Shown here in pieces: positions 1 through 64,000 of a stretch of DNA of 64,000 nucleotides. The notes below the pieces were generated by a model. That model searched no databases, was not told the origin of the DNA, and saw nothing but the letters and a program-made list of their open reading frames with translations. A program made the translations under genes and the position numbers. Location: contig NZ_CP053435.1 of NCBI RefSeq assembly GCF_013127955.1, positions 1,736,001 to 1,800,000 of the forward strand, in the 5' to 3' direction. Numbering within the stretch: the stretch's first letter is position 1; each line of letters opens with the position of its first letter. The DNA is from Spirosoma taeanense (GTDB taxonomy: Bacteria > Bacteroidota > Bacteroidia > Cytophagales > Spirosomataceae).

Positions 1-1
1 C

Positions 2-433
2 ATTAACGAAGTGATCAATAGTCTGGAGATACCGATACAGGAGCAAAATGCCCAGATAAAGCTGGAAAATCTTCCGGTCGTGACCTGTGTGGCCATTCAG
101 ATGGAGCAGGTGTTTCAGAATCTGATTAGCAATTCCCTGAAATTTTCGCATAAGCAGCGTTCAGCCTTCATTCACATTAGCGGTGAGGACAGCTGGCTAA
201 ACGGAAAAGAGGCCGTTACCATACTTTACAGGGACAACGGTATTGGCTTTCGATCTGACCAGGCAGAAAAAATATTTGATATTTTTTACCGCCTACACAA
301 CAAGGAGGAGTTTGAAGGCACGGGCATTGGGTTGGCCATCGTCAAAAAAATTATCGATACGCATCAGGGGACAATACGTGCAGAAGGAAAGGTAGGCGAG
401 GGCGCTTGCTTTGAAATAACACTGCCGAAGTAA
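2..433 (+). CDS. Sensor histidine kinase, C-terminal part (partial)
   Basis: The frame is already open at the left edge, so this is the end of a larger gene. It encodes the ATP-binding (HATPase_c) domain of a histidine kinase. The N box is seen as FQNLISNSLKFS, the G1 box as YRDNGIGF and the G2 box as GTGIGLAIVKKI, in the usual order, with the protein ending just after the last strand as is typical. The sensor and HisKA parts lie outside the window. The gene ends 69 bases before a long perfect hairpin that can terminate it. It lies outside the tRNA-linked island and is presumably native chromosome. Confidence 0.93.
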   Translation: MNEVINSLEIPIQEQNAQIKLENLPVVTCVAIQMEQVFQNLISNSLKFSHKQRSAFIHISGEDSWLNGKEAVTILYRDNGIGFRSDQAEKIFDIFYRLHNKEEFEGTGIGLAIVKKIIDTHQGTIRAEGKVGEGACFEITLPK

Positions 434-502
434 ATGCACGCTCAGCACTTTCTGGTTTTATGTCGCTGATGCAGATGAACAGAACCTGAACGTTAAAATC
501 AG

Positions 503-568
503 GTGCACACGAATAAAAAAGCCACTTACAAGATAAAACTTGTAAGTGGCTTTTTTATTCGTGTGCAC
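503..568. terminator. 30-bp perfect hairpin, bidirectional terminator next to att copy
   Basis: Arms 503-532 and 539-568 are perfect reverse complements with a 6-nt loop (ATAAAA). The arms contain A6/T6 runs, so it can act in both directions. It follows the histidine kinase gene. It also overlaps the leftmost copy of the tRNA-Arg 3' end (562-577), so before island insertion it was probably the terminator of that tRNA gene, read on the minus strand. Confidence 0.8.
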
Positions 569-577
569 TCGTAGGGA
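562..577. other. Attachment site copy (tRNA-Arg 3' end), left end of island
   Basis: The 16 bases TGTGCACTCGTAGGGA match exactly the 3' end of the tRNA-Arg gene at 15550-15565. The match ends abruptly after this, inside what would be the T arm. This is the pattern left by tyrosine recombinases that insert in tRNA 3' ends. It marks the outer left border of the accessory region. Confidence 0.8.
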
Positions 578-675
578 ATAGTATTTTAATCTGATTAACA
601 GTATGTTGCACCTTATAAAAGCAATTTTTTACCAAAATAATATCAATTAATCTTAAAATACCTTAAATTACAATG

Positions 676-696
676 TTGCCTATGATTAATAGGCAA
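676..696. promoter_or_regulatory. Operator-like inverted repeat before TIR operon
   Basis: TTGCCTAT (676-683) and ATAGGCAA (689-696) form a perfect 8-bp inverted repeat with a 5-bp spacer. It lies 26 bp before the start codon of the first TIR gene, where a repressor could block transcription. No regulator gene is seen nearby. The role is inferred from position only. Confidence 0.35.
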
Positions 697-1030
697 ATAT
701 TTACATATACACAAATTATACAATGGCAAAAAAGACTTTCATCTCCTTTAAAAGTGAAGATATTCTCAAAGTTTGGGCTTTGAGAGGGTTGTCAGAATTT
801 AAGAATGTGGAATTTGAGATGGATGATGTCTCCTTGAGGGACGCTATTCGGAGTAGTAATGAAAGTTACATTAAGAGTATAATCAGGCCTAAAATTAAGT
901 CGTGTGACGTTTGTTTATGTTTGATTGGAGACAATACTTATCGCAGCAGAAAATGGGTGCCGTGGGAAATGCAGTTGGCTAGTGATGAAGGTAAGAAAAT
1001 TATTGCAATGCGGTTAAAAGATAAAACTAA

Positions 1031-1891
1031 GAATGTGTTTGGGAATTATCTTTTGCCATTCAAATGATCCGTTGCAATATAATCTGAATGTTGGCTAAGT
1101 ACAGCCAGCAAACCGAAGATGATATCGTGTATTCATAATCTTTGACAATCCTTCGAAAGTGATTCGTCCAAGCAATGGTCCGTTCCACTACCCACCGTTT
1201 GGCTACGGGTACAAAGCCCAGAGTTGATTCAGGACGAGACGCTTTTTCAAAATCAAGGCTCCATCTAGCCAACTCTTGAGCGAAGACGCCATTATAAGAT
1301 TGATCACCGTAGACTTTCTCCAAACGCTCTCCAACTAGCCATAGTAAGTCACTGACCATCGATACGGCTGAAGGGCCATCCGCTTGATTAGCAGAATGGA
1401 CATCTGCTAGCCATAGACGCCCTTGGGTGTCAACGATGAGTTGCCTTTTTCGGCCATTCACTCGTTTATTCGCGTCGAGACCTCGGTTCTCCCAAATCAT
1501 CGGAGCCAACTTAACACTTTGTGAATCAATACATACTGCAGATGGATATGCTTCTTTACCGACCCGCTTACGGTCAAGTTGATTTAAGGCCAGATTGATT
1601 CGACCAAAAGTACCATCCTGTTTCCAACGTCTAAAATAGTAATAGACGGTTTGCCAATTAGGCCACTCGGTAGGCAGATTGCGCCATTGGCATCCTGTGC
1701 GTAGCAGCCACAAAATACTGTTAACAATCTGTCGCAAATCATGAGTCCGCTGACGATCAAGTGGTAAAAAAGGAGAAATTGCATCCCACTGGGCGTCGGT
1801 CAGTGGCTTCCACTGTTTGGTCATTGCTTTGCATCTTGGTCGATACAAAAATGACTCGACGCTCAGCCTTTAACAATTCCCAAACAGCTTC
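1031..1891. mobile_element. IS5-family insertion sequence, copy A
   Basis: The ends are imperfect 17-bp inverted repeats: GAATGTGTTTGGGAATT at 1031-1047 and, read from the other side, GAAGCTGTTTGGGAATT at 1891-1875. The flanks carry TAA at 1028-1030 and 1892-1894, a 3-bp TNA target duplication as known for part of the IS5 family. One transposase gene fills the element on the minus strand. It is related to, but clearly diverged from, copy B at 11359-12220. Confidence 0.85.
1060..1848 (-). CDS. IS5-family transposase (copy A)
   Basis: 262 aa. It has the N-terminal DUF4096-like region (PLTDAQWDAISPFLP, then LRTGCQWRNLP) and a DDE domain with CIDSQSVK (first Asp), VYGDQSYNG (second Asp) and a later VERTIAWTNHFRRIVKDYE segment with the catalytic Glu region. 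The frame is intact, so the element may still move. An in-frame start at MTKQW (1824) is an alternative to the one given. It has a close relative at 11392-12177. Confidence 0.92.
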   Translation of the reverse strand: MYRPRCKAMTKQWKPLTDAQWDAISPFLPLDRQRTHDLRQIVNSILWLLRTGCQWRNLPTEWPNWQTVYYYFRRWKQDGTFGRINLALNQLDRKRVGKEAYPSAVCIDSQSVKLAPMIWENRGLDANKRVNGRKRQLIVDTQGRLWLADVHSANQADGPSAVSMVSDLLWLVGERLEKVYGDQSYNGVFAQELARWSLDFEKASRPESTLGFVPVAKRWVVERTIAWTNHFRRIVKDYEYTISSSVCWLYLANIQIILQRII

Positions 1892-1993
1892 TAATGCAAT
1901 TACTCCTAAAATTATTACCGATCTAGGTGTTACCCCTTTCGATTGGAATCTTGACAAACTGTTCGGAATAGTACTAAGCTAAATCACTCTATC

Positions 1994-3361
1994 ATGCAAG
2001 AACCTTTGTGTTTTGTCCTAATGCCATTTGGAAACAAGAAAGACGAAAATAATAAAGAATTTAAATTTGATGAAATATATAATTCTGTAATTGAACCAGC
2101 AATAGCAAATGCAGAGCTTGAATCGCTAAGGGCAGATGAAGAAATGGGAGGTGGAATAATCCATAAACCTATGTTAGAGCGATTAATCTTGTGTGAATTT
2201 GCCATTGCTGATTTAACTACGGCAAACGCAAACGTTTTTTATGAATTAGGATTACGACATGCCGTAAGGCCATGGAGTACTGTTCTAATTTTTGCAAAAG
2301 GGACAAGATTGCCTTTTGACGTTGAGGAATTAAGAGCCTTACCATATGAAGTAGATTCAGACGGTAAACCCATAAATATTTCGACAACAATAGATGCTTT
2401 AACTACAAAACTGAAATATGCAAAAAAAGAATCTAGAGAACATGAAATGGGTGGCTTTACTGATAGTCCGCTTTATCAACTAGTAGAAGATTACCCTCAA
2501 ATAGACCATACTAAAACTGATGTGTTTAGAGAGAGGGTAGCTTATTCAAAGCAGAAGAAAAAAGATTTGAAAGATGCAAGGAAGAAGGAGACAGTCTCAA
2601 AAGCAGAACGCATAAAAATTATAAAAGAGATTGAAGCAAATGCAGGTGACATTGCTAACCTTGAATCAGGCTTACTAATTGATTTTCTTCTTTCCTACCG
2701 GGCCTTGAGTGCTTGGGACGAGATGGTGAGACTGGTTTTAGAAATGCCAAAATTTTTAGCAGGTACAATATTAGTACAAGAGCAATATGCATTTGCTTTA
2801 AATAGACTAGGAAGAGGTGAGGAGGCAGAGGAAGTTCTTAAAGAAGTTTTGAATAAAAGAGGCCCAAGCAGCGAGACACTTGGTTTGTTAGGACGAATTT
2901 ACAAAGATCGTTGGCAAACAGCTAAGAAGAACGGGGAAACTGTCCTTGCGAATGCTTTACTAGGAAAAGCCGTTGAAACGTATTTACAAGGTTTTGAAGC
3001 TGATTGGAGGGACGCTTATCCTGGAATAAACGCATTAACTCTAATGAGCTTACAAGAGGAAAGAGACAGTAGGTTTGATAAAATAATTCCAGTTGTCAAA
3101 TACTCTGTGGAGCGTCGTCTAGAGACTAAAGAGGCTGATTACTGGGACTATGCTACAATGGTTGAGTTAGCCATTTTAGATAGAGACAAACAACAGGCAG
3201 GAAAGTATCTGGGAAAAGCGTTGGTGCTGATTAGAGAAAAGTGGGAGCCAGAGACAACAGCCAGAAACATTAGGATGATACTTGAGGGCTCAACTGATGA
3301 TCGAGAGTATTCAGATTGGGTTAGTCAAATTGAGTCAGTTTTACAACAATATTCAAATTAA
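1994..3361 (+). CDS. DUF4071 / TRAFs-binding (MAP3K-like) domain protein with TIR-like N-terminus
   Basis: 455 aa, second gene of the TIR operon. Residues 1-130 form an alpha/beta domain of the TIR-like/deoxyribosyltransferase-like type: CFVLMPFGNKKDE, FAIADLTTANANVFYELGLRHA, then LIFAKGTRLPFD. From about residue 150 it is all-helical with a charged segment near 180-215 and TPR-like repeats to the end. This matches the bacterial DUF4071 (MAP3K TRAFs-binding) layout, which comparative genomics has linked to TIR-containing conflict systems and to the N-terminus of animal ASK kinases. A role as the scaffold or sensor that joins the two TIR proteins is inferred. The start is fixed by the 11-bp distance from the restored stop of the previous gene. 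No signal peptide or membrane segment is seen. Confidence 0.8.
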   Translation: MQEPLCFVLMPFGNKKDENNKEFKFDEIYNSVIEPAIANAELESLRADEEMGGGIIHKPMLERLILCEFAIADLTTANANVFYELGLRHAVRPWSTVLIFAKGTRLPFDVEELRALPYEVDSDGKPINISTTIDALTTKLKYAKKESREHEMGGFTDSPLYQLVEDYPQIDHTKTDVFRERVAYSKQKKKDLKDARKKETVSKAERIKIIKEIEANAGDIANLESGLLIDFLLSYRALSAWDEMVRLVLEMPKFLAGTILVQEQYAFALNRLGRGEEAEEVLKEVLNKRGPSSETLGLLGRIYKDRWQTAKKNGETVLANALLGKAVETYLQGFEADWRDAYPGINALTLMSLQEERDSRFDKIIPVVKYSVERRLETKEADYWDYATMVELAILDRDKQQAGKYLGKALVLIREKWEPETTARNIRMILEGSTDDREYSDWVSQIESVLQQYSN

Positions 3362-3373
3362 AAAAAAGTATTC

Positions 3374-3910
3374 ATGGCTTATCTAAATTTATCTAGGCTT
3401 CCAGATAGAAGATTCATGAAAGCTCAGACGCTCAATGAATCTCTCGGCAGTAGTTTATTTAATAAATATATATTCCTTTCATACAGAAGAAAAGACAGAG
3501 ATTATGTAACGAAAGTTGCAGAGTTCTTAGAAAAACTTTCTGCTAAGGTTTATATAGATTATTTGGATGATGAATTACCTAGTACACCAAGTGATGCAAC
3601 TGCTATTATATTAAGGAGTAGAATACAAAAATGCAGAAAAGTAATACAGTTCGTTACACCTAATTCTTCTGGATCAAAATGGATGCCTTGGGAGTTAGGC
3701 TTAGGAGATGGATTACTCGGATACAGAAATTCAGTTATTCTTCCTACTTCTATAGATTCTAATAACTCTGTCGATCAAGAATACTTAAATATATACGGTA
3801 GTATAAAAATGGAGAGCATTTATGAATCCTTTTATCCTTTGGATGATGAATGGATAGTTAAATATCCACAAGGCCAACAAGTATCTCTAAAAGTATGGCT
3901 TAATAATTAA
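3374..3910 (+). CDS. TIR-domain protein, third gene of candidate defence operon
   Basis: 178 aa. A TIR domain begins near residue 30 with KYIFLSYRRKDRDYV, continues with VYIDYLDDELP, then CRKVIQFVTPNSSGSKWMPWELG. The WMPWE (WxxxE) puts a Glu where NADase TIR domains have the catalytic one. The upstream 28 residues are not part of the domain, and the Met at residue 15 is an alternative start. It starts 12 bp after the DUF4071 gene, so translation is probably coupled. A strong hairpin follows. A likely role is the NAD-consuming effector of the system, with the upstream MTH538-type protein as signal producer or partner; this is inference. Confidence 0.82.
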   Translation: MAYLNLSRLPDRRFMKAQTLNESLGSSLFNKYIFLSYRRKDRDYVTKVAEFLEKLSAKVYIDYLDDELPSTPSDATAIILRSRIQKCRKVIQFVTPNSSGSKWMPWELGLGDGLLGYRNSVILPTSIDSNNSVDQEYLNIYGSIKMESIYESFYPLDDEWIVKYPQGQQVSLKVWLNN

Positions 3911-3914
3911 TATT

Positions 3915-3957
3915 AAAGCAAGAGGTAAAAAATAGTCAAATTTTTACCTCTTGCTTT
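3915..3957 (+). terminator. Terminator of TIR/DUF4071 operon
   Basis: Perfect 17-bp arms (3915-3931 and 3941-3957) with a 9-nt loop. The right arm opens with T5 and the tail is not T-rich. It begins four bases after the last TIR stop codon and so closes the three-gene operon. It may also stop transcription from the remnant gene on the other strand. Confidence 0.75.
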
Positions 3958-3961
3958 ACGT

Positions 3962-4096
3962 TTATATATCCTTCATTAATTCAGGATATTTAGCTCTGAG
4001 TCGCTCATTATTTTTTAAATGAGCTATCTCTTTTGCCGATAAATGAGTATATTGGTCTACTGGTTGACCAAATATTGCTGATTTATTGACCTGTGA
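3962..4096 (-). pseudogene. C-terminal gene remnant, family not recognised
   Basis: The minus strand has an open 44-codon segment ending at 3962 that reads IFGQPVDQYTHLSAKEIAH then KNNERLRAKYPELMKDI. Its composition looks like a real protein C-terminus. It has no start codon, and a stop codon lies within the 26-bp palindrome at 4086-4111. I read it as the tail of a gene lost by deletion. The family was not recognised. It lies just inside the right end of element A. Confidence 0.45.
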
Positions 4097-4111
4097 CTAG
4101 TCACAGGTCAA
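4086..4111. repeat. 26-bp perfect palindrome
   Basis: TTGACCTGTGACTAGTCACAGGTCAA read 4086-4098 and back 4099-4111 is fully self-complementary with no loop. It breaks the remnant reading frame next to it. It could be a dimer-binding operator or a recombination scar. Nothing else explains it. Confidence 0.6.
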
Positions 4112-4227
4112 TTATTATTTTGCGAATTGGGTTAAACAAGTATATCTTTATCAATAGTAACACATTATATTACCAATCTATTCACACCCAAATATTAATT
4201 CATGTGCAAATTATGTGCAATTAAAAA
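4112..4227. other. AT-rich non-coding stretch
   Basis: No open frame or RNA gene is visible here. It contains two close copies of ATGTGCAA (4202-4209 and 4213-4220), near the inner att copy, which could be arm-type recombinase sites. This is weak evidence. Confidence 0.25.
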
Positions 4228-4260
4228 AGCCACCCACTACATTTTTTGTAGTAAGTGGCT
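4223..4260 (-). terminator. Hairpin next to inner att copy
   Basis: AGCCACCCACTAC (4228-4240) pairs with GTAGTAAGTGGCT (4248-4260) with two mismatches. On the minus strand it is followed by a T6 run (4228-4223). It shares the AAAAAAGCCAC core with the outer hairpin at 503-568. It probably served as the tRNA-Arg terminator when this copy was the tRNA-proximal one. Confidence 0.6.
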
Positions 4261-4269
4261 ATAATCAAA

Positions 4270-4283
4270 GTGCACTCGTAGGG
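4270..4283. other. Inner attachment site copy (tRNA-Arg 3' end)
   Basis: GTGCACTCGTAGGG repeats 14 bases of the tRNA-Arg 3' end and of the outer copy at 563-576. Its position between the TIR cluster and the recombinase-bearing segment indicates that two elements inserted one after the other at the same tRNA gene, with this as their shared junction. Confidence 0.75.
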
Positions 4284-4624
4284 TATGTAGCTAATATTCA
4301 TCAATGCCTTATAAATCAATGTGTTAGATTAATAAATTCTTTTTATGTGACTCGAAAAAAAACTGAACCCTGATAGTATAGCAGCTATATGAATTTAAAA
4401 TTGCCAAATTTGGCATTATAATGTGACTCATTGCAATTGTTTGTAAGTCGAAATGGTACTAGATATTAATGCTTGTTAAGGATATATGACTGTTAGCTCA
4501 CTTACGTTTTTAGTGAAAGAAAGTTAATATATAACTTCGTTATAATACAGAATGCAGGCTAAAGGCATTTGTATAAATGAAGTACAAAATTGTATTTAGC
4601 GCTATATTGGTCAAGTACCATTGC
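4284..4624. other. Non-coding stretch at left end of element B
   Basis: About 340 AT-rich bases with no convincing gene on either strand. It would contain the arm sites of the recombinase if element B is a unit, but I see no clear repeats. In particular there is no HipB-like antitoxin gene here. Confidence 0.4.
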
Positions 4625-5744
4625 TTAAAGCTCTATTAATGATGCTAGATTTTTAAGTAAAGGAACCTTTTTCCAATGTCTTAGCAAAGCCTCTTTGAAT
4701 TCATTAGGCATCAAACCAGGAGCGTTTGATGTACTCCATGAATTTGCAATACTTTCTAGTGTTTCTCTAACAATACTAATTGTTTCCTTAACATTTCCAC
4801 CACTTCGTTCTACCAAGCGTACAAAAGATGTTTCATCTATAGAATATAAATTTTTAGTGCCTGCAAACTTCAATGCCCATTGCCATACGTAAGGCTTTTC
4901 TAGTGGCCAAGCAATTGTTACGACTTGATCATAAAGAGGTGTAAGTTCTGCTGTTATACCATCGGGATATAAAAGAGACCAATTCTTTAAGTGAGCGTCA
5001 GTATTCCCTGTGGCGACCATAAATACTAAGCGCCGAATAAATTCATTATAACCTTCAACGCCACAAATAGCTAATACCAATTTAGCGCAGCTTTCATAGG
5101 TAATTTGATCATACTTTAGTGATGGTCTAAGATTAACAACTTGAGCAAAATCTTCTTGGTGAATTCGCTTGCCTTGTTGTCTATCATATCTACGAATTAG
5201 GAATACATTACTTCCAGGAGGAGTATTTGCTTTTAATTCTGGAGGTAGAGAATCGGCAGGTAATATCTGGCATTCTGGTACATTAAAACCAGCGTTTCTT
5301 GCCCATTCTAATGTAGCGAATTCATTTTCAACTAGCTTTGGAAAACGAAGTGAATCTTGCTTAACAATCCACTCTCCAAGTTGCCCCTTAACTGGAATAG
5401 TTAATCTATCATTTTCTTTCAAAACAGAAAACTTCATTTGGACGCCAGCTAATGAGAACCTAAATACAGGTTCCATTTTTTCAACTATTCCAATATCTTG
5501 ATAGTCTGTGTTGCTATTTATTTCAAAGTTAAAAGATTGATCGCTTTTAATTATTTCTATAGCACCTGGTAAGTCTAGCCCTACCGCACTTAAAAGAGCT
5601 AAGTCATCGCCTTCCGGAATCTGAAGAGAATGCTCAAGTAACTCTCGTAAAGGCCCTTCTGGCGTCAAATTTGCAAAGAATGGAGGAAGCCCACCGGCAC
5701 TTCCAGTATATACATTCTTTAAGTCATCCTCGAAGTACTGGAGC
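4625..5744 (-). pseudogene. hipA: HipA-family toxin kinase, N-terminus removed at IS3 junction
   Basis: The frame is open from the IS3 edge at 5744 down to 4625. The HipA kinase parts are intact: GLPPFFANL then TPEGPLREL at the end of the N-terminal subdomain, SLAGVQMKFSV (ATP-binding loop), and GNTDAHLKNWSLL with the catalytic Asp/Asn region, followed by LTPLYDQVVT. The usual HipA is about 420-440 aa; here roughly the first 70-90 residues and the start codon are missing. A TTG start at 5668 would give 347 aa. HipA phosphorylates a tRNA synthetase or other target and is held by HipB, normally encoded just upstream. No hipB is seen, consistent with deletion of that side. The toxin is probably inactive. 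Confidence 0.85.
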
Positions 5745-5794
5745 TGCTACATTTGACTGGACATTAAGTTAAGCATGATCTAACTTAGTGGACC

Positions 5795-6100
5795 ATGAAA
5801 ACCAGGAGACAATACGACGACAAATTTAAACGAATGGCGGTGGAGCTCTCAGTTACCAAGGGCTCATTAAAAGCGACCGCTGAAGAATTGGGTATCACTC
5901 AACAAATTCTGACTCGATGGCGCCGAGAGCATTTAGCTTCTAAAGCAGTTACGGCCGGTGAAGGGGGCCAAGTCAGCCAAGAGCAACAGGAAATTCTACG
6001 GTTGAAAAAAGAACTTCGACAAGCTGAGTTAGAGCGAGATATACTAAAAAAGGCGGTCAGCATCTTCTCCAGGAACGACGGGAAATATTTAGATTCATAA
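5795..6100 (+). CDS. IS3-family OrfA (helix-turn-helix protein)
   Basis: 101 aa. It has a helix-turn-helix region (YDDKFKRMAVELS ... ATAEELGI) followed by a leucine-zipper-like segment (EQQEILRLKKELRQAELERDILKKA). At 6046-6052 it carries the slippery heptamer A AAA AAG in the correct phase; a -1 shift there enters a frame that runs uninterrupted into orfB. The fused OrfAB is the transposase in this family. Confidence 0.92.
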   Translation: MKTRRQYDDKFKRMAVELSVTKGSLKATAEELGITQQILTRWRREHLASKAVTAGEGGQVSQEQQEILRLKKELRQAELERDILKKAVSIFSRNDGKYLDS

Positions 6101-6129
6101 AAGCTCACCAGGGTGAATTTTCCGTTGAG

Positions 6130-6960
6130 ATGATGTGTAACGTATTGAAGGTGAGTCGTAGTGGCTATTACTATTGGTTAGCCCAACGGCCCACCAAAAG
6201 AGCCAAAGAGAATGAAACGCTTATCGTACTAATAAGTGATTCGTTTACAGCCAGTAAGAAACGTTATGGCAGTCCAAAGATCACCCGAGAACTGAGGGCC
6301 AAAGGCATAAAGATATCTCGACCCCGAGTAGCCAGGTTGATGAGGAAGGCTAACCTGAAAAGTGTCATTCAGAAGAAATATGTGGTTACCACAACTGATT
6401 CCAAGCACACTTACCCAGTGGCCGAAAACCATTTAAACCGCCAGTTCAATCCTAGAAAACCGGGTCAGGCATGGGTTTCTGATCTGACGTACATTGCTAC
6501 TTGTGAAGGCTGGCTCTACCTGACGATCATCATGGATTTGTATGATCGAAAAGTGATCGGTTGGGCTTTAAGCAAGTCGATGAAGGCAGCTGAGACGACC
6601 ATTCCGGCTTGGCAAATGGCCCTTAAAAATCGCCCTATCGAACGGAATTTAATTTTCCATTCGGATAGAGGAGTGCAATATGCCTGTCATGCGTTTACCC
6701 GGCTGTTGAAAAAACAGCCGCTGGTTTTGCAAAGTATGAGTGGGAAAGGTAACTGTTGGGATAACGCTGTGGCGGAAAGCTTCTTCAAAAGCTTAAAGTC
6801 AGAAATGATCTACCAACACGATTTTAAAACTATTGAAGCGGCTAAACAGGCGACGTTTGAGTACATCGAGATCTGGTACAACCGGCAACGGAGGCATTCA
6901 TCGCTGGGGTATGTTTCCCCTTTTGACTATTATAATGGGCAACTTCAACATGTTGCTTAA
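6130..6960 (+). CDS. IS3-family OrfB (DDE integrase domain)
   Basis: 276 aa from the internal ATG; the frame is open further upstream to the frameshift site. It shows the HTH_21 region (KRYGSPKITRELRAKG) and an rve domain with WVSDLTYI (Asp), FHSDRGVQY (Asp) and WDNAVAESFFKSLKSE (Glu), so the catalytic triad is complete. The family normally makes it as OrfAB by -1 frameshifting. It appears intact. Confidence 0.94.
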   Translation: MMCNVLKVSRSGYYYWLAQRPTKRAKENETLIVLISDSFTASKKRYGSPKITRELRAKGIKISRPRVARLMRKANLKSVIQKKYVVTTTDSKHTYPVAENHLNRQFNPRKPGQAWVSDLTYIATCEGWLYLTIIMDLYDRKVIGWALSKSMKAAETTIPAWQMALKNRPIERNLIFHSDRGVQYACHAFTRLLKKQPLVLQSMSGKGNCWDNAVAESFFKSLKSEMIYQHDFKTIEAAKQATFEYIEIWYNRQRRHSSLGYVSPFDYYNGQLQHVA

Positions 6961-6984
6961 AGATTTGTCCAGTATTTTGTTGCA

Positions 6985-8201
6985 AGTCCAATCCTATCAA
7001 ATTTGCCGCTTGCACTGTTACCATTTTTGTCCGGAAAGAAAGTAGCATGCTCGGTTTTCGAGTACGGTGCTGTGGCAAGAACAGTCCTTTTAAGTCATTA
7101 GGTATCAAGCTAAAACCTAATGAGTTCAACTCGAAAACGCTCCAGATTACTGGAGACCCTTACAACACTGCCCGCTTAGTTGATCTAAAAGCGAGTATCC
7201 TGAAAGTGTTTAAGGAGCGAGTACTAACGGGCCGTAGTTTAGACCCCACCTTGATTCGGGATATTGCTTTGGGATTGCGGGCCCATGACGAGCAAACACC
7301 CACCATCATCGAAGCTATTACCCGCTGGATTGAGCAAAAAGCCAAGCTCTTAGGGAATGGCCTTTCCCTTAGCTCACTTAAGCAATACCAACGCTATGGG
7401 CGAATCATCAGCGAATTCGTTACAAACACTTATGGCAAAGATGCTACTCTAGATACCTTAAAACCAGCTGTTCAGCATGAGTTGCTTGTCTATATGAAAG
7501 GCGATCGAAAGACCGGTCATAACTATGCCATTAAGACAATCCAGTTTTTAAAGGCAATCCTCGATTATGCAGTGGCTTATGAATGGTGTGATCGTAATGT
7601 GTTGCAATCGGTGCGATTGAATAAACAGCGTAAAGAAGTACGCACGCTGACAATGAACGATCTGGAAACAGTCAAAAACACGCACTTTGTCGAAACAACA
7701 CTTAACGAAGTCCGAGATGTGTTCCTGTTTTGCTGTTACACAGGCTTGGCTTATACCGATGTGGCTAGTCTGAGCAAAGATTATCTGATTACGGTTGATG
7801 AGATTCAATGCATTTTAAAAGATCGTAATAAATCGGGGCAGCAATCTTTTGTGCCCCTTTTCCCAGAAGCTAAGGCTATCCTGGAGAAATACCGCTACCA
7901 TCCCATTTGCCGCCTAAAAGGCATCTTATTACCCGTTTTAAGCAATCAGAAAATGAACAAGTGGCTAAAGGTGATTGGAAATGTGGCAGGTATTAAAGAA
8001 CCATTACACACCCATTTAGCTCGTAAAACCTTTACCATGTTTGCTGAAGAACGCGGTTTCAAACTTGATCAAACCTCTATAATGATGGGCCATAGCCGTA
8101 CCTACATGACTGAGCAGCATTATTATAAAGGTCGTAGAGAAACTGTCATTAAAGAGTTTAAGAAAATTCAACAGAACGACTCGCAAAAAAGAGCTAGCTA
8201 A
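6985..8201 (+). CDS. Tyrosine recombinase (integrase), start lost at IS3 edge
   Basis: The ATG at 7047 gives 384 aa, but the frame is open upstream to the IS edge and reads CTVTIFVRKES before it, as expected for the arm-binding domain, so the true start lies in or beyond the IS. Residues near LGIKLKPNEFNSK finish the arm domain; a SAM-like core-binding domain follows. The catalytic part has CCYTGLAYTDV (Ala where most have the first Arg, as known for CTnDOT-type integrases), HTHLARKTF (HxxR) and MGHSRTYMTEQHYYK with the Tyr nucleophile. It presumably catalysed insertion at tRNA-Arg. Whether it is still expressed is unclear because the promoter side was replaced. Confidence 0.88.
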
Positions 8202-8334
8202 GGATGGTCAGTGTACCTAGAGCGGACTCTGATAAGCTCTACTAATCCCAACCAATTAAACAAAGAAGCCCTACCAATCCTGGCGGGGCTTACTCCATTC
8301 GCTTTTATTAAACTTAAAGAATAGTGCAAAATTA

Positions 8335-9603
8335 ATGATTAACACCAATCTACCAGCTAAGAACAAAGAATTGCCCACAAAGAGAAAACAGAAAGAGTCT
8401 GAATCAACATCGCCAGCCATACAGAGTAAACGGAGGCTGATTGAAGAATACTTGTCTTTTCGCTTCCAGTTCCGCTATAACGTCCTCAATGGCCGAATTG
8501 AGTATTGTGGTAAAGTCAAAGCCAATTTTGAAGCTCTAGAAGATTACTCGCTCAATTCCATTGTTCGACAGATAGACAATGAAACGGGTATACCTACAAG
8601 TCCGGAGAAGCTTAAGGTTATTCTTAAATCGGATTTTACACCCCGGTATAATCCCTTACACGCCTATTTTCAATCGTTACCGGCTCCTGCCTCAACCTAT
8701 ACACCAACCATTAAAGCGTTGGCTCAAACGGTGCAAACTGAGGACAACGAGCTATTTTGTTTGAGTCTGACCAAGTGGCTGGTGGCTAGCATTGCCAACG
8801 CCTTAAATGCTGATGGTTGTCAGAATCAAACTTGCCTTGTACTGACGGGCTCTCAGGGAGCTTTTAAAACGACTTGGTTGAATTTACTCTGCCCACCGGC
8901 CTTACTGCGCTATTTGTTTTGTGGTAAAATCAACCTAGAAAGTAAAGATACACTGATCCTGTTGGGAGAAAAGTTTATTGTCAACCTGGACGACCAATTG
9001 CGTAGCCTCAACAAGCGAGATGGTGAGACAGTAAAAACATTGATTACTCAAGGCAACATTACGATTCGTAGGCCGTATGATGCGCTTTCCTCAGAACTGC
9101 CTCGTATTGCTTCCTTTCTAGGCAGTGTCAACGGCAATGATTTTCTTACCGACCCCACTGGTAGCCGCCGGTTTTTACCCTTTGAAGCTTTTAGCATAGA
9201 CATTCAAGCCGCTCAACAACTTGACATCAATCAGGTATGGGCCGAAGCCTACCAGCTCTTTCGGGAAGGATATACGTATTGGTTTACCGCTGAAGAAACG
9301 GCCGATCTATTTTCTAATAACGAAGCGTTCCAGGTGCATACGCTCGAATATGAGCTACTACTGGAGTATTACGAGCCGGTGGCTGAATCAAATGTGACGA
9401 CTTCTTATCTAACCACCTCTGCCATTCAAACCTTTCTGAAAGCGGCTACTCGTCAGGAGATTCGCTCTAAACAATTAGGCGAAGCGCTGACCAAACTCAA
9501 GTTTCATCGCAAAAGCAAGAAAGTCAATGGCAAACCGCTGTACGTATGGGCGGTGCGCGAGCGCATGCTAATGGAACGCAACGAGCAAACCTGCCAAGAG
9601 TAG
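8335..9603 (+). CDS. VirE/D5-like primase-helicase of mobile element
   Basis: 422 aa. It belongs to the virulence-associated E family of AAA/SF3-like ATPases common in Bacteroidota integrative elements. Walker A is TGSQGAFKTTWLN near residue 172, Walker B-like FIVNLDDQ near 215, and a sensor region GSVNGNDFLTDPTGSRRFLPF near 262. It likely unwinds the element's origin after excision. It pairs with the Toprim primase at 9931, and the repeat cluster between them is a good origin candidate. The start follows 134 bp after the recombinase; a weak hairpin (8266-8291) lies in that gap. Confidence 0.85.
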   Translation: MINTNLPAKNKELPTKRKQKESESTSPAIQSKRRLIEEYLSFRFQFRYNVLNGRIEYCGKVKANFEALEDYSLNSIVRQIDNETGIPTSPEKLKVILKSDFTPRYNPLHAYFQSLPAPASTYTPTIKALAQTVQTEDNELFCLSLTKWLVASIANALNADGCQNQTCLVLTGSQGAFKTTWLNLLCPPALLRYLFCGKINLESKDTLILLGEKFIVNLDDQLRSLNKRDGETVKTLITQGNITIRRPYDALSSELPRIASFLGSVNGNDFLTDPTGSRRFLPFEAFSIDIQAAQQLDINQVWAEAYQLFREGYTYWFTAEETADLFSNNEAFQVHTLEYELLLEYYEPVAESNVTTSYLTTSAIQTFLKAATRQEIRSKQLGEALTKLKFHRKSKKVNGKPLYVWAVRERMLMERNEQTCQE

Positions 9604-9930
9604 ACCTGGCGGTAGTAGGAAGGGTAGTAAGGGGGTAGTAGGAAAGTGCCTACTACCCTCATTCATTTCTGAGCATCAGTAGGATAAATGATAAGCGTCT
9701 CATAGCCAGTCTACTTTCAGAAAATGACTTCTAGATTACCAAGTTCTACTTACTACCTTACTACCAGCCACAATAGAGTTCATTTCAAGCTTATCAAAGC
9801 TCATTCCTGGTAGTAAGATCCATCCTACTACCCACTTACGACCATCTTACGACTAGAGCTAGTAGTAAGGTAGTAAGACAAACCGACTACAAATCACAAA
9901 CCATAAAATCCCACTAAGAAAAAAGTCAGT
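9604..9930. repeat. Iteron-like cluster, nine GGTAGTA/TACTACC heptamers
   Basis: GGTAGTA occurs at 9611, 9623, 9634, 9809 and 9869, and its complement TACTACC at 9651, 9751, 9759 and 9826. The first three are spaced 11-12 bp apart. No gene is seen in these 327 bases. Short direct and inverted repeats beside replication genes are typical of plasmid-type origins, so this is a candidate replication origin or operator array of element B. Confidence 0.6.
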
Positions 9931-10812
9931 ATGATTACCTTACAAACCATTCAAATTGCTAAAGCTGTAGCCATTGTTGATTACCTAGCTTACAAAGGTT
10001 TTCAGCCCGTAAGCCATCGCGGTCAACGATACGTATATTACTCCCCATTTCGCTCAGAAAACACGCCCTCTTTCTCAGTAAATACGGCCATTAACCGATA
10101 TAAGGATTTTGGCAGTCCAGAAGCGGGAGATGATATAATTCGGTTAGTTCAACTGCTAAGTAGCTGTAGCTTCTCCCAAGCGGTGGCCAAGCTCACCAAG
10201 TTTGCCGGATTGGAAAGCAAGCCTTACTTTTCCCTTAGTGGGCCAATCCAGCCTACCCAATCTAAAGAGGAAATCCGTTCGGTAAAGTTGCTAGCTAACA
10301 CGCAGCTCATCCGATATGTGGAGAGCCGGAAAATCAGCTTTCCTATTGCCCGAACGTATTGCCGGGAAGTATACTATAGCCAACATGGAAAGAATCTCTT
10401 TGCGCTCGGTTTCGCCAATGATCGAGGAGGGTATGCTTTGCGCAATGGCGTAGGCACGAAACGCAATCTAGGACCAGCTGGCTATACGACCATACAGGCT
10501 CCGCAGGCTACAACGATCAATGTATTTGAGGGTGTATTTGATTTCCTGTCAGCACTGGAATATTACAGGCTTAGTTCGCCTACTTTCCCAACTTTGGTGT
10601 TGAATTCAACGACTAATTTGGAAAGTGCCTTACCTGTCCTGAAAGGCTATCAGAAGGTAAACGCCTATTTCGATAATGATAAAGCTGGGCAAGAGGCCTT
10701 AAGTAGACTTTCCAATTCAGATGTGACTGTGACTAACCGCTCTGCTCTTTACGCCAGTCATAAAGATTTTAACGCCTTTTGGTTGGAAAGTAGTTCATTA
10801 ATGCTTTGCTAA
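9931..10812 (+). CDS. Toprim-domain primase-like protein, zinc-less CHC2 region
   Basis: 293 aa. The N-terminus is a CHC2-type domain (YYSPFRSENTPSFSVN ... YKDFGSPEAGDDIIRLV), but the zinc-binding Cys/His are replaced, a form often seen in Bacteroidota mobile elements. The C-terminal half is a Toprim domain: INVFEGVFDFLSAL with the conserved Glu near residue 199 and AYFDNDKAGQEA with DxD-like acidic residues near 247. It probably makes primers for replication of element B together with the VirE-type helicase. It ends well before a terminator at 10949. Confidence 0.85.
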   Translation: MITLQTIQIAKAVAIVDYLAYKGFQPVSHRGQRYVYYSPFRSENTPSFSVNTAINRYKDFGSPEAGDDIIRLVQLLSSCSFSQAVAKLTKFAGLESKPYFSLSGPIQPTQSKEEIRSVKLLANTQLIRYVESRKISFPIARTYCREVYYSQHGKNLFALGFANDRGGYALRNGVGTKRNLGPAGYTTIQAPQATTINVFEGVFDFLSALEYYRLSSPTFPTLVLNSTTNLESALPVLKGYQKVNAYFDNDKAGQEALSRLSNSDVTVTNRSALYASHKDFNAFWLESSSLMLC

Positions 10813-10948
10813 GGAGAATACCTACTTCAAACTTTCCTATGTAACGGCCATATGCTGCAATCGACTGTAAATCAATGTCTTACTCAAATACGGAAAAGTC
10901 GCACCCTACTTTTGGATTAATTGATTATTATTGAGTAAGTTACAGAAG

Positions 10949-10978
10949 AACACCCATCATTTTCGGGTGTTTTTTTTT
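10949..10978 (+). terminator. Rho-independent terminator after primase gene
   Basis: AACACCC (10949-10955) pairs with GGGTGTT (10965-10971) over a 9-nt loop, followed directly by a run of T. It lies 137 bases after the primase stop. Confidence 0.75.
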
Positions 10979-11271
10979 CTTTTGACCCCGCCCTTTATCA
11001 TTTTGGAAAGTACAAAGGAGGCCCCTTCCGAATATATGAAAATGCCATTATTGTGCTAAAATGTAGTTTTACCGCATCATTAACCTTAATTTCAACTAGT
11101 GTGAATATAGTTAGATAATTAGATTTGCTTAATAAATTAGTGATTAGCTAGCATATGTTATTCGACCAGATACTATCCGGAAGAATTGAGTATCAATAAG
11201 CCAATCATACATTATTTCTTAAGAGGAGAAATGGATAAATAATCCATTAATAATGCCTTTACTTAGCTATT
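10979..11271. other. AT-rich stretch before MazG-like gene
   Basis: No gene found on either strand. It probably holds the promoter of the MazG-like/Schlafen-helicase operon, but no box could be assigned with confidence. Confidence 0.3.
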
Positions 11272-11358
11272 ATGACTCAACTAGACAGCCTACTCCACGA
11301 GATAATTGCGTTCAGAGATGAACGGGACTGGAAACAATTCCATAACTCTAAGGACTTA

Positions 11359-12220
11359 GAACGTGTTTTGGAATTATGTTTGGCTTGGAGGCTAGATACG
11401 TTGTAGCATAAGTTGAATATTAGCTAAATATAGCCAACTCACCGAAGAAGATGTGGTGTACTCGTAATCCTTGACCACACGCCGGAAGAAATTGGTCCAC
11501 GCAATTGTTCGCTCCACGACCCATCGTTTAGCTACGGGTACGAAGCCTCGAGCCGATTCAGGTCGGGAAGCCTTCTCAAACTCAATACTCCACTCAGCCA
11601 GTGTATGGGCGAACACGCCGTTGTAAGCTTGATCGCCATACACCTTCTCCAAGTGTTCACCCACCCGCCATACCACATCAGCGATTAGGCCAACCCCCAA
11701 TGCCCCGTCTGCTTCATTAGCAGCCCCTACGTCAGCCACCCATAAGCGACCCTGGGTGTCGACCACAAACGTGCGTTTACGACCGTTCACGCGTTTGTGA
11801 GCATCCAGACCACGATACTCACCACTCATGGGAGCTAACTTAATGGACTGTGTGTCAATACATAGCACTGAGGGCAGGGCTGCCCGTCCGTTACGGAGCC
11901 GATCCAACTCGTTGAGTGCGGCATTCAATCGCTCAATGGTTCCATCCTGTTTCCAGCGATGGAAATAATAACAAACGCTTTGCCAGGGCAGGCCCTCAAA
12001 AGGCATATTACGCCATTGGCATCCGGTGCGTAGCGGCCACAAGATGGCATTGACAATGCGTCTAAGATCATGCTGGCGTTTGCGCTGAATAGGCAAAAAA
12101 GGCGAAATTGCTGTCCACTGAGCGTCAGTCAGTGGAGTCCACTGTTTGGTCATTACTTCATGTCTTGGTCGACACAAAGATGCCCTGACGCTCAGCCTTT
12201 CTCAATTCCAAAACACGCTC
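11359..12220. mobile_element. IS5-family insertion sequence, copy B
   Basis: The inverted ends read GAACGTGTTTTGGAATT (11359-11375) and GAGCGTGTTTTGGAATT (12220-12204 reversed). Length is about 862 bp, as for copy A, with the same orientation. The flanking trinucleotides TTA/TAA fit a TNA target with one change. Copies A and B are diverged, so they are separate arrivals and not a recent duplication. Confidence 0.85.
11392..12177 (-). CDS. IS5-family transposase (copy B)
   Basis: 261 aa, intact. It aligns along its whole length with the copy A transposase: PLTDAQWTAISPFLP, LRTGCQWRNMP, CIDTQSIKLAP, VYGDQAYNG and VERTIAWTNFFRRVVKDYE. The three catalytic acidic positions are present. It lies inside the MazG-like gene. 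Confidence 0.93.
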   Translation of the reverse strand: MCRPRHEVMTKQWTPLTDAQWTAISPFLPIQRKRQHDLRRIVNAILWPLRTGCQWRNMPFEGLPWQSVCYYFHRWKQDGTIERLNAALNELDRLRNGRAALPSVLCIDTQSIKLAPMSGEYRGLDAHKRVNGRKRTFVVDTQGRLWVADVGAANEADGALGVGLIADVVWRVGEHLEKVYGDQAYNGVFAHTLAEWSIEFEKASRPESARGFVPVAKRWVVERTIAWTNFFRRVVKDYEYTTSSSVSWLYLANIQLMLQRI

Positions 12221-12508
12221 TAAGCTTTAGCGGTATCAATTGAAGCAGCGGAGTTAAATGAGTTGTTTCTCTGGAAATCGGCTAATCAAGTCGATGTGCA
12301 AAAACTCAGCCATGAACTAGCTGACATCATGGCTTACTGCCTGTTACTCGCTCACAACCATAGCGTTGATCTGGAGCAAGCCCTCAGAGCTAAGCTAGAA
12401 ATTAACAAGGCTAAGTACCCGGTCGACAAGGCGAAGGGAAATGCCAAAAAATATACTGAACTGTAGTCTTCAGCCATTTCATTACTACTTTATCGTTTAC
12501 CTGCCTAT

Positions 12509-14452
12509 ATGCGGTTATATTCAGGGACCACTGCTCAATTCATCAAAGACTCTACACTTAATCAAATCGCTGACAAACTGAAGTTAGCTTTCTTTAACTA
12601 CTACCGCTACAATCCTTCTCCGAACGAGCTTAATTCCTGGCGTAACTCCTTACGTGCTACCTCTCAGGTACTCCAGCATGCTAATTTGACCCAAAATGGC
12701 ATTCTATTAGAGTATCAACTTCCCTTATCTTCCAAGCGATTGGATGCTATGATCTGTGGCAAAGACTCGCTTGGCAATGATAACGCAGTCATCTTGGAGC
12801 TTAAGCAGTGGGATCACTGTAATGATTCGGACGGAGCCAATGAAGTGATGACTTTTCTGGGAGGAGCCAAGCGAGACGTATTACACCCCTCGGCTCAAGT
12901 AGGTCAATACAAAGCATACCTAGAAGACTCCCATACCGCATTCTACGAGGGAAACAAGGTCAGTCTATCTGCGTGTTCGTATCTGCATAATTACAGTGCC
13001 CCAGCAGATGACGTACTCTTTAGCGATAAGTTTACTAGTCTATTGCAGGTAGCACCTGTCTTTACAGGTGATCATGTAGAAGAGTTAAGTGACTATCTCA
13101 AAACAAAGCTGGATGAAGGTGATGGGGAAAGGGTACTGGGTAGAATAGAGGAAAGTAAGTACCGACCCAGTAAAAAGCTGATGGAGCATGTAGGTCAGGT
13201 GATTAAAGGCCAGCCGCAATATGTCTTGTTAGATGAACAGCTTGTTGTGTATGATCGGGTCTATGCTTGCGCTAAGAAAGGTTTCCATGACAAAAGAAAG
13301 TCGGTAGTGATCGTCAAGGGAGGGCCAGGTACAGGCAAATCCGTTGTTGCCATTAACTTATTAGCAGATCTGTATCTTAAGGATCAATTCAATGCTCAAT
13401 ACGCTACAGGTTCTAAAGCCTTCACAGAAACCTTGCGGGAAGTGATCGGGAAAAGAGGGGCTTCGCAGTTTAAATACTTCAACAGCTATACGCAAGCCGA
13501 GTACAATGAGATAGACGTACTCATATGTGATGAAGCCCATCGCATCCGAAAGACCAGCAACAACATGTATACACCTGCGGCTAAACGAAGTGATGTAGCC
13601 CAGATTGAAGAGATCATTAACGTAGCCAAAGTAGCAGTATTTTTCATCGATGATAACCAGATTGTGCGGCCTGATGAAATAGGCTCGGTACGTTACATTA
13701 AAGAGTACGCCCAAAAAAATGAATGCAGCTTGTTTGAATTTGAGCTAGAAGCGCAATTTCGTTGTAACGGCTCGGATGGGTTTGTGAACTGGATCAACAA
13801 CACACTGGGTATACAAAAGACCGCGAACGTGATCTGGGATAATAAGGAGGCCTTCGACTTTCGAATAATGAGTAGCCCGGAAGCCTTAGAACAAGCAATA
13901 CACCAGAAAGTAGATGAGGGGTATACAGCTAGGATGACAGCCGGTTTCTGTTGGCCTTGGTCTTTACCAGACACTAAAGGAAACCTGGTAAATGATGTTA
14001 CAATAGGCAGTTATCAACGGCCTTGGAATGCCAAACCGGATGCTAAGAAGCTAGCCAAGGATATTCCTAGGGCTCCCCTATGGGCATATGATAAGAACGG
14101 GATTAACCAAGTAGGTTGTATTTACACAGCACAAGGCTTTGAGTTCGATTATGTTGGTGTAATTTTTGGGCAAGACCTAGTATACAGGTTTGATAAAGGA
14201 GGTTGGATAGCCAACAAAGAAGCATCATTTGACACAACGGTAAAAAGGTCCCGAGATCAATTTGTTGATCTTGTAAAGAATACCTACCGAGTTCTTTTAT
14301 CTCGCGGAATGAAAGGTTGTTATGTTTACTTTCTTGATAAAGAAACGGCTTTGTTGCATAGCTACATTGAATGCTGTTTAACCGCTTTGGGCATTCCCAG
14401 TTTAACGAATCGATTTAGACAACTAGCTTTGATTTGGGCCTCGGTTTGCTGA
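12509..14452 (+). CDS. Schlafen group 3 / DUF2075 helicase with nuclease-like N-terminus, 3' end replaced by IS
   Basis: The native part runs to 14346 (about 612 aa). The last 35 codons are read from an IS5-type element. The N-terminal 200 residues include LDAMICG ... NAVILELKQW, which resembles a PD-(D/E)xK nuclease core. The ATPase part has Walker A VKGGPGTGKSVVA near residue 275 and Walker B VLICDEAHR near 345, then FRCNGSDGFVNW and GCIYTAQGFEFDYVGVIFG helicase motifs, ending VLLSRGMKGCYVYFLDKET. Only the extreme C-terminus is lost, so function might survive. It follows a MazG-like gene by 42 bp; such a nucleotide hydrolase plus helicase/nuclease pair on an island suggests phage defence, but this is inference. 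Confidence 0.82.
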   Translation: MRLYSGTTAQFIKDSTLNQIADKLKLAFFNYYRYNPSPNELNSWRNSLRATSQVLQHANLTQNGILLEYQLPLSSKRLDAMICGKDSLGNDNAVILELKQWDHCNDSDGANEVMTFLGGAKRDVLHPSAQVGQYKAYLEDSHTAFYEGNKVSLSACSYLHNYSAPADDVLFSDKFTSLLQVAPVFTGDHVEELSDYLKTKLDEGDGERVLGRIEESKYRPSKKLMEHVGQVIKGQPQYVLLDEQLVVYDRVYACAKKGFHDKRKSVVIVKGGPGTGKSVVAINLLADLYLKDQFNAQYATGSKAFTETLREVIGKRGASQFKYFNSYTQAEYNEIDVLICDEAHRIRKTSNNMYTPAAKRSDVAQIEEIINVAKVAVFFIDDNQIVRPDEIGSVRYIKEYAQKNECSLFEFELEAQFRCNGSDGFVNWINNTLGIQKTANVIWDNKEAFDFRIMSSPEALEQAIHQKVDEGYTARMTAGFCWPWSLPDTKGNLVNDVTIGSYQRPWNAKPDAKKLAKDIPRAPLWAYDKNGINQVGCIYTAQGFEFDYVGVIFGQDLVYRFDKGGWIANKEASFDTTVKRSRDQFVDLVKNTYRVLLSRGMKGCYVYFLDKETALLHSYIECCLTALGIPSLTNRFRQLALIWASVC

Positions 14453-15492
14453 TTCGCTAACAAGCGTGTCGATAACCGTTCGCCAAAACTCGTCTTCCAC
14501 CGAAACATAGCGGTCTCTGCTTTACTACGACGATGGTAGCCGCATTGCCGTTTCCAAGCCGATAAACCGATTGCCTTAATCGTGGTAAGTAACTCATTAC
14601 GAGAATGCATCAAGACAATCCCCGCTTCATCAGTCCAGATAACAGCATTCGCCCGAGGTGGAATCAGGGGCTGAATGTGGCGGCTGGCCAACTCATCATA
14701 CACTTTGACCTGATCGTAGGCCCCATCGCCACCTACTTTAGCAATCAACTGCTCAACATCGGTCAATAAGGGCTTGACCATCTCCGCATCGCTAACCGCA
14801 TTGGTCGTCAAGTCAACCGCGTGGATGGTGTTGGTGGCCTCATCGGTTGCCAAATGCAGTTTACGCCAAGTACGGCGTTTATCAGCTCCATGCTTTTTGA
14901 CCTTCCATTCGCCCTCGCCATACACTTTTAGCCCTGTACTGTCAACGACGATATGAAGGGGTTTAACAGGATGCTCTTCAGGGGGTATCGGAGCAGAAAA
15001 GGCGACCAACCTGGCCTGCCGGCGACAGAGTTGGCTATAACTTGGTACTTGTAAATCCATCTTCATGATCGCTAACACGCTCTGAATCAATCCTTGCACT
15101 TGTCGAAACGCGAGTCCAAAGACCGCTTTGAGCGCCAGTGCCGCCTGAATGCATTGGTCGGAATAGTGAATCAGTCCACCGGCAGTACGAGTCCCTTGAA
15201 AATACCAGTTTGCCAGCGTGTCTCCATCAAGCCAGAGCGTAACAAATCCCCTGTTAATCAGGGCTTTATTGTAGTCAGGCCAGTTAGTGATCCGGTATTT
15301 TTCTTTGGGCGTTTTTGGCTTCTTGGGTTCTTTTTCGTCTTTTGGAGCTTGATGGTCGGCTTTGGTAAAAAAGTGTAGTTTGGGCATAGCACTGGAAGCC
15401 GTCAGGCGGCAGCTTTGTAGGTTTGGCGATCTCAAAGTTCGCCATTCCAGTGCTGTTTTTACTCAGGGCGGGCGGAGCCATGCAACAAAGCC
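14347..15492. mobile_element. IS5/IS903-type insertion sequence, copy C
   Basis: 17-bp ends GGCTTTGTTGCATAGCT (14347-14363) and, reversed from the right, GGCTTTGTTGCATGGCT (15492-15476), differ by one base and match the well-known IS5/IS903-type terminus. It carries one transposase. No direct repeat immediately flanks it. It lies between the helicase gene and the tRNA-side att/terminator. Confidence 0.88.
14362..15387 (-). CDS. IS5-family transposase (copy C, IS903-like)
   Basis: 341 aa from MPKLHFF (15387); a longer frame to 15435 is possible but unlikely. After a Lys/Pro-rich linker it reads YRITNWPDYNKALINRG and LWLDGDTLANWY, then the DDE domain: HIVVDSTGLKVYGEGEWK (Asp), VGGDGAYDQ (Asp) and RSKAETAMFRWKTSFG (Glu). 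The frame is intact. Confidence 0.92.
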   Translation of the reverse strand: MPKLHFFTKADHQAPKDEKEPKKPKTPKEKYRITNWPDYNKALINRGFVTLWLDGDTLANWYFQGTRTAGGLIHYSDQCIQAALALKAVFGLAFRQVQGLIQSVLAIMKMDLQVPSYSQLCRRQARLVAFSAPIPPEEHPVKPLHIVVDSTGLKVYGEGEWKVKKHGADKRRTWRKLHLATDEATNTIHAVDLTTNAVSDAEMVKPLLTDVEQLIAKVGGDGAYDQVKVYDELASRHIQPLIPPRANAVIWTDEAGIVLMHSRNELLTTIKAIGLSAWKRQCGYHRRSKAETAMFRWKTSFGERLSTRLLANQQTEAQIKASCLNRFVKLGMPKAVKQHSM

Positions 15493-15504
15493 GCATGAGA
15501 AACA

Positions 15505-15540
15505 AAAATCCCTCATAATTAGCTAATTATGAGGGATTTT
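15505..15540. terminator. 36-bp perfect palindrome, current tRNA-Arg terminator
   Basis: AAAATCCCTCATAATTAG at 15505-15522 is followed directly by its complement to 15540. It ends in A4/T4, so it works in both directions. It lies 11 bases past the tRNA 3' end on the minus strand and would terminate the tRNA transcript. It belongs to the inserted element, since the outer att copy has a different hairpin. Confidence 0.75.
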
Positions 15541-15549
15541 CAGATTTTT

Positions 15550-15565
15550 TGTGCACTCGTAGGGA
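15550..15565. other. Attachment site inside tRNA-Arg gene (right end of island)
   Basis: TGTGCACTCGTAGGGA at the tRNA 3' end is the parent of the copies at 562-577 (16 of 16) and 4270-4283 (14 bases). Integration here keeps the tRNA gene whole. Confidence 0.8.
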
Positions 15566-15625
15566 TTCGAACCCCAAACCTCCTGATCCGTAGTCAGGTG
15601 CTCTATCCAATTGAGCTACGAATGC
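15552..15625 (-). tRNA. tRNA-Arg (anticodon ACG)
   Basis: On the minus strand the acceptor stem GCATTCG pairs with CGAGTGC, followed by an A discriminator. The D arm (GCTCAATTGGATAGAGC), the anticodon stem CCTGA/TCAGG with loop CTACGGA, and the T arm (GGGGTTCGAATCCC) all fold. The loop gives anticodon ACG, which reads CGN Arg codons after A-to-I editing. No CCA is encoded. It is the insertion target of the island. Confidence 0.96.
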
Positions 15626-15691
15626 ATTGCTCGTTGGCATTTCCCGTTGATTGGGAGTGCAAAAGTAGGGACAAAAACGGCGTCTGTCAAC

Positions 15692-16489
15692 TTATTTGCC
15701 CGAAAAATTTGCTTTCCGCTTCATCAGGAACGCGCCAATGCCTTCGGCCGCATCGGTTGATCTGCCTAAGGCGTCTTGATTTTCAGCTTCTTGTTCCAGC
15801 TGGTGGTCGAGGTCGGAATAGAGCGATTGGTTCAAAACTTTTTTCATAGCCCCAATGGCTCGTGTCGGCGCAGCGGCATAATACGCGGCCACTTCGTTTA
15901 TAGCCTGGTCCAGATCGGCAGCGGGAACGGAGCGGCTAACAAGACCTAGTTGCGCGGCTTCGGGGCCATAAACGCGCCGACCGGTACTGCACAGCTCAAA
16001 CGCCTTCTGCGGGCCAACCAGCCGGGGCAGAAAGAACGTAGAGCCCGCGTCGGGCATGAGGCCGATGTTGACAAAAATCTGGCTGAAATACGCTTCGTCG
16101 GCACATAGCACGACGTCGCAGGCCAGCGCCAGTGAGCAGCCCGCCCCGGCCGCTACGCCATTGATGCGCCCGATAACCGGCTTCGGTAAGTCGCGAATTG
16201 CCCGGATCATGGGGTTATAGGTCGTGCGCAGGGTGTCGCCGAGGTCCATCTGACCGCACGATGCCATAGCCGAAGCCGCGCCTTCTTTCAGGTCGGCGCC
16301 CGAGCAGAAGGCTTTGTCGCCCGCTCCGGTCAGCACCACCACCCGAACGCTGTCGTCGGCTCCCGCGGCTTCAATAGCGGCCGTAATGTCACGGATCAGG
16401 CCGGGACTGAGCGCGTGATAAACCTGCGGGCGATTGAGCGTAATTCGGCAAATGCCGTGGGCAACATCGTAAAGAAGGTTCTCAAACAT
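15692..16489 (-). CDS. Enoyl-CoA hydratase/isomerase family protein (PaaG-like)
   Basis: 265 aa crotonase-fold enzyme acting on acyl-CoA. Oxyanion-hole segments are CSGADLKEG near residue 62 and NGVAAGAGCSLALACD near 110, followed by FVNIGLMPDAGSTFFLPRLVG. The last segment, with Asp instead of the hydratase Glu, is typical of PaaG, the ring-epoxide isomerase of phenylacetate breakdown. No other paa genes are near, so a general beta-oxidation isomerase is also possible. It is the first native gene beyond the tRNA; the tRNA and this gene are both on the minus strand. Confidence 0.85.
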   Translation of the reverse strand: MFENLLYDVAHGICRITLNRPQVYHALSPGLIRDITAAIEAAGADDSVRVVVLTGAGDKAFCSGADLKEGAASAMASCGQMDLGDTLRTTYNPMIRAIRDLPKPVIGRINGVAAGAGCSLALACDVVLCADEAYFSQIFVNIGLMPDAGSTFFLPRLVGPQKAFELCSTGRRVYGPEAAQLGLVSRSVPAADLDQAINEVAAYYAAAPTRAIGAMKKVLNQSLYSDLDHQLEQEAENQDALGRSTDAAEGIGAFLMKRKANFSGK

Positions 16490-16520
16490 GGAAAGGGCCG
16501 TTTATCGGTAAAGCTACGGA

Positions 16521-17255
16521 TTATACCAGCCAGAACACGGCCACTACGCTGATCGTTAATCCCAGCAGCAGCCCTGCGCCGATCTGGGCGGGTGTATGGG
16601 CGTTAAGTTTAAGCCGCGCGCTCCCCACAAAGCCCGTTAGCAGAACGAGCACCAGCAGGGGAAAGAACAAATCGGTCTGGCCGAACTTCAGCATGATGCC
16701 CCCAATGGCGCCCAGAACCCCGCCAATCCCGACGCTGTGGGCGCTGATCTGCCAGTAGAGACTAATCAGCGCCACGAGCAGAATGGAGATCGTAATGCTG
16801 CCCAGCAACACCGCAATTTCGGGCGCGATGGTCGAAATGAGTTGCATTCGGAAGGCAAACAGAAACGTAACGGCGGTATAGACCAGCGCCGTCAGGAAGT
16901 AGGGGAGCCGCCGTTCTTCAAGCGTAGTCATGTGGAGCGTTCGAATATAGCCGCTGCGAAACAGGTAATAAATCAGCAGCGACGGCACGCCGAACGTACC
17001 GACGAAGATCAGAACGAGCAGGCTAAGGCGCAGAGTTGGCGTAAAGGCATCCATCCCTAAAACACTGGGAACCTGAAACAGCAAAACGCCAAACAACAGG
17101 GTTGGCATCAGCAGCGGATGAAACGCAACGGAAAGGAAACGGGCCAGTGTGGTTGTCAAGGATACCAATAGAATTATAAATCGGTCCGACCGGGCGGATA
17201 AGTGATTTGCGAGCGAATGAACCGTCTGTTTTACAAAGGTACTAACTACGCTCAT
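16521..17255 (-). CDS. PAP2-like membrane phosphatase/integral membrane protein
   Basis: 244 aa with six or so hydrophobic segments. The stretch ISAHSVGIGGVLGAIGG resembles the SGH-type motif region of PAP2 phosphatases, and LNAHTPAQIGAGLLLG the last His motif. It would dephosphorylate lipid-linked phosphates at the membrane. The motifs are weak, so the activity is uncertain. It follows rpoN by 45 bp on the same strand. Confidence 0.65.
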   Translation of the reverse strand: MSVVSTFVKQTVHSLANHLSARSDRFIILLVSLTTTLARFLSVAFHPLLMPTLLFGVLLFQVPSVLGMDAFTPTLRLSLLVLIFVGTFGVPSLLIYYLFRSGYIRTLHMTTLEERRLPYFLTALVYTAVTFLFAFRMQLISTIAPEIAVLLGSITISILLVALISLYWQISAHSVGIGGVLGAIGGIMLKFGQTDLFFPLLVLVLLTGFVGSARLKLNAHTPAQIGAGLLLGLTISVVAVFWLV

Positions 17256-17300
17256 TCATCATTTAGTCGCCGGATGGGCCAATTCAGTCTGCATCCTGTT

Positions 17301-18752
17301 TTAGAGTTCTTTCCGGAGCCGGGCCACCGGAATATTCAGCTGCTCGCGGTATTTGGCAACGGTCCGGCGGGCGATGTTGTAGCCCCGTTCGTTCAGGATT
17401 TTCTCGAGCTTATCGTCGGAGAGCGGGTTGAGCTTCGGCTCGTTGTCGATCAGTTCTTTCAGGATGTTCTTTACCTCGCGGCTGCTGACGTCCTCGCCGG
17501 AGTCGGTGGCAATACCTTCTGAGAAGAAATATTTCAGCGGATAAATGCCGAATTCGGTCTGAACGGCCTTGCTGTTGGCGACCCGCGAAACGGTCGAAAC
17601 GTCCATGTCGATCAGCGTGGCAATGTCTTTCAGGATCATGGGGCGGAGTTTGGACTCGTCGCCGGTCAGGAAGAAATCATACTGAAAGCGCACGATGGCG
17701 TTCATGGTCTTGAGCAGGGTCTGCTGACGCTGTTTGATGGCGTCGATGAACCACTTGGCCGCGTCGAGCTTCTGCTTGACGAAGGAGACCGTCTCTTTCA
17801 GGGCTTTGTTCTGCTTGCTGCTTTTGTCGTAGGTGTCGAGCATATCGGCAAACGACCGGCTGATGCGCAGTTCAGGCGCGTTCTTGGAGTTCAGCGTCAG
17901 TTCAAGCTTGCCGTTATTATTGGTCAGGATGAAATCAGGAATCAGGTACTGAGCCGTGCCCGATTCGCCTTCGACCGAACCCGGCTTGGGATTCAGCTTG
18001 ATAATGATGTCGATTACCTTCTTCAGCGATTCGTCGCTGATGTTGAGCCGACGCTGGATTTTATCGAAGTGCTTTTTCGAAAACTCCTCGAAGAACTCTT
18101 CAATGATCCGGATGCCGAGGATAATGTAGGGATCGCTCTGGTCCTTGCGCTGGAGCTGGAGCAGCAGGCATTCCTGCAGCGACCGGGCGGCAATACCCGG
18201 CGGGTCGAAGGTCTGGATTTTTCGTAAAACCTGCTCCAGTTCGTCGGTGTCGGTGAAGACGTTCTGCGAGAAGGCAAGGTCGTTGACGATAGCCTGCATG
18301 GACCGGCGAATATAGCCGTCGGCTTCAATGCTGCCGATAAGCTGCAGGCCAATGATCCGTTGCTCTTCGGTCAGGTTCAGGTAGCCAAACTGCTGCATCA
18401 GTGAGTCGATCAGACTCGAACTGGTAGCCAGCGGTACGTCGCGATCTTCTTCGTTGTAGTTCCCGTCGCCCTGCATCTTGTAGCCCGCATAATCTTCGTT
18501 CTGGATGTAGCTGTCAATATCCAGATCGTCGTTGCGGTCTTTGTAATCATCCTCATATTCATCGGCGAAGGGGTCTTCCTCTTTCTGATCGTAGTCTTCA
18601 TCCATACCCTCTTCCAGCGCGGGATTGATTTCCAGTTCTTCTTCAATCCGGGTATCCAGTTCGGCGGTAGGAATCTGCAACAGCTTGATAAACTGGATTT
18701 GTTGAGGAGACAGTTTCTGCTGTAGCGACTGGGTAAGACTTAACTTCTGCAT
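17301..18752 (-). CDS. rpoN: RNA polymerase sigma-54 factor
   Basis: 483 aa from MQKLSLTQSLQQKLSPQQIQ, the usual start; a longer frame to 18818 adds 22 residues that do not fit the family. Order: Gln-rich activator-interacting region I, a very acidic region II (about 50-95), the core-binding domain, and the DNA-binding part with DMDVSTVSRVANSKAV (HTH) and the RpoN box region near the C-terminus, here read as ARRTVAKYREQLN rather than the usual ARRTVAKYRE/MLxIP form. It directs transcription from -24/-12 promoters with activator ATPases. Confidence 0.96.
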   Translation of the reverse strand: MQKLSLTQSLQQKLSPQQIQFIKLLQIPTAELDTRIEEELEINPALEEGMDEDYDQKEEDPFADEYEDDYKDRNDDLDIDSYIQNEDYAGYKMQGDGNYNEEDRDVPLATSSSLIDSLMQQFGYLNLTEEQRIIGLQLIGSIEADGYIRRSMQAIVNDLAFSQNVFTDTDELEQVLRKIQTFDPPGIAARSLQECLLLQLQRKDQSDPYIILGIRIIEEFFEEFSKKHFDKIQRRLNISDESLKKVIDIIIKLNPKPGSVEGESGTAQYLIPDFILTNNNGKLELTLNSKNAPELRISRSFADMLDTYDKSSKQNKALKETVSFVKQKLDAAKWFIDAIKQRQQTLLKTMNAIVRFQYDFFLTGDESKLRPMILKDIATLIDMDVSTVSRVANSKAVQTEFGIYPLKYFFSEGIATDSGEDVSSREVKNILKELIDNEPKLNPLSDDKLEKILNERGYNIARRTVAKYREQLNIPVARLRKEL

Positions 18753-18841
18753 GGGCGGTAATCGGCGGCTAAATACTAAAGTTACGTTGAGTAGGCGTTG
18801 ACAAACTGCGCCCGACAAATATCAGACCAATTTAATCTTTT

Positions 18842-18867
18842 TTTGTTTTAGCCGGTCGGGAATTTTG
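18842..18867 (+). promoter_or_regulatory. Possible promoter of pncB
   Basis: TTTG at 18842-18845 and GAATTTTG at 18860-18867 resemble the Bacteroidota -33/-7 boxes (TTTG and TAnnTTTG) with 18 bases between the TTTG cores. This is 30 bases upstream of the ATG. The match at -7 is imperfect. Confidence 0.3.
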
Positions 18868-18897
18868 CACCAATTTCCCGGCCACTACCTTCGCAGC

Positions 18898-20367
18898 ATG
18901 ATCAAGAACGTATACGATACCTCCCTGAGTCTACTGACGGACCTTTATCAGCTAACGATGGCCTATGGATACTGGAAGTCTGGTACGAGTGAAAAAGAAG
19001 CCGTCTTTAACCTGTATTTCCGTAAAAACCCGTTTGGGGGCGGTTTCACTATCGCCTGCGGGCTGGCGCAGGCTGTCGATTACGTCAATAACTTTGGGTT
19101 CTCGGCAGCAGACCTGCACTACCTGCGGTCACTAACGGGTAATGACGGGCAGCCGCTTTTTGAGGAAGCTTTTCTGGACTATCTGGCTGGTCTGAAGCTT
19201 ACCATCGACCTGGAGGCCGTACCCGAAGGGACCGTTACGTTCCCGAATGAGCCGCTGCTGCGGGTACGGGGACCAATTTTGCAGTGTCAGCTGCTGGAAA
19301 CGCCCCTGCTGAACCTGGTTAACTTCGAATCGCTGATTGCGACCAAAGCCGCCCGGCTGCGGCTCGTGGCCGAAACCGATACGGTGCTGGAGTTCGGGCT
19401 GCGCCGGGCGCAGGGAATAGACGGAGGCCTGACGGCCAGCCGGGCGGCTTACATCGGCGGCTGCGATGCTACTTCCAACGTTCTGGCGGGTAAACAGTAT
19501 GACATTCCGGTGCGGGGAACTCACGCGCACAGCTGGGTGATGTCGTTCGACAGCGAGCTGGAATCGTTCGAGACCTATGCCCGCGTGATGCCGAACAACG
19601 TTACGCTGCTGGTTGATACTTATGACACGCTGCAGGGCGTTCAGAACGCCATTGAAACGGGCCGGCAGTTACGTCGGCAGGGCTACGAATTGTCGGGTAT
19701 CCGGCTCGATTCGGGTGATCTGGCTTACCTGAGCATTGAAGCGCGTAAGCTGCTGGACGAGGCCGGCTTTCCGGATACGGCCATCGTGGCCAGTAATGAC
19801 CTCGACGAAACGATCATTGCCAGCCTGAAACAGCAGGGGGCCAGAATCACGATCTGGGGCGTAGGCACGAAGCTGGTTACGGCCTATGATCAGCCGGCGC
19901 TGGGTGGGGTGTATAAACTGGCGGCCATTCGTCACGAAGCGTCGGGCGCGTGGGACTATAAAATGAAGCTCTCGGAGCAGGCCATCAAGATTTCGACGCC
20001 GGGGCTCCAGCAGGTACGTCGGTTCCGCGATGAGCGGGGGTTCCTGGCCGACATGATCTACGACGAAGAAATGAACGGTGCAGAACGGCTGGTGACCCTG
20101 ATTGATCCGCTGGATTTTACCAAGCGCCGACGATTTGACGTTGGGCAGCCGTTTGAAAACCTGCTGGTGCCGGTGTTTCGGGCGGGGCAGTGCGTGTACG
20201 CCAACCCGGATATTCATACCGTACGGGCGCGCGTGCAGACGCAGCTTGCCGGGCTGCATCCGGGCGTCAAGCGGTTCGTCAACCCACACATCTATCCCGT
20301 TGGTCTGGAACAGGGGCTGCACGAACTGAAAACGGAATTAATTCTCAAACTGCGGGAAGGACGGTGA
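18898..20367 (+). CDS. pncB: Nicotinate phosphoribosyltransferase
   Basis: 489 aa from MIKNVYDTSLSLLTDLYQL; the frame extends 33 bases upstream but this start matches the family. It converts nicotinate plus PRPP to nicotinate mononucleotide in NAD salvage. Seen are LTDLYQLTMAYGYW at the N-terminus, EFGLRRAQGIDGGLTASRAAYIGG near 175, RGTHAHSWVMSF near 208 with the catalytic His region, and GIRLDSGDLAYLS near 270 for PRPP binding. It stands alone and is divergent from rpoN. Confidence 0.96.
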   Translation: MIKNVYDTSLSLLTDLYQLTMAYGYWKSGTSEKEAVFNLYFRKNPFGGGFTIACGLAQAVDYVNNFGFSAADLHYLRSLTGNDGQPLFEEAFLDYLAGLKLTIDLEAVPEGTVTFPNEPLLRVRGPILQCQLLETPLLNLVNFESLIATKAARLRLVAETDTVLEFGLRRAQGIDGGLTASRAAYIGGCDATSNVLAGKQYDIPVRGTHAHSWVMSFDSELESFETYARVMPNNVTLLVDTYDTLQGVQNAIETGRQLRRQGYELSGIRLDSGDLAYLSIEARKLLDEAGFPDTAIVASNDLDETIIASLKQQGARITIWGVGTKLVTAYDQPALGGVYKLAAIRHEASGAWDYKMKLSEQAIKISTPGLQQVRRFRDERGFLADMIYDEEMNGAERLVTLIDPLDFTKRRRFDVGQPFENLLVPVFRAGQCVYANPDIHTVRARVQTQLAGLHPGVKRFVNPHIYPVGLEQGLHELKTELILKLREGR

Positions 20368-20370
20368 AGG

Positions 20371-20432
20371 CTTCTCACCGAATGAGTCGACATAGCATGC
20401 CGACTCATTCGTGACCCGATACCGGTGAGAAG
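20371..20432. repeat. Nested double hairpin after pncB
   Basis: An outer stem CTTCTCACCG/CGGTGAGAAG (20371-20380, 20423-20432) encloses an inner stem GAATGAGTCG/CGACTCATTC (20380-20389, 20401-20410). It starts four bases after the pncB stop. There is no T run, so it is an mRNA 3' structure rather than a classical terminator. Confidence 0.6.
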
Positions 20433-20642
20433 TACTAACTGGCGTATGGATAGAAGCGGCAAGGTCTGGCTGATACAACTAGCACATATTGTGTAGTCAC
20501 ATATATTCAGGATAGTCGCTTAATTTCAAACTTCTCTTTTTCTCTACACTCAAGCAATCCTGGCTTTGTCAAATCGGGGTTTTTTCTTGCCAATCCTGCT
20601 GTTTTTTTTGTAGATGGTCAGTTACAACCTTAGCCATTTTAG

Positions 20643-20650
20643 TACATTTG
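20643..20650 (+). promoter_or_regulatory. -7 promoter box for histidine kinase/LytTR operon
   Basis: TACATTTG is an exact match to the Bacteroidota -7 consensus TAnnTTTG, 45 bases before the kinase ATG. No TTTG lies at the right -33 distance. The rest of 20433-20642 shows no gene. Confidence 0.45.
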
Positions 20651-20695
20651 GTACGTGACGTTTAACACTGGTACCGACCTAAACCTGCAACCCGG

Positions 20696-22456
20696 ATGTT
20701 TCGCCGTTCAGTTCTGTGCCTTAGTGGCTTATGCCTCGGCTGGTTATTTGTTTCCGGCGTGGTCATGGGACAGGACGTTACCCACCTCAAACTGCAACCT
20801 GATCGCTTACGGCACGCCCGGGAAGCCGAGCGGCAGGCTATCGCGGCCAGCGACTCGCTCCAACTGGCCGAAGCCTGGTATCTTTACGGCAAAACCTATG
20901 TCTTTGCGGGCGATTATCAGACTTCGCAGCGGTATTTTCTCAAATCCATGCGGATTCTCGAGTCCCGGGGCGATTCGGATGATCTGGCGCGTATTTACGT
21001 CAGATTGAGTGAAAACGAAGGTCGGCTTGGCCGGGAGAACGATGCGCTGCGCTACGCGAACCTTTCCATGCAAATGGCTCAGCGTATCCAGTCCGACAAG
21101 GAACTGGTGCGGGCCTATGGAGCCATAGGACGAGCCTGGGAAAACCTGTGGAAGAAGCAGCCATCTGCTGCAAACCGGATGCAATTCAAGAATAGTCTGG
21201 TTTACTATCGGAAGCAGGAGGCTCTGTGTTATAAACTAAAGGACTCGCTGGGTATTGCTGAAGCAACGTTGCAACTGGGAACCCTCTTTACGCAGGCCAG
21301 AGACCCGCAGGCGATTCCATATCTGGAGAAGGCGTTATCGTTATTCGTTTTATTGCACGAAAACCGGCTCAGGACAAACGTCATGCTGCACCTGGCCGCG
21401 GCTTATCTTGAATTCGGTAAACAGCAAATGGCCTTCCAGACGCTACTTAAGGCTGAACAGCTTTACAACGCTAACCGGGTCGATGAATATGATACCCGCC
21501 TGGACCTGGAAAAAGAATTTGTTCGTTATTATCAGACGACAGGCCAATGGAAAGAAGCATTTGACCACGTAAAAAAACAGAGTGAACTGGAAAAAATCGG
21601 GCTTCTGTCGGATCGGGACGGTAAAATTGCCCAGCTGAACGTAGCGTACGAATCCGAAAAAAAAGAAGCCCTGATCAGGGCGCGTAATCGCGAACTGGCC
21701 CTGAGCGCCCAGACGCTCCATACCCAGCAACGCTTTACGCTGGCTACGTCGACACTGTTTATCGTGACGGCCGGAATGAGCGTGGTGTTTTTTCGGCTCT
21801 ACCGAAAAAATCAACGCATCAGCCGACGGAACGAGACCCTGGTGCGCGAGCAGAACCACCGCGTTAAAAACAATCTGCAGGTTATTTCGAGCCTGCTTAA
21901 TCTTCAGTCCAGACGATTATCTGACGAAGCTGCCCGAACGGCCGTAGCGGAGAGCCTGCTTCGGGTGCAGTCAATGGCGATTGTGCACCGGCGGCTGTAC
22001 GATGGGGGTCAGTTAGCCGAAGTAAATCTGAGCGAGTTTATTCAGGAGCTGGTCGAAAGTGTTCTGAAAACATATGGACACTACACCGTACAAACCTCAT
22101 TTGATATTGATGACATCAGCCTGTCGGCCGATAAAGCCGTGCCGCTGGGTCTAATTCTGAATGAACTGACGACCAATGCCTGTAAGTATGCGTTCCCGCA
22201 TTCGGCCGGGCCCCGGTTCAGTGTCGTCTGCTACCGGAAGCATGCCCACCTGACATTCATCGTAAAAGATAACGGTCCCGGACTGGCGGGATCTGAATTG
22301 AATGATTCTATGCCGGGGCTGGCTGCGGGTTCCCATTCGCCGGAAAACGGTTCATTCGGGATGCAGCTCATTCAGGCTCAGGCTCGCCAGTTACGGGGAA
22401 CGCATAAATTTCGCTCCGATGGTGGAGTCCTATTCACCCTGGAGTTTACCATCTGA
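20696..22456 (+). CDS. TPR-containing sensor histidine kinase (HisKA_2 type)
   Basis: 586 aa. A signal peptide or first membrane segment (residues 3-24) is followed by an extracytoplasmic region of TPR repeats (about 30-300), a coiled stretch, one membrane segment near 345-365 (LATSTLFIVTAGMSVVFF), then HisKA_2 with EQNHRVKNNLQVISSLLNLQ (His phosphoacceptor) and HATPase with LILNELTTNACKYAF and VKDNGPGL. It most likely phosphorylates the LytTR regulator encoded eight bases downstream. The signal is unknown. Confidence 0.92.
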   Translation: MFRRSVLCLSGLCLGWLFVSGVVMGQDVTHLKLQPDRLRHAREAERQAIAASDSLQLAEAWYLYGKTYVFAGDYQTSQRYFLKSMRILESRGDSDDLARIYVRLSENEGRLGRENDALRYANLSMQMAQRIQSDKELVRAYGAIGRAWENLWKKQPSAANRMQFKNSLVYYRKQEALCYKLKDSLGIAEATLQLGTLFTQARDPQAIPYLEKALSLFVLLHENRLRTNVMLHLAAAYLEFGKQQMAFQTLLKAEQLYNANRVDEYDTRLDLEKEFVRYYQTTGQWKEAFDHVKKQSELEKIGLLSDRDGKIAQLNVAYESEKKEALIRARNRELALSAQTLHTQQRFTLATSTLFIVTAGMSVVFFRLYRKNQRISRRNETLVREQNHRVKNNLQVISSLLNLQSRRLSDEAARTAVAESLLRVQSMAIVHRRLYDGGQLAEVNLSEFIQELVESVLKTYGHYTVQTSFDIDDISLSADKAVPLGLILNELTTNACKYAFPHSAGPRFSVVCYRKHAHLTFIVKDNGPGLAGSELNDSMPGLAAGSHSPENGSFGMQLIQAQARQLRGTHKFRSDGGVLFTLEFTI

Positions 22457-22464
22457 CGCTGAAC

Positions 22465-23199
22465 ATGGAGACACTGCAAATCCTGATTGTTGAAGATGAT
22501 ACTATTACGGCGATGGATCTGCGCGAAACGCTGGAAGAAGCCGGACACACCATTACGGGCGTTGCGCACGACTTTCTGTCGGCCGTAAAAGCCGTTAAAA
22601 ACCAGTCGCCCGATCTGGCCCTGATCGATATTGAGCTCGTGGGCTCTATCCGCAACGGAATTGATACGGCTAAGGAACTGCTGACGTATCACCGGATGCC
22701 GATTATGTACCTGACGGCCAACTCCGAACCCGACATGTTTCAGTCGGCGAAGGCAACCCGGCCGGCGGCCTATCTGCTCAAACCGTTTCGGCAGGAGGAA
22801 CTGAAACTGCAGATTGAGCTGGCTTACCATTATTTCCGGCTGAATCAAGCCGTCGATTCGTCAGCTTCGAAGCAGTTATATCTGCCGGTTGACAAAGGCT
22901 ATGAAAAAATTAACATTGACGATGTGCTGTACCTGAAAGCGGATGGAGCATACGTAAAGATATTTCTGCTAAACCGTGAGCAATCTTACCATATTAGCAT
23001 GAACCTGAGCCATCTGGCGCAATACTTCCCTCTGCCCAACTTTTACCGGCTGTCGCGGTCACTGCTCATCAACCTGAACTACCTCGAACGGGTAGAGCAG
23101 AATCATCTGTTTATGGTCGGCCATAAACCGGCAATTCAGATTCCGGCCAACAGCCGCAAGGAACTGATGCGCAAACTGACGGTTGTCCGCACCAAATAA
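22465..23199 (+). CDS. LytTR-family response regulator
   Basis: 244 aa. The receiver domain (1-120) has ILIVEDD, phosphoacceptor Asp in LALIDIELVGS near residue 53, and YLLKPF for the conserved Lys. The LytTR DNA-binding domain follows from about 140: DVLYLKADGAYVKIFL, NFYRLSRSLLINLNYLERV and IPANSRKELMRKL. It is co-transcribed with the kinase before it (8-bp gap). Targets are unknown. Confidence 0.94.
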   Translation: METLQILIVEDDTITAMDLRETLEEAGHTITGVAHDFLSAVKAVKNQSPDLALIDIELVGSIRNGIDTAKELLTYHRMPIMYLTANSEPDMFQSAKATRPAAYLLKPFRQEELKLQIELAYHYFRLNQAVDSSASKQLYLPVDKGYEKINIDDVLYLKADGAYVKIFLLNREQSYHISMNLSHLAQYFPLPNFYRLSRSLLINLNYLERVEQNHLFMVGHKPAIQIPANSRKELMRKLTVVRTK

Positions 23200-23337
23200 G
23201 CACCGCTTTTGTGAATGATTTATTGCCCCGGCTCGCCCGGCTGCTCGTTCGATTTTTTGATTTCTTAATATCGTTTTATAGCGCCCGCATCAAAAGTTTC
23301 CGTTGCTTTACAGCTCGTTCAAACGATAACTTCAGGC

Positions 23338-24072
23338 ATGCAACCCATTGAATTAGTGGTTTTTGATATGGCCGGCACTACCGTTACCGATCACCATGAA
23401 GTTGAGCGGTGCTTTGCGCAGGCAGCCGCCGAAACAGGTCTGTTCGTTACCGACGAACGGATTCTGGCTATGCAGGGCCTGGCTAAGCGGTATGTATTCG
23501 AGACGCTCTGGAAAGAGCAGCTGGGCGAACTGCACCCCGACGTTCGGGCGCATGTCGATGTCTCCTACGCGTCGTTCAGGCGGATTCTGGAAGATCATTA
23601 CCAGACGCAGGGCGCAACGCCCACGGAAGGGTGTCTGGAAACGTTGGCATATCTGCGGGAGCGGGGCATTGCCATTGCGCTCACTACCGGTTTCTACCGC
23701 GCCGTAACTGACATTATCCTCGACAAACTTGGCTGGCTGGCCGATCTTGACGGTCGGCGGGTGGGCCGTCCGGACAGTATGATTCAGGTATCCATTGCCA
23801 GCGACGAGGTGGAGCGTGGCCGACCCTACCCACTGATGATCGAGCGGGCCATGCACCTGCTGGGCGTCAATAACCCAAAGGCGGTTGTGAACGTTGGCGA
23901 TACGCCTTCTGATCTGCTGTCGGGCCGGGCGGCCGGCGTAGCCTTGAACCTCGGCGTAACGAACGGTACCCATTCTCTTGAGCAGCTTGAGGCTTACCCG
24001 TACGATTATCTGCTGGCGTCGCTGGCTGAGTTGCCGGCGCTGCTGGCCGAAAAAGAACTGGTTGCTGTGTAG
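23338..24072 (+). CDS. Phosphonatase-like HAD hydrolase (TIGR03351 type)
   Basis: 244 aa HAD phosphatase-fold enzyme. Motif I is VVFDMAGTTVTD with nucleophile Asp10, motif II LTTGFYR near 120, and motif IV NVGDTPSDLLSG near 184. The Met45-Gln-Gly-Leu-Ala-Lys50 segment lies where phosphonoacetaldehyde hydrolase PhnX has its Schiff-base Lys, so C-P bond hydrolysis is plausible. The family name phosphonatase-like hydrolase is from memory; the exact substrate is unproven. It is the first gene of the phosphonate-type locus, 51 bp before the FAD oxidoreductase. Confidence 0.82.
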   Translation: MQPIELVVFDMAGTTVTDHHEVERCFAQAAAETGLFVTDERILAMQGLAKRYVFETLWKEQLGELHPDVRAHVDVSYASFRRILEDHYQTQGATPTEGCLETLAYLRERGIAIALTTGFYRAVTDIILDKLGWLADLDGRRVGRPDSMIQVSIASDEVERGRPYPLMIERAMHLLGVNNPKAVVNVGDTPSDLLSGRAAGVALNLGVTNGTHSLEQLEAYPYDYLLASLAELPALLAEKELVAV

Positions 24073-24123
24073 CGGTTCCCAGCCTATAATGACTACCTCT
24101 ACGACCAAACCCCGAATCTATTC

Positions 24124-25275
24124 GTGGCTACTTACGATCTGATTATTGTCGGCGCGGGCGCGCTGGGCTCGTTTCATGCCTATCAGGCGGCCAAAGCTGG
24201 CCAGCGCGTCTTACTGCTGGAAAAAGACCGCTACCCCGTAGGGGCGACGGTACGTAATTTCGGGCAGGTCGTGCCATCCGGGCTGGCCGGGCGATGGTTC
24301 GATTACGGTCGCCGTAGCCTGGAGATTTACCGTACCATCCAGCGCGAAACTGACCTGACCGTGCGCGAAAACGGAACGGTCTATCTCGCGTCGGATGCGG
24401 ACGAGTGGACGCTGGCAAATGAACTGCATGACCGCTACGAGCGGATAGGCTATCCCAGCGAGTTGCTGAGCAAAGCGCAGTGTCTGGCTAACTATCCGGG
24501 GCTGCAACCGGATTACGTTATGGGCGGGCTGTTCTTTCCGGGCGAAATGAGCGTAGAGCCGGAGCAGATGATTCACCGGCTGATCGCGTTCATTCAGCGT
24601 AGATACGGCGTCGATTACCGGCCCGGCTCCCTCGTAATTGACTGCCAGTCGAATTATAGCGGAGCCATCGTGACGCTGGCCAACCGGCAGCGGTTTCAGG
24701 CCGGGCGGGTGCTGATCTGCGGGGGGCATGAGGTGCGGCTGTTGTTCCCGGAGGTACTGGCCGAGGCCGAACTGGTGGTCAGTAAACTGCAGATGCTGCT
24801 GGCTGAGCCGGTGCCGGGGCTGATCCTACCGGGGAATATCCTGACGGGGCTAACCATTCGGCGGTACGAAGCCTTTCAGGAGTGTCCGTCCTACGCCCGA
24901 CTGAAAACGCCCGAGCATCTGGCTGAACTCAAAAAATGGGGGATTCATATTCTGTTCAAGCAGGCGACGGATGGCTCAATCATCGTGGGCGACTCGCACG
25001 AATACGCCGATGCGACGCAGGCCGAAGACCTGGGCTATCACACGCAGGATTTTATCAACGACCTGATGCTGACCGAAGCCCGGCGGATTGTGCAGTTTCC
25101 GCTGACGATTCGTAAAACCTGGGCGGGGTTTTATAGCCAGACAACCGCCGAAATCTTCGAGCACGACATCGACGAGAACATCCGGATCGTAACGGGTATC
25201 GGCGGCAAAGGCATGAGCTCGGGCGCGGGGTATGCCGAAGACAGCATACGGCATTGGCTTGGGGTATCTGCATAG
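24124..25275 (+). CDS. FAD-dependent oxidoreductase, TIGR03364 (DadA-like, phosphonate-linked)
   Basis: 383 aa. A dinucleotide-binding motif LIIVGAGALGSFHAYQAAKA at the N-terminus, then VGATVRNFGQVVPSG, a long substrate domain, and GIGGKGMSSGAGYAED near the C-terminus to hold the flavin. It belongs to the DAO/DadA group that oxidises amines. The TIGR03364 clade is known to sit beside phosphonatase-like hydrolases, as here, and would oxidise an aminophosphonate to the aldehyde that the hydrolase cleaves. This coupling is inferred from order. Confidence 0.82.
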   Translation: MATYDLIIVGAGALGSFHAYQAAKAGQRVLLLEKDRYPVGATVRNFGQVVPSGLAGRWFDYGRRSLEIYRTIQRETDLTVRENGTVYLASDADEWTLANELHDRYERIGYPSELLSKAQCLANYPGLQPDYVMGGLFFPGEMSVEPEQMIHRLIAFIQRRYGVDYRPGSLVIDCQSNYSGAIVTLANRQRFQAGRVLICGGHEVRLLFPEVLAEAELVVSKLQMLLAEPVPGLILPGNILTGLTIRRYEAFQECPSYARLKTPEHLAELKKWGIHILFKQATDGSIIVGDSHEYADATQAEDLGYHTQDFINDLMLTEARRIVQFPLTIRKTWAGFYSQTTAEIFEHDIDENIRIVTGIGGKGMSSGAGYAEDSIRHWLGVSA

Positions 25276-25396
25276 AAGCCCGCGCGCGATACGTGCAAAA
25301 TAACCCGGACTTCCAGATTAAGCGAGCATGAACTTTCTGGAGATTTCGTTCACAAATGATTGACAATCAGTCAACAGTGGCGTAATAGTGCGATTG

Positions 25397-25404
25397 TACT
25401 TTTG
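25397..25404 (+). promoter_or_regulatory. -7 promoter box before SusC gene
   Basis: TACTTTTG matches TAnnTTTG, 34 bases before the SusC ATG at 25439. It lies in the 163-base gap after the oxidoreductase, the largest gap in the early part of the locus, so susCD may have its own promoter. A TTGAC/GTCAA inverted repeat (25360-25374) lies just upstream. Confidence 0.45.
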
Positions 25405-25438
25405 CAGGAACACCCAACTAAGGCTAACCTGTAAATGT

Positions 25439-28400
25439 ATGAAAGAACTATCTTTACGTTTATCCCTGCCCCCATCCGCACGCCTGCACCAGCGGGCGCG
25501 TCTGCTGGTCGGTATTGTTACGCTGACGTTTCTATCCGCGCTGTTGTCGGCGGTGGCCGCTCAGGCTCAGTCAGTGAGCGGTCGCGTTGTATCGGCCGAT
25601 GACCAGCAGCCACTGCCGGGCGTATCGATTGTGGTGAAGGGCACCAGCACCGGTACAACGAGCCGCGCCGATGGTACCTATAGTCTGAACGCGGTGAGTC
25701 CGCAGGCCACGCTGACGTTTTCGTTCATTGGCTACGAAACGCAGGAAATCACCGTTGGTAACCGCAGCACGATCGACATCAATCTGACAGGCAGTCCCAA
25801 AGCCCTGAATGAAGTCGTCGTAACGGCTTTTGGCATCAAGAAAGACATACGTCAGACGGGCGTCGCCATTCAAACCCTCGACGGAGCCAGCGTTATCAAA
25901 GCCCGCGAGCCCAACCCAATCAACTCGCTGGTGGGTAAGGTGGCGGGCCTGACCATCGGACCGAGCGCCGAACTGCTGCGCCGACCCAACATTGTTCTTC
26001 GTGGGAATACCGACGTGCTGTTTGTGGTCGATGGGGTTCCGGTCAATTCTGATACCTGGAACATCAGCCCCGACGATATTGAAACTTATTCGGTCCTGAA
26101 AGGAGCCTCGGCTTCGGCGCTCTATGGGTTCCGGGGTAAGAACGGCGCCATCCTGATCACGACCAAGCGGGGTACAAAAGACAAGCGGGGCTTCTCGGTC
26201 GACGTCAACACAAGCCAGATGTTCGACAATGGGTTTCTGGCTATTCCTAAACTGCAAAATGAATACGGGCCCGGCGACCACGGGGTTTATGCTTTTGCCG
26301 ATGGGCGCGGGGGCGGCTATAACGACGGCGACTACGATATCTGGGGGCCACGCTTTGAAGGGCAGCTGATTCCGCAGTACGACAGCCCGATTATGCCTGG
26401 ACAGACCTTCACGACCACCTTCCCGAACCCGGCCGTGAAACCGTTCGTCAGTAACCGCCAGCCGACACCGTACGTAGCCCGGGGTGCCAATAACCTGTCG
26501 CGCTTTATTCAGACGGGTATTCTCTCGACCAATAATGTAGCCGTTTCCTCGTCGGGCGAGAAGTACGACCTGCGCTTTTCGCTCTCGCATACGTATCAGA
26601 AAGGGCTGGTGCCGAACACCAAGCTCAACAGCACGACCTTCAAGATTTCGTCGGGCTACAACTTCACGGATCGGTTGCGGTTTGCGGCCGACATCCAGGT
26701 GAACCGGCAGTACACCCCGAATATTCCGGACATTAATTATGGGCCCAACTCGCTGATTTATAACGTAGGTATCTGGGGCGGAGCCGACTGGGATGTCGAT
26801 GAGCTGAAAAACTACTGGCAGCCGGGTAAGGAAGGTATCCAGCAGATTTACGCCGAATACCAGCGTTATAATAACCCCTGGTTTGTGTCGAAAGAGTGGC
26901 TACGGGGGCACTATAAAACCGATATTATTGGCCAGACGTCGCTGAACTATAACCTGGCGCCGGGCCTCGACGCAACCCTGCGGACGCAGGTTTCGACCTG
27001 GAATCTGCTGCGGACCGAGAAAATGCCCTATTCGGCAACCGCCTATGGCCGGGAGGAAGCCCGCGGAGATTACCGCGAAGACCGCCGGAACCTGATCGAT
27101 AACAACACCGATCTGCTGATTAAATTCAACCGGCAGGTTGTACCCGCCCTGACCGTCAACGCCATTGCTGGTGGGAACCTGCGGCTGTACAACTACAACT
27201 CGAACTTTACCTCGACCAACTACCTGAACGTACCCGGCGTGTACACCTTCGCCAACTCGGCCAATCCGCTCATTGCGTCCAGCTATTCGGCCAATATGCG
27301 GGTGCTGTCGGCTTACTATTCCGCCGATTTTACTCTGCGCGACCGCGTGACGCTCTCGACGACGGGGCGGATGGATAAGCTGTCTACCTTGCCCAGGGGC
27401 AACAATACCTTCTTTTATCCCTCGGTGGCCCTGAGCACGGTCGTGTCAGATTACGTAAAGCTGCCCGATGCTATTTCATTCCTGAAGCTACGGGCTTCGT
27501 TTGCCAACGTAAAAGACGCGCTGACCCAGGCCACAATCGGAATTCCGCAGTTTCCGCTGGGCTATGGCGAGCAGTATATGTCGGCCTATGACGGTCCGAC
27601 TTACCAGAACTCGGCGGTTTACAGCACTCCGCTGACCTACAACAACCAGCCGTCGGCCTACTACACCAATACGCTGAACAACCCTAACATTAAACCGAAC
27701 TCGACCTCGCAGGTTGAAGCCGGTCTGGATATGCGTTTCCTGAGCAACCGGCTCACGTTTGATGCCGCCTACTACATCAGCAACGATGGACCGCGCATCT
27801 TCAACCTGCCGATTTCTGAAACAACGGGCTATGCATCCCTGCTCGTGAACGGCATCAAAACCCAGAAAAAAGGCGTTGAACTTTCGCTGACGGGAAAGGC
27901 CCTGCGTAGTGCCAGCGGACTGAACTGGGACGTCCTGGTGAACTGGTCTACCTATACCGAACGGTATAAGGAGTTTTATCCGGGCGTATCATCGCTGAAC
28001 ACGTTCTTTAAAGTGGGCGACCGCGTTGACAAGTACTACACCAATACGTTCGTGTACACGCCCGATGGGCAGATCATCAATGATGCCGGTGGCCGCCCGA
28101 TCATTGGGCCCGTCGCTCAGTTTGTGGGGTATATCAATCCGGACTGGGTATGGGGCGTCAACAACCGCTTCAGCTATAAAGCCCTTACGTTCAGCTTCCA
28201 GTTCGACGGGCGCGTGGGGGGTGTTATTTCCGACTATGTGCAGCAGAAGACCTACGCTGGTGGCCGGATCATCAATACCGTGCAGGGCGTTATGGGCGAA
28301 GCTCGTCGGCAGGATGTTCTGGGCGTGAAGTCCTACGTTGGCGAAGGCGTCCAGATTTCAAACAACGGGAAGATCAACTACGATGCCGATGGCAACGTAA

Positions 28401-28729
28401 CGAACTACGGCGAGCTGCAATTTGCGCCCAACACCACCAAAGCGTTTCTGCAGGACTATATCGCCCGGCGGTATGGTTTCGACGGCGGCAACCTCATCAG
28501 CCGCAGCTTTGCCAAACTCCGCGAAGTGGTGATCGGCTACAGCCTGCCCGCCCCCCTGCTGAACCGGATCGGGGTTAAACAGGCGTCGATCTCGTTTGTG
28601 GGCCGTAACCTGCTCTATTTTGCCGAGAAGAAAGACATTGACATCGACCAGTTCACCAACGGTGGCCGTTCGGACCTGCAAACGCCAACTACCCGCCGGT
28701 ACGGGATTAACCTGAATCTGACCTTCTAA
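25439..28729 (+). CDS. SusC/RagA-family TonB-linked outer membrane transporter
   Basis: 1096 aa from MKELSLRLSLPP. Signal peptide to about residue 43, then a carboxypeptidase-like plug extension (VSGRVVSADDQQPLPGVSIVVKG), the SusC box region (ALNEVVVTAFGIKK), a plug domain and a 22-strand-type beta-barrel ending in an aromatic-terminated strand (GINLNLTF). With the SusD lipoprotein it forms a lid-and-barrel importer powered by TonB. The neighbours suggest a phosphonate- or phosphoester-bearing substrate. The upstream Met at 25388 is rejected because it precedes the -7 box. Confidence 0.93.
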   Translation: MKELSLRLSLPPSARLHQRARLLVGIVTLTFLSALLSAVAAQAQSVSGRVVSADDQQPLPGVSIVVKGTSTGTTSRADGTYSLNAVSPQATLTFSFIGYETQEITVGNRSTIDINLTGSPKALNEVVVTAFGIKKDIRQTGVAIQTLDGASVIKAREPNPINSLVGKVAGLTIGPSAELLRRPNIVLRGNTDVLFVVDGVPVNSDTWNISPDDIETYSVLKGASASALYGFRGKNGAILITTKRGTKDKRGFSVDVNTSQMFDNGFLAIPKLQNEYGPGDHGVYAFADGRGGGYNDGDYDIWGPRFEGQLIPQYDSPIMPGQTFTTTFPNPAVKPFVSNRQPTPYVARGANNLSRFIQTGILSTNNVAVSSSGEKYDLRFSLSHTYQKGLVPNTKLNSTTFKISSGYNFTDRLRFAADIQVNRQYTPNIPDINYGPNSLIYNVGIWGGADWDVDELKNYWQPGKEGIQQIYAEYQRYNNPWFVSKEWLRGHYKTDIIGQTSLNYNLAPGLDATLRTQVSTWNLLRTEKMPYSATAYGREEARGDYREDRRNLIDNNTDLLIKFNRQVVPALTVNAIAGGNLRLYNYNSNFTSTNYLNVPGVYTFANSANPLIASSYSANMRVLSAYYSADFTLRDRVTLSTTGRMDKLSTLPRGNNTFFYPSVALSTVVSDYVKLPDAISFLKLRASFANVKDALTQATIGIPQFPLGYGEQYMSAYDGPTYQNSAVYSTPLTYNNQPSAYYTNTLNNPNIKPNSTSQVEAGLDMRFLSNRLTFDAAYYISNDGPRIFNLPISETTGYASLLVNGIKTQKKGVELSLTGKALRSASGLNWDVLVNWSTYTERYKEFYPGVSSLNTFFKVGDRVDKYYTNTFVYTPDGQIINDAGGRPIIGPVAQFVGYINPDWVWGVNNRFSYKALTFSFQFDGRVGGVISDYVQQKTYAGGRIINTVQGVMGEARRQDVLGVKSYVGEGVQISNNGKINYDADGNVTNYGELQFAPNTTKAFLQDYIARRYGFDGGNLISRSFAKLREVVIGYSLPAPLLNRIGVKQASISFVGRNLLYFAEKKDIDIDQFTNGGRSDLQTPTTRRYGINLNLTF

Positions 28730-28770
28730 TTCAGGGGCAATACTGCCCCGGCTCATAAATGACTTTAGCC

Positions 28771-30363
28771 ATGAACATTTATAAACTGATAATACCGACG
28801 CTTGCCCTCGTCCTGCTGCTGACGGGCTGTGAGAAGTCGTTCGACGAACTCGAAAAAGACCCCAACCGCCCGGTCAATGCGCCCGCGTCGCTGGTGCTGC
28901 GGGGTATCCTGAACGATATGTACGATGCCAGCAACAGCCCGTCGGGCTTTGCGGGCGTAACCTATTCGCCCTGGGGTGCCGAGCAGCGCTACAACCAGTT
29001 TTACGCCAGTAACTACAACTATTACGCCACTAACGAATACGCCTGGACGACGACCTCGCTGAACTACTACACCCTCAAGGACATTCTCCGGATGGAAGCG
29101 GAGGCTAAGCGGGCCGGAGCCGCCGATGTGAATCCCTATTCGGCGCTGGGTAAGTTTCTGCGGGCTTTTTTCTACGAGAACATGACCCGACGGGTAGGTG
29201 ATGTGCCGCTTTCGGAAGCGCTGCAGGGACAGGCCGACCTGACGCCGAAATACGATGACCAGAAAACCGTTTATCTGCAGATTCTGAAGTGGCTTGATGA
29301 AGCTAATACCGACCTGACCACCATCATTGCCCGGGGAGACAACACGCTGGCGGGAGATTTTTATCTGAACAATGACCTGCGGAAGTGGCAGAAAGTGGTG
29401 AACACCTTTAAACTGCGCGTGCTGATCAGTCTAAGTCGGAAAGAAGCTGATCCGGATCTGAACATTAAGCAGAAGTTTGCCGAAGTGGTAGCTAACCCGG
29501 CTAAATATCCTGTGATGGCCGACATGAGCGATAACCTGCAGTTTATCTACAACAACGTAACCAAGTACCCGCGCAGCCAGGACACTTTTGGGCAGAATGC
29601 CACGCGGGAGAACATGGCCAAGACGTTCGTGGATGCACTGGTCGAACGCCGGGATCCGCGTATTTTTGTGGTGGCCGAGCCGGCAGCCGCCAGGCTGAAA
29701 GCTGGTCTCAAGCCAACCGATTTTGGAGCATTCGTTGGCGCCAGCTCCGGCGAAGACCTGCAGGATATGGCAACGAAGGCGCTCCAGGGCGAATATTCGT
29801 TTCAGAACCGGAAGCGTTACTACACCACCTATGCCGGCGAACCCGTATTTATCATTGGCTATCCGGAGCTGATGTTTAACATGGCCGAAGGGATCAACCG
29901 GGGGTGGGCAAGCGGGAATGCCGCCGACTTTTACCAGAAAGGAATCGCAGCGTCGATGAATTTTTATGGTCTGAAAGACGGCGACAATACCGTAACGTTT
30001 TCGCACGATGGCGGCATCGCCAGCTTCGATACCTATACCATCAACTTCAGCCTGAGCGATTACCTCGCTCAGCCGATTGTGAAGTACGCGGGCAACACGA
30101 CGGAAGGCCTGAACCAGATCCTGACGCAGAAATACCTGGCTTTTTTCCAGAACTCCGGTCTGGAAGCTTTCTTTAACCAGCGCCGGACGGGCGTGCCAAC
30201 GTTCCTGACGGGCGTGGGAACGGGTAACAGCGGCCAGATACCTAAGCGGTGGCGGTACCCGAACAACGAGCGGACGACGAACGGCGAGAACCTGAATGTG
30301 GCCCTGGCCGCGCAGTACGGTGGCGTCGACGATATCAACGCCACCATGTGGCTGCTGAAATAA
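28771..30363 (+). CDS. SusD/RagB-family outer membrane lipoprotein
   Basis: 530 aa from MNIYKLIIPTLALVLLLTGC, where LLTGC is a lipobox with Cys20. An ATG four codons upstream (28759) is also possible. It has the SusD-like fold type with TPR-like helices and belongs to the SusD/RagB homologous group that often includes PNRPVNAP near the N-terminus. It caps the SusC barrel encoded 41 bp upstream and binds the ligand. A 13-bp hairpin follows. Confidence 0.92.
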   Translation: MNIYKLIIPTLALVLLLTGCEKSFDELEKDPNRPVNAPASLVLRGILNDMYDASNSPSGFAGVTYSPWGAEQRYNQFYASNYNYYATNEYAWTTTSLNYYTLKDILRMEAEAKRAGAADVNPYSALGKFLRAFFYENMTRRVGDVPLSEALQGQADLTPKYDDQKTVYLQILKWLDEANTDLTTIIARGDNTLAGDFYLNNDLRKWQKVVNTFKLRVLISLSRKEADPDLNIKQKFAEVVANPAKYPVMADMSDNLQFIYNNVTKYPRSQDTFGQNATRENMAKTFVDALVERRDPRIFVVAEPAAARLKAGLKPTDFGAFVGASSGEDLQDMATKALQGEYSFQNRKRYYTTYAGEPVFIIGYPELMFNMAEGINRGWASGNAADFYQKGIAASMNFYGLKDGDNTVTFSHDGGIASFDTYTINFSLSDYLAQPIVKYAGNTTEGLNQILTQKYLAFFQNSGLEAFFNQRRTGVPTFLTGVGTGNSGQIPKRWRYPNNERTTNGENLNVALAAQYGGVDDINATMWLLK

Positions 30364-30375
30364 ATCTGACTTAAA

Positions 30376-30416
30376 AGGTAGCTGGTGCGAAATCAAACCC
30401 TTTGCACCAGCTACCT
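30376..30416 (+). terminator. Intercistronic hairpin after susD
   Basis: AGGTAGCTGGTGC (30376-30388) pairs perfectly with GCACCAGCTACCT (30404-30416) over a 15-nt loop. There is no T run. It could be an attenuator or protect the susCD part of a longer transcript. Confidence 0.5.
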
Positions 30417-30436
30417 GCAATTACTATAATCGCTTC

Positions 30437-31354
30437 ATGAACCGCAGAACCCTTCTCAAAACGGCCGGCCTGCTGCCCATCGCTGCCGCGCCCGGCCTGA
30501 TTACGTCTCCTGCCTTGGCCCGTAAACTGCTGACCCGCTTTGCCTATATCGGCGATACACACATCACGGCGCAGCTTAAGCCTATGGAAGCCATTGCCCG
30601 GTGTCTGCATCATGCCCAGGATCAGGCCGACAAGCCGACGTTTATGCTGCATGGGGGCGACGTGATAATGGACGCGCTGGCGCAGGACCGCGACAAGGTA
30701 ACGAAGCAGTGGACCGCGTGGCATGAGGTGGTAAAAGCCGACAACTCTCTGCCCGTTGAGTACTGCATCGGCAATCATGACGTATGGGGCTACGAGAACG
30801 CCAAAAATGATCCGCTTTACGGCAAAAAATGGGCCGTTGACCAGATGCAGATCAGCGGTCGCTACCGGAGCTTCGATCGGAATGGCTGGCATTTTATTAT
30901 GCTCGATAGTGTTCAGCCGACCCCCGAGGGCAAGTGGTACACGGGCCATATCGATCCCGAACAGATGGCCTGGCTGAAGCAGGATCTGGCGGTAACGGAC
31001 TCTAAAACGCCGGTTCTGGTTCTGTCGCATATTCCGATCGTATCGGCAACGGTCTTCTATGATAAAGCCAACGTAAAGAACGGCAACTGGCAGATTCCGG
31101 GCAGCTGGAACCATACCGACGCCGTTGATCTGATCGGCCTGTTCTACCAGTATCCCAATGTGCGGGCCTGCCTCAGCGGGCATATGCACCTGCTGGATCG
31201 GGTAGAATACAACGGGGTAACGTATTTCTGCAACGGAGCCGTGAGTGGCAACTGGTGGAATGGGGATACCTACCACGAAACCAAAGCGGGTTACGCGCTC
31301 TTTGACCTCTACGACGACGGCAGCATCGAACGGACGTATCTGCCCTATGCGTAA
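30437..31354 (+). CDS. Secreted calcineurin-like metallophosphoesterase
   Basis: 305 aa. The N-terminus MNRRTLLKTAGLLPIAAAPG looks like a Tat-type or Sec signal. The metallophosphoesterase motifs are in order: YIGDTHI (DxH) near residue 37, HGGDVIMD (GD) near 75, IGNHD (GNHD) near 113, LSHIPIV near 195 and SGHMH (GHxH) near 247. It would hydrolyse phosphomono- or diesters in the periplasm, supplying the phosphonate locus. It lies 73 bp after susD. Confidence 0.88.
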   Translation: MNRRTLLKTAGLLPIAAAPGLITSPALARKLLTRFAYIGDTHITAQLKPMEAIARCLHHAQDQADKPTFMLHGGDVIMDALAQDRDKVTKQWTAWHEVVKADNSLPVEYCIGNHDVWGYENAKNDPLYGKKWAVDQMQISGRYRSFDRNGWHFIMLDSVQPTPEGKWYTGHIDPEQMAWLKQDLAVTDSKTPVLVLSHIPIVSATVFYDKANVKNGNWQIPGSWNHTDAVDLIGLFYQYPNVRACLSGHMHLLDRVEYNGVTYFCNGAVSGNWWNGDTYHETKAGYALFDLYDDGSIERTYLPYA

Positions 31355-31419
31355 CTTGGCGGGTAAACCGCCGATGAGTGTAGGGGCTATTCCTTACGTT
31401 GCGTTTAGCTTGTCTGTCT

Positions 31420-31959
31420 ATGGAAACCATTGCCCAACTTTTTGCCCAAAGCGGCCAGGACGCTTATTTCGGGGAGCCTGTTACGCAGCTTGAACACGCG
31501 CTGCAGTGCGCCCAACTGGCCGAACAGGCCGGAACGGATGCCGACACCGTCGTAGCGGCTTTCCTGCACGACATTGGTCACCTGCTGCCCGCCGAAACCG
31601 CCGATGGCTACATGGATGGCTACGGTACGATTGACCACGAACGGCTGGGAGCCGACTGCCTGCGGAAACTGGGCTTTTCGGAAAAGGTCGCGCAGTTGAT
31701 CGAGAACCATGTAAACGCCAAACGGTACCTGGTTTTTAAGAACCCGGATTACTTCGCCCGCCTGTCGGAAGCCAGTCTGAAAACGCTGGTCTTTCAGGGA
31801 GGGCCAATGACGACCGACGAAGCCGCTGCGTTTGAACGTAACCCGTATTTTCGCGAAATTCTTCAGGTGCGGGGCTGGGATGAACAGGCCAAAATACCGG
31901 GTCTACCCACGCAGGGCGTGGACTACTACCTTGATTTATGCCGTCGGCAACGCAATTGA
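31420..31959 (+). CDS. PhnZ-like HD-domain oxygenase (phosphonate degradation HDIG protein)
   Basis: 179 aa from METIAQLF; the frame extends 21 bases upstream but this ATG fits the family. HD ligands are seen: His26, His50-Asp51 (HDIGH), His73 and His97 (ENH). The Y16-F-G-E19 pair aligns, as I recall it, with Tyr24/Glu27 of PhnZ, the mixed-valent di-iron enzyme that oxidatively cleaves 1-hydroxy-2-aminoethylphosphonate to glycine and phosphate. The constant offset of 7-8 residues supports this. No PhnY hydroxylase is in the window, so the substrate may differ. The next gene starts one base after its stop. Confidence 0.82.
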   Translation: METIAQLFAQSGQDAYFGEPVTQLEHALQCAQLAEQAGTDADTVVAAFLHDIGHLLPAETADGYMDGYGTIDHERLGADCLRKLGFSEKVAQLIENHVNAKRYLVFKNPDYFARLSEASLKTLVFQGGPMTTDEAAAFERNPYFREILQVRGWDEQAKIPGLPTQGVDYYLDLCRRQRN

Positions 31960-31960
31960 T

Positions 31961-34702
31961 ATGAGCAACTCCTTCTACTTTTTTTTCCTCCTGCTTACCC
32001 TTCCCGCCTTCGCTCAGAAGACGTACACAACGCTGCAGGTGCCCGGTCGTGCGGAGTTCTGCAGCATTGACCCGGCTGGTAAATCGGTATTACCCAGCGG
32101 ACGCTACGTTAGTCCGGCGGGTAATACGATCCGCGTGACCAACGATCCATTCGGGATGGCACTCGCACCCAACGGTCAGCGCGCCGTTTTGCTGCACGAC
32201 GGCGTTCTGACGGTGATGGACCTGACAAAGGCCCCGAAGGCCATCCGCGTGCCTGACTATGCCGGTACGATCCCCCCTGTGCTGAAAGGCGGTTCATTTC
32301 TGGGCGTTGCCTTTGCACCCGACAACCGCACGGCCTACCTCAGCAATGGCGACAAAGGGCGCGTGCTGGTTTTTGATACCGATGCACTTCGACTGGTGGA
32401 CAGCATTAGCCTGGATGGCAACGGCTACGAAGACAGCTTTACGTCGGACCTGCTGCTGAACGGCAATGAACTGCTGGTACTCGACCGGGCCAATTTCCGG
32501 CTCGTCCGGATTGACCGGGCCACCCAGCGCATTACGGCCTCAATTCCAACCGGACGGCAGCCGTTCGGGCTGGCTCTCAGCCCCGACCGGAAGCTTGCTT
32601 TTGTGGCGAACGTGGGTCTGTATGTGTATCCGAAAGTGCCGGGCGTAACCAGAACCAACAAAGACACGATGGCCCTGAAATTTCCACCCTACGCGGCTCA
32701 TACGAAAGAGTCGGCCGAGGGAGTTGAAGCCGAAGGGCGACGGATTCCGGGACTGGGCAGTCCGCTGGCCGACGAGGCCATGAGCGTCTGGACAGTAGAC
32801 CTGGCAACGAATAAGGTTGTTAATCGCTTCAAGACCGGCGTGCAGATTGGTGAGATGATTGAGGAGGCCGAAGTGGTTGGCGGGGCCTCGCCCAACTCAG
32901 TGGCCGTGGGGGGGCGCTATGCCTACGTCTCCAACGCAACCAACGATAACCTCTCGGTGATTGATTACCGAACCCGCAAACTGGCAGGCACAATTTCGCT
33001 CCGTATCGACCCAAAGCTGGACCGCTACCGGGGCCTGATGCCGTTCGGACTGACGCTGACCGCCGACCAGAAAACGATTTACGTCGCCCTGCTGGCGCTC
33101 AACGCCGTTGCCGTCGTGGATGTTCCGACCCGTCGGGTCCGGGGCCTGATTCCTACGGGTTGGGGACCAACGCGCGTGGCGCTTTCTCCCGACGAAAAAA
33201 CGCTTTACGTTACGTCTGCCCGGGGCTACGGTGCCGGGCCGAACGGTGGGCAGAGTTTCGTGAAACCCCCGCAGGGAACATACATCGGCGACATTCAGCT
33301 CGGCACGTTTCAGGCCATCCCGGTGCCCACACTGGTTCAACTGGCGGTTTATACAAAGCAGGTGCTGGCCAACACCTATCAGACCGTTGCGCTCACCGAC
33401 AACGGCCGGAATCCGCTGCCGGTGCTGCCTAAAACGCGGCTGTCGCCAATCAAACACATTGTATATATCACCAAGGAAAACCGCACCTACGATGAAGTGC
33501 TGGGGCAACTGGCAACCGGCCGGGGCGATTCGACGCTGGCGCGGTTCGGGACGGGCGTAACGGTGCGGAGCCGGATTGCGACCAGCCGGGGCACCAGCGG
33601 CCGGACGAATGACCAGCCCGGCGATACGGTACGGATTACAGCCGCCGACATTTCGCCCAACCACGTTCACATTGCCCGCCAGTTTGCCTTCTCCGATAAT
33701 TTCTACTGCGATTCGGATGCCAGTATCCACGGACACCACTGGATGATGGGTACTATCCCGAACGAGTGGGTAGAGGCCAATGCTGCGTCGGAAGGGCGAT
33801 TCGACGCCTTTTCGAAAGCGCCCGGCCGGCGGTTTCCGAAAACGACCGGTGCCATCGACCCCGAAGATTACAACGAAATTGGCGGGCTGTGGGAAGCCCT
33901 GGAGCGAAACCGGGTTTCGTTTTTCAACTTCGGCGAGGCCAACGAGTATGCCGGGTCGGTGGAGGAGTGGACTACCACGCAGTTCGGTGCTGCGCAGTCG
34001 GTGGTGTTTCCGATGCCCAAGGCCGTCTATCCGCACACTTCGCGCAATTATGCGGGCTACAACACGAACATCCCCGACCAGTACCGGATGGAGCAGTTTG
34101 AACAGGAGTTCACGGCAAAATGGCTTAACGGTAAACAGACTATGCCGCAGCTCGTTACGGTCATGATTCCGAACGATCATGGCGCCAGCCCGCGTCCGGA
34201 TTTCGGTTACCCGTATCTGCACTCCTACATGGCCGATAACGACCTGGCGCTGGGCCGGATTCTGCACTTTCTGTCGCGCACCAAATACTGGAAGAACATG
34301 CTCGTGGTTGTTACCGAAGATGACCCGCAGGGGGGCGTTGATCACATTGATGCGCACCGCTCGCTGCTGATGCTGGCCGGGCCGTATGTCAAACGCGGGT
34401 ACGTGTCGCATACGCACGCCAACTTTGGCTCCATCCTCAAAGTGATCTACAACATCCTGGGCGTTGGCTACGTGAACCAGTACGATCTGACGGCCTCGCT
34501 GCTGCAGGATTTCTTTACCGACAAACCCGACTTCCGGCCGTACGATGTCGTCCTGCCTGATGGGCGTATTTTCGATCCGCAGCAGGCGATGAAACCCTAC
34601 AAAAAGCCATTCGACTGGCGTAAAATCCAGAAAGGCCCGGAGATGGACGACCGCGCTGACCAGCGGGCCGAGCATTACCGGCAGCAGAACGAAGGCAACT
34701 AA
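31961..34702 (+). CDS. Bifunctional YncE beta-propeller / phosphoesterase family protein
   Basis: 913 aa from MSNSFYFFFLLLTLPAFAQ, which is a signal peptide. Residues about 30-480 are YVTN/YncE-like propeller blades (GMALAPNGQRAVLLHDG, GLALSPDRKLAFVAN, RVALSPDEKTLYVTS). From about 515 is a phosphoesterase domain of the phospholipase C/AcpA type: HIVYITKENRTYDEVLG with the metal-binding Glu-Asn and Thr nucleophile, then SIHGHHWM, MIPNDHGASPR and VTEDDPQGGVDHIDAHRS. It likely cleaves phosphoesters in the periplasm. It overlaps operonically with the PhnZ-like gene (1-bp gap). Confidence 0.87.
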   Translation: MSNSFYFFFLLLTLPAFAQKTYTTLQVPGRAEFCSIDPAGKSVLPSGRYVSPAGNTIRVTNDPFGMALAPNGQRAVLLHDGVLTVMDLTKAPKAIRVPDYAGTIPPVLKGGSFLGVAFAPDNRTAYLSNGDKGRVLVFDTDALRLVDSISLDGNGYEDSFTSDLLLNGNELLVLDRANFRLVRIDRATQRITASIPTGRQPFGLALSPDRKLAFVANVGLYVYPKVPGVTRTNKDTMALKFPPYAAHTKESAEGVEAEGRRIPGLGSPLADEAMSVWTVDLATNKVVNRFKTGVQIGEMIEEAEVVGGASPNSVAVGGRYAYVSNATNDNLSVIDYRTRKLAGTISLRIDPKLDRYRGLMPFGLTLTADQKTIYVALLALNAVAVVDVPTRRVRGLIPTGWGPTRVALSPDEKTLYVTSARGYGAGPNGGQSFVKPPQGTYIGDIQLGTFQAIPVPTLVQLAVYTKQVLANTYQTVALTDNGRNPLPVLPKTRLSPIKHIVYITKENRTYDEVLGQLATGRGDSTLARFGTGVTVRSRIATSRGTSGRTNDQPGDTVRITAADISPNHVHIARQFAFSDNFYCDSDASIHGHHWMMGTIPNEWVEANAASEGRFDAFSKAPGRRFPKTTGAIDPEDYNEIGGLWEALERNRVSFFNFGEANEYAGSVEEWTTTQFGAAQSVVFPMPKAVYPHTSRNYAGYNTNIPDQYRMEQFEQEFTAKWLNGKQTMPQLVTVMIPNDHGASPRPDFGYPYLHSYMADNDLALGRILHFLSRTKYWKNMLVVVTEDDPQGGVDHIDAHRSLLMLAGPYVKRGYVSHTHANFGSILKVIYNILGVGYVNQYDLTASLLQDFFTDKPDFRPYDVVLPDGRIFDPQQAMKPYKKPFDWRKIQKGPEMDDRADQRAEHYRQQNEGN

Positions 34703-34754
34703 ACGCCGGGTAACCTCTGTACGGGAACCCTTTATCTTTCCAACTTTTCATCGG

Positions 34755-36998
34755 ATGGTTCAACTCTATACGTTCCTGCTGTGTCTGTTTGTTAGCTCTG
34801 GGTATGCCCAAACGCTTACCGGTCTGGTAAAGGATAACCGCACCAACCGGCCACTGGCGGGGGTAACGGTGCAGCTTCTAACGACAACGAAGGGAACGCA
34901 GACGGATGCGCAGGGGCGTTTTTTGTTTCAATCGTTACCCGAAGGAAGTTACCGGCTCAGCCTGAGTTCCGTAGGGTATCGTACCCACGAGCAGCGCGTA
35001 ACGTTGACCGGGGAGCCATCCGGCGAGGTGATAATTACCCTGGAGCCCGCCGTTCTTCAACTGAATGAGCAGATGGTTACCACGGCCCAGCGGAGCGAGA
35101 CTCCGGATTTTGTCCGGCCGGAAATAACGACGGTCCTCACCAGCCGCGACCTTCGGCAGCGCTCGCCCAGAACCGTGCCCGAAGCGTTGTTCGGAGCGAC
35201 GGGCGTCTGGCTGCAGAAGACGACCCATGGCGGAGGCTCGCCGTTTGTACGCGGCCTGACGGGTCAGCAGACGCTCCTGCTGGTGGATGGTATCCGGCTT
35301 AACAACGCGACGTTCCGCTCGGGGCCGAACCAGTACCTGAACACCATCGACCCGCAGAGCGTCGGGCAGATAGAGGTCGTGCGCAGCAGCGGCTCGGTAG
35401 CCTACGGCTCTGATGCCATCGGGGGCGTGGTGAATGTCTTCACGAAGACCCCGCAGTTCAGGGATCAGCGCGGCTTTTCGGGCAGCGTTTTTGTGAAAGC
35501 GGCTACGCAGGGTATGGAGGCCACCGGTCGTGCTGAGCTGGACTATCAGTCGCCTGGCGTAGCCGTGCTGGGCGCCATCGCTTACCGCAAATTTGGTGAT
35601 CTGGTGGCGGGGCAGGGAATCGGCCGTCAGGCACCCACGGGTTATAACCAGCTTTCGGGCGATGTGAAGGCCCGCTTCCGGTTGTCGGACCGGTACCGGC
35701 TGACCGTCGCCTATCAGGATCTCAACCAGGACAGCGTACCTGTTTACTACCGTGTCAAACTGGAAAATTACGCCTATTACCAGTTTAACCCGCAACGGCG
35801 GCAACTGGGTTACGCGCGTCTGGAAGGATTTTTTAACCGGCGGTTTCTGCATACTGTGGAACTGACAACCTCCTGGCAGCGCCAGACCGAAGGGCGGCAG
35901 AGCCAGCGAAACGGCAACCCAACGGCCGTTTATGAGCGCGACGAAACTACCACCACGGGGCTTACGCTGCTGGCCCGTGCGAGTCCGGCCCGCAACTGGC
36001 AGATGCAGAATGGAGTGGAATGGTATTTCGACCGGGTGCGCAGCGGGCGCGAGGATTTCAATACACAAACCGGCATCGGAACGCTCAAACGGGGACTTTA
36101 TCCCGACCGGGCGACCATGAGCAGTCTGGGCGTGTTCTCGCTGCATACAGTTACGGTAAAGCGGCTCACCCTGACGGCGGGTGGCCGCTACAACGCTTTC
36201 CGGATTGTTACCCCGGAAGCTACGCTGGGTCAGGCCAGCATCCGGCCGTCGGCACTGGTAGGTAACCTCGGGGCTTCGCTGGCGCTGCTGTCGACTGTTC
36301 GGCTGGTGGGCTCGGTGCAGTCGGCGTTCCGCGCCCCGAACGTCGATGACCTGGGTACCCTCGGGATTGTGGATTTTCGGTATGAAGTCCCGAACCCGGC
36401 GCTGCAGCCTGAGCGGTCATTTAACAAAGAGGCAGGCGTAAAAATCCGTACCCAACGATTTTCGGCTCAGGTGCTGGCGTATCATAACCACCTGAGCAAC
36501 TTTATCAGCCGGGTTCGGGCCGGCCGGGATTCCATTCAGGGGTACCCGGTTTATCTGAAGCAGAACAGCGCGGAGTCGTTCATTCGGGGGCTGGAAGCCG
36601 AAGCCGAGTATGAACTGGTCGCCAACTGGCTTGCCTACGCGGGCATGACCTACACCTACGGTCAGAACGTGTCGGCGAACGAACCCTTCCGGCGGATTCC
36701 ACCCCTGAACGGCCGTGTGGGACTGACCTATCAGTCGGCAGGCTGGTGGGCGCGGGCTGAACTGCTGTACGCCGGGGCACAAACCCGGCTGGCCAGGGGC
36801 GATCAGGACGACAACCGCATTGCAAAAGGGGGCACGCCTGCCTGGCAGGTCATCAACCTCAACGGCGGCTACCGCTGGCGTGGGCTAACCATTAGCGCCG
36901 AACTTCAGAACCTGACCAACGAAGCGTATCGCACGCACGGCTCAGGACTGGACGGCGTTGGACGGAGTGCGTGGCTGTCGGTGTTGGTCGGTTTCTAG
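34755..36998 (+). CDS. TonB-dependent outer membrane receptor (non-SusC)
   Basis: 747 aa. Signal peptide (1-18), a carboxypeptidase-like domain (LTGLVKDNRTNRPLAGVTV), a plug with TVPEALFGATGVWLQKT ... VRGLTGQQTLLLVDGIRLNN ... SVAYGSDAIGGVVNV, and a barrel ending LSVLVGF. The layout resembles vitamin B12/siderophore receptors (BtuB/CirA class), without a SusD partner. It follows the phosphoesterase by 52 bp and could import a released metal or phosphonate-bound ligand. Confidence 0.9.
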   Translation: MVQLYTFLLCLFVSSGYAQTLTGLVKDNRTNRPLAGVTVQLLTTTKGTQTDAQGRFLFQSLPEGSYRLSLSSVGYRTHEQRVTLTGEPSGEVIITLEPAVLQLNEQMVTTAQRSETPDFVRPEITTVLTSRDLRQRSPRTVPEALFGATGVWLQKTTHGGGSPFVRGLTGQQTLLLVDGIRLNNATFRSGPNQYLNTIDPQSVGQIEVVRSSGSVAYGSDAIGGVVNVFTKTPQFRDQRGFSGSVFVKAATQGMEATGRAELDYQSPGVAVLGAIAYRKFGDLVAGQGIGRQAPTGYNQLSGDVKARFRLSDRYRLTVAYQDLNQDSVPVYYRVKLENYAYYQFNPQRRQLGYARLEGFFNRRFLHTVELTTSWQRQTEGRQSQRNGNPTAVYERDETTTTGLTLLARASPARNWQMQNGVEWYFDRVRSGREDFNTQTGIGTLKRGLYPDRATMSSLGVFSLHTVTVKRLTLTAGGRYNAFRIVTPEATLGQASIRPSALVGNLGASLALLSTVRLVGSVQSAFRAPNVDDLGTLGIVDFRYEVPNPALQPERSFNKEAGVKIRTQRFSAQVLAYHNHLSNFISRVRAGRDSIQGYPVYLKQNSAESFIRGLEAEAEYELVANWLAYAGMTYTYGQNVSANEPFRRIPPLNGRVGLTYQSAGWWARAELLYAGAQTRLARGDQDDNRIAKGGTPAWQVINLNGGYRWRGLTISAELQNLTNEAYRTHGSGLDGVGRSAWLSVLVGF

Positions 36999-37100
36999 AA
37001 AATCGCTTTATTGAAAGCCGATGGCCACCCGTGGTGCATGCCGGACTATGTGGCAGTTCTGAATGACGCCCGGTGGCAACCGACAACCTGAAGCAGACTC

Positions 37101-38378
37101 ATGACAAAATCGTTTCTTCGCCACCCCACCGTTTTTATGCTTTTTGGCGCAACGGCTGCCTTTTGTACGTATGCCTGCATGTACGCGTTCCGGAAAGGGA
37201 TCACTGCCGTTACATTCGAAGGGCTGGCGTTTGCGGGCATCAGTTACAAAATATGGCTCATTACGGCGCAGGTACTGGGCTACGCGGCTTCCAAACGAAT
37301 TGGTGTCAAGGTGGTGTCGGAGATGTCGCCGGGACGCCGGGCGGCCAATATCCTGCTGTTTATCGGCTGCGCTGAACTGGCACTGCTGGGATTCGCGCTC
37401 GTTCCTGCTCCTTACAACATTATTTTCCTGTTTCTGAACGGCCTGCCGCTGGGTATGGTGTACGGGATTATGCTCGGCTTTCTGGAAGGTCGCCGACAAA
37501 CCGATGCATTAGTGGCGGGACTGACCGCTTCGTTTATTTTTGCGTCGGGCTTTGTTAAAACGGTCGCTCTGACCATCCGGGCCGATTGGGGGGTGTCGGA
37601 GTTCTGGCTGCCGTTCGTGACGGGACTGCTGTTTGTGCCGCCCCTGCTGCTGGCCGTGTATGCCCTGACGCTGCTGCCCCCGCCCACGGCCGAGGACCGT
37701 GCCCTGCGCACCGAACGACGACCCATGGATGCCAACGAGCGCCGGGCGTTTGTGCGCAACTTCGGGCCGGGGCTGGTACTGCTCATTGCGTCTTACGTGC
37801 TGCTGTCGGCCTTCCGGGATTTTCGAGACAACTTCGGCCCCGAGATCCTGCGCGATGCCGGGGTGGAAAATGCCGGGATTTTTGCCCGCACCGAAACGCT
37901 GGTAGCCGTTGGGGTCTTGATTGTTATGGCCCTGCTGCAGCGCGTAACGAATAACTTCCGGGCCTTCATGCTGCTGAACGGGATCATGCTGGCGGGCGGG
38001 CTGCTGGTGGGCGTCAGTACCTGGGCGTACTCAACGGGACTACTGAGTCCGGGCACCTGGTTTCTGCTGACGGGGCTGGGGCTGTATATGGGCTATGTAC
38101 CCTGCAACGGGCTGTACTTCGAGCGGCTGGTTGCTGCCTTCCGTTACGTCAGCACCGTCGGCTTCATCGTAACGCTGGCGGACTGGTATGGCTACCTGGG
38201 CAGCGTGGCCGTGCTGCTATACAAAAACTTCGGACAGGCGTCCATCAGTTTCCGCGAGTTCTTTGTAAACGGAGCTTACATCCTGTCGGTGGTATACGGT
38301 GTGCTGGTCATCCTTTCGTTTCTCTATTTCCGGCAACGATACCGCCAGGAGCCGGTTGTCGCGGAGCCAGTGGCTTGA
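37101..38378 (+). CDS. DUF5690-family MFS-like transporter
   Basis: 425 aa with about 12 hydrophobic segments. The start has CTYACMYAFRKGITAVTF, resembling the organophosphate:phosphate antiporter (GlpT/UhpT) N-terminal pattern with a YAFRK motif. The C-terminal tail is hydrophilic. As a member of the DUF5690 group it may move an organophosphate or phosphonate across the inner membrane, which would suit the locus. The function is inferred. Confidence 0.75.
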   Translation: MTKSFLRHPTVFMLFGATAAFCTYACMYAFRKGITAVTFEGLAFAGISYKIWLITAQVLGYAASKRIGVKVVSEMSPGRRAANILLFIGCAELALLGFALVPAPYNIIFLFLNGLPLGMVYGIMLGFLEGRRQTDALVAGLTASFIFASGFVKTVALTIRADWGVSEFWLPFVTGLLFVPPLLLAVYALTLLPPPTAEDRALRTERRPMDANERRAFVRNFGPGLVLLIASYVLLSAFRDFRDNFGPEILRDAGVENAGIFARTETLVAVGVLIVMALLQRVTNNFRAFMLLNGIMLAGGLLVGVSTWAYSTGLLSPGTWFLLTGLGLYMGYVPCNGLYFERLVAAFRYVSTVGFIVTLADWYGYLGSVAVLLYKNFGQASISFREFFVNGAYILSVVYGVLVILSFLYFRQRYRQEPVVAEPVA

Positions 38379-38442
38379 TTGCTACCGGCTGGTTACATTC
38401 TGCGTAAAGAAAAAGCTATCTTGGGTCACCAATCCGGTTCTT

Positions 38443-39999
38443 ATGAACGTGTTTTTTCTGTGGGCTGCTCTGTTTGCTGGCAGCGGAATTGCCCAGTCTG
38501 TATCGGCCCAGTCGAGTAAGAGCACCACCGATGCCGTTGCGCGCTATGACGCCTACGTGCAGCAGGCCGTGCGCGACTGGCGGGTGCCGGGCCTGACCGT
38601 AACGGTAGTCAAAGACGGTCGCGTGCTGCTCAAAAAAGGCTACGGTGTCCGCGAACTGGGTAAGCCCGACCCTGTGAATACCCAGACGCTTTTCGCAATT
38701 GCATCAACCACCAAAGCCATGACGGCGGCTTGCCTGGGCATGCTGGTGGACGAAGGTAAACTCCATTGGGACGATCCCGTCAGCAATTACCTGCCCGATT
38801 TTCAGCTCTACGACGCGGCCGTTACGCGGGAACTGCGGGTGCGGGATCTGCTGATTCATAATACAGGAGTGGGAAACGCAGATTTCCTCTGGACGACCCT
38901 TCAGCTAACACCCGACGAAATTCTGCGCCGGATGCGGCTGATCAGGCCCGTCTACTCGCTTCGGGCCGGGTTCATCTATCAGAATATCATGTACCTGGCT
39001 GCCGGTAAGGTAATTGAAAAGGCAGCCGGTATGCCGTGGGAGACGTTTGTCCGGCGACGCATATTCGAGCCGCTTGGCATGCGCCGGACCCGGGCGCTTT
39101 TTCGGGAGGTTACCGACGAAAACCGGGCGAAACCACATGTCATCAGCAACGATACGCTCCGGATCGTTGGTAGCCGGGCGGAGGAAGCATCGGTGGATGC
39201 GATTGGGCCGGCCGGGTCGGTCTGGTCGTGCGCCGATGATCTGGCGATCTGGATGCAGTGCATGCTCGATACAGCGCGTGTGGTGGGTGGTAAACCCCTG
39301 CTCAAACCCGCCACCTGGGCCGAGTTGTTCCGGCCGCAGACCCTCGTTCCGGCCAGCCAGTTTTACCCCACGCAGCAGCTGACGCAGCCAAGCTGGACAA
39401 CCTATGGCCTGGGCTGGTTTCAGCAGGACTACCGGGGCCATCGGGTTAACTTTCATACAGGCAGTCTGACGGGCATGATCGCCCTGCATGGTCAGTTGCC
39501 GGATCAGAAACTGGCTGTGTATGTGCAGGGAAATCTCGACCATGCCGAACTGCGCCACGCGCTGATGTTCCGCGCCTTTGACGACTTTGCGCTGGGCAGT
39601 AGCCGCGACTGGAGCGCGGAGTTTCGAAAACTTTATGACGACCTGCACCAGAGCGCCAGAATGACCGATCAGAGAACCAGTAACCTGCGGGTGGCTGATG
39701 CGAAACCATCGTTGCCGCTAACTGCCTATACCGGCACTTATACGGATCCGCTCTACGGCCGGGTCGACGTCACGCTGCAGGATAGTACACTGCAAATTTC
39801 TATCAATAACGTTCTCACCGGGAAACTGACGCACTGGCATTTCAACACGTTTCGGCTGGTGTATGATCAGTTCTGGAACGGGCACGATTCCGTTGGCTTC
39901 TCACTCAATGCCGAGGGCAGTCTGGTCCGGCTGAGCTGGGCCGGAGCCGAGTTTACCCGTACGCCCGAAGCAGGTACGAAGGGCGTAGCCGAGCGATAA
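38443..39999 (+). CDS. Serine beta-lactamase-like hydrolase (class C fold)
   Basis: 518 aa from MNVFFLWAALFAGSGIAQS, a signal peptide; the frame reaches 48 codons further but overlaps the transporter. The penicillin-binding-like domain has ASTTKAMTA (SxxK) near residue 87, IYQNIMYLAAG (YxN) near 180 and HTGSLTGMI (HTG, replacing KTG) near 335. A DUF3471-like beta domain follows from about 420 (YTGTYTDPLYG). Such proteins act as peptidases or esterases in the periplasm. No clear tie to the phosphonate genes beyond position. Confidence 0.88.
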   Translation: MNVFFLWAALFAGSGIAQSVSAQSSKSTTDAVARYDAYVQQAVRDWRVPGLTVTVVKDGRVLLKKGYGVRELGKPDPVNTQTLFAIASTTKAMTAACLGMLVDEGKLHWDDPVSNYLPDFQLYDAAVTRELRVRDLLIHNTGVGNADFLWTTLQLTPDEILRRMRLIRPVYSLRAGFIYQNIMYLAAGKVIEKAAGMPWETFVRRRIFEPLGMRRTRALFREVTDENRAKPHVISNDTLRIVGSRAEEASVDAIGPAGSVWSCADDLAIWMQCMLDTARVVGGKPLLKPATWAELFRPQTLVPASQFYPTQQLTQPSWTTYGLGWFQQDYRGHRVNFHTGSLTGMIALHGQLPDQKLAVYVQGNLDHAELRHALMFRAFDDFALGSSRDWSAEFRKLYDDLHQSARMTDQRTSNLRVADAKPSLPLTAYTGTYTDPLYGRVDVTLQDSTLQISINNVLTGKLTHWHFNTFRLVYDQFWNGHDSVGFSLNAEGSLVRLSWAGAEFTRTPEAGTKGVAER

Positions 40000-40178
40000 T
40001 TTCTGCCGTTAACGCCGGCCAAATCAGGTCCTGTTGAGCCGTTGGCTAACGCGCTGCTATTAATTCTATTAAATTCATGTATTAGTCAGACTAAAATTCA
40101 AACAGTTGGCTGAAACGCGCCGTTACCCGACTGAATAACACAACAATAACACAACGTTTAACTCAACTAAAACACGTT

Positions 40179-40835
40179 ATGAGGAAAGGAACAATTGCTC
40201 TGGGACTGCTGATGGCATTTTCGGCGACGGGCGTTTCGTTTGCACAGCAAAACAGTGCGATGACCAATTCGGGTACCGCGATGACGGTAGGCCGGGAAAG
40301 TAAGGCAGAATTCGATCGAATGAATCAGAAAGGAGCTGCTATGGTGGCCGCTATTCAGCCGACGAGTGCCAAATTGTCGAGCGCCGATCAGGCCCTGATG
40401 ATGGAAGTAGCGAAGGGTGGCATGATGCAACTGGAGGTCAGCAAGATTGCGGTTCAAAAAGCGAGCAATGAAGAGGTACGCCAGTTAGCGCAGGCCGAAG
40501 TAGAAGAACAGACCGGACTGTCGGCCAAACTGAAAGAGATTGCCGATGCGAAGGGTGTTACGCTGCCCAGTGCGCCGGATGCTGAGACGCAGACGAAGCT
40601 AACCCAGATGCAGGGAATGTCGGGTGCCGAATTCGACCGGACATATGTTAGCGAAAGTGGCGTAAAAGGCCATGAGAAACTCGATATGGTGATGAGCAAA
40701 GTGCGGTCAAACGCGTCGGACAGCAACCTGAAAAACATCGAAAAGGCGGCTCATCCGCTGGTGAAAGCCCACCTGAAGGTGTCGCGGGAGATCATGAATA
40801 AAATGTCGGGTAACGGTATGTCGGGATCGCGCTAA
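40179..40835 (+). CDS. DUF4142 ferritin-like exported protein
   Basis: 218 aa. Signal peptide to about residue 23, a low-complexity Met/Ser linker, then the DUF4142 helical domain (LSSADQALMMEVAKGGMMQLEVSKIAVQKA ... VRQLAQAEVEEQTGL). It is predicted ferritin-like; the function is unknown. It stands alone between long gaps and ends in a strong terminator. The 180 bases before it hold no visible gene or clear promoter box. Confidence 0.85.
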   Translation: MRKGTIALGLLMAFSATGVSFAQQNSAMTNSGTAMTVGRESKAEFDRMNQKGAAMVAAIQPTSAKLSSADQALMMEVAKGGMMQLEVSKIAVQKASNEEVRQLAQAEVEEQTGLSAKLKEIADAKGVTLPSAPDAETQTKLTQMQGMSGAEFDRTYVSESGVKGHEKLDMVMSKVRSNASDSNLKNIEKAAHPLVKAHLKVSREIMNKMSGNGMSGSR

Positions 40836-40887
40836 GCCGTCAATCAGGCCAGTGGGCTGAAGTAAAGCCCGGTTTTCGAGTTCCTGA

Positions 40888-40925
40888 AGCGGGCAGATGA
40901 CGTCGTGTCATCTGCCCGCTTTTTG
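40888..40925 (+). terminator. Terminator of DUF4142 gene
   Basis: 14-bp perfect stem (40888-40901 and 40907-40920) with a 5-nt loop, followed by T5. Confidence 0.9.
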
Positions 40926-40943
40926 TTGGTTAGCTTCCATTAA

Positions 40944-40985
40944 ATTCAGGTTTCATTTTTGTATATTTGACGGATAAACCTGAAT
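40944..40985 (+). promoter_or_regulatory. -7 box enclosed by 10-bp inverted repeat before GMC dehydrogenase operon
   Basis: TATATTTG (40962-40969) matches the TAnnTTTG -7 box. ATTCAGGTTT (40944-40953) and AAACCTGAAT (40976-40985) are perfect reverse complements on either side of it. The gene starts at 40996. A dimeric regulator bound here would cover the promoter. Confidence 0.55.
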
Positions 40986-40995
40986 GAGATAACGA

Positions 40996-41538
40996 GTGAA
41001 ACGACGTAGTGCTCTTCTAAATCTGGCCGGAGCCGTTGGCGGCCTAATCAGCCTGCCGGCCTGGGCCAGCGGCTGGACATCCGAAACGGTCCGTCCCCTC
41101 AACCCGTTTTTGTCGCGCAGTCAGGACGAGCTGCTGGCCGATCTGGCCGAAACCATTATCCCGGCAACCGACACGCCCGGCGCCAAAGCCCTGAACGTTC
41201 ATCAGTTTATTCAGAAAGTTGTGGCCGACTGCTACGACAAACCATCTGCCGAAACCTTCCGGAAAGGACTGGCCGCTGTCGACGAACTGGCGCAGAAGTC
41301 ATTCGGGAAGCCGTTCAGTCAGGGCGACACTACCCAGCGCATCGGCGTTCTGAACCAGCTCGCGCAGTCGACGGATGCGGACCAGAAAAACTTCTACTCG
41401 ATGGTGAAGGGGTTAACGATTCGGGGCTACATGAGCTCGGAATACGTCATGACCAACCTGACTCATTATGAGATGATACCCGGCCGCTACCACGGCTGCG
41501 TTCCGGTTCCGGCCAAACCCATTTCCCAAACAAAATAA
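40996..41538 (+). CDS. Gluconate 2-dehydrogenase subunit 3 family protein
   Basis: 180 aa with a GTG start; the ATG at 40984 is followed at once by a stop in its frame. The N-terminus KRRSALLNLAGAVGGL resembles a Tat signal. The rest is the small-subunit fold (LLADLAETIIPATDTPGAKALNVHQFI ... YYDK-like). It partners the GMC oxidoreductase encoded 53 bp downstream and probably carries it through the Tat pathway as a complex. Confidence 0.87.
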   Translation: MKRRSALLNLAGAVGGLISLPAWASGWTSETVRPLNPFLSRSQDELLADLAETIIPATDTPGAKALNVHQFIQKVVADCYDKPSAETFRKGLAAVDELAQKSFGKPFSQGDTTQRIGVLNQLAQSTDADQKNFYSMVKGLTIRGYMSSEYVMTNLTHYEMIPGRYHGCVPVPAKPISQTK

Positions 41539-41591
41539 TTGTCATTGGTTGTCAGCTGCAATGAATGACTACGCAATGACTTTTCAATAGC

Positions 41592-43304
41592 ATGGCATAT
41601 CTGAATATTGACGCTCAGGCTCAGAATACCTACGACGCCATCGTGATTGGCTCGGGCATTAGTGGCGGCTGGGCCGCTAAAGAATTAACCGGCAAAGGCT
41701 TACGTACGCTTGTCCTGGAGCGGGGCCGCGATGTCCGGCACGTAACCGATTACCCCACCACGATGATGCAGCCTTGGGAATTTGAACACCGGGGGCAGCT
41801 GAACCGGGAGGTTCGCGAACAGAATCCCATCATCAGCAAGTGCTACGCTTTCTACGAAGGAACCGAGCAGTTTTTCGTCAAGGACGCCGAGCATCCCTAC
41901 GTACAGGAAAAGCCCTTTGACTGGATTCGGGGATATCAGGTGGGCGGAAAGTCGCTGCTGTGGGCTCGGCAAACGCAGCGGTGGAGTGATTTCGACTTCA
42001 CCGGACCTGCCCGCGATGGCTTCGCCGTCGACTGGCCAATTCGTTACGCCGATCTGGCTCCCTGGTACAGCTACGTAGAGCGGTTTGCCGGTATTACCGG
42101 CAACAAAGACGGCCTGGATACGCTGCCCGACGGGGAGTTCCTGCCTCCGCACGAGTGGAACTGCGTTGAAAGTCATTTCCAGAAGCAGGTGGCGGCCCGT
42201 TACAAAGACCGGCATGTGATCATGGGTCGTGCGGCTCACATCACGCAGCCTCAGCCCATTCATCTTCAGCAGGGCCGGGCGCAGTGCCAGCACCGGACGA
42301 TCTGCGAACGCGGCTGCCCGTTTGGCGGCTACTTCAGCAGCAACTCCTCGACGCTGCCCTGGGCCGCAAAAACGGGTAAGATGACGTTACGTCCGCATTC
42401 GGTGGTGCACTCGATCATTTACGACGAGAAGCTGGGCCGGGCAACGGGTGTGCGGGTCATTGATGCCCAGACGAAGCAGATGCAGGAGTTTTATGCCCGC
42501 ATCATTTTCCTGAATGCAGCCGCGCTGAACTCCAACCTTGTCCTGCTCAACTCGACCTCAACCCGGTTCCCGAATGGTCTCGGTAACGACAGCGGGGTGC
42601 TGGGTAAATACGTAGCGTTCCACAATTACCGGGCGGGTGTTTCGGCGCAGTACGACGGCAACCTCGACACCACGACCGAAGGCCGGCGGCCCAACAGTCC
42701 CTACATTCCGCGTTTCCGGAATGTGTATAAGCAGGAAACCGACTTCCTGCGGGGCTATGCCGCCGGTTTCTCGGCCGGACGTATTTCGCGTTCCAACCAG
42801 GATGGCTTGGGCGCTGATCTGAAAGAAAGTCTGCTGAACCCAACGCTGGGCGGCTGGTATGTTGGCTCGCACATGATGGGCGAGACAATCCCGAAAGAAT
42901 CAAATTTTGTCGCACTCGATTCGTCGCAGAAAGATCCATTCGGCATCCCGCAACTGAAAATCTCCATTGCCTACGACGATAATGACGAGAAGATGGTGAA
43001 GGATTACCAGGAGCAGATGACCGAAATGTTTACGGCGGCCGGCTTCACCAATATCCGCGTTCGCGACGACAAGCGTAATCCGGGTCTGGACATCCACGAA
43101 ATGGGCGGTGCCCGCATGGGTAAAGACCCCAAAACGTCGGTGCTGAACAAGTGGAACCAGCTTCATGCGGTAAAGAATGTTTTCGTGACCGACGGCGCCA
43201 GCATGACCTCGACGTCAACGCAGAACCCATCGCTGACGTATATGGCTATGACGGCCCGGGCCGCCGATTATGCCGTGAAGGGTCTGAAAAAAGGCCTGGT
43301 GTAA
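41592..43304 (+). CDS. GMC-family FAD oxidoreductase (gluconate/sugar dehydrogenase large subunit)
   Basis: 570 aa. The FAD motif is YDAIVIGSGISGGWAAKEL near residue 14, then LVLERGRDV, the QVGGKSLLWARQTQRWSDFDF segment near 115, and a C-terminal HEMGGARMGKDPKTSVLNKWNQLH with catalytic-His region and the VTDGASMTSTSTQNPSLTYMAMTARAADYAV end. It oxidises an aldose or polyol and passes electrons to the periplasmic chain with the small subunit just upstream. It has no signal of its own, consistent with hitch-hiking on the partner's Tat signal. Confidence 0.92.
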   Translation: MAYLNIDAQAQNTYDAIVIGSGISGGWAAKELTGKGLRTLVLERGRDVRHVTDYPTTMMQPWEFEHRGQLNREVREQNPIISKCYAFYEGTEQFFVKDAEHPYVQEKPFDWIRGYQVGGKSLLWARQTQRWSDFDFTGPARDGFAVDWPIRYADLAPWYSYVERFAGITGNKDGLDTLPDGEFLPPHEWNCVESHFQKQVAARYKDRHVIMGRAAHITQPQPIHLQQGRAQCQHRTICERGCPFGGYFSSNSSTLPWAAKTGKMTLRPHSVVHSIIYDEKLGRATGVRVIDAQTKQMQEFYARIIFLNAAALNSNLVLLNSTSTRFPNGLGNDSGVLGKYVAFHNYRAGVSAQYDGNLDTTTEGRRPNSPYIPRFRNVYKQETDFLRGYAAGFSAGRISRSNQDGLGADLKESLLNPTLGGWYVGSHMMGETIPKESNFVALDSSQKDPFGIPQLKISIAYDDNDEKMVKDYQEQMTEMFTAAGFTNIRVRDDKRNPGLDIHEMGGARMGKDPKTSVLNKWNQLHAVKNVFVTDGASMTSTSTQNPSLTYMAMTARAADYAVKGLKKGLV

Positions 43305-43316
43305 CCAGCGCTGGTT

Positions 43317-43374
43317 AACCGCTACTAACTGCAAAAGCCAGTCACATGACTGGCTTTTGCAGTTAGTAGCGGTT
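43317..43374. terminator. 28-bp perfect bidirectional terminator between convergent genes
   Basis: Arms 43317-43344 and 43347-43374 are perfect complements with a 2-nt spacer. The AAAA/TTTT runs are internal. It separates the GMC gene from the convergent PQQ dehydrogenase gene. Confidence 0.85.
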
Positions 43375-43404
43375 ACTGAATCGTCTTTCTAAACCTTTAC
43401 CTCG

Positions 43405-45540
43405 TTACGGCAGCGCAAAGGCTACGTATTGATTCCCTTTCCTGGCACCCAGTTTGGCTCCACCGCAGGCGATGACGACGTATTGTTTACCGCCGACCTG
43501 ATAGGTAGCAGGCGTAGCGAAACCAGCCGCCGGAAGCATAGTTTCCCAGAGGAGCTTACCCGTTTTTTTGTCGAAGGCCCTGAACTTCTCGTCTTTCGTG
43601 GCTGCGATAAACAGCAGGCCGCCCGCCGTTACGACCGGCCCGCCGTAGTTTTCGGTACCGGTGTTGCGGATGCCCTTAGCCGCCAGTTCTTTTTCTTCGC
43701 CGAGGGGAATCTTCCAGACGTACTCGCCCGTGTTCAGGTTGATGGCATTGAGTGTGCCCCAGGGGGGCGCAATACCCGACAGCCCCTTGCTGTCCAGAAA
43801 TTTGTTATAGCCCGAAATTTTGAAGGGAACGTAAGGCGTCTTGCTGGCGGCCGAGGCTGCGGCCGTCACTTCCTGCTTCTCGTCACCGAACAGAAACGCG
43901 ACCAGCGCCCGTTTATCATCGGCGGATAACTGGGTGAAGCCGGGCATCATACCTTTGCCATGACTGATCAAATCCGTAACGTAATCGCGTTCGCGCCGTT
44001 GGCTGATGTTGACCAACGATGGGTAGCCGCTGGCCGTGTTCCCTTTACGGTCGGTGCCGTGGCAGCCGGAGCAATTGGTCGTGTAGAGCCGGTTGCCAGC
44101 GCTGAGATGCGCCAGGGCGTCCTGACGGGGTGTTTCCTGCATGGCAATCAGCCAGGCCGCTTCATTCGCGTTGACGTAAAGAATTCCCTCGGGATCGGTG
44201 GCGGCACCACCCCATTCGCCCCCGCCGTCGAGACCCGGAAACACAAACGTTCCCTGTCGGCTCAGTGGCTGGAATATGCCACCGCGGCTGCGCCGAAACC
44301 GCGCCAGCAGCGAGTCACGGTCTTCCGAATAGGGGTTCAAATCCCGTTCGCTGAACGTCTGCCGGGCAAAGGGCGCTGGGCGTAGGGGCAGGGGCTGCGT
44401 AGGCCAGGCTTCTTCGCCGGGAATATCGGATTTGGGGACGGGGGTTTCCCTGATGGGAAACAGAGGTTTGCCGGTTACGCGGTCGAACACGAATACGTGC
44501 CCCGACTTGGTGATCTGGGCCACGGCGTCAATCTTTTTGCCGTTCTGAGTTACGGTCAGCAGGTTTGGTGGAGCCGGAAAATCGCGGTCCCAGATGTCGT
44601 GGTGAACGGCCTGGAAGTGCCACAGCCGCTTGCCGGTCCGGGCGTCGAGCGCCAGCAGGCAGTTGGCAAACAGGTTCTGGCCTTTGCGGTTGCCGCCGTA
44701 AAAGTCGAAAGCCGCCGAGCCAGTTGGTACGTACACAATCCCGCGCGGCCGGTCGACGGACATCCCCGACCAGTTGTTGGCTCCGCCCACGTCCGTATTC
44801 TTATACGTCTGCTTTGGCCAGGTATCGTAGCCATACTCGCCGGGCTGCGGAATGGTATGGAACGTCCAGGCCAGCTTGCCGGTCCGAACGTTGAACGCCT
44901 GAATGTAGCCCGGCGCTGCGTCGGCCCCTTCGGACAGACGCATGGGCATGATCAGCAGGTCTTCGAATAGGGTGCCGGGGGTATTCGAAATCACGAACTT
45001 GTCTTTGGCCTGTTCGCCCAGGCCCGTGTGCAGGTCGGCGCGGCCATTCTCGCCGAAACTCACAATCGGCTTCCCAGTCCGGGCGTCCAGTGCGTAGAGC
45101 ATTGAGCCGACCGTATAAAGAATCCGCTTGTCCGGTTCGCCGGTTGCCTCCTTCGATTGCCAGTACGTTACACCCCGGCTGGTACTGTGCCAGACCTTGA
45201 GTGGATCACCAAATCGCCAGATTTCTTTGCCGGTTGCCGCATCGAGTGCAAACGCCTGCACGGTGGGCGTAACGCCATACAGTACCCCGTCTACAATAAT
45301 CGGATTCGTCTGAATCTGGCCGCTGTCAGGTGCGGCATAAGTCCAGGCGACTTTAAGCTTGCCGACATTTTCCGGCGTAATCTGCGTCAGGGCGGAGTAG
45401 TGGCTCCGGTCGGGGCCGCCGAGGTATTCACCCCAGTTGGTATAATCATTCGGTTTAGTGTCGGTCGGATTCTGGTGGAATTGCGACCAGCCAAGCGCCA
45501 GAGCGGTCAGCGTTGCAAGCGGAAGAAGCAGGCGTTTCAT
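43405..45540 (-). CDS. PQQ-dependent quinoprotein dehydrogenase with cytochrome c domain
   Basis: 711 aa from MKRLLLPLATLTALALGW (signal/anchor); a frame to 45585 adds 15 residues without family support. Propeller repeats with W-motifs (LDAATGKEIWRFGD, LDARTGKPIVSFG, LDARTGKRLWHFQ) surround a c-type heme site NCSGCHG near residue 489. It is the membrane-near glucose dehydrogenase type (pyrroloquinoline quinone cofactor) that sends electrons to cytochrome. It forms a likely operon with the glycosyltransferase upstream (28-bp gap). Confidence 0.9.
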   Translation of the reverse strand: MKRLLLPLATLTALALGWSQFHQNPTDTKPNDYTNWGEYLGGPDRSHYSALTQITPENVGKLKVAWTYAAPDSGQIQTNPIIVDGVLYGVTPTVQAFALDAATGKEIWRFGDPLKVWHSTSRGVTYWQSKEATGEPDKRILYTVGSMLYALDARTGKPIVSFGENGRADLHTGLGEQAKDKFVISNTPGTLFEDLLIMPMRLSEGADAAPGYIQAFNVRTGKLAWTFHTIPQPGEYGYDTWPKQTYKNTDVGGANNWSGMSVDRPRGIVYVPTGSAAFDFYGGNRKGQNLFANCLLALDARTGKRLWHFQAVHHDIWDRDFPAPPNLLTVTQNGKKIDAVAQITKSGHVFVFDRVTGKPLFPIRETPVPKSDIPGEEAWPTQPLPLRPAPFARQTFSERDLNPYSEDRDSLLARFRRSRGGIFQPLSRQGTFVFPGLDGGGEWGGAATDPEGILYVNANEAAWLIAMQETPRQDALAHLSAGNRLYTTNCSGCHGTDRKGNTASGYPSLVNISQRRERDYVTDLISHGKGMMPGFTQLSADDKRALVAFLFGDEKQEVTAAASAASKTPYVPFKISGYNKFLDSKGLSGIAPPWGTLNAINLNTGEYVWKIPLGEEKELAAKGIRNTGTENYGGPVVTAGGLLFIAATKDEKFRAFDKKTGKLLWETMLPAAGFATPATYQVGGKQYVVIACGGAKLGARKGNQYVAFALP

Positions 45541-45568
45541 ACCTGCTAAAGCAGCGAAGAGCGGAAAT

Positions 45569-46318
45569 TTACCGGATATCCTCAAACCACCGTTTGAGTT
45601 TGTCGGGCGGATAACCTACGCCCCAGAGAAAGCCGATGACCAGGAAAATACCGTTGGCTTTCCAGAATCCCCATTTAGCCACGCGCCGATCTGAGGATTC
45701 AACCACGCGGTTTACCTGACGCACACGGCCAAAGCGAATAAGTTTGAGCAGCAGGTCGGCTTCCTCCATGATCGGCATGGTATCGGTGTACCCGCCAACG
45801 GACATAAACTGCTCCCGTCGGCAGAAAATAACCTGATCGCCAAACAGCAGCCGGGCACCCCTGAACAGAAACAGATGGGGCCGGAAGAGGAGGGGGGCGT
45901 AATAGGTTTTGAGGTAATTATGCAGGGAGGTGACCCAGCGCGTACTGCTGGGGCCGCGCATAAGGGAAATAAACCCGCCCGCCGATGTTCTGGCGTCTGC
46001 CAGAGTCCGCTGCATAACGGCCAGGGCATCGTCGGGCAGGGCGGTGTCGGCATGTAAAAAACAAAGAATATCGCCGGACGCTTTGGCAGCTCCGGCGTTC
46101 ATCTGGCAGGCCCGGCCCGCCTGGCGGCAGCGGACTACGCGCAGCGACCGGAAACACGGCCGTATGGCGTCAATTAGCTGAACCGTGCGGTCGGTACTGC
46201 CGCCGTCGGCGACGATAATTTCAATCGGCTCGGGGCAGAGTCGCTGGAGTAGTCGTAGTGCGCGGGGTAAAGTCCGTTCTTCGTTGAGAGTAGGAATGAT
46301 GATGGAGACGCTGAGCAT
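45569..46318 (-). CDS. TIGR04283-family glycosyltransferase
   Basis: 249 aa from MLSVSIIIPTLNEERTL; a Met three codons upstream is also possible. GT-A fold with IIIPTLNEERTLPRAL, IIVADGGSTDRTV, CFLHADTALPD (DxD-like) and GGFISLMRG. It ends in an amphipathic/hydrophobic segment (FLVIGFLWGVGY). The TIGR04283 name is linked to arsenosugar loci in some bacteria, but no arsenic genes are here. The sugar and acceptor are unknown. Confidence 0.88.
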   Translation of the reverse strand: MLSVSIIIPTLNEERTLPRALRLLQRLCPEPIEIIVADGGSTDRTVQLIDAIRPCFRSLRVVRCRQAGRACQMNAGAAKASGDILCFLHADTALPDDALAVMQRTLADARTSAGGFISLMRGPSSTRWVTSLHNYLKTYYAPLLFRPHLFLFRGARLLFGDQVIFCRREQFMSVGGYTDTMPIMEEADLLLKLIRFGRVRQVNRVVESSDRRVAKWGFWKANGIFLVIGFLWGVGYPPDKLKRWFEDIR

Positions 46319-46506
46319 AGACCTCATAAACCAATCTGACGCAAGACGGTTTACGGAATCCTGTCCGAGGAAGAGTGTCCACTGATTACCGGTGGTCACA
46401 AGGTTCTTTTTTCAGAGCACTACGATTTTTCGTAAGCCAAAGGCGATCGGAAATGAGCTTCGGGAAGTGTTTTCTGAGGTACTTGTCTAAATTGCTGAAA
46501 AATCAG

Positions 46507-47190
46507 TTACAGAATCAGTTTATAGCCTATTCCTCGCACATTAACGATCTGGATGGAGGAATCATCGCGGAGGTGGCGACGGAGTTTGGTGATAAACACA
46601 TCCAGGCTCCGGCCATTGAAAAAACTGTTGTCGCCCCAGAGTTCCAGTAAAACGGCGTTTCGTTCCAGCACCTGATTCCGCTGCTCGTATAAGTGACGCA
46701 GCAATTCGGCTTCGCGATGCGACAGGAGAATCGCCCGTCCATCGAGCGAGAGCTTTTGTTTGGATGCGTCGAACTGATAGCGGCCAATCCGGACCCATTC
46801 GGCTTCTGAAACGCCCGACTGGGGAGCAGCCCTACGGCGGAGGAGCGCGTTGATTCGGACGATCAGTTCATCGAGGCTAAAGGGCTTTTTCAGGTAATCG
46901 TTGCCGCCCAGTTCAAAGCCGCGTACCACATCGGTTGTTTGCGAACGGGCCGTCAGAAACATAATCGGTACGTCAGGATTAGTCTGGCGAATTTGCTGGG
47001 TGAGCGAAAAGCCATCCAGATGGGGCATCATGACATCGGCAACGACAATATCGGGTTGCTCCTGCTGAAACAGAGCCAGTCCAGCCTCACCGTCGGCGGC
47101 ATACAGCACGGTAAACCCCCGCACCGTCAGGCTATCCCTGACAATCAGTCCCAACGCAGAATCATCTTCGATTAACAAGACGGTTGCCAT
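46507..47190 (-). CDS. OmpR-family response regulator
   Basis: 227 aa from MATVLLIEDDSALG; a longer frame to 47292 overlaps the kinase and is rejected. The receiver domain has VLLIEDDS, VVADVMMPHLDG (phospho-Asp) and YLKKPFSLDEL. The winged-helix output domain follows (ILLSHREAELLRHLYEQ, VFITKLRRHLRDD, NVRGIGYKLIL). It is four bases after the kinase stop. The TTAACA array at 48788-48823 is a good candidate target. Confidence 0.95.
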   Translation of the reverse strand: MATVLLIEDDSALGLIVRDSLTVRGFTVLYAADGEAGLALFQQEQPDIVVADVMMPHLDGFSLTQQIRQTNPDVPIMFLTARSQTTDVVRGFELGGNDYLKKPFSLDELIVRINALLRRRAAPQSGVSEAEWVRIGRYQFDASKQKLSLDGRAILLSHREAELLRHLYEQRNQVLERNAVLLELWGDNSFFNGRSLDVFITKLRRHLRDDSSIQIVNVRGIGYKLIL

Positions 47191-47194
47191 AGGG

Positions 47195-48754
47195 TCAGGA
47201 AGCAAAATGGAGCGGATTGCGGGTGATGCGGAAGCGTTTAATACCGGCCTGTCCGGCACTCCCTGCCAGGGGGACGAGTACCGTAAATTCACTACCCTGA
47301 CCGGGTTCGCTGGTCACCTCAACGAGACCGCCGTGCCGCTCGACCACCTGCCGCACATACGACAGCCCCAGGCCAAAGCCTTTGACGGGATGCAGATTAC
47401 CGGTCGGCACGCGGAAAAAGCGGTCGAAGATGGCACCCTGATACGCTTTAGGAATCCCAATGCCGTTGTCTTTGACCGATAACCACCAGATAGGCCCCTC
47501 TTGCCGGCCCGCAATCCGGATGCTGACCGACTCACCCGAATACTTGATCGCGTTGTCAATGAGGTTGTTGAGGGCGTTCGCGAAGTGCACCCGATCAACC
47601 GTCACGAGGGTATCGGCGGGCATATCGACCTGGAACGTAATGGATTTAGGCGCTTTCAACTGGTGGTTCGCAATCAGCTCGCTGACCATCGCCCGCGGAT
47701 TTATGGGTTCGGGCCGCAGAGCGAGTTCACGCTTTTCTTCGACGGCCAGGTTCAGCACTTTCTCGACCAGGTCCGACAGGCGCTGCAGGTTGTTCTGCGA
47801 AATGGCCAGATAGGTCTGGGTTTTCGCAGGGTCGTCCAGAGCGCCGAAATGCTGCAACGCTTCCACGGCGGCTGTTACGGTAGCAATGGGCGTTTTCAGT
47901 TCATGCGTCATGTTGTTGATGAAGTCGTTCTTCACCTCCGACAGTTTTTTCTGACGCAGAATCGTACTCAGCATAAACAGGAAACTACCCGTTGTCAATA
48001 GTAATATAAACACCGAACCGCCTAAAAGCCAGCCCATTCGGCGCAGCAAATAGAACGTTGGCGTTTCAAAGGTCACCTGCGCGAACAAATTCCTAACCGG
48101 ATTGACCGGCATGACGATCTTGTTCAAAACGTTCGGCGTGCCACGCTGTTCCGGGCGCGTATCCACCTGATGCACCCGTGTCGCACTGGACGTCTTTTGA
48201 GGCACGCTTACGGTATCGAGTGTAAAAGCGGGGTTTATATCCCGCTGAATAAGCTCAGCCCGGTACGCATCCGACAGCCTGGCCAAATTGATACGGGTTC
48301 CTTCGGTCCAGTCGAGCAGTAACAGCGTCGAAATTCGATGAGCAAGCGTATCCGGTGATTCAAATACGGGTACTTCCGTTCCGGGTGGTAGTGGCTGCTC
48401 AACTTTAACAAGGGTTACCGTATGCAAATCAGGCGGATGCGTGCCCCTGGCGCTTAATGGCGGCCTGGAGGGTCTCCTGATGACTCGAACCTGCTGCTGA
48501 CTGGCGCGGTCGATGAACGGGTGAATACGCATTCGCATCGGCTCCTTATTACCCTGTCTGGCGAATAAGCGGTTAGCCTCGGCTACCTGGTGTTGCTGCA
48601 ATACCGAGAACAGCGCATCCCGCATCATCTGATTGTACTGCTGGCTTTTAAGGTGATACGTTGTCCAGAGCCAGTAACCCTGAAAGGCGTTGATCCCGAT
48701 GATGCAAAGCGTCATCAGCCAGAATATCGAGCGAATACGTCGGTTCATACACAA
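47195..48754 (-). CDS. Sensor histidine kinase of OmpR-type pair
   Basis: 519 aa; MNRRIRS two codons in is an alternative start. Membrane segments near residues 8-26 and 240-260 enclose a periplasmic sensor domain. HisKA has FINNMTHELKTPIATVTAAVEAL, and HATPase has ALNNLIDNAIKYSG, VKDNGIGIPK and GFGLGLSYVRQVVERHG. It works with the regulator encoded four bases downstream and is divergent from the GLPGLI gene. Confidence 0.95.
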   Translation of the reverse strand: MCMNRRIRSIFWLMTLCIIGINAFQGYWLWTTYHLKSQQYNQMMRDALFSVLQQHQVAEANRLFARQGNKEPMRMRIHPFIDRASQQQVRVIRRPSRPPLSARGTHPPDLHTVTLVKVEQPLPPGTEVPVFESPDTLAHRISTLLLLDWTEGTRINLARLSDAYRAELIQRDINPAFTLDTVSVPQKTSSATRVHQVDTRPEQRGTPNVLNKIVMPVNPVRNLFAQVTFETPTFYLLRRMGWLLGGSVFILLLTTGSFLFMLSTILRQKKLSEVKNDFINNMTHELKTPIATVTAAVEALQHFGALDDPAKTQTYLAISQNNLQRLSDLVEKVLNLAVEEKRELALRPEPINPRAMVSELIANHQLKAPKSITFQVDMPADTLVTVDRVHFANALNNLIDNAIKYSGESVSIRIAGRQEGPIWWLSVKDNGIGIPKAYQGAIFDRFFRVPTGNLHPVKGFGLGLSYVRQVVERHGGLVEVTSEPGQGSEFTVLVPLAGSAGQAGIKRFRITRNPLHFAS

Positions 48755-48787
48755 AGCTACATCGTCCGGGCGGGCTTCGGATAGGCG

Positions 48788-48823
48788 TTAACACTGTTTA
48801 ACACTCGATAACAGTGCGTTACA
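48788..48823. promoter_or_regulatory. Four hexamers at 10-bp spacing, probable response-regulator array
   Basis: TTAACA (48788), TTAACA (48798), ATAACA (48808) and GTTACA (48818) start exactly 10 bp apart, with unrelated 4-bp spacers. They lie in the divergent gap between the two-component genes and the GLPGLI gene, 42 bases before the latter's ATG. The CACTGTT/AACAGTG inverted repeat (48792-48816) overlaps it. OmpR-type regulators bind such helical-phase direct repeats. Confidence 0.6.
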
Positions 48824-48864
48824 AAACTCCGCCTGACCTTTGACGCATCAAACCAGCAATTTTT

Positions 48865-49665
48865 ATGAAAACATTCAACACCTGTCTGTCTGTAGTTGTC
48901 AGCTTCTTCATTGCCGTTCTGGCCACGCATCCAATTATCGCTCAAACGGCCCCAACGGCGTGGTCCGGTCAGATTACCTACGAGGGCATCCACAAAATTG
49001 ACCCGACGAAGCTGAAATTTCTCGATGCTAATGGCGAGTTGATGAAACCCGGCGATCCGAACTGGCCAAAAGACATCCCCGATAACCGAATGTCGGAGCA
49101 GAAGGTCCTCATTAACGGTACGTATGCAAAAGTAACCCGCGACGATGAGGTGATGCGGCAGGTTACGGGACCGGGTGGGCAAAGCCGGGTGATGGGGCGT
49201 CCGTTTACCGAGCGGACGTTTATTGACCTGAGGGACCTCAAAAAAGTAACGATACTCACGGTGGGCAAAGACGCCGACGCGAAAACGTATCAGGCCGAAG
49301 CGCCCATTCAGCGGGTAAGTGGGTGGCAGTTAACCGACCAGACCCGAAAAATAGCCGGCTATACGTGCCAGAAAGCCACAGTGCCCTACAAAAACGAATC
49401 CTACACGGTCTGGATAACCACCGAGTTGCCCTTCACCTATTCGCCCATTCAGGAACTCACCCCCGACACGGGCACGGTCCTGCTGATTGAAGGAAGCAAA
49501 GAGCAATTCAGGGCCATAAAAGTGGCTAAAACCAAGCCCGATGCGTCGGTGGCTAAACCGAGTGTGCAGGCACAATCGGTTACGATGGACCAATTAGCCG
49601 AGATCCGGCAGAAAGCCATCGCCGAGTTTATCGAAAAAAACGGTCGCCCGGGCTTTGGGGGCTGA
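48865..49665 (+). CDS. GLPGLI family protein
   Basis: 266 aa. Signal peptide to about residue 27. The GLPGLI-type pattern is seen as GWQLTDQTRKIAGYTCQKATVPYK and VWITTELPFTYSPIQELTPDTGTVLLIEG. Such periplasmic proteins are usually encoded just before an outer membrane barrel protein, as here (46 bp). The function is not known. Confidence 0.88.
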   Translation: MKTFNTCLSVVVSFFIAVLATHPIIAQTAPTAWSGQITYEGIHKIDPTKLKFLDANGELMKPGDPNWPKDIPDNRMSEQKVLINGTYAKVTRDDEVMRQVTGPGGQSRVMGRPFTERTFIDLRDLKKVTILTVGKDADAKTYQAEAPIQRVSGWQLTDQTRKIAGYTCQKATVPYKNESYTVWITTELPFTYSPIQELTPDTGTVLLIEGSKEQFRAIKVAKTKPDASVAKPSVQAQSVTMDQLAEIRQKAIAEFIEKNGRPGFGG

Positions 49666-49711
49666 GCCGGTGTATAGCCGCATCCCGTTACCCTCATCCC
49701 TCCGCTACCCC

Positions 49712-52549
49712 ATGAAACTGATTCTCTTATTTTTCTGCCTTTTTCTGACCACCTCTTTATTTGCCCAGCGTACCGGGGCGAAAGCGGAGATCGGGGGGAT
49801 GGTCGTCGATTCAGCCAGCGGCAAACCCCTGCCGCTGGCGTCTGTTTCGCTGATGAATGTCCGCGATTCAAGCTACATCATGGGGACGGTTACCGATGGC
49901 GATGGGCTGTTCCAGCTCCGTAGCGTAGCACCCGGAAACTATCGGCTGCTCGTTACGTTCCTGGGCTACCGGAACCGCTCCGGGTTAATAACCGTAGCGT
50001 CGGACGTACCCGCGATTAACGTGGGGATTCTACGGATGGTTGAGCAGAGTAATCAGCTTCAGGAAGTCGTTGTTCGGCAGGAAAGCCCACCCATTCGGGT
50101 AAAACAGGATACGCTGGAGTTCAACGCGGGGTCGTTTAAGACGCAGCCGAATGCCGCCGTGGAGGAGTTGCTCCGCAAACTGCCCGGTATGGAAGTGAGC
50201 CGCGACGGTACGATCAAAGCGCAGGGACAAACGGTAAACCGGGTGCTGGTGGATGGAAAGCCGTTCTTTGGCAATGACCCGAAGATGGCCACCCGCAATC
50301 TGCCCGCCGACATTGTTGATAAGGTGCAGCTGTACGATCAATCGTCGGACCAGTCGCAGTTTTCGGGTATTGACGATGGCAACCGGGAGCGAACCATCAA
50401 CATAACCCTCAAAGGGGATAAACGGAAAGGCTATTTTGGTCAGAATTCGCTGGGAGTGGGCACGGCCCGCGACGGGGAGGCCAATCGGTACCAGGGAAAA
50501 CTGAATCTGAATCGTTTCAACAACCGTGGCGACGGTGATGCGGCACACGGGCCGGGAACCCAGATCTCGCTAATTGGCCAGGCCAACAACCTCAACCAGC
50601 AAAATTTTACGCTGGGCGCCGGACCAGCACAAGGGCCCGTTTTTGTGGGAGGCCCGGAGGGTGGCGTGCCAACTGGTAGTCAGACACCCACCAATGTGAT
50701 CGAAGTGCGGGCGGGTGGTCTCAATTACCGCGACAAATGGGGCAGGCGGGCTGAAATCGCAGCCAGTTACTTTCTGAATCAGGCCATCACCACGACCGAC
50801 CAGCAAAGCCGACGCACGAGTATTTTACCCGGACGTTCGCTGACGATTGACCAGCAGAATTATTCGCAGCATCGGCAGTTGACGCATCGGTTCAACGTCC
50901 GGCTCGACTGGGTACTAGATTCGCTCACCAGTCTTCGACTAACCCCCAGTCTGTCGTGGCTAACTACGAATTTTACCAGCCAGCTATCCAGCCGCTCTAC
51001 GTTATCCGGTCTGGACGGACCCGGTCTGGATGGACCCGGTCTGAAAGGGCAAGCCAATCCATTGGTGAACACCGGCGAAACGGCCTACGGATCGACCGGT
51101 AATGGATTAATTGGTTACAATAACCTGTTGTTCATGCGCAAATTCCGACGCGAAGGCCGTACCCTCTCGTTCAACCTGAACACCATATTGGGTGATGGGG
51201 AAACGCAGGCATTTAACGGGTCAGTCAATACATTCTATGATTCTACCGGCACCAATCCCGTTTCGAACCGGCTGAATCAGCGAAACCAGCAAACCAGCTC
51301 CAACCAGCAAAACACGCTGACGGTGTCGTACACCGAACCCATCTCGTTCACGCAAAAACTGGAGCTGCGGTATGCCTATTCCACCAGCATCAATCAGGCC
51401 GACCGAGAGGTGGCCGACCGAACGGAAGCGACGGGGCTTTACGATCGGGTTAATGTTCCGCTCTCCAACCAGTTCCATAATCTATTCGCCTTTCACCGGG
51501 CGGGCGCTACGTTCCAGACCCAGCGACTCCGGGCCCGATTGGCCCTTGGGCTGGACCTTCAGCAGTCGCTACTACAACTCGATAATCGTTCAGCGGATAC
51601 CAGTCAGCGACGACAGTACGTCAATCTGTTGCCGAATGCCTTGTTCAGCTATACCTTTTCCGGCAATCGGAACCTGCGTCTGCAATACCGAACCCGCCTG
51701 ATGACGCCTTCCATAACCCAGCTACAGCCCGTAATCGACAACACCAATCCACTCAACGTCCGGGTTGGGAATCCGCAGCTCGCGCCCGAGTTCTACAATA
51801 CCCTGATGCTTATCTACAATGCCTCTAAAGACCAGGGCTCCCGCAGCTTTTCAGCCTTTGCCAGCCTGAATCAGAGCAATAACCGAATGGCTACGGCAAC
51901 GACCATCAGCCCGTCGGGCGTGCAGACAACGCAGCCTATCAACGCAGGTGGCTATTGGTCGGCCAACGGGTCGATGGCCATCGGGCGAACGCTGCAACCA
52001 TCGAACCTGGGGCTTACCTTCACCACCAACGTAAGTCTGAGTCGGGCCGTTAGTTTCATCAACGATCAGCGGAACCAGGCAAAAAATGCCAGCTTGGGGC
52101 AGGGCATTCGACTGCAATCGAATTTCAGCAATAGCCTGGAATATGGCCTCAGCGCTAACCTGATGTACCAGACGGCTGCGTATTCCTTACCGCTTCGGCC
52201 ATCCGATCCGAACCAGAAAACCGCCTTCTGGTCGCAATACGCTACCGCCGATTTATTCTGGAAGCTGCCCTGTCGGTTTGTACTCACCAGCGATTTAACC
52301 TACACCGCCACAACCGGTCGGGCAGCGGGCTATAACCAGCAGTTTGCGCTCTGGAACGTAGCCCTGGCGCGGCAGTTTTTCAAAGGCGATCAGGGGGAGT
52401 TGCGCGTACAGGTTTTCGACCTGCTGAACCAGAACCGTAGTCTGGTCCGTAACGCAACCGATACGTATGTCGAGGACGTACAGAGCCGCATACTCCGTCG
52501 GTATCTGCTCGTAAGCTTTGTGTATAATCTCCGCAAATTTGGGATATAG
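49712..52549 (+). CDS. Outer membrane beta-barrel protein (TonB-receptor-like)
   Basis: 945 aa from MKLILLFFCLFLTTSLFAQ (signal). A carboxypeptidase-like domain (VVDSASGKPLPLASVSLMNV), a plug-like region (AAVEELLRKLPGMEVSRDGTIKAQG ... NRVLVDGKPFFGNDPKMATRNLPADIV) and a large barrel of the OMP_b-brl_3 type. A tandem GLDGPG repeat occurs near residue 438. It pairs with GLPGLI. Its frame starts at 49655 in the longer form, overlapping the GLPGLI stop. Confidence 0.88.
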   Translation: MKLILLFFCLFLTTSLFAQRTGAKAEIGGMVVDSASGKPLPLASVSLMNVRDSSYIMGTVTDGDGLFQLRSVAPGNYRLLVTFLGYRNRSGLITVASDVPAINVGILRMVEQSNQLQEVVVRQESPPIRVKQDTLEFNAGSFKTQPNAAVEELLRKLPGMEVSRDGTIKAQGQTVNRVLVDGKPFFGNDPKMATRNLPADIVDKVQLYDQSSDQSQFSGIDDGNRERTINITLKGDKRKGYFGQNSLGVGTARDGEANRYQGKLNLNRFNNRGDGDAAHGPGTQISLIGQANNLNQQNFTLGAGPAQGPVFVGGPEGGVPTGSQTPTNVIEVRAGGLNYRDKWGRRAEIAASYFLNQAITTTDQQSRRTSILPGRSLTIDQQNYSQHRQLTHRFNVRLDWVLDSLTSLRLTPSLSWLTTNFTSQLSSRSTLSGLDGPGLDGPGLKGQANPLVNTGETAYGSTGNGLIGYNNLLFMRKFRREGRTLSFNLNTILGDGETQAFNGSVNTFYDSTGTNPVSNRLNQRNQQTSSNQQNTLTVSYTEPISFTQKLELRYAYSTSINQADREVADRTEATGLYDRVNVPLSNQFHNLFAFHRAGATFQTQRLRARLALGLDLQQSLLQLDNRSADTSQRRQYVNLLPNALFSYTFSGNRNLRLQYRTRLMTPSITQLQPVIDNTNPLNVRVGNPQLAPEFYNTLMLIYNASKDQGSRSFSAFASLNQSNNRMATATTISPSGVQTTQPINAGGYWSANGSMAIGRTLQPSNLGLTFTTNVSLSRAVSFINDQRNQAKNASLGQGIRLQSNFSNSLEYGLSANLMYQTAAYSLPLRPSDPNQKTAFWSQYATADLFWKLPCRFVLTSDLTYTATTGRAAGYNQQFALWNVALARQFFKGDQGELRVQVFDLLNQNRSLVRNATDTYVEDVQSRILRRYLLVSFVYNLRKFGI

Positions 52550-52648
52550 ATGAAGGGCCGATGCGACGTGACGACGGTTTTGTTTGGCGAACAAGCCTGT
52601 AGCCATTTCCAGATAGTATTCCGGCCTTTTCACCGCCGGAGTGGCTGT

Positions 52649-53635
52649 TTACTTAAATTTGCTGGCATCGAGCCGGAAAAAGCGAACAGCATTGTTGAAC
52701 AGAATATCCCGCTTTTGGTCGAACGACAAATAGTCGGCGTTTTCAATTACACTCAGCGAAGTTTCAAACAGCTTGGGCCAGATCATGAAATCGGTACCGT
52801 ACAGAATCCGTTTACCGAATCCGGCCTGGACCAGTCGTTTGAGATAAGCATGGATTTCGGCCTGGGGATAACTCCAGATAAAGCCCGCCAGATCGACATA
52901 GACATATGCATTAGCGCCCATCAGGGCAATCATCTCATCGATCATCGGATAACCCGCGTGCATGACCCATATCTTCAGCTTGGGGTGACGGGCTAAGACA
53001 TCTTCCAGTAAGAAAGGCCGTCCCAGCGAGGCTCTGTACTTCGCCTGACTGATGTTCGCCATGCCATTCCCGCCCGTACCCATATGAATACCTACCGGAA
53101 TATTCAGCTTTTCGGCGACGGCAAAATACGCATCCAGCGACGGGTCACTCGGCGATAGACCGCTATACTGCGGAGCCACTTCACCCATTACCTGGTAGAA
53201 GCCCGAAGACAGTGAATCACTAAAGGCTTTGACGCTCATATCGTTCGGGGAACTAACGCCAATGCCGGCAATGACCCGATCGGGCGCTTCTTTTTTCCAT
53301 TGGCGCAGGATCTGCGGATCGCCATAGGCGATAATGGTCATGTTCAGCCGACGCATGGTTTCCAGCACGGCGGTCTGCATCTCCTTATCGGACTTGGCGG
53401 GTTGTAAGGGATCAACACATTCGGTGTTGAGAAAAGCCCGCATCTGTTGATTGGGATCGCCACCGGGCATATCCCTCAGGAACCAGGGGCACATCTCAAT
53501 GGCAAAGCCGGGGTTAACCCGCATGGCGTGCACATGCACATCAATGATGGGTAGCGGTCGTCGCAGAGGAACCGTTTGGGCCAGCGAAAAGCCCGATAGA
53601 AGCAAACTAACCAGTAATGGGATAAGTGACTTCAT
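52649..53635 (-). CDS. Secreted amidohydrolase family protein
   Basis: 328 aa. Signal peptide (1-20), then IDVHVHAMR (HxH metal ligands), VGIHMGTGG, KIWVMHAGYPMIDEM and RILYGTDFMIWP (last Asp). This is the amidohydrolase-2 (TIM barrel) type. The substrate is unknown; lactonase or decarboxylase activity is possible. It stands alone, convergent to the barrel gene. Confidence 0.85.
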   Translation of the reverse strand: MKSLIPLLVSLLLSGFSLAQTVPLRRPLPIIDVHVHAMRVNPGFAIEMCPWFLRDMPGGDPNQQMRAFLNTECVDPLQPAKSDKEMQTAVLETMRRLNMTIIAYGDPQILRQWKKEAPDRVIAGIGVSSPNDMSVKAFSDSLSSGFYQVMGEVAPQYSGLSPSDPSLDAYFAVAEKLNIPVGIHMGTGGNGMANISQAKYRASLGRPFLLEDVLARHPKLKIWVMHAGYPMIDEMIALMGANAYVYVDLAGFIWSYPQAEIHAYLKRLVQAGFGKRILYGTDFMIWPKLFETSLSVIENADYLSFDQKRDILFNNAVRFFRLDASKFK

Positions 53636-53782
53636 AGGTATAAAGAAATTAAAGATATCTGGCAGCTATCCAGCGCTTAAAAGTACATTATGTATTTGTG
53701 ACGTAATGAACGTTTGAGCAAATTTCTTTACACGCCATACTCATCAGGCTGACCAACTGATTAAACTAACCAGGTATTTGCT

Positions 53783-54448
53783 TTAAGCGGAAATCAGGTG
53801 GCGATTATACCCCGCCCGGACCAGGGCCTCGTAAGCCGCCCAGACCTCATCCGGAATTGGCTGCGGAATTTGAAACCCTTTGTCGGGATAGTCTTTGATC
53901 CGTTGCAGATCGCCGACCATGATACTGATGACGTCGTCGGGGCTCAGGCCGGGATGGGAATATTTATTCAGATACTCTTCAAAGGAATCCTGGGGCGACG
54001 TAACGATCACTTGCTTTTCGGGCCACACCTGGCGGAACGTAGCGAAACTCCGGCGTTCCATGTAAGGCTTTTGCACTACGATGAACGTCTCCAGTTCCGG
54101 CTGGCGTTCGGCCAGAAGCTGGCGGGTAAACAAAACGTTTTCACCGGTATTGCTCGACTGATTCTCAATCAGGATACACTCGGCCGGAACGCCCATTTCC
54201 AGGGCTATACGGGCAAACAGCTCGGCTTCGGGTTCGCTCCACATGGACCGGGTAATGACGCCCAAACCACCGGAGAAGATCAACAGGGGAGCCCAACCCT
54301 CCAGAAACAGTTCGGCTCCTCGCTGAGCCACCCGCACATCGTGGCTGCAGAGGACCAGGATCGCATCTGCTGGTCGGAGCGTATGATTGAGGTGATGATA
54401 ATTCCAGAGCGTTAATGCTAAGTCGTAGATAGGCTTGTTCATAGGCAC
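53783..54448 (-). CDS. YdcF/DUF218 family protein
   Basis: 221 aa. It has ADAILVLCSHDVRVAQRGAEL, PLLIFSGGLG, ILIENQSSNTGENVLFT and VVQKPYMERRSFATF, the ElyC/SanA/YdcF signature positions. There is no membrane segment, so this is a cytosolic YdcF-like form. The activity is unknown; binding of a nucleotide cofactor has been reported for a relative. Confidence 0.87.
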   Translation of the reverse strand: MPMNKPIYDLALTLWNYHHLNHTLRPADAILVLCSHDVRVAQRGAELFLEGWAPLLIFSGGLGVITRSMWSEPEAELFARIALEMGVPAECILIENQSSNTGENVLFTRQLLAERQPELETFIVVQKPYMERRSFATFRQVWPEKQVIVTSPQDSFEEYLNKYSHPGLSPDDVISIMVGDLQRIKDYPDKGFQIPQPIPDEVWAAYEALVRAGYNRHLISA

Positions 54449-54807
54449 TTAAGTCACATTGTCATTAAAAGCGCAAAACTACGAAGGGGCGCCAGTTAAA
54501 ACAGAGACTTTAACCGGGTTAACTCTTGAATACGTTCTGCGCTTACGTATCAATCAATACCAGCCGGTCGGGCTGAATCAGGTGGGAAATTTTGCCTCAG
54601 CAGCAGCCGGGCACTGGTTAGAAAAAATAAACCAGCACTTTTTATGGAACACGGGAGTTTATACTTAGATGCCATACCACCCACTGTTTGCAATTCAATC
54701 TAAACGAATGCTGTTCGTTGGGGTAGGTGTGGTTGCATGTTCACCCGTCTTTACGGACGAACGCAGCATTTTTTACGTTAGCATTAAATAAATTTCTCTT
54801 ACCCAAC
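54449..54807. other. Gap between divergent YdcF-like and sugar dehydrogenase genes
   Basis: About 360 bases. I see no gene with support; an open frame at 54459-54668 has no family features and shows no ribosome site. No exact TAnnTTTG box was found. Confidence 0.35.
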
Positions 54808-56073
54808 ATGCAAAAAGACACTTTACGCACGACCAGCAGCGTGCTGACACTTCTGGCCGGCCTTTCAATCGCCCTGGGCGCCTGTGGTCAGAATACGGCG
54901 AACAACACCAACGTAGCCGTTCAGGCCAGCAACAGCAGTACCCTGCCTCCGGTTGAAACCAAAGACCCTAACTCTCCCAACTATACCCCCGCTTTTGCGG
55001 GCCAGACCCGAATTGGGGGCGTAAAAACCACCACTCTATACGAGGGCAAGGTGCTGACGGAAGCACTTGAAAGTCCATGGGGTATTACCAGCCTACCCGA
55101 CGGGCGGCTGCTCGTTACCGAGAAACAGGGGACGATGCGTATCGTTACCCCTGCCGGTCAGGTAAGCGAGCCGATCACGGGCCTTCCGAAAGTGAATTCG
55201 GCGGGACAGGGCGGCCTGCTGGGCGTACGGGTTGATCCGGAATTTACAACCAACCGAATGATCTATTGGGTATTTTCCGAACCGCGTCCCGATGGTAATC
55301 TGACGGCGGTGGCCAAAGGCAAACTGGCGGCCAATGAGAAAACGATTGAGAACGCATCCGTTATTTACCGGGCTACTCCGGCTTACAAGGGTACGCTGCA
55401 CTATGGGGGGCGGATTCTGATCGCTAACGACGGCAATCTGATTATCAGCACCGGCGAACGTTCCGACCTGGTCACCCGGCCACAGGCTCAGTCGGTTAAT
55501 TCAGGACTGGGGAAAGTGATCCGGATTACCAAAGAAGGCAAGCCTGCCCCCGGCAACCCACTGGCGGGACAGGCCGGAGCCCGGCCCGAGCTGTATTCCT
55601 ATGGCCATCGGAACGTACAGGGACTGGCTTTCCACCCTGTTACGGGCGATGTGTGGGAGGGCGAATTTGGCCCCAGAGGTGGTGATGAAATCAACCGAAT
55701 CCAGCCCGGCAAAAACTATGGCTGGCCCACCATTACGTACGGAATCGAATACAGTGGCGAAAAAGTGGGGGCCGGTATCCAGCAAAAAGAAGGGCTTGAG
55801 CAACCGGTCTACTACTGGGACCCGTCTGTGTCGCCCAGCGGCATGACCTTCTACAGCAGTGATGCCATTCCTGAATGGAAAAATAATCTGTTCGTTGGAG
55901 CGCTGAGCGGCATGCACATTGCCCGGCTGGTGATTGAGAATAATAAAGTAGTAGGCGAAGAACGGTTACTGGCTGATGAGCTTCAGCGGTTTCGGGACGT
56001 AACGCAGGGTAACGACGGGGCTTTGTACGCCATCACGGATCAGGGGCGGCTGTACCGAATCTTTAAAAAGTAA
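54808..56073 (+). CDS. PQQ-dependent sugar dehydrogenase lipoprotein (soluble-GDH-like)
   Basis: 421 aa from MQKDTLRTTSSVLTLL; the frame to 54727 lacks a signal. LSIALGAC is a lipobox. A Ser/Thr/Asn linker precedes the GSDH propeller: LESPWGITSLPDGRLLVTEK, GGLLGVRVDPEF, then the family signature SYGHRNVQGLAFHPVTGDVWEGEFG ... PRGGDEINRIQPGKNYGWP. It oxidises aldoses using PQQ and calcium at the cell envelope. Confidence 0.93.
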   Translation: MQKDTLRTTSSVLTLLAGLSIALGACGQNTANNTNVAVQASNSSTLPPVETKDPNSPNYTPAFAGQTRIGGVKTTTLYEGKVLTEALESPWGITSLPDGRLLVTEKQGTMRIVTPAGQVSEPITGLPKVNSAGQGGLLGVRVDPEFTTNRMIYWVFSEPRPDGNLTAVAKGKLAANEKTIENASVIYRATPAYKGTLHYGGRILIANDGNLIISTGERSDLVTRPQAQSVNSGLGKVIRITKEGKPAPGNPLAGQAGARPELYSYGHRNVQGLAFHPVTGDVWEGEFGPRGGDEINRIQPGKNYGWPTITYGIEYSGEKVGAGIQQKEGLEQPVYYWDPSVSPSGMTFYSSDAIPEWKNNLFVGALSGMHIARLVIENNKVVGEERLLADELQRFRDVTQGNDGALYAITDQGRLYRIFKK

Positions 56074-56269
56074 TATCGACGCCTTGCATCACCCGGCCGT
56101 CGGTAAATCCTGTGCGGTCGGGTGGTTCAATACGCCACCAGGCTACTGATGGGTTGGGCCCGAGGTGAGCCTTGATTCACGGATCAGCTGACTAACTCTT
56201 CTGGCGCTTACTTGAATCAGACCTGGGGTAACCAATCCCCGATCTAAGTCCTGCTCTAACACCCTGCCT

Positions 56270-57820
56270 GTGTTTCGATTCATTCCGAATGTTCTGCTGA
56301 AACAACTCTATACCCGCAACAGTCTGCGGAACACTGCCGACGGCTTTTACTTTTCGCTCAAAAATCGCCTGTCCGATGCCCGGTTTACGGGACTGCAGCG
56401 CGCCCGGATTGATGGGCACGACTATCCGGCGGCTGCTTTTACGCTTGAAGTAGATGGGGGCGAGGTTGTATCCGTTCGCGACATTTCGGCGCAGAGTCCG
56501 CTGGCGTTTCCGTTACGTCGGTCCGTGCGGGTGCGGGCTCAGGCTCAGCCGCTGGCTCCCGGCAGGCATACGATTGAGATTACCCTCTATACCCAGCCCT
56601 TTGGAACCATAACGCTGACGGTGGAGGATGAACTGCAACCCGATGAGCCGCCCCAGTCGTCGCCAAACAGCATTCCGCGCGACAGCGTTAACGATTACTC
56701 CACCGATGCCGTAGCGAAGCGCCGTCAGTTTTTAGCCGGGTTTTCGCAAACGAATCCGCATCACCTAAGCCAGTATTCGTTCGATCCGGCCACCGTTCGC
56801 GGGAATTGCGAAAACTTCGTGGGCGTCGCGCAGGTGCCCATTGGACTAGCGGGTCCGTTACGTGTCAACGGCGAACACGCCCAGGGCGAGTTTCTGATTC
56901 CGATGGCCACCACCGAGGGTACGCTCGTTGCGAGCTATAACCGGGGAATGAAACTTATTAACCTGAGCGGAGGGGTGCTCTGCACCGTTCAGGACGACGC
57001 CATGCAGCGCGCACCGGTCTTTCAGTTTGCCGATGCCCGACAGGCCCGCAATTTTGTCGGCTGGGTAGAAACGCATCAGCGCGAACTGGCTGCTGAGGCC
57101 GAGATAACTTCGCGCTTCGCCCGGCTCCGCTACGTCGATACGTACCTGAACGGCAGGCTGGCGTTCCTGCGCTTTGGCTACGCGACGGGCGATGCCGCCG
57201 GTCAGAATATGGTGAGCAAAGCCACGCTGGCGGCCTGCAATTACATCCTGCAGGAATACCCCGGCATTGAACACTTCTTTCTGGAATCGAATCTGGCCAC
57301 CGACAAGAAGCCTTCGCAGGTGAACGTGCTGCGAACGCGCGGCAAACGCGTGACGGCCGAGGTGCGCATTCCCCGCGAACTGCTCATCCGTGAATTACAG
57401 GTCGAGCCCGAGCAACTGGCGCGTCACGCTCGTATCGGCGACGTAGGTGCCCGGCTGGCCGGAACGAATAACAATGGGCTGCACTCGGTCAATGGACTGG
57501 CCGCGCTGTTCATTGCGACGGGGCAGGATGTAGCCTGTCTGTCCGAATCGTCGGCGGCTATCACGTATCAGGAAATCACGTCCGAGGGCGATCTGTACGG
57601 GTCTGTTACGCTACCCTCGCTTATTGTCGGGACGGTGGGCGGGGGAACGGGACTGCCTACCCAGCGCGAATGTCTGGAACTGATGGGCTGCGCCGGAGCC
57701 GGACAGGTCAACAAGCTGGCCGAGATTATGGCCGGCGTTGTGGCGGCTGGTGAGTTATCACTGGCAGCCGCTATCTCTTCGCTCGACTGGGTATCGAGTC
57801 ACGACGCCACGCGCTCTTAA
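56270..57820 (+). CDS. Hydroxymethylglutaryl-CoA reductase with N-terminal extra domain
   Basis: 516 aa. Residues about 135-516 form a class I-type HMG-CoA reductase: ENFVGVAQVPIGLAGPLRVNG, IPMATTEGTLVASYNRGMK (catalytic Glu), FFLESNLATDKKPSQVNVLRTRGKRV (Lys), GTNNNGLHSVNG and TVGGGTGLPTQRE. It reduces HMG-CoA to mevalonate for isoprenoids. Residues 1-125 are an added beta-rich domain (KQLYTRNSLRNTADGFYFSL, LAPGRHTIEI) of unknown role, possibly ligand binding. No other mevalonate genes are in the window. Confidence 0.9.
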   Translation: MFRFIPNVLLKQLYTRNSLRNTADGFYFSLKNRLSDARFTGLQRARIDGHDYPAAAFTLEVDGGEVVSVRDISAQSPLAFPLRRSVRVRAQAQPLAPGRHTIEITLYTQPFGTITLTVEDELQPDEPPQSSPNSIPRDSVNDYSTDAVAKRRQFLAGFSQTNPHHLSQYSFDPATVRGNCENFVGVAQVPIGLAGPLRVNGEHAQGEFLIPMATTEGTLVASYNRGMKLINLSGGVLCTVQDDAMQRAPVFQFADARQARNFVGWVETHQRELAAEAEITSRFARLRYVDTYLNGRLAFLRFGYATGDAAGQNMVSKATLAACNYILQEYPGIEHFFLESNLATDKKPSQVNVLRTRGKRVTAEVRIPRELLIRELQVEPEQLARHARIGDVGARLAGTNNNGLHSVNGLAALFIATGQDVACLSESSAAITYQEITSEGDLYGSVTLPSLIVGTVGGGTGLPTQRECLELMGCAGAGQVNKLAEIMAGVVAAGELSLAAAISSLDWVSSHDATRS

Positions 57821-57829
57821 CGCCCCGCA

Positions 57830-59959
57830 TCACTTCGTCATCTGCGTAAACGTAACGGCACCAACCGTGTTGGGTTTACCCGGCACCGGAGCAGAAATCG
57901 TCCCCTGAATCGACCCGTTCGCCTGTCGGGTTACGCGAATCGCTCGGAAGCTGTACTGCCCGTTTTCGTAGGCAAACGTTTCGCCATCGTCGTCATAGAG
58001 CTGGTAAACTCCCGGTTTATTGCCGTAGTAGCGCACTTCGACAGGCACTGTTTCGCCAGCTTTAGGCGCGTGGAGTCGGGAGGGCATCATGGGGATAATC
58101 CCGCCATCTTTTACGTAAACCGGGATACGGTTCAGACCGGGTGAGGCCGTGATCTGCTGGCCGTTTCCAACCAGTTCGCCCGTGTAAAAGTCGTACCAGT
58201 TACCTTTGGGCAGGGTAACCGTTCGCCTGGTTTGTCCGGCAAAGAGGGGCGCTACGAGCAGAAACTCACCGGCCATATATTGATCTTTGATCTCTTTCCG
58301 GACAGCTTCGGCATAGGGATTTTTCTCCAGACTGGTCGTAACCAGCTCATTTTTTACTTCAGACGTAAAGCCTTCTTCCAGATTCATGGCCCGGAACGGG
58401 GGCGTACCGTCGAAGTGGTATCTGGCGAATTCGCTGTACCAGTACGGCATCATCTGCATTCGCAGTAGAGCCATGTCCTGCACCGGTTTGCTCACGTCGG
58501 CAAACGACCAGGGTTTGGTGCCGCTATCCCAGGCATTGATCATCGCCATCGGTGAGAAAACCACCGTCTGAATCCGGCGCAACCACTCTTCGCTCGTCTC
58601 GGACGAACGGACTTCGGGGGTCCACAGAACCCCGGCAAAACTGCTGTTGATGAGCGCGGTAATGAAATCCTGGTGTTTGTAGTAATCGTTGTAAATGACG
58701 TAGGGAAACGACGTGCCGCCTGCATTCGATGCCCGAACCAGTCCGAAAGTGCGGCTATTTCTCGACCGGTACAGATCGGTGCTGTAGCGCTGAACCAGCA
58801 GGCCATAGGTCTGCCGCATCTGCTCGGCCGCGTGACCCGATGGAAACGTAGCGACATCGGGCCAGAGCCACGAATCATAGCCGTCAACCTCGTCGATCTT
58901 GTAGCCGCTGACGCCCAGGTTTACGCCATCTTTCGCGAGCTGCCCGAAAAGAATTGTTTGAGCCTGGGGTAGCGAGAGGTCCGGCACCTGGCCAGTCCAG
59001 ACGGTATGTGAAGCTGTATAAGGTTGAATAGACTTGAAAATTGAGGCCGATGGAGCCACGTACGGGTTAATCCAGAGATTCGTCCGGATGCCTTTGCGGA
59101 GCAGATTTCCGACAAAACCGGCGGGGTCGGGAAAACGAGTTTTGTCCCACTCAAAGGTGCAGGGATACGATTTGCTCTGCCAGCCGGGTTCCAGCCCCAC
59201 TACGTCGAGCGGAAAACCCTGCTGCTCAAACTGCGCGGCTTCGGCCTCGACCTGTTCGGCATTGTAGAGCTTCTGCACGCGCTGCACAAACCCCAGCCCC
59301 CAGCGCGGGGGCAGACAGCCGCCCCCGTTGAACAGATTATACCGCCGGACGACATCCAGCGGTTTCGGCCCGCCGAACACGTAAATCTCTACGCCCGCTG
59401 CCGGAACCAGTATCTCTACCGCATCGGAATAGGGACGGCTCGTCCAGGCCTTATCAGTATTGCGATCTCTGGATTTAGGCGGGTCGGGACTGTCTTTGCG
59501 AGCGGCCGTACCGGCATAAACGGTCAGGTAACGAGCCGAATTGATAAAGACACCATAGCCATCCGACGAAACGTAAAACGGCGTCGGCGCGTGCGTACGG
59601 CCGTTGTCGGAGCCACCGTAATGATCGACGTGCAGGTTCAGAATCCGCCCGCGCTGGTGAACCGTCTGGAAGTTTAACCCAAAGCCATACAGTTGTTCAG
59701 TCCGGTTGAGCGGAAAGCGCAGATATGTCTTACCATCCACCAGTCGGGCTGTAATCGCGGGTTGCGGCAGCGGGAAGGGTGTCGGGCCGAGTTTCGCCAA
59801 GGCTGATGTGCTGGGCTTGGCACCGGCCGCTGTCAGCAGATTATACGCTTCCGGCTTGCCCACGACGGCTTTCCAGACGCCGGGTTGCACGGGTGTCCAG
59901 ACCAGGGCCTGTGCCCTGACCAACTGGAAGGAAAAAAGAAAGAGAATAAGCGTTCTCAA
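57830..59959 (-). CDS. Glycoside hydrolase family 31 protein, secreted
   Basis: 709 aa. Signal peptide (1-16). N-terminal beta-sandwich with LYGFGLNFQTVHQRG, then the TIM barrel: PLDVVGLEPGWQS, IRTNLWINPYVAPS, GVSGYKIDEVDGYD (nucleophile Asp in KIDEVD) and a later acid/base region, followed by FRAMNLEEGFTSE and a DUF5110-like C-terminal domain (YYGNKPGVYQLYDDDGETFAYENG). GH31 enzymes cleave alpha-glucosides or alpha-xylosides. It is near sugar dehydrogenases on the same strand. Confidence 0.9.
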   Translation of the reverse strand: MRTLILFLFSFQLVRAQALVWTPVQPGVWKAVVGKPEAYNLLTAAGAKPSTSALAKLGPTPFPLPQPAITARLVDGKTYLRFPLNRTEQLYGFGLNFQTVHQRGRILNLHVDHYGGSDNGRTHAPTPFYVSSDGYGVFINSARYLTVYAGTAARKDSPDPPKSRDRNTDKAWTSRPYSDAVEILVPAAGVEIYVFGGPKPLDVVRRYNLFNGGGCLPPRWGLGFVQRVQKLYNAEQVEAEAAQFEQQGFPLDVVGLEPGWQSKSYPCTFEWDKTRFPDPAGFVGNLLRKGIRTNLWINPYVAPSASIFKSIQPYTASHTVWTGQVPDLSLPQAQTILFGQLAKDGVNLGVSGYKIDEVDGYDSWLWPDVATFPSGHAAEQMRQTYGLLVQRYSTDLYRSRNSRTFGLVRASNAGGTSFPYVIYNDYYKHQDFITALINSSFAGVLWTPEVRSSETSEEWLRRIQTVVFSPMAMINAWDSGTKPWSFADVSKPVQDMALLRMQMMPYWYSEFARYHFDGTPPFRAMNLEEGFTSEVKNELVTTSLEKNPYAEAVRKEIKDQYMAGEFLLVAPLFAGQTRRTVTLPKGNWYDFYTGELVGNGQQITASPGLNRIPVYVKDGGIIPMMPSRLHAPKAGETVPVEVRYYGNKPGVYQLYDDDGETFAYENGQYSFRAIRVTRQANGSIQGTISAPVPGKPNTVGAVTFTQMTK

Positions 59960-60009
59960 AACCGGAATTGCGAACCGTGAACGAAGAAACCAGGCAGAAT
60001 CAACCCGTT

Positions 60010-61026
60010 TTACGTCATGGTGACCATCGCCTTAATGACGCCATTGGCCGGGTTGAGCCAGCTGGCAAACTCGTTTTTGACCTGACCGAAGTCGACGCGG
60101 TGCGTAATATAGGTTGTGGGATTGATCAGGCCGTTTTTCAGACTGCGAATCACCTGTTCAAAGTCGGCGCGCGTGGCGTTCCGGCTGCTCATCAGCGTGG
60201 CTTCCCGTTTATGAAATTCGGGATGGCTGAAGCTGATATTGTCTTTTTGTAAGCCCACCAGCACGTAGCGGGCCCCGTGCGCCATGTAAGCAAAAGCCGT
60301 GTTCATGGCCCGCAGGCTGCCCGTCGCGTCGATCACGACGGTGGGCATATCGCCACTGGTGATGGCCCGCAGCTGTTCGATAACATCCGAATCCGAAGCA
60401 TTGATGGTGCGCGGAACGCCCAGTTTCTCCCGACAGAAGGCCAGCCGGTCTTCGTTGAGGTCGAGCGCAATGACCGTTCCCCCCGCAATCCGGGCAAATT
60501 CCATAATCCCTAAACCAATTGGTCCGGCCCCGACAACGAGCACGAACTCGCCGGGCTGTACCCCAGCGCGCCGAACGCCATGAGCCCCAATCGCCAGCGG
60601 CTCCACCAGCGCGAGTTCGTCAACGCTCAGCCCTTCGCCGTGTACCAGCGAATGCGCCGGTACCGAGAGGTATTCGGTCATGCCACCGTCGATGTGAATG
60701 CCCGAAACCTGCAGCGATACGCAGCAGTTGGTTTTACCCGCCCGGCAGGCAACGCAGTGGCCGCAGTTGAAATACGGGATGAACGTAATGACTTCTCCCG
60801 GCTGGAAATCGGGGGCGCCGTCGGCTTCGACCAGTTCGACCGCCAGTTCGTGACCCAGAATGCGGGGATAAGAGAAGAAGGGCTGTGTTCCTTCAAAGGC
60901 GTGCAGATCCGTGCCGCAGACGCCAATCTGCCTGATTTTAACCAGGGCATTTCCTGGGGTTAAAAGAGGCTTTGGCACTTGCTGATAGGCGAAGCTGCCG
61001 GGGGTGGTGCATACAAGGGTATTCAT
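60010..61026 (-). CDS. Zinc-dependent alcohol (sugar) dehydrogenase
   Basis: 338 aa from MNTLVCTTPGSFAYQQV; a frame to 61311 overlaps the upstream gene and is rejected. Catalytic-zinc residues in GVCGTDLH and GHELAVELVEA, structural zinc in CGHCVACRAGKTNCC, and NAD-binding LVVGAGPIGLGIMEFARIAG. It is the sorbitol/L-idonate dehydrogenase-like group. Its ATG overlaps the stop of the SDR gene (TGATG), so the two are translationally coupled. Confidence 0.92.
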   Translation of the reverse strand: MNTLVCTTPGSFAYQQVPKPLLTPGNALVKIRQIGVCGTDLHAFEGTQPFFSYPRILGHELAVELVEADGAPDFQPGEVITFIPYFNCGHCVACRAGKTNCCVSLQVSGIHIDGGMTEYLSVPAHSLVHGEGLSVDELALVEPLAIGAHGVRRAGVQPGEFVLVVGAGPIGLGIMEFARIAGGTVIALDLNEDRLAFCREKLGVPRTINASDSDVIEQLRAITSGDMPTVVIDATGSLRAMNTAFAYMAHGARYVLVGLQKDNISFSHPEFHKREATLMSSRNATRADFEQVIRSLKNGLINPTTYITHRVDFGQVKNEFASWLNPANGVIKAMVTMT

Positions 61027-61814
61027 CAGGAATTCGCTAAGGCCCGGTCTAAATGAACGTATCCACCATCGACGTAAAGCAACTGCCCGGTTGTGTGACT
61101 CGACCGCTCGGATAAGAGAAACGCGGTGGTGCTGGCAATCTCTTCGGCCGTGGTCATGCGTTGTCCCAGCGGAATGTTTGCGGTGATCGACGCGAGTTTT
61201 TCTTCGGGGTTCGGCAGCGACTGAATCCAGCGTTCGTAGAGCGGAGTCCAGCATTCGGCTACGATGATGGCGTTCACCCGAATGTTGTACTTGAGCAGTT
61301 CCACCGCCCACTCGCGGGTGAGGGCGTTACGTCCGCCGTTGGCCGCTGCATAGGCCGACGTACCGCCCTGACCGGTTTCGGCGGTTTTTGAGCTGATATT
61401 AACAATGGCGCCTTTCGATTTTTTCAGCGCGGGCAGCGCATAATGGGCCATCAGGTAATAATGCACGACATTCTTGTGCAGTGAGGCCATGAACCGTTCG
61501 TAGTCGCCGGACTCCAGACCCACACCGTCGTTTTCGCCGGCGTTGTTCACCAGTCCGTCAATCCTTCCGAACTGCTGAAGTACGGCATTCACCGCCTTCT
61601 CCGACTCTTCCGGCCGGGTCAGTTCGGCCACGACCTGAAACGCCCGCCCACCGGCGGCTTCAACAGCCGCTACGGTCGCTTGATTATGCGCTTCCGTCCG
61701 GCCAATGATGACTGGCATGGCGCCCTCAGCAGCCAGCGCCTTTACAATTCCTTCGCCAATGCCTCTGGCGCCACCGGTTACAATAATTACTTTATCCTGA
61801 AGCTGTAAATCCAT
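61026..61814 (-). CDS. Short-chain dehydrogenase, L-fucose dehydrogenase-like
   Basis: 262 aa. NAD motif VIIVTGGARGIGEGI, NNAGEN near residue 90, Ser in IVNISSKTAE near 141. The active-site segment reads SAYAAANGGRNALTREWA, so the Lys of the usual YxxxK is Asn here. The overall sequence resembles sugar-oxidising SDRs such as L-fucose dehydrogenase. It is coupled to the zinc dehydrogenase downstream, which suggests two successive oxidations of a sugar, possibly one freed by the GH31 enzyme. Confidence 0.85.
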   Translation of the reverse strand: MDLQLQDKVIIVTGGARGIGEGIVKALAAEGAMPVIIGRTEAHNQATVAAVEAAGGRAFQVVAELTRPEESEKAVNAVLQQFGRIDGLVNNAGENDGVGLESGDYERFMASLHKNVVHYYLMAHYALPALKKSKGAIVNISSKTAETGQGGTSAYAAANGGRNALTREWAVELLKYNIRVNAIIVAECWTPLYERWIQSLPNPEEKLASITANIPLGQRMTTAEEIASTTAFLLSERSSHTTGQLLYVDGGYVHLDRALANS

Positions 61815-61939
61815 TCGTTCGCGTTTTCGAGCTGGTTCCAGTTCAGGCAGCCGATTAACCGTCGGCTGCCTGATCGTACTTCAATAAATCACGAGTTGCA
61901 GCTTATCTACTTAATGCGGAAGCAGCATCCGTAGCCGGG

Positions 61940-63094
61940 TTAGTGCGCCAGGCCGTTCACCAGCTTATTTAACAGCTTCTGCTGCTGCAGGTCGTGGATG
62001 TATTCCCAGAACATAACACCCGCCAGCTTTTTCGACCGGACGTACTCCAGTTTATGCGTAAACGATTCTTCGTCGGCATAGGAAATAAACATCCGGGAGG
62101 TGGGATTCCACAGGTATGGGGCCTTGGCATCGGCGTCCCAATAGCGGATAAAGCCGTTCCTGTTGATGTAGTTGGCCGCCAGTTCGTCGTGGCTGATAAA
62201 CGAATGTTTGCCAGTGGACGGTTGATAGAGTCCGTTGTCCTGCGCGCGGGTGTCCGCCCAGCCGCGCCCGTAGAACGGCAGGCCCAGCACGATCTTGCTG
62301 GTCGGTACGCCCGCCCGAATGTGGCCATCGACCGCGTCGACGGTGCTGTTACGTGACTGATCGCCTTTGGCCGACTGGTACAGCGGGCTATGGTGGCCCG
62401 TTACCTTATCGTTGCCGTGGTACAGATCATAGGTCATAATGTTGACGTAATCCAGATAGCGTTGCGCTTTGCCCAGCTCCGTGTGGTTAACAAAGGCCGT
62501 ATCGCCACCCGTGGCGGCCGTTAAGAGATAATGATTGCGGCCAGTCCGGTTATCCTGCCGACCCTGTTCGTCCAGCCGGTCGCGAATGGCTTTCAGGAAC
62601 AGCGTAAGATTCTGTTTGTCTTCGGGGCGGAAGATATTGCCTGCGCCGACCTGCGCCGGATACTCCCAGTCGATATCGACGCCGTCGAGACGATGCTTTT
62701 TCAGCAGGGCCACGGCGCTGTTGGCGAACTTCCGGCGCGACGCATCGGTCAGGGCGGCATCCGAAAAATATTTACAGCCGCCCCAGCCCCCAATCGAGAT
62801 TAAGATCTTTATATCTTTATTGACGGCTTTCAGCGAGGTCAGCGCAGCCAGGTTCACCGAGTCACGGGCCTTCAGCGGAGCCAGCTCGCCGGTTTCGGCC
62901 GGGATGGCAAAAGCGTAATTAATGTGCGTGAGTTTCTGGGCTTCAATCTGATCTTTAGTCCAGCCATGACCGGTGACGTAGCCAATGATAACGTAGGGCC
63001 GGGAGGCCGACTGACTAAGAACAACGGAGGAGCCGGTGAGGGTCAAACAAAAAAGAAAAAGCGCAAAAAAGACAAATCGGTTCTGCATAAACAT
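61940..63094 (-). CDS. Glycoside hydrolase family 18 chitinase-like protein
   Basis: 384 aa; MQNRFVFF two codons in is an alternative start. Signal peptide to about residue 30. GH18 motifs are ILISIGGWGG near 98 and DGVDIDWEYP near 140 (DxxDxDxE with the catalytic Glu), then VNIMTYDLYHG near 219 and a final GVMFWEYIHD. It hydrolyses chitin or other GlcNAc polymers outside the cell. There is no separate carbohydrate-binding domain. Confidence 0.93.
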   Translation of the reverse strand: MFMQNRFVFFALFLFCLTLTGSSVVLSQSASRPYVIIGYVTGHGWTKDQIEAQKLTHINYAFAIPAETGELAPLKARDSVNLAALTSLKAVNKDIKILISIGGWGGCKYFSDAALTDASRRKFANSAVALLKKHRLDGVDIDWEYPAQVGAGNIFRPEDKQNLTLFLKAIRDRLDEQGRQDNRTGRNHYLLTAATGGDTAFVNHTELGKAQRYLDYVNIMTYDLYHGNDKVTGHHSPLYQSAKGDQSRNSTVDAVDGHIRAGVPTSKIVLGLPFYGRGWADTRAQDNGLYQPSTGKHSFISHDELAANYINRNGFIRYWDADAKAPYLWNPTSRMFISYADEESFTHKLEYVRSKKLAGVMFWEYIHDLQQQKLLNKLVNGLAH

Positions 63095-63442
63095 AAATTG
63101 AAAAAAATGGGAACCTGTACGAAGCAGGATTGTGAACTAAAACTATCGTATAGCTGGGATGAATAGCGGCCGTACCCGGTTCGGGTTCAGTCCGGTACAG
63201 ACGTTAACGAACGGTTAAGAACATAGGCTTAGGATTAATTTATTGTAAATTTGTGATAATTCAAAAATTGTTAAGATTGAGATACATAATTCTAAAATTT
63301 TTTAAAAAGTAAAAAATATATTTGTCTCAACAAGGTGTTGGCCAAATGAGATAAATATCATGGATGAGGGGAGGCTCGTCCGGGATTGACGACAAAGTAG
63401 CTAGTACCTGGAGTACCATTCAAACTAACTAATTTGAATTTT
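63095..63442. other. Divergent promoter region, chitinase and SusC genes
   Basis: About 350 bases, AT-rich between 63230 and 63330. It contains one good -7 box for the SusC gene (63317-63324) and about 110 bases of untranslated leader after it. No small gene is seen. Confidence 0.5.
63317..63324 (+). promoter_or_regulatory. -7 promoter box for SusC gene
   Basis: TATATTTG fits TAnnTTTG exactly in an AT-rich tract, with T-rich sequence (TTTTTT near 63298) at the -33 distance. It predicts a leader of roughly 110 bases before the ATG at 63443. Confidence 0.6.
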
Positions 63443-64000
63443 ATGAAACCAAAACTACGAGGAACCTTCGCGAAGGTTTTGCTCCTGCTGGGGGCATGGG
63501 TTCTCCTGATTCAGGCACCCGTCTGGGCAGCGGACAGGGACGTGACGGGCAAAGTGTCGGACGAAAAAGGGAATGAGCTGGCGGGAGCAACCGTCACTAT
63601 CAAGGGCACCAACAAAGGTACCAACACCGACGCGAACGGAAACTTCCGAATTTCGGTGCCCGACGGTAGTGCCGTGCTGGTGTTCTCCTACATCGGTTAC
63701 GCCCGTCAGGAAGTGACGGTTGGTAATCAGTCGGTGTTCAACATCAAACTGCTGCCGGGTGAATCTGCGCTGAACGAAGTCGTCGTAACGGCCCTCGGCA
63801 TCAAGCGCGACACCCGGACGCTGGGGTATTCGGTGTCGACGATTGAGTCCTCGGCGCTGAACGTAGCCCGGGAAACCAACGTCATCAACTCCCTGCAGGG
63901 GCGCGTGGCGGGTCTGAACATTGCTCCGGCCAACGGCGGACCGGGTTCGGCTTCCCGGATCAACCTGCGCGGGGTCAGTAACTTTAACGGAGGTAGCCCC
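63443..64000 (+). CDS. SusC/RagA-family TonB-linked outer membrane protein (partial)
   Basis: The first 186 codons are present and the gene runs off the window. Signal peptide to about residue 30 (LLLLGAWVLLIQAPVWAA), the carboxypeptidase-like domain (VTGKVSDEKGNELAGATVTIKGT), the SusC motif ALNEVVVTALGIKRD and the plug start (VINSLQGRVAGLNI ... INLRGVSNFNGGS). It differs from the SusC at 25439. A SusD partner would be expected just to the right. The chitinase nearby suggests an amino-sugar glycan substrate. Confidence 0.93.
   Translation, partial: MKPKLRGTFAKVLLLLGAWVLLIQAPVWAADRDVTGKVSDEKGNELAGATVTIKGTNKGTNTDANGNFRISVPDGSAVLVFSYIGYARQEVTVGNQSVFNIKLLPGESALNEVVVTALGIKRDTRTLGYSVSTIESSALNVARETNVINSLQGRVAGLNIAPANGGPGSASRINLRGVSNFNGGSP

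Follow-up and report, generated by a model that had tools for sequence, protein, structure and literature searches.

A candidate aminophosphonate-scavenging locus with its own SusCD pair in Spirosoma taeanense

Bound in lipids and glycans, 2-aminoethylphosphonate (AEP) makes up a large store of phosphonate in nature, and to our knowledge no outer-membrane uptake route has been described for bound phosphonates. A run of genes in Spirosoma taeanense raises the question whether such a route, from the outer membrane to cleavage of the C-P bond, could be encoded in one place. The genes occupy positions 23338-38378 of the window, i.e. the 64,000-nucleotide stretch of contig NZ_CP053435.1 that was analysed. 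An earlier note, made from the sequence alone, read them as a phosphonate-use locus of nine genes on one strand with small gaps, to which a SusCD pair belongs. All nine genes are intact and on the + strand, and the intergenic gaps are indeed small, 1 to ~160 nt. These gaps presuppose the start codons that appear likely for the SusC gene (ATG at 25439, in an open reading frame from GTG 25388), the HD gene (31420) and the YncE-phosphoesterase gene (31961, 1 nt past the HD stop). A histidine kinase and a LytTR regulator lie 5′ of the locus and a beta-lactamase-family hydrolase lies 3′; both flanks are regarded as outside it. A promoter and terminator scan of the locus gave only background level. 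We consider it likely that the locus is an aminophosphonate-scavenging system built like a phosphate utilisation system (PUS).

Predicted C-P chemistry of the locus

Three of the genes encode candidate enzymes of phosphonate breakdown. The first (23338-24072, + strand) encodes a HAD protein resembling PhnX, the phosphonoacetaldehyde hydrolase or phosphonatase. It scores 184 bits against TIGR03351, under the curated cut-off of 219, and 101 bits against TIGR01422, and it matches PhnX (2iof) with a phmmer E of 1.5e-16. Lys50 in the cap (GLAK) aligns to the Schiff-base Lys of Bacillus PhnX, and the nucleophile motif DxAGT is present as D10-M-A-G-T (DMAGTT). The second gene (24124-25275, +) encodes an FAD-dependent oxidase that exceeds the curated cut-off of TIGR03364 (358 vs 285 bits). 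By sequence, this enzyme is a member of the PbfD family, with predicted activity on N-methyl-AEP. PbfD-family enzymes have been found by experiment to convert N-methyl-AEP to phosphonoacetaldehyde, one member also forms it from AEP, and PbfD stands in for PhnW (PMC10590968).

The third enzyme (31420-31959, +) is a PhnZ-like di-iron HD oxygenase, borderline for TIGR03276 with 214.8 bits (cut-off 214.6; 213.9 bits in a six-frame genome search). Among solved structures PhnZ (4mlm, E 1.9e-45) is a closer match to it than TmpB (6npa, E 5e-35), and against the TmpB and hydroxymethylphosphonate dioxygenase models NF049941 and NF052439 it reaches only 165 and 134 bits, with a cut-off of 300. The metal ligands H33, H57, D58, H80, H104 and D161, which align to those of PhnZ, are invariant in 18 Bacteroidota sequences, as are the lid residues Tyr23 and Glu26 and, besides these, Lys108 and Arg158. 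The earlier note had listed the Tyr/Glu pair (as Y16/E19, which are Y23/E26 of the longest open reading frame) and the His/Asp ligands, and both hold. We infer the activities of all three enzymes at the locus, guided for the HAD and HD proteins by conserved residues. That the HAD protein stays under its cut-off and the HD protein barely reaches its own counts against the mechanism proposed below.

A search of the genome (5.72 Mb, 99% complete) found nothing near the cut-off for PhnW, and no TauD, C-P lyase (PhnJ) or PbfA, which extends to the whole genome the earlier remark that PhnW and C-P lyase are missing. Synthesis of phosphonates by the organism itself was rejected, PEP mutase being absent from the genome. 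Seven homologues of PhyH, the superfamily of PhnY*, are encoded elsewhere and none in the locus; in a search for a PhnY* partner, six of them were scanned against NCBIfam and matched no model, and the seventh is a 172-codon frame. The absence of PhnW is explained by PbfD, because enzymes of this family yield phosphonoacetaldehyde themselves (PMC10590968), and PhnZ without PhnY* is known from phnWX and phnWAY clusters, never together with PbfA (PMC8154272). Since PbfD and PhnZ need neither PhnW nor PhnY*, the predicted set would hold every chemical step needed to break down AEP, N-methyl-AEP and (R)-1-hydroxy-AEP (HAEP).

Outer-membrane transporters and phosphoesterases

The SusC-type TonB-dependent transporter (25439-28729, +; TIGR04056 474 bits, cut-off 368; also TIGR04057) has orthologues 44-78% identical in phosphonate clusters of relatives. 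It is followed by a SusD-like lipoprotein (28759-30363, +; PF12771 236 bits) that is 41-78% identical to cluster SusDs from other genomes and at most 33% identical to paralogues in its own genome, counting main matches; values of 34-45% occur in short fragments only. In a tree of 71 SusD sequences, whose cluster members were picked by location, the near cluster SusDs, 41 in number, group in a single clade (support 98/94) apart from the own-genome paralogues, and a second lineage of 15 sequences recurs near phosphonate genes too. A SusD orthologue search across genomes, not picked by location, placed 10 of 13 orthologues inside phosphonate clusters. One of the three outside adjoins an AP-type phosphoesterase only. 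These three of the 13, standing away from phosphonate genes, count against the mechanism below, as they leave room for phosphate esters in general as the ligand.

Two phosphoesterases and a second TonB-dependent receptor complete this part of the locus. The calcineurin-like metallophosphoesterase (30437-31354, +; PF00149) is probably exported, judging by eye from its twin-arginine-like N-terminus, MNRRTLLKTAG; orthologues 71-74% identical occupy the same place in clusters L119 and L125. A fusion of a YncE beta-propeller with a PF04185-type phosphoesterase (31961-34702, +; PF04185, TIGR02276 repeats) may likewise be exported, its N-terminus appearing signal-peptide-like to the eye, and it has orthologues 55-83% identical in clusters. 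The structure model of the phosphoesterase domain is poor (pLDDT 58.5), and the nearest solved chain by sequence search is an acid phosphatase (E 2.7e-5). The TonB-dependent receptor, with a CarboxypepD-reg domain (34755-36998, +; PF00593/PF07715), has relatives of 69-73% identity in clusters L117 and L120 and of 40-47% in Chitinophagaceae clusters.

A phosphoesterase (YncE-phosphoesterase, PF01663-type or metallophosphoesterase) is found within the next three same-strand genes after 40 of the 52 cluster SusDs that have downstream room. PhoD-like or PhoA-like enzymes lie near SusD in other clusters (L034, L123), and cluster L145 has no recognised phosphoesterase just 3′ of SusD. The swapping of unrelated phosphoesterase families at one position suggests one required step, cleavage of a P-O ester before inner-membrane uptake. 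The larger phosphonate-bearing ligand that the earlier note had envisaged gains from this arrangement, and stays an inference. HAEP is known from a polysaccharide of Acanthamoeba and from a sphingophosphonolipid of Bdellovibrio stolpii (both cited in PMC8154272), and molecules of these kinds would be fitting SusCD ligands.

Recurrence among relatives and the DUF5690 carrier

Neighbourhoods of ~20 kb around TIGR03276, DUF5690 and TIGR03364 genes were compared. The HAD, FAD, HD, DUF5690, SusCD and phosphoesterase genes recur jointly across Bacteroidota families in varying order and orientation, with Larkinella, Runella, Telluribacter, Chitinophaga, Mucilaginibacter, Algoriphagus and Lewinella among the relatives that hold the cluster. 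TIGR03276 is found at full score in 12 of 296 sampled Bacteroidota genomes, the own genome counted. Some relatives add PhnW (564 bits, cut-off 401), PbfA (727 bits, cut-off 525) or PhnA. In one cluster (L031) the HAD gene gives way to PhnW, a PhnA-type PF01663 hydrolase and an aldehyde dehydrogenase, and HD, SusCD and DUF5690 are retained. Such clusters link SusCD and DUF5690 to phosphonate chemistry without recourse to the HAD/FAD annotation. Most of the module is also found on a Hymenobacter plasmid, where HD, SusC and SusD lie together with HAD, TIGR03364, an XRE regulator and two alkaline-phosphatase-like enzymes. Pseudomonas loci combine HD and TIGR03364 with an AEP-type ABC transporter (PhnT2, PhnU2) instead.

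Association of these genes exceeds chance. Among ~290 Bacteroidota genomes, the own genome left out, HD occurs with DUF5690 in 11/11 (expected 1.0, p 6e-13) and with a SusD orthologue (E ≤ 1e-90) in 9/11 (expected 0.5, p 4e-13), and PbfA with DUF5690 in 8/10 (p 8e-8); these p-values assume independent genomes, which shared ancestry makes them not. HD and PbfA share none of the single clusters examined, in agreement with PMC8154272. Mutual exclusion of the two at the genome level was considered and rejected, as three genomes hold both and 3.3 are expected among DUF5690 holders. Family matches, catalytic residues and recurrence in distant relatives support the phosphonate-use reading of the locus, and the relatives' clusters and the co-occurrence counts support the view that the SusCD pair belongs to it.

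The last gene (37101-38378, +) encodes a DUF5690 protein (PF18943, 505 bits), which the earlier note had called GlpT-like. Its AF2 model has a pLDDT of 92 and the fold of the MFS. Foldseek top ranks for the model are human G6PT/SLC37A4, a glucose-6-phosphate:phosphate antiporter (E 5e-8), though other MFS proteins score level with it by VIA (Z 32.8). By sequence, the comparison with GlpT is not significant (hhalign E 0.058, probability 0.95%), and the DUF5690 profile matches no solved structure. Arg31-Lys32 of TM1 lie opposite Arg45-Lys46 of GlpT, and Arg239 of TM7 is invariant. On plasmids, 4/4 DUF5690 genes adjoin phnX, three in Bacteroidales with phnX and phnW and one in the alphaproteobacterium Novosphingobium with TIGR03364 and phnX. 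On chromosomes, ~20 of 28 sampled genes have a phosphonate gene within ~10 kb; the ~8 that lack one count against the mechanism below. Comparison with distant relatives supports the earlier reading of a GlpT-like carrier. From the modelled fold and the gene association, we propose that DUF5690 is an aminophosphonate permease. The literature consulted contained nothing on DUF5690, a family previously without function; its role as inner-membrane carrier is a new prediction, as is a SusCD lineage devoted to this import.

Proposed route, rival readings and known systems

In the mechanism that we propose, SusC with its SusD lid, perhaps together with the second TonB receptor, would carry a phosphonate-bearing ligand, probably a phosphonolipid head group or a phosphonoglycan fragment, across the outer membrane. 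The presumably exported YncE-phosphoesterase and metallophosphoesterase would cut its P-O ester to release AEP, N-methyl-AEP and 1-hydroxy-AEP, as their families and recurrent gene position suggest. DUF5690 would then bring the free aminophosphonates across the inner membrane. Inside, the PbfD oxidase would convert N-methyl-AEP, and probably AEP, to phosphonoacetaldehyde, as other family members do in the literature, and the PhnX-like HAD protein is predicted from its conserved residues to split this into acetaldehyde and phosphate. The PhnZ-like oxygenase, working without PhnY*, may cleave (R)-1-hydroxy-AEP, once imported, into glycine and phosphate, again judging from conserved residues.

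Other readings share parts of this evidence. SusCD, the TonB receptor and the two phosphoesterases could form a general organic-phosphate-ester importer of the PUS type, with the phosphonate enzymes as co-regulated neighbours and free aminophosphonates entering elsewhere. Flavobacterium PusCD clusters do serve organic phosphorus generally (PMC8115612), SusCD stands with AP alone in one genome (G007), and the second, unrelated SusD lineage recurs in clusters as well. We nevertheless think this unlikely, with 10 of 13 SusD orthologues within phosphonate clusters, a clade that tracks the presence of HD, and the module held together on a plasmid too. Less probable still is that SusCD takes up free AEP or a small aminophosphonate and that the phosphoesterases serve to gain phosphate from other, unrelated esters. 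Small aminophosphonates are the substrates of the catabolic enzymes, and clusters such as L145 do without a recognised phosphoesterase right after SusD; against this, small polar solutes normally enter via porins, and a phosphoesterase of one or another unrelated family comes after SusD in 40/52 cases. We give very little weight to the idea that the phosphonate label just echoes existing annotation, the FAD, HAD and HD proteins acting on other substrates as amine oxidase, phosphatase and phosphohydrolase. The HAD score under the TIGR03351 cut-off and the breadth of the FAD and HAD superfamilies speak for it, but the same partners accompany PhnW, PbfA and AEP ABC transporter genes over curated cut-offs in relatives, and the PhnX lysine and PhnZ ligands are conserved.

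The scavenging system that we favour resembles several known ones. As in the PbfD-PhnX pathway (Zangelmi et al. 2023, PMC10590968), whose named PbfD holders already include FCB bacteria, a TIGR03364 oxidase adjoins a phosphonatase without PhnW; here, SusCD, the TonB-dependent receptor, phosphoesterases, DUF5690 and a PhnZ-like oxygenase are added, and the phosphonatase belongs to a PhnX-like branch. A SusCD-like pair adjoins phosphoesterases at the locus, as defines a PUS, and the PUS/PusCD of Flavobacterium likewise combines such a pair with phosphomono- and diesterases (Lidbury et al. 2021, PMC8115612). PusCD near phosphonate-degrading enzymes was already noted there (PMC8115612). The full gene set and a SusD clade that tracks phosphonate genes set the present locus apart, and the likeness is one of gene content. 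The HD protein shares with PhnZ (4mlm) the fold, iron ligands and Tyr/Glu lid, and PhnZ has been described next to a phosphonoacetaldehyde route in clusters that lack PhnY* (PMC8154272); unlike in known PhnZ clusters, it is paired here with PbfD and SusCD, and its substrate is predicted. DUF5690 recalls AepP, a GlpT-type AEP permease (Murphy et al. 2021, PMC8316502), as an MFS carrier adjoining AEP catabolic genes, and GlpT in the TM1 Arg-Lys pair opposite R45-K46, but it is a separate Pfam family. The parts are of known kinds. What exceeds the descriptions found is their combination, together with the SusCD clade and the role assigned to DUF5690; the portions consulted of the literature on AEP and TonB-dependent uptake in Bacteroidetes describe no phosphonate importer of this type.

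More broadly, we tentatively suggest, at somewhat less than even chances, that a phosphonate-ester SusCD clade, exported ester hydrolases (YncE-phosphoesterase or alkaline-phosphatase type) and a DUF5690 permease family, spread over Bacteroidota and Alphaproteobacteria, form a complete route from the outer membrane to C-P cleavage for polymer- or lipid-bound phosphonates. The locus supplies candidate parts for it in the SusCD clade, the putative phosphonate-ester hydrolases and the predicted function of DUF5690. Of 200 sampled genomes from the host's family, 166 encode TIGR03364 oxidases above the cut-off, so that phosphonate use may be far more common in these bacteria than one would judge by looking for PhnW or C-P lyase.

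Candidate promoter, and a regulator of related clusters' surroundings

The Bacteroidota -7 element has the consensus TAnnTTTG, and a sequence fitting it, TACTTTTG, is found at window positions 25397-25404, 34 nt upstream of the likely SusC start. The HAD and FAD oxidase genes may form a transcript of their own. A small XRE-cupin regulator gene repeatedly adjoins the clusters in loci L094-L132 and L133-L212 of other genomes (e.g. L132:10433-11011). Of the first 50 loci, 18 have such a gene; the window's locus is without one.

Related SusCD and HD genes in other genomes

In the sampled genome G007, an AP-type phosphoesterase gene and a SusCD pair orthologous to the window's stand alone (L254:8179-14172), and neither HD nor DUF5690 had a match in that genome. 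A second SusD lineage, sharing 26-29% identity with the window's SusD, is also recurrent in phosphonate clusters (L139, L141, L153, L176, L183, L187, and L194), and may have a different ligand.

The PhnZ-like HD of Pseudomonas loci, including L171:4850-10537, is accompanied by genes for a TIGR03364 oxidase and a PhnT2/PhnU2 AEP ABC transporter; no phosphonatase was found among the identified HD neighbours in these loci.

Dehydrogenase genes downstream

Downstream of the locus (window 40996-45585) are a gluconate 2-dehydrogenase subunit 3-like gene and a GMC oxidoreductase gene, adjoined on the opposite strand by a PQQ/cytochrome c dehydrogenase gene.
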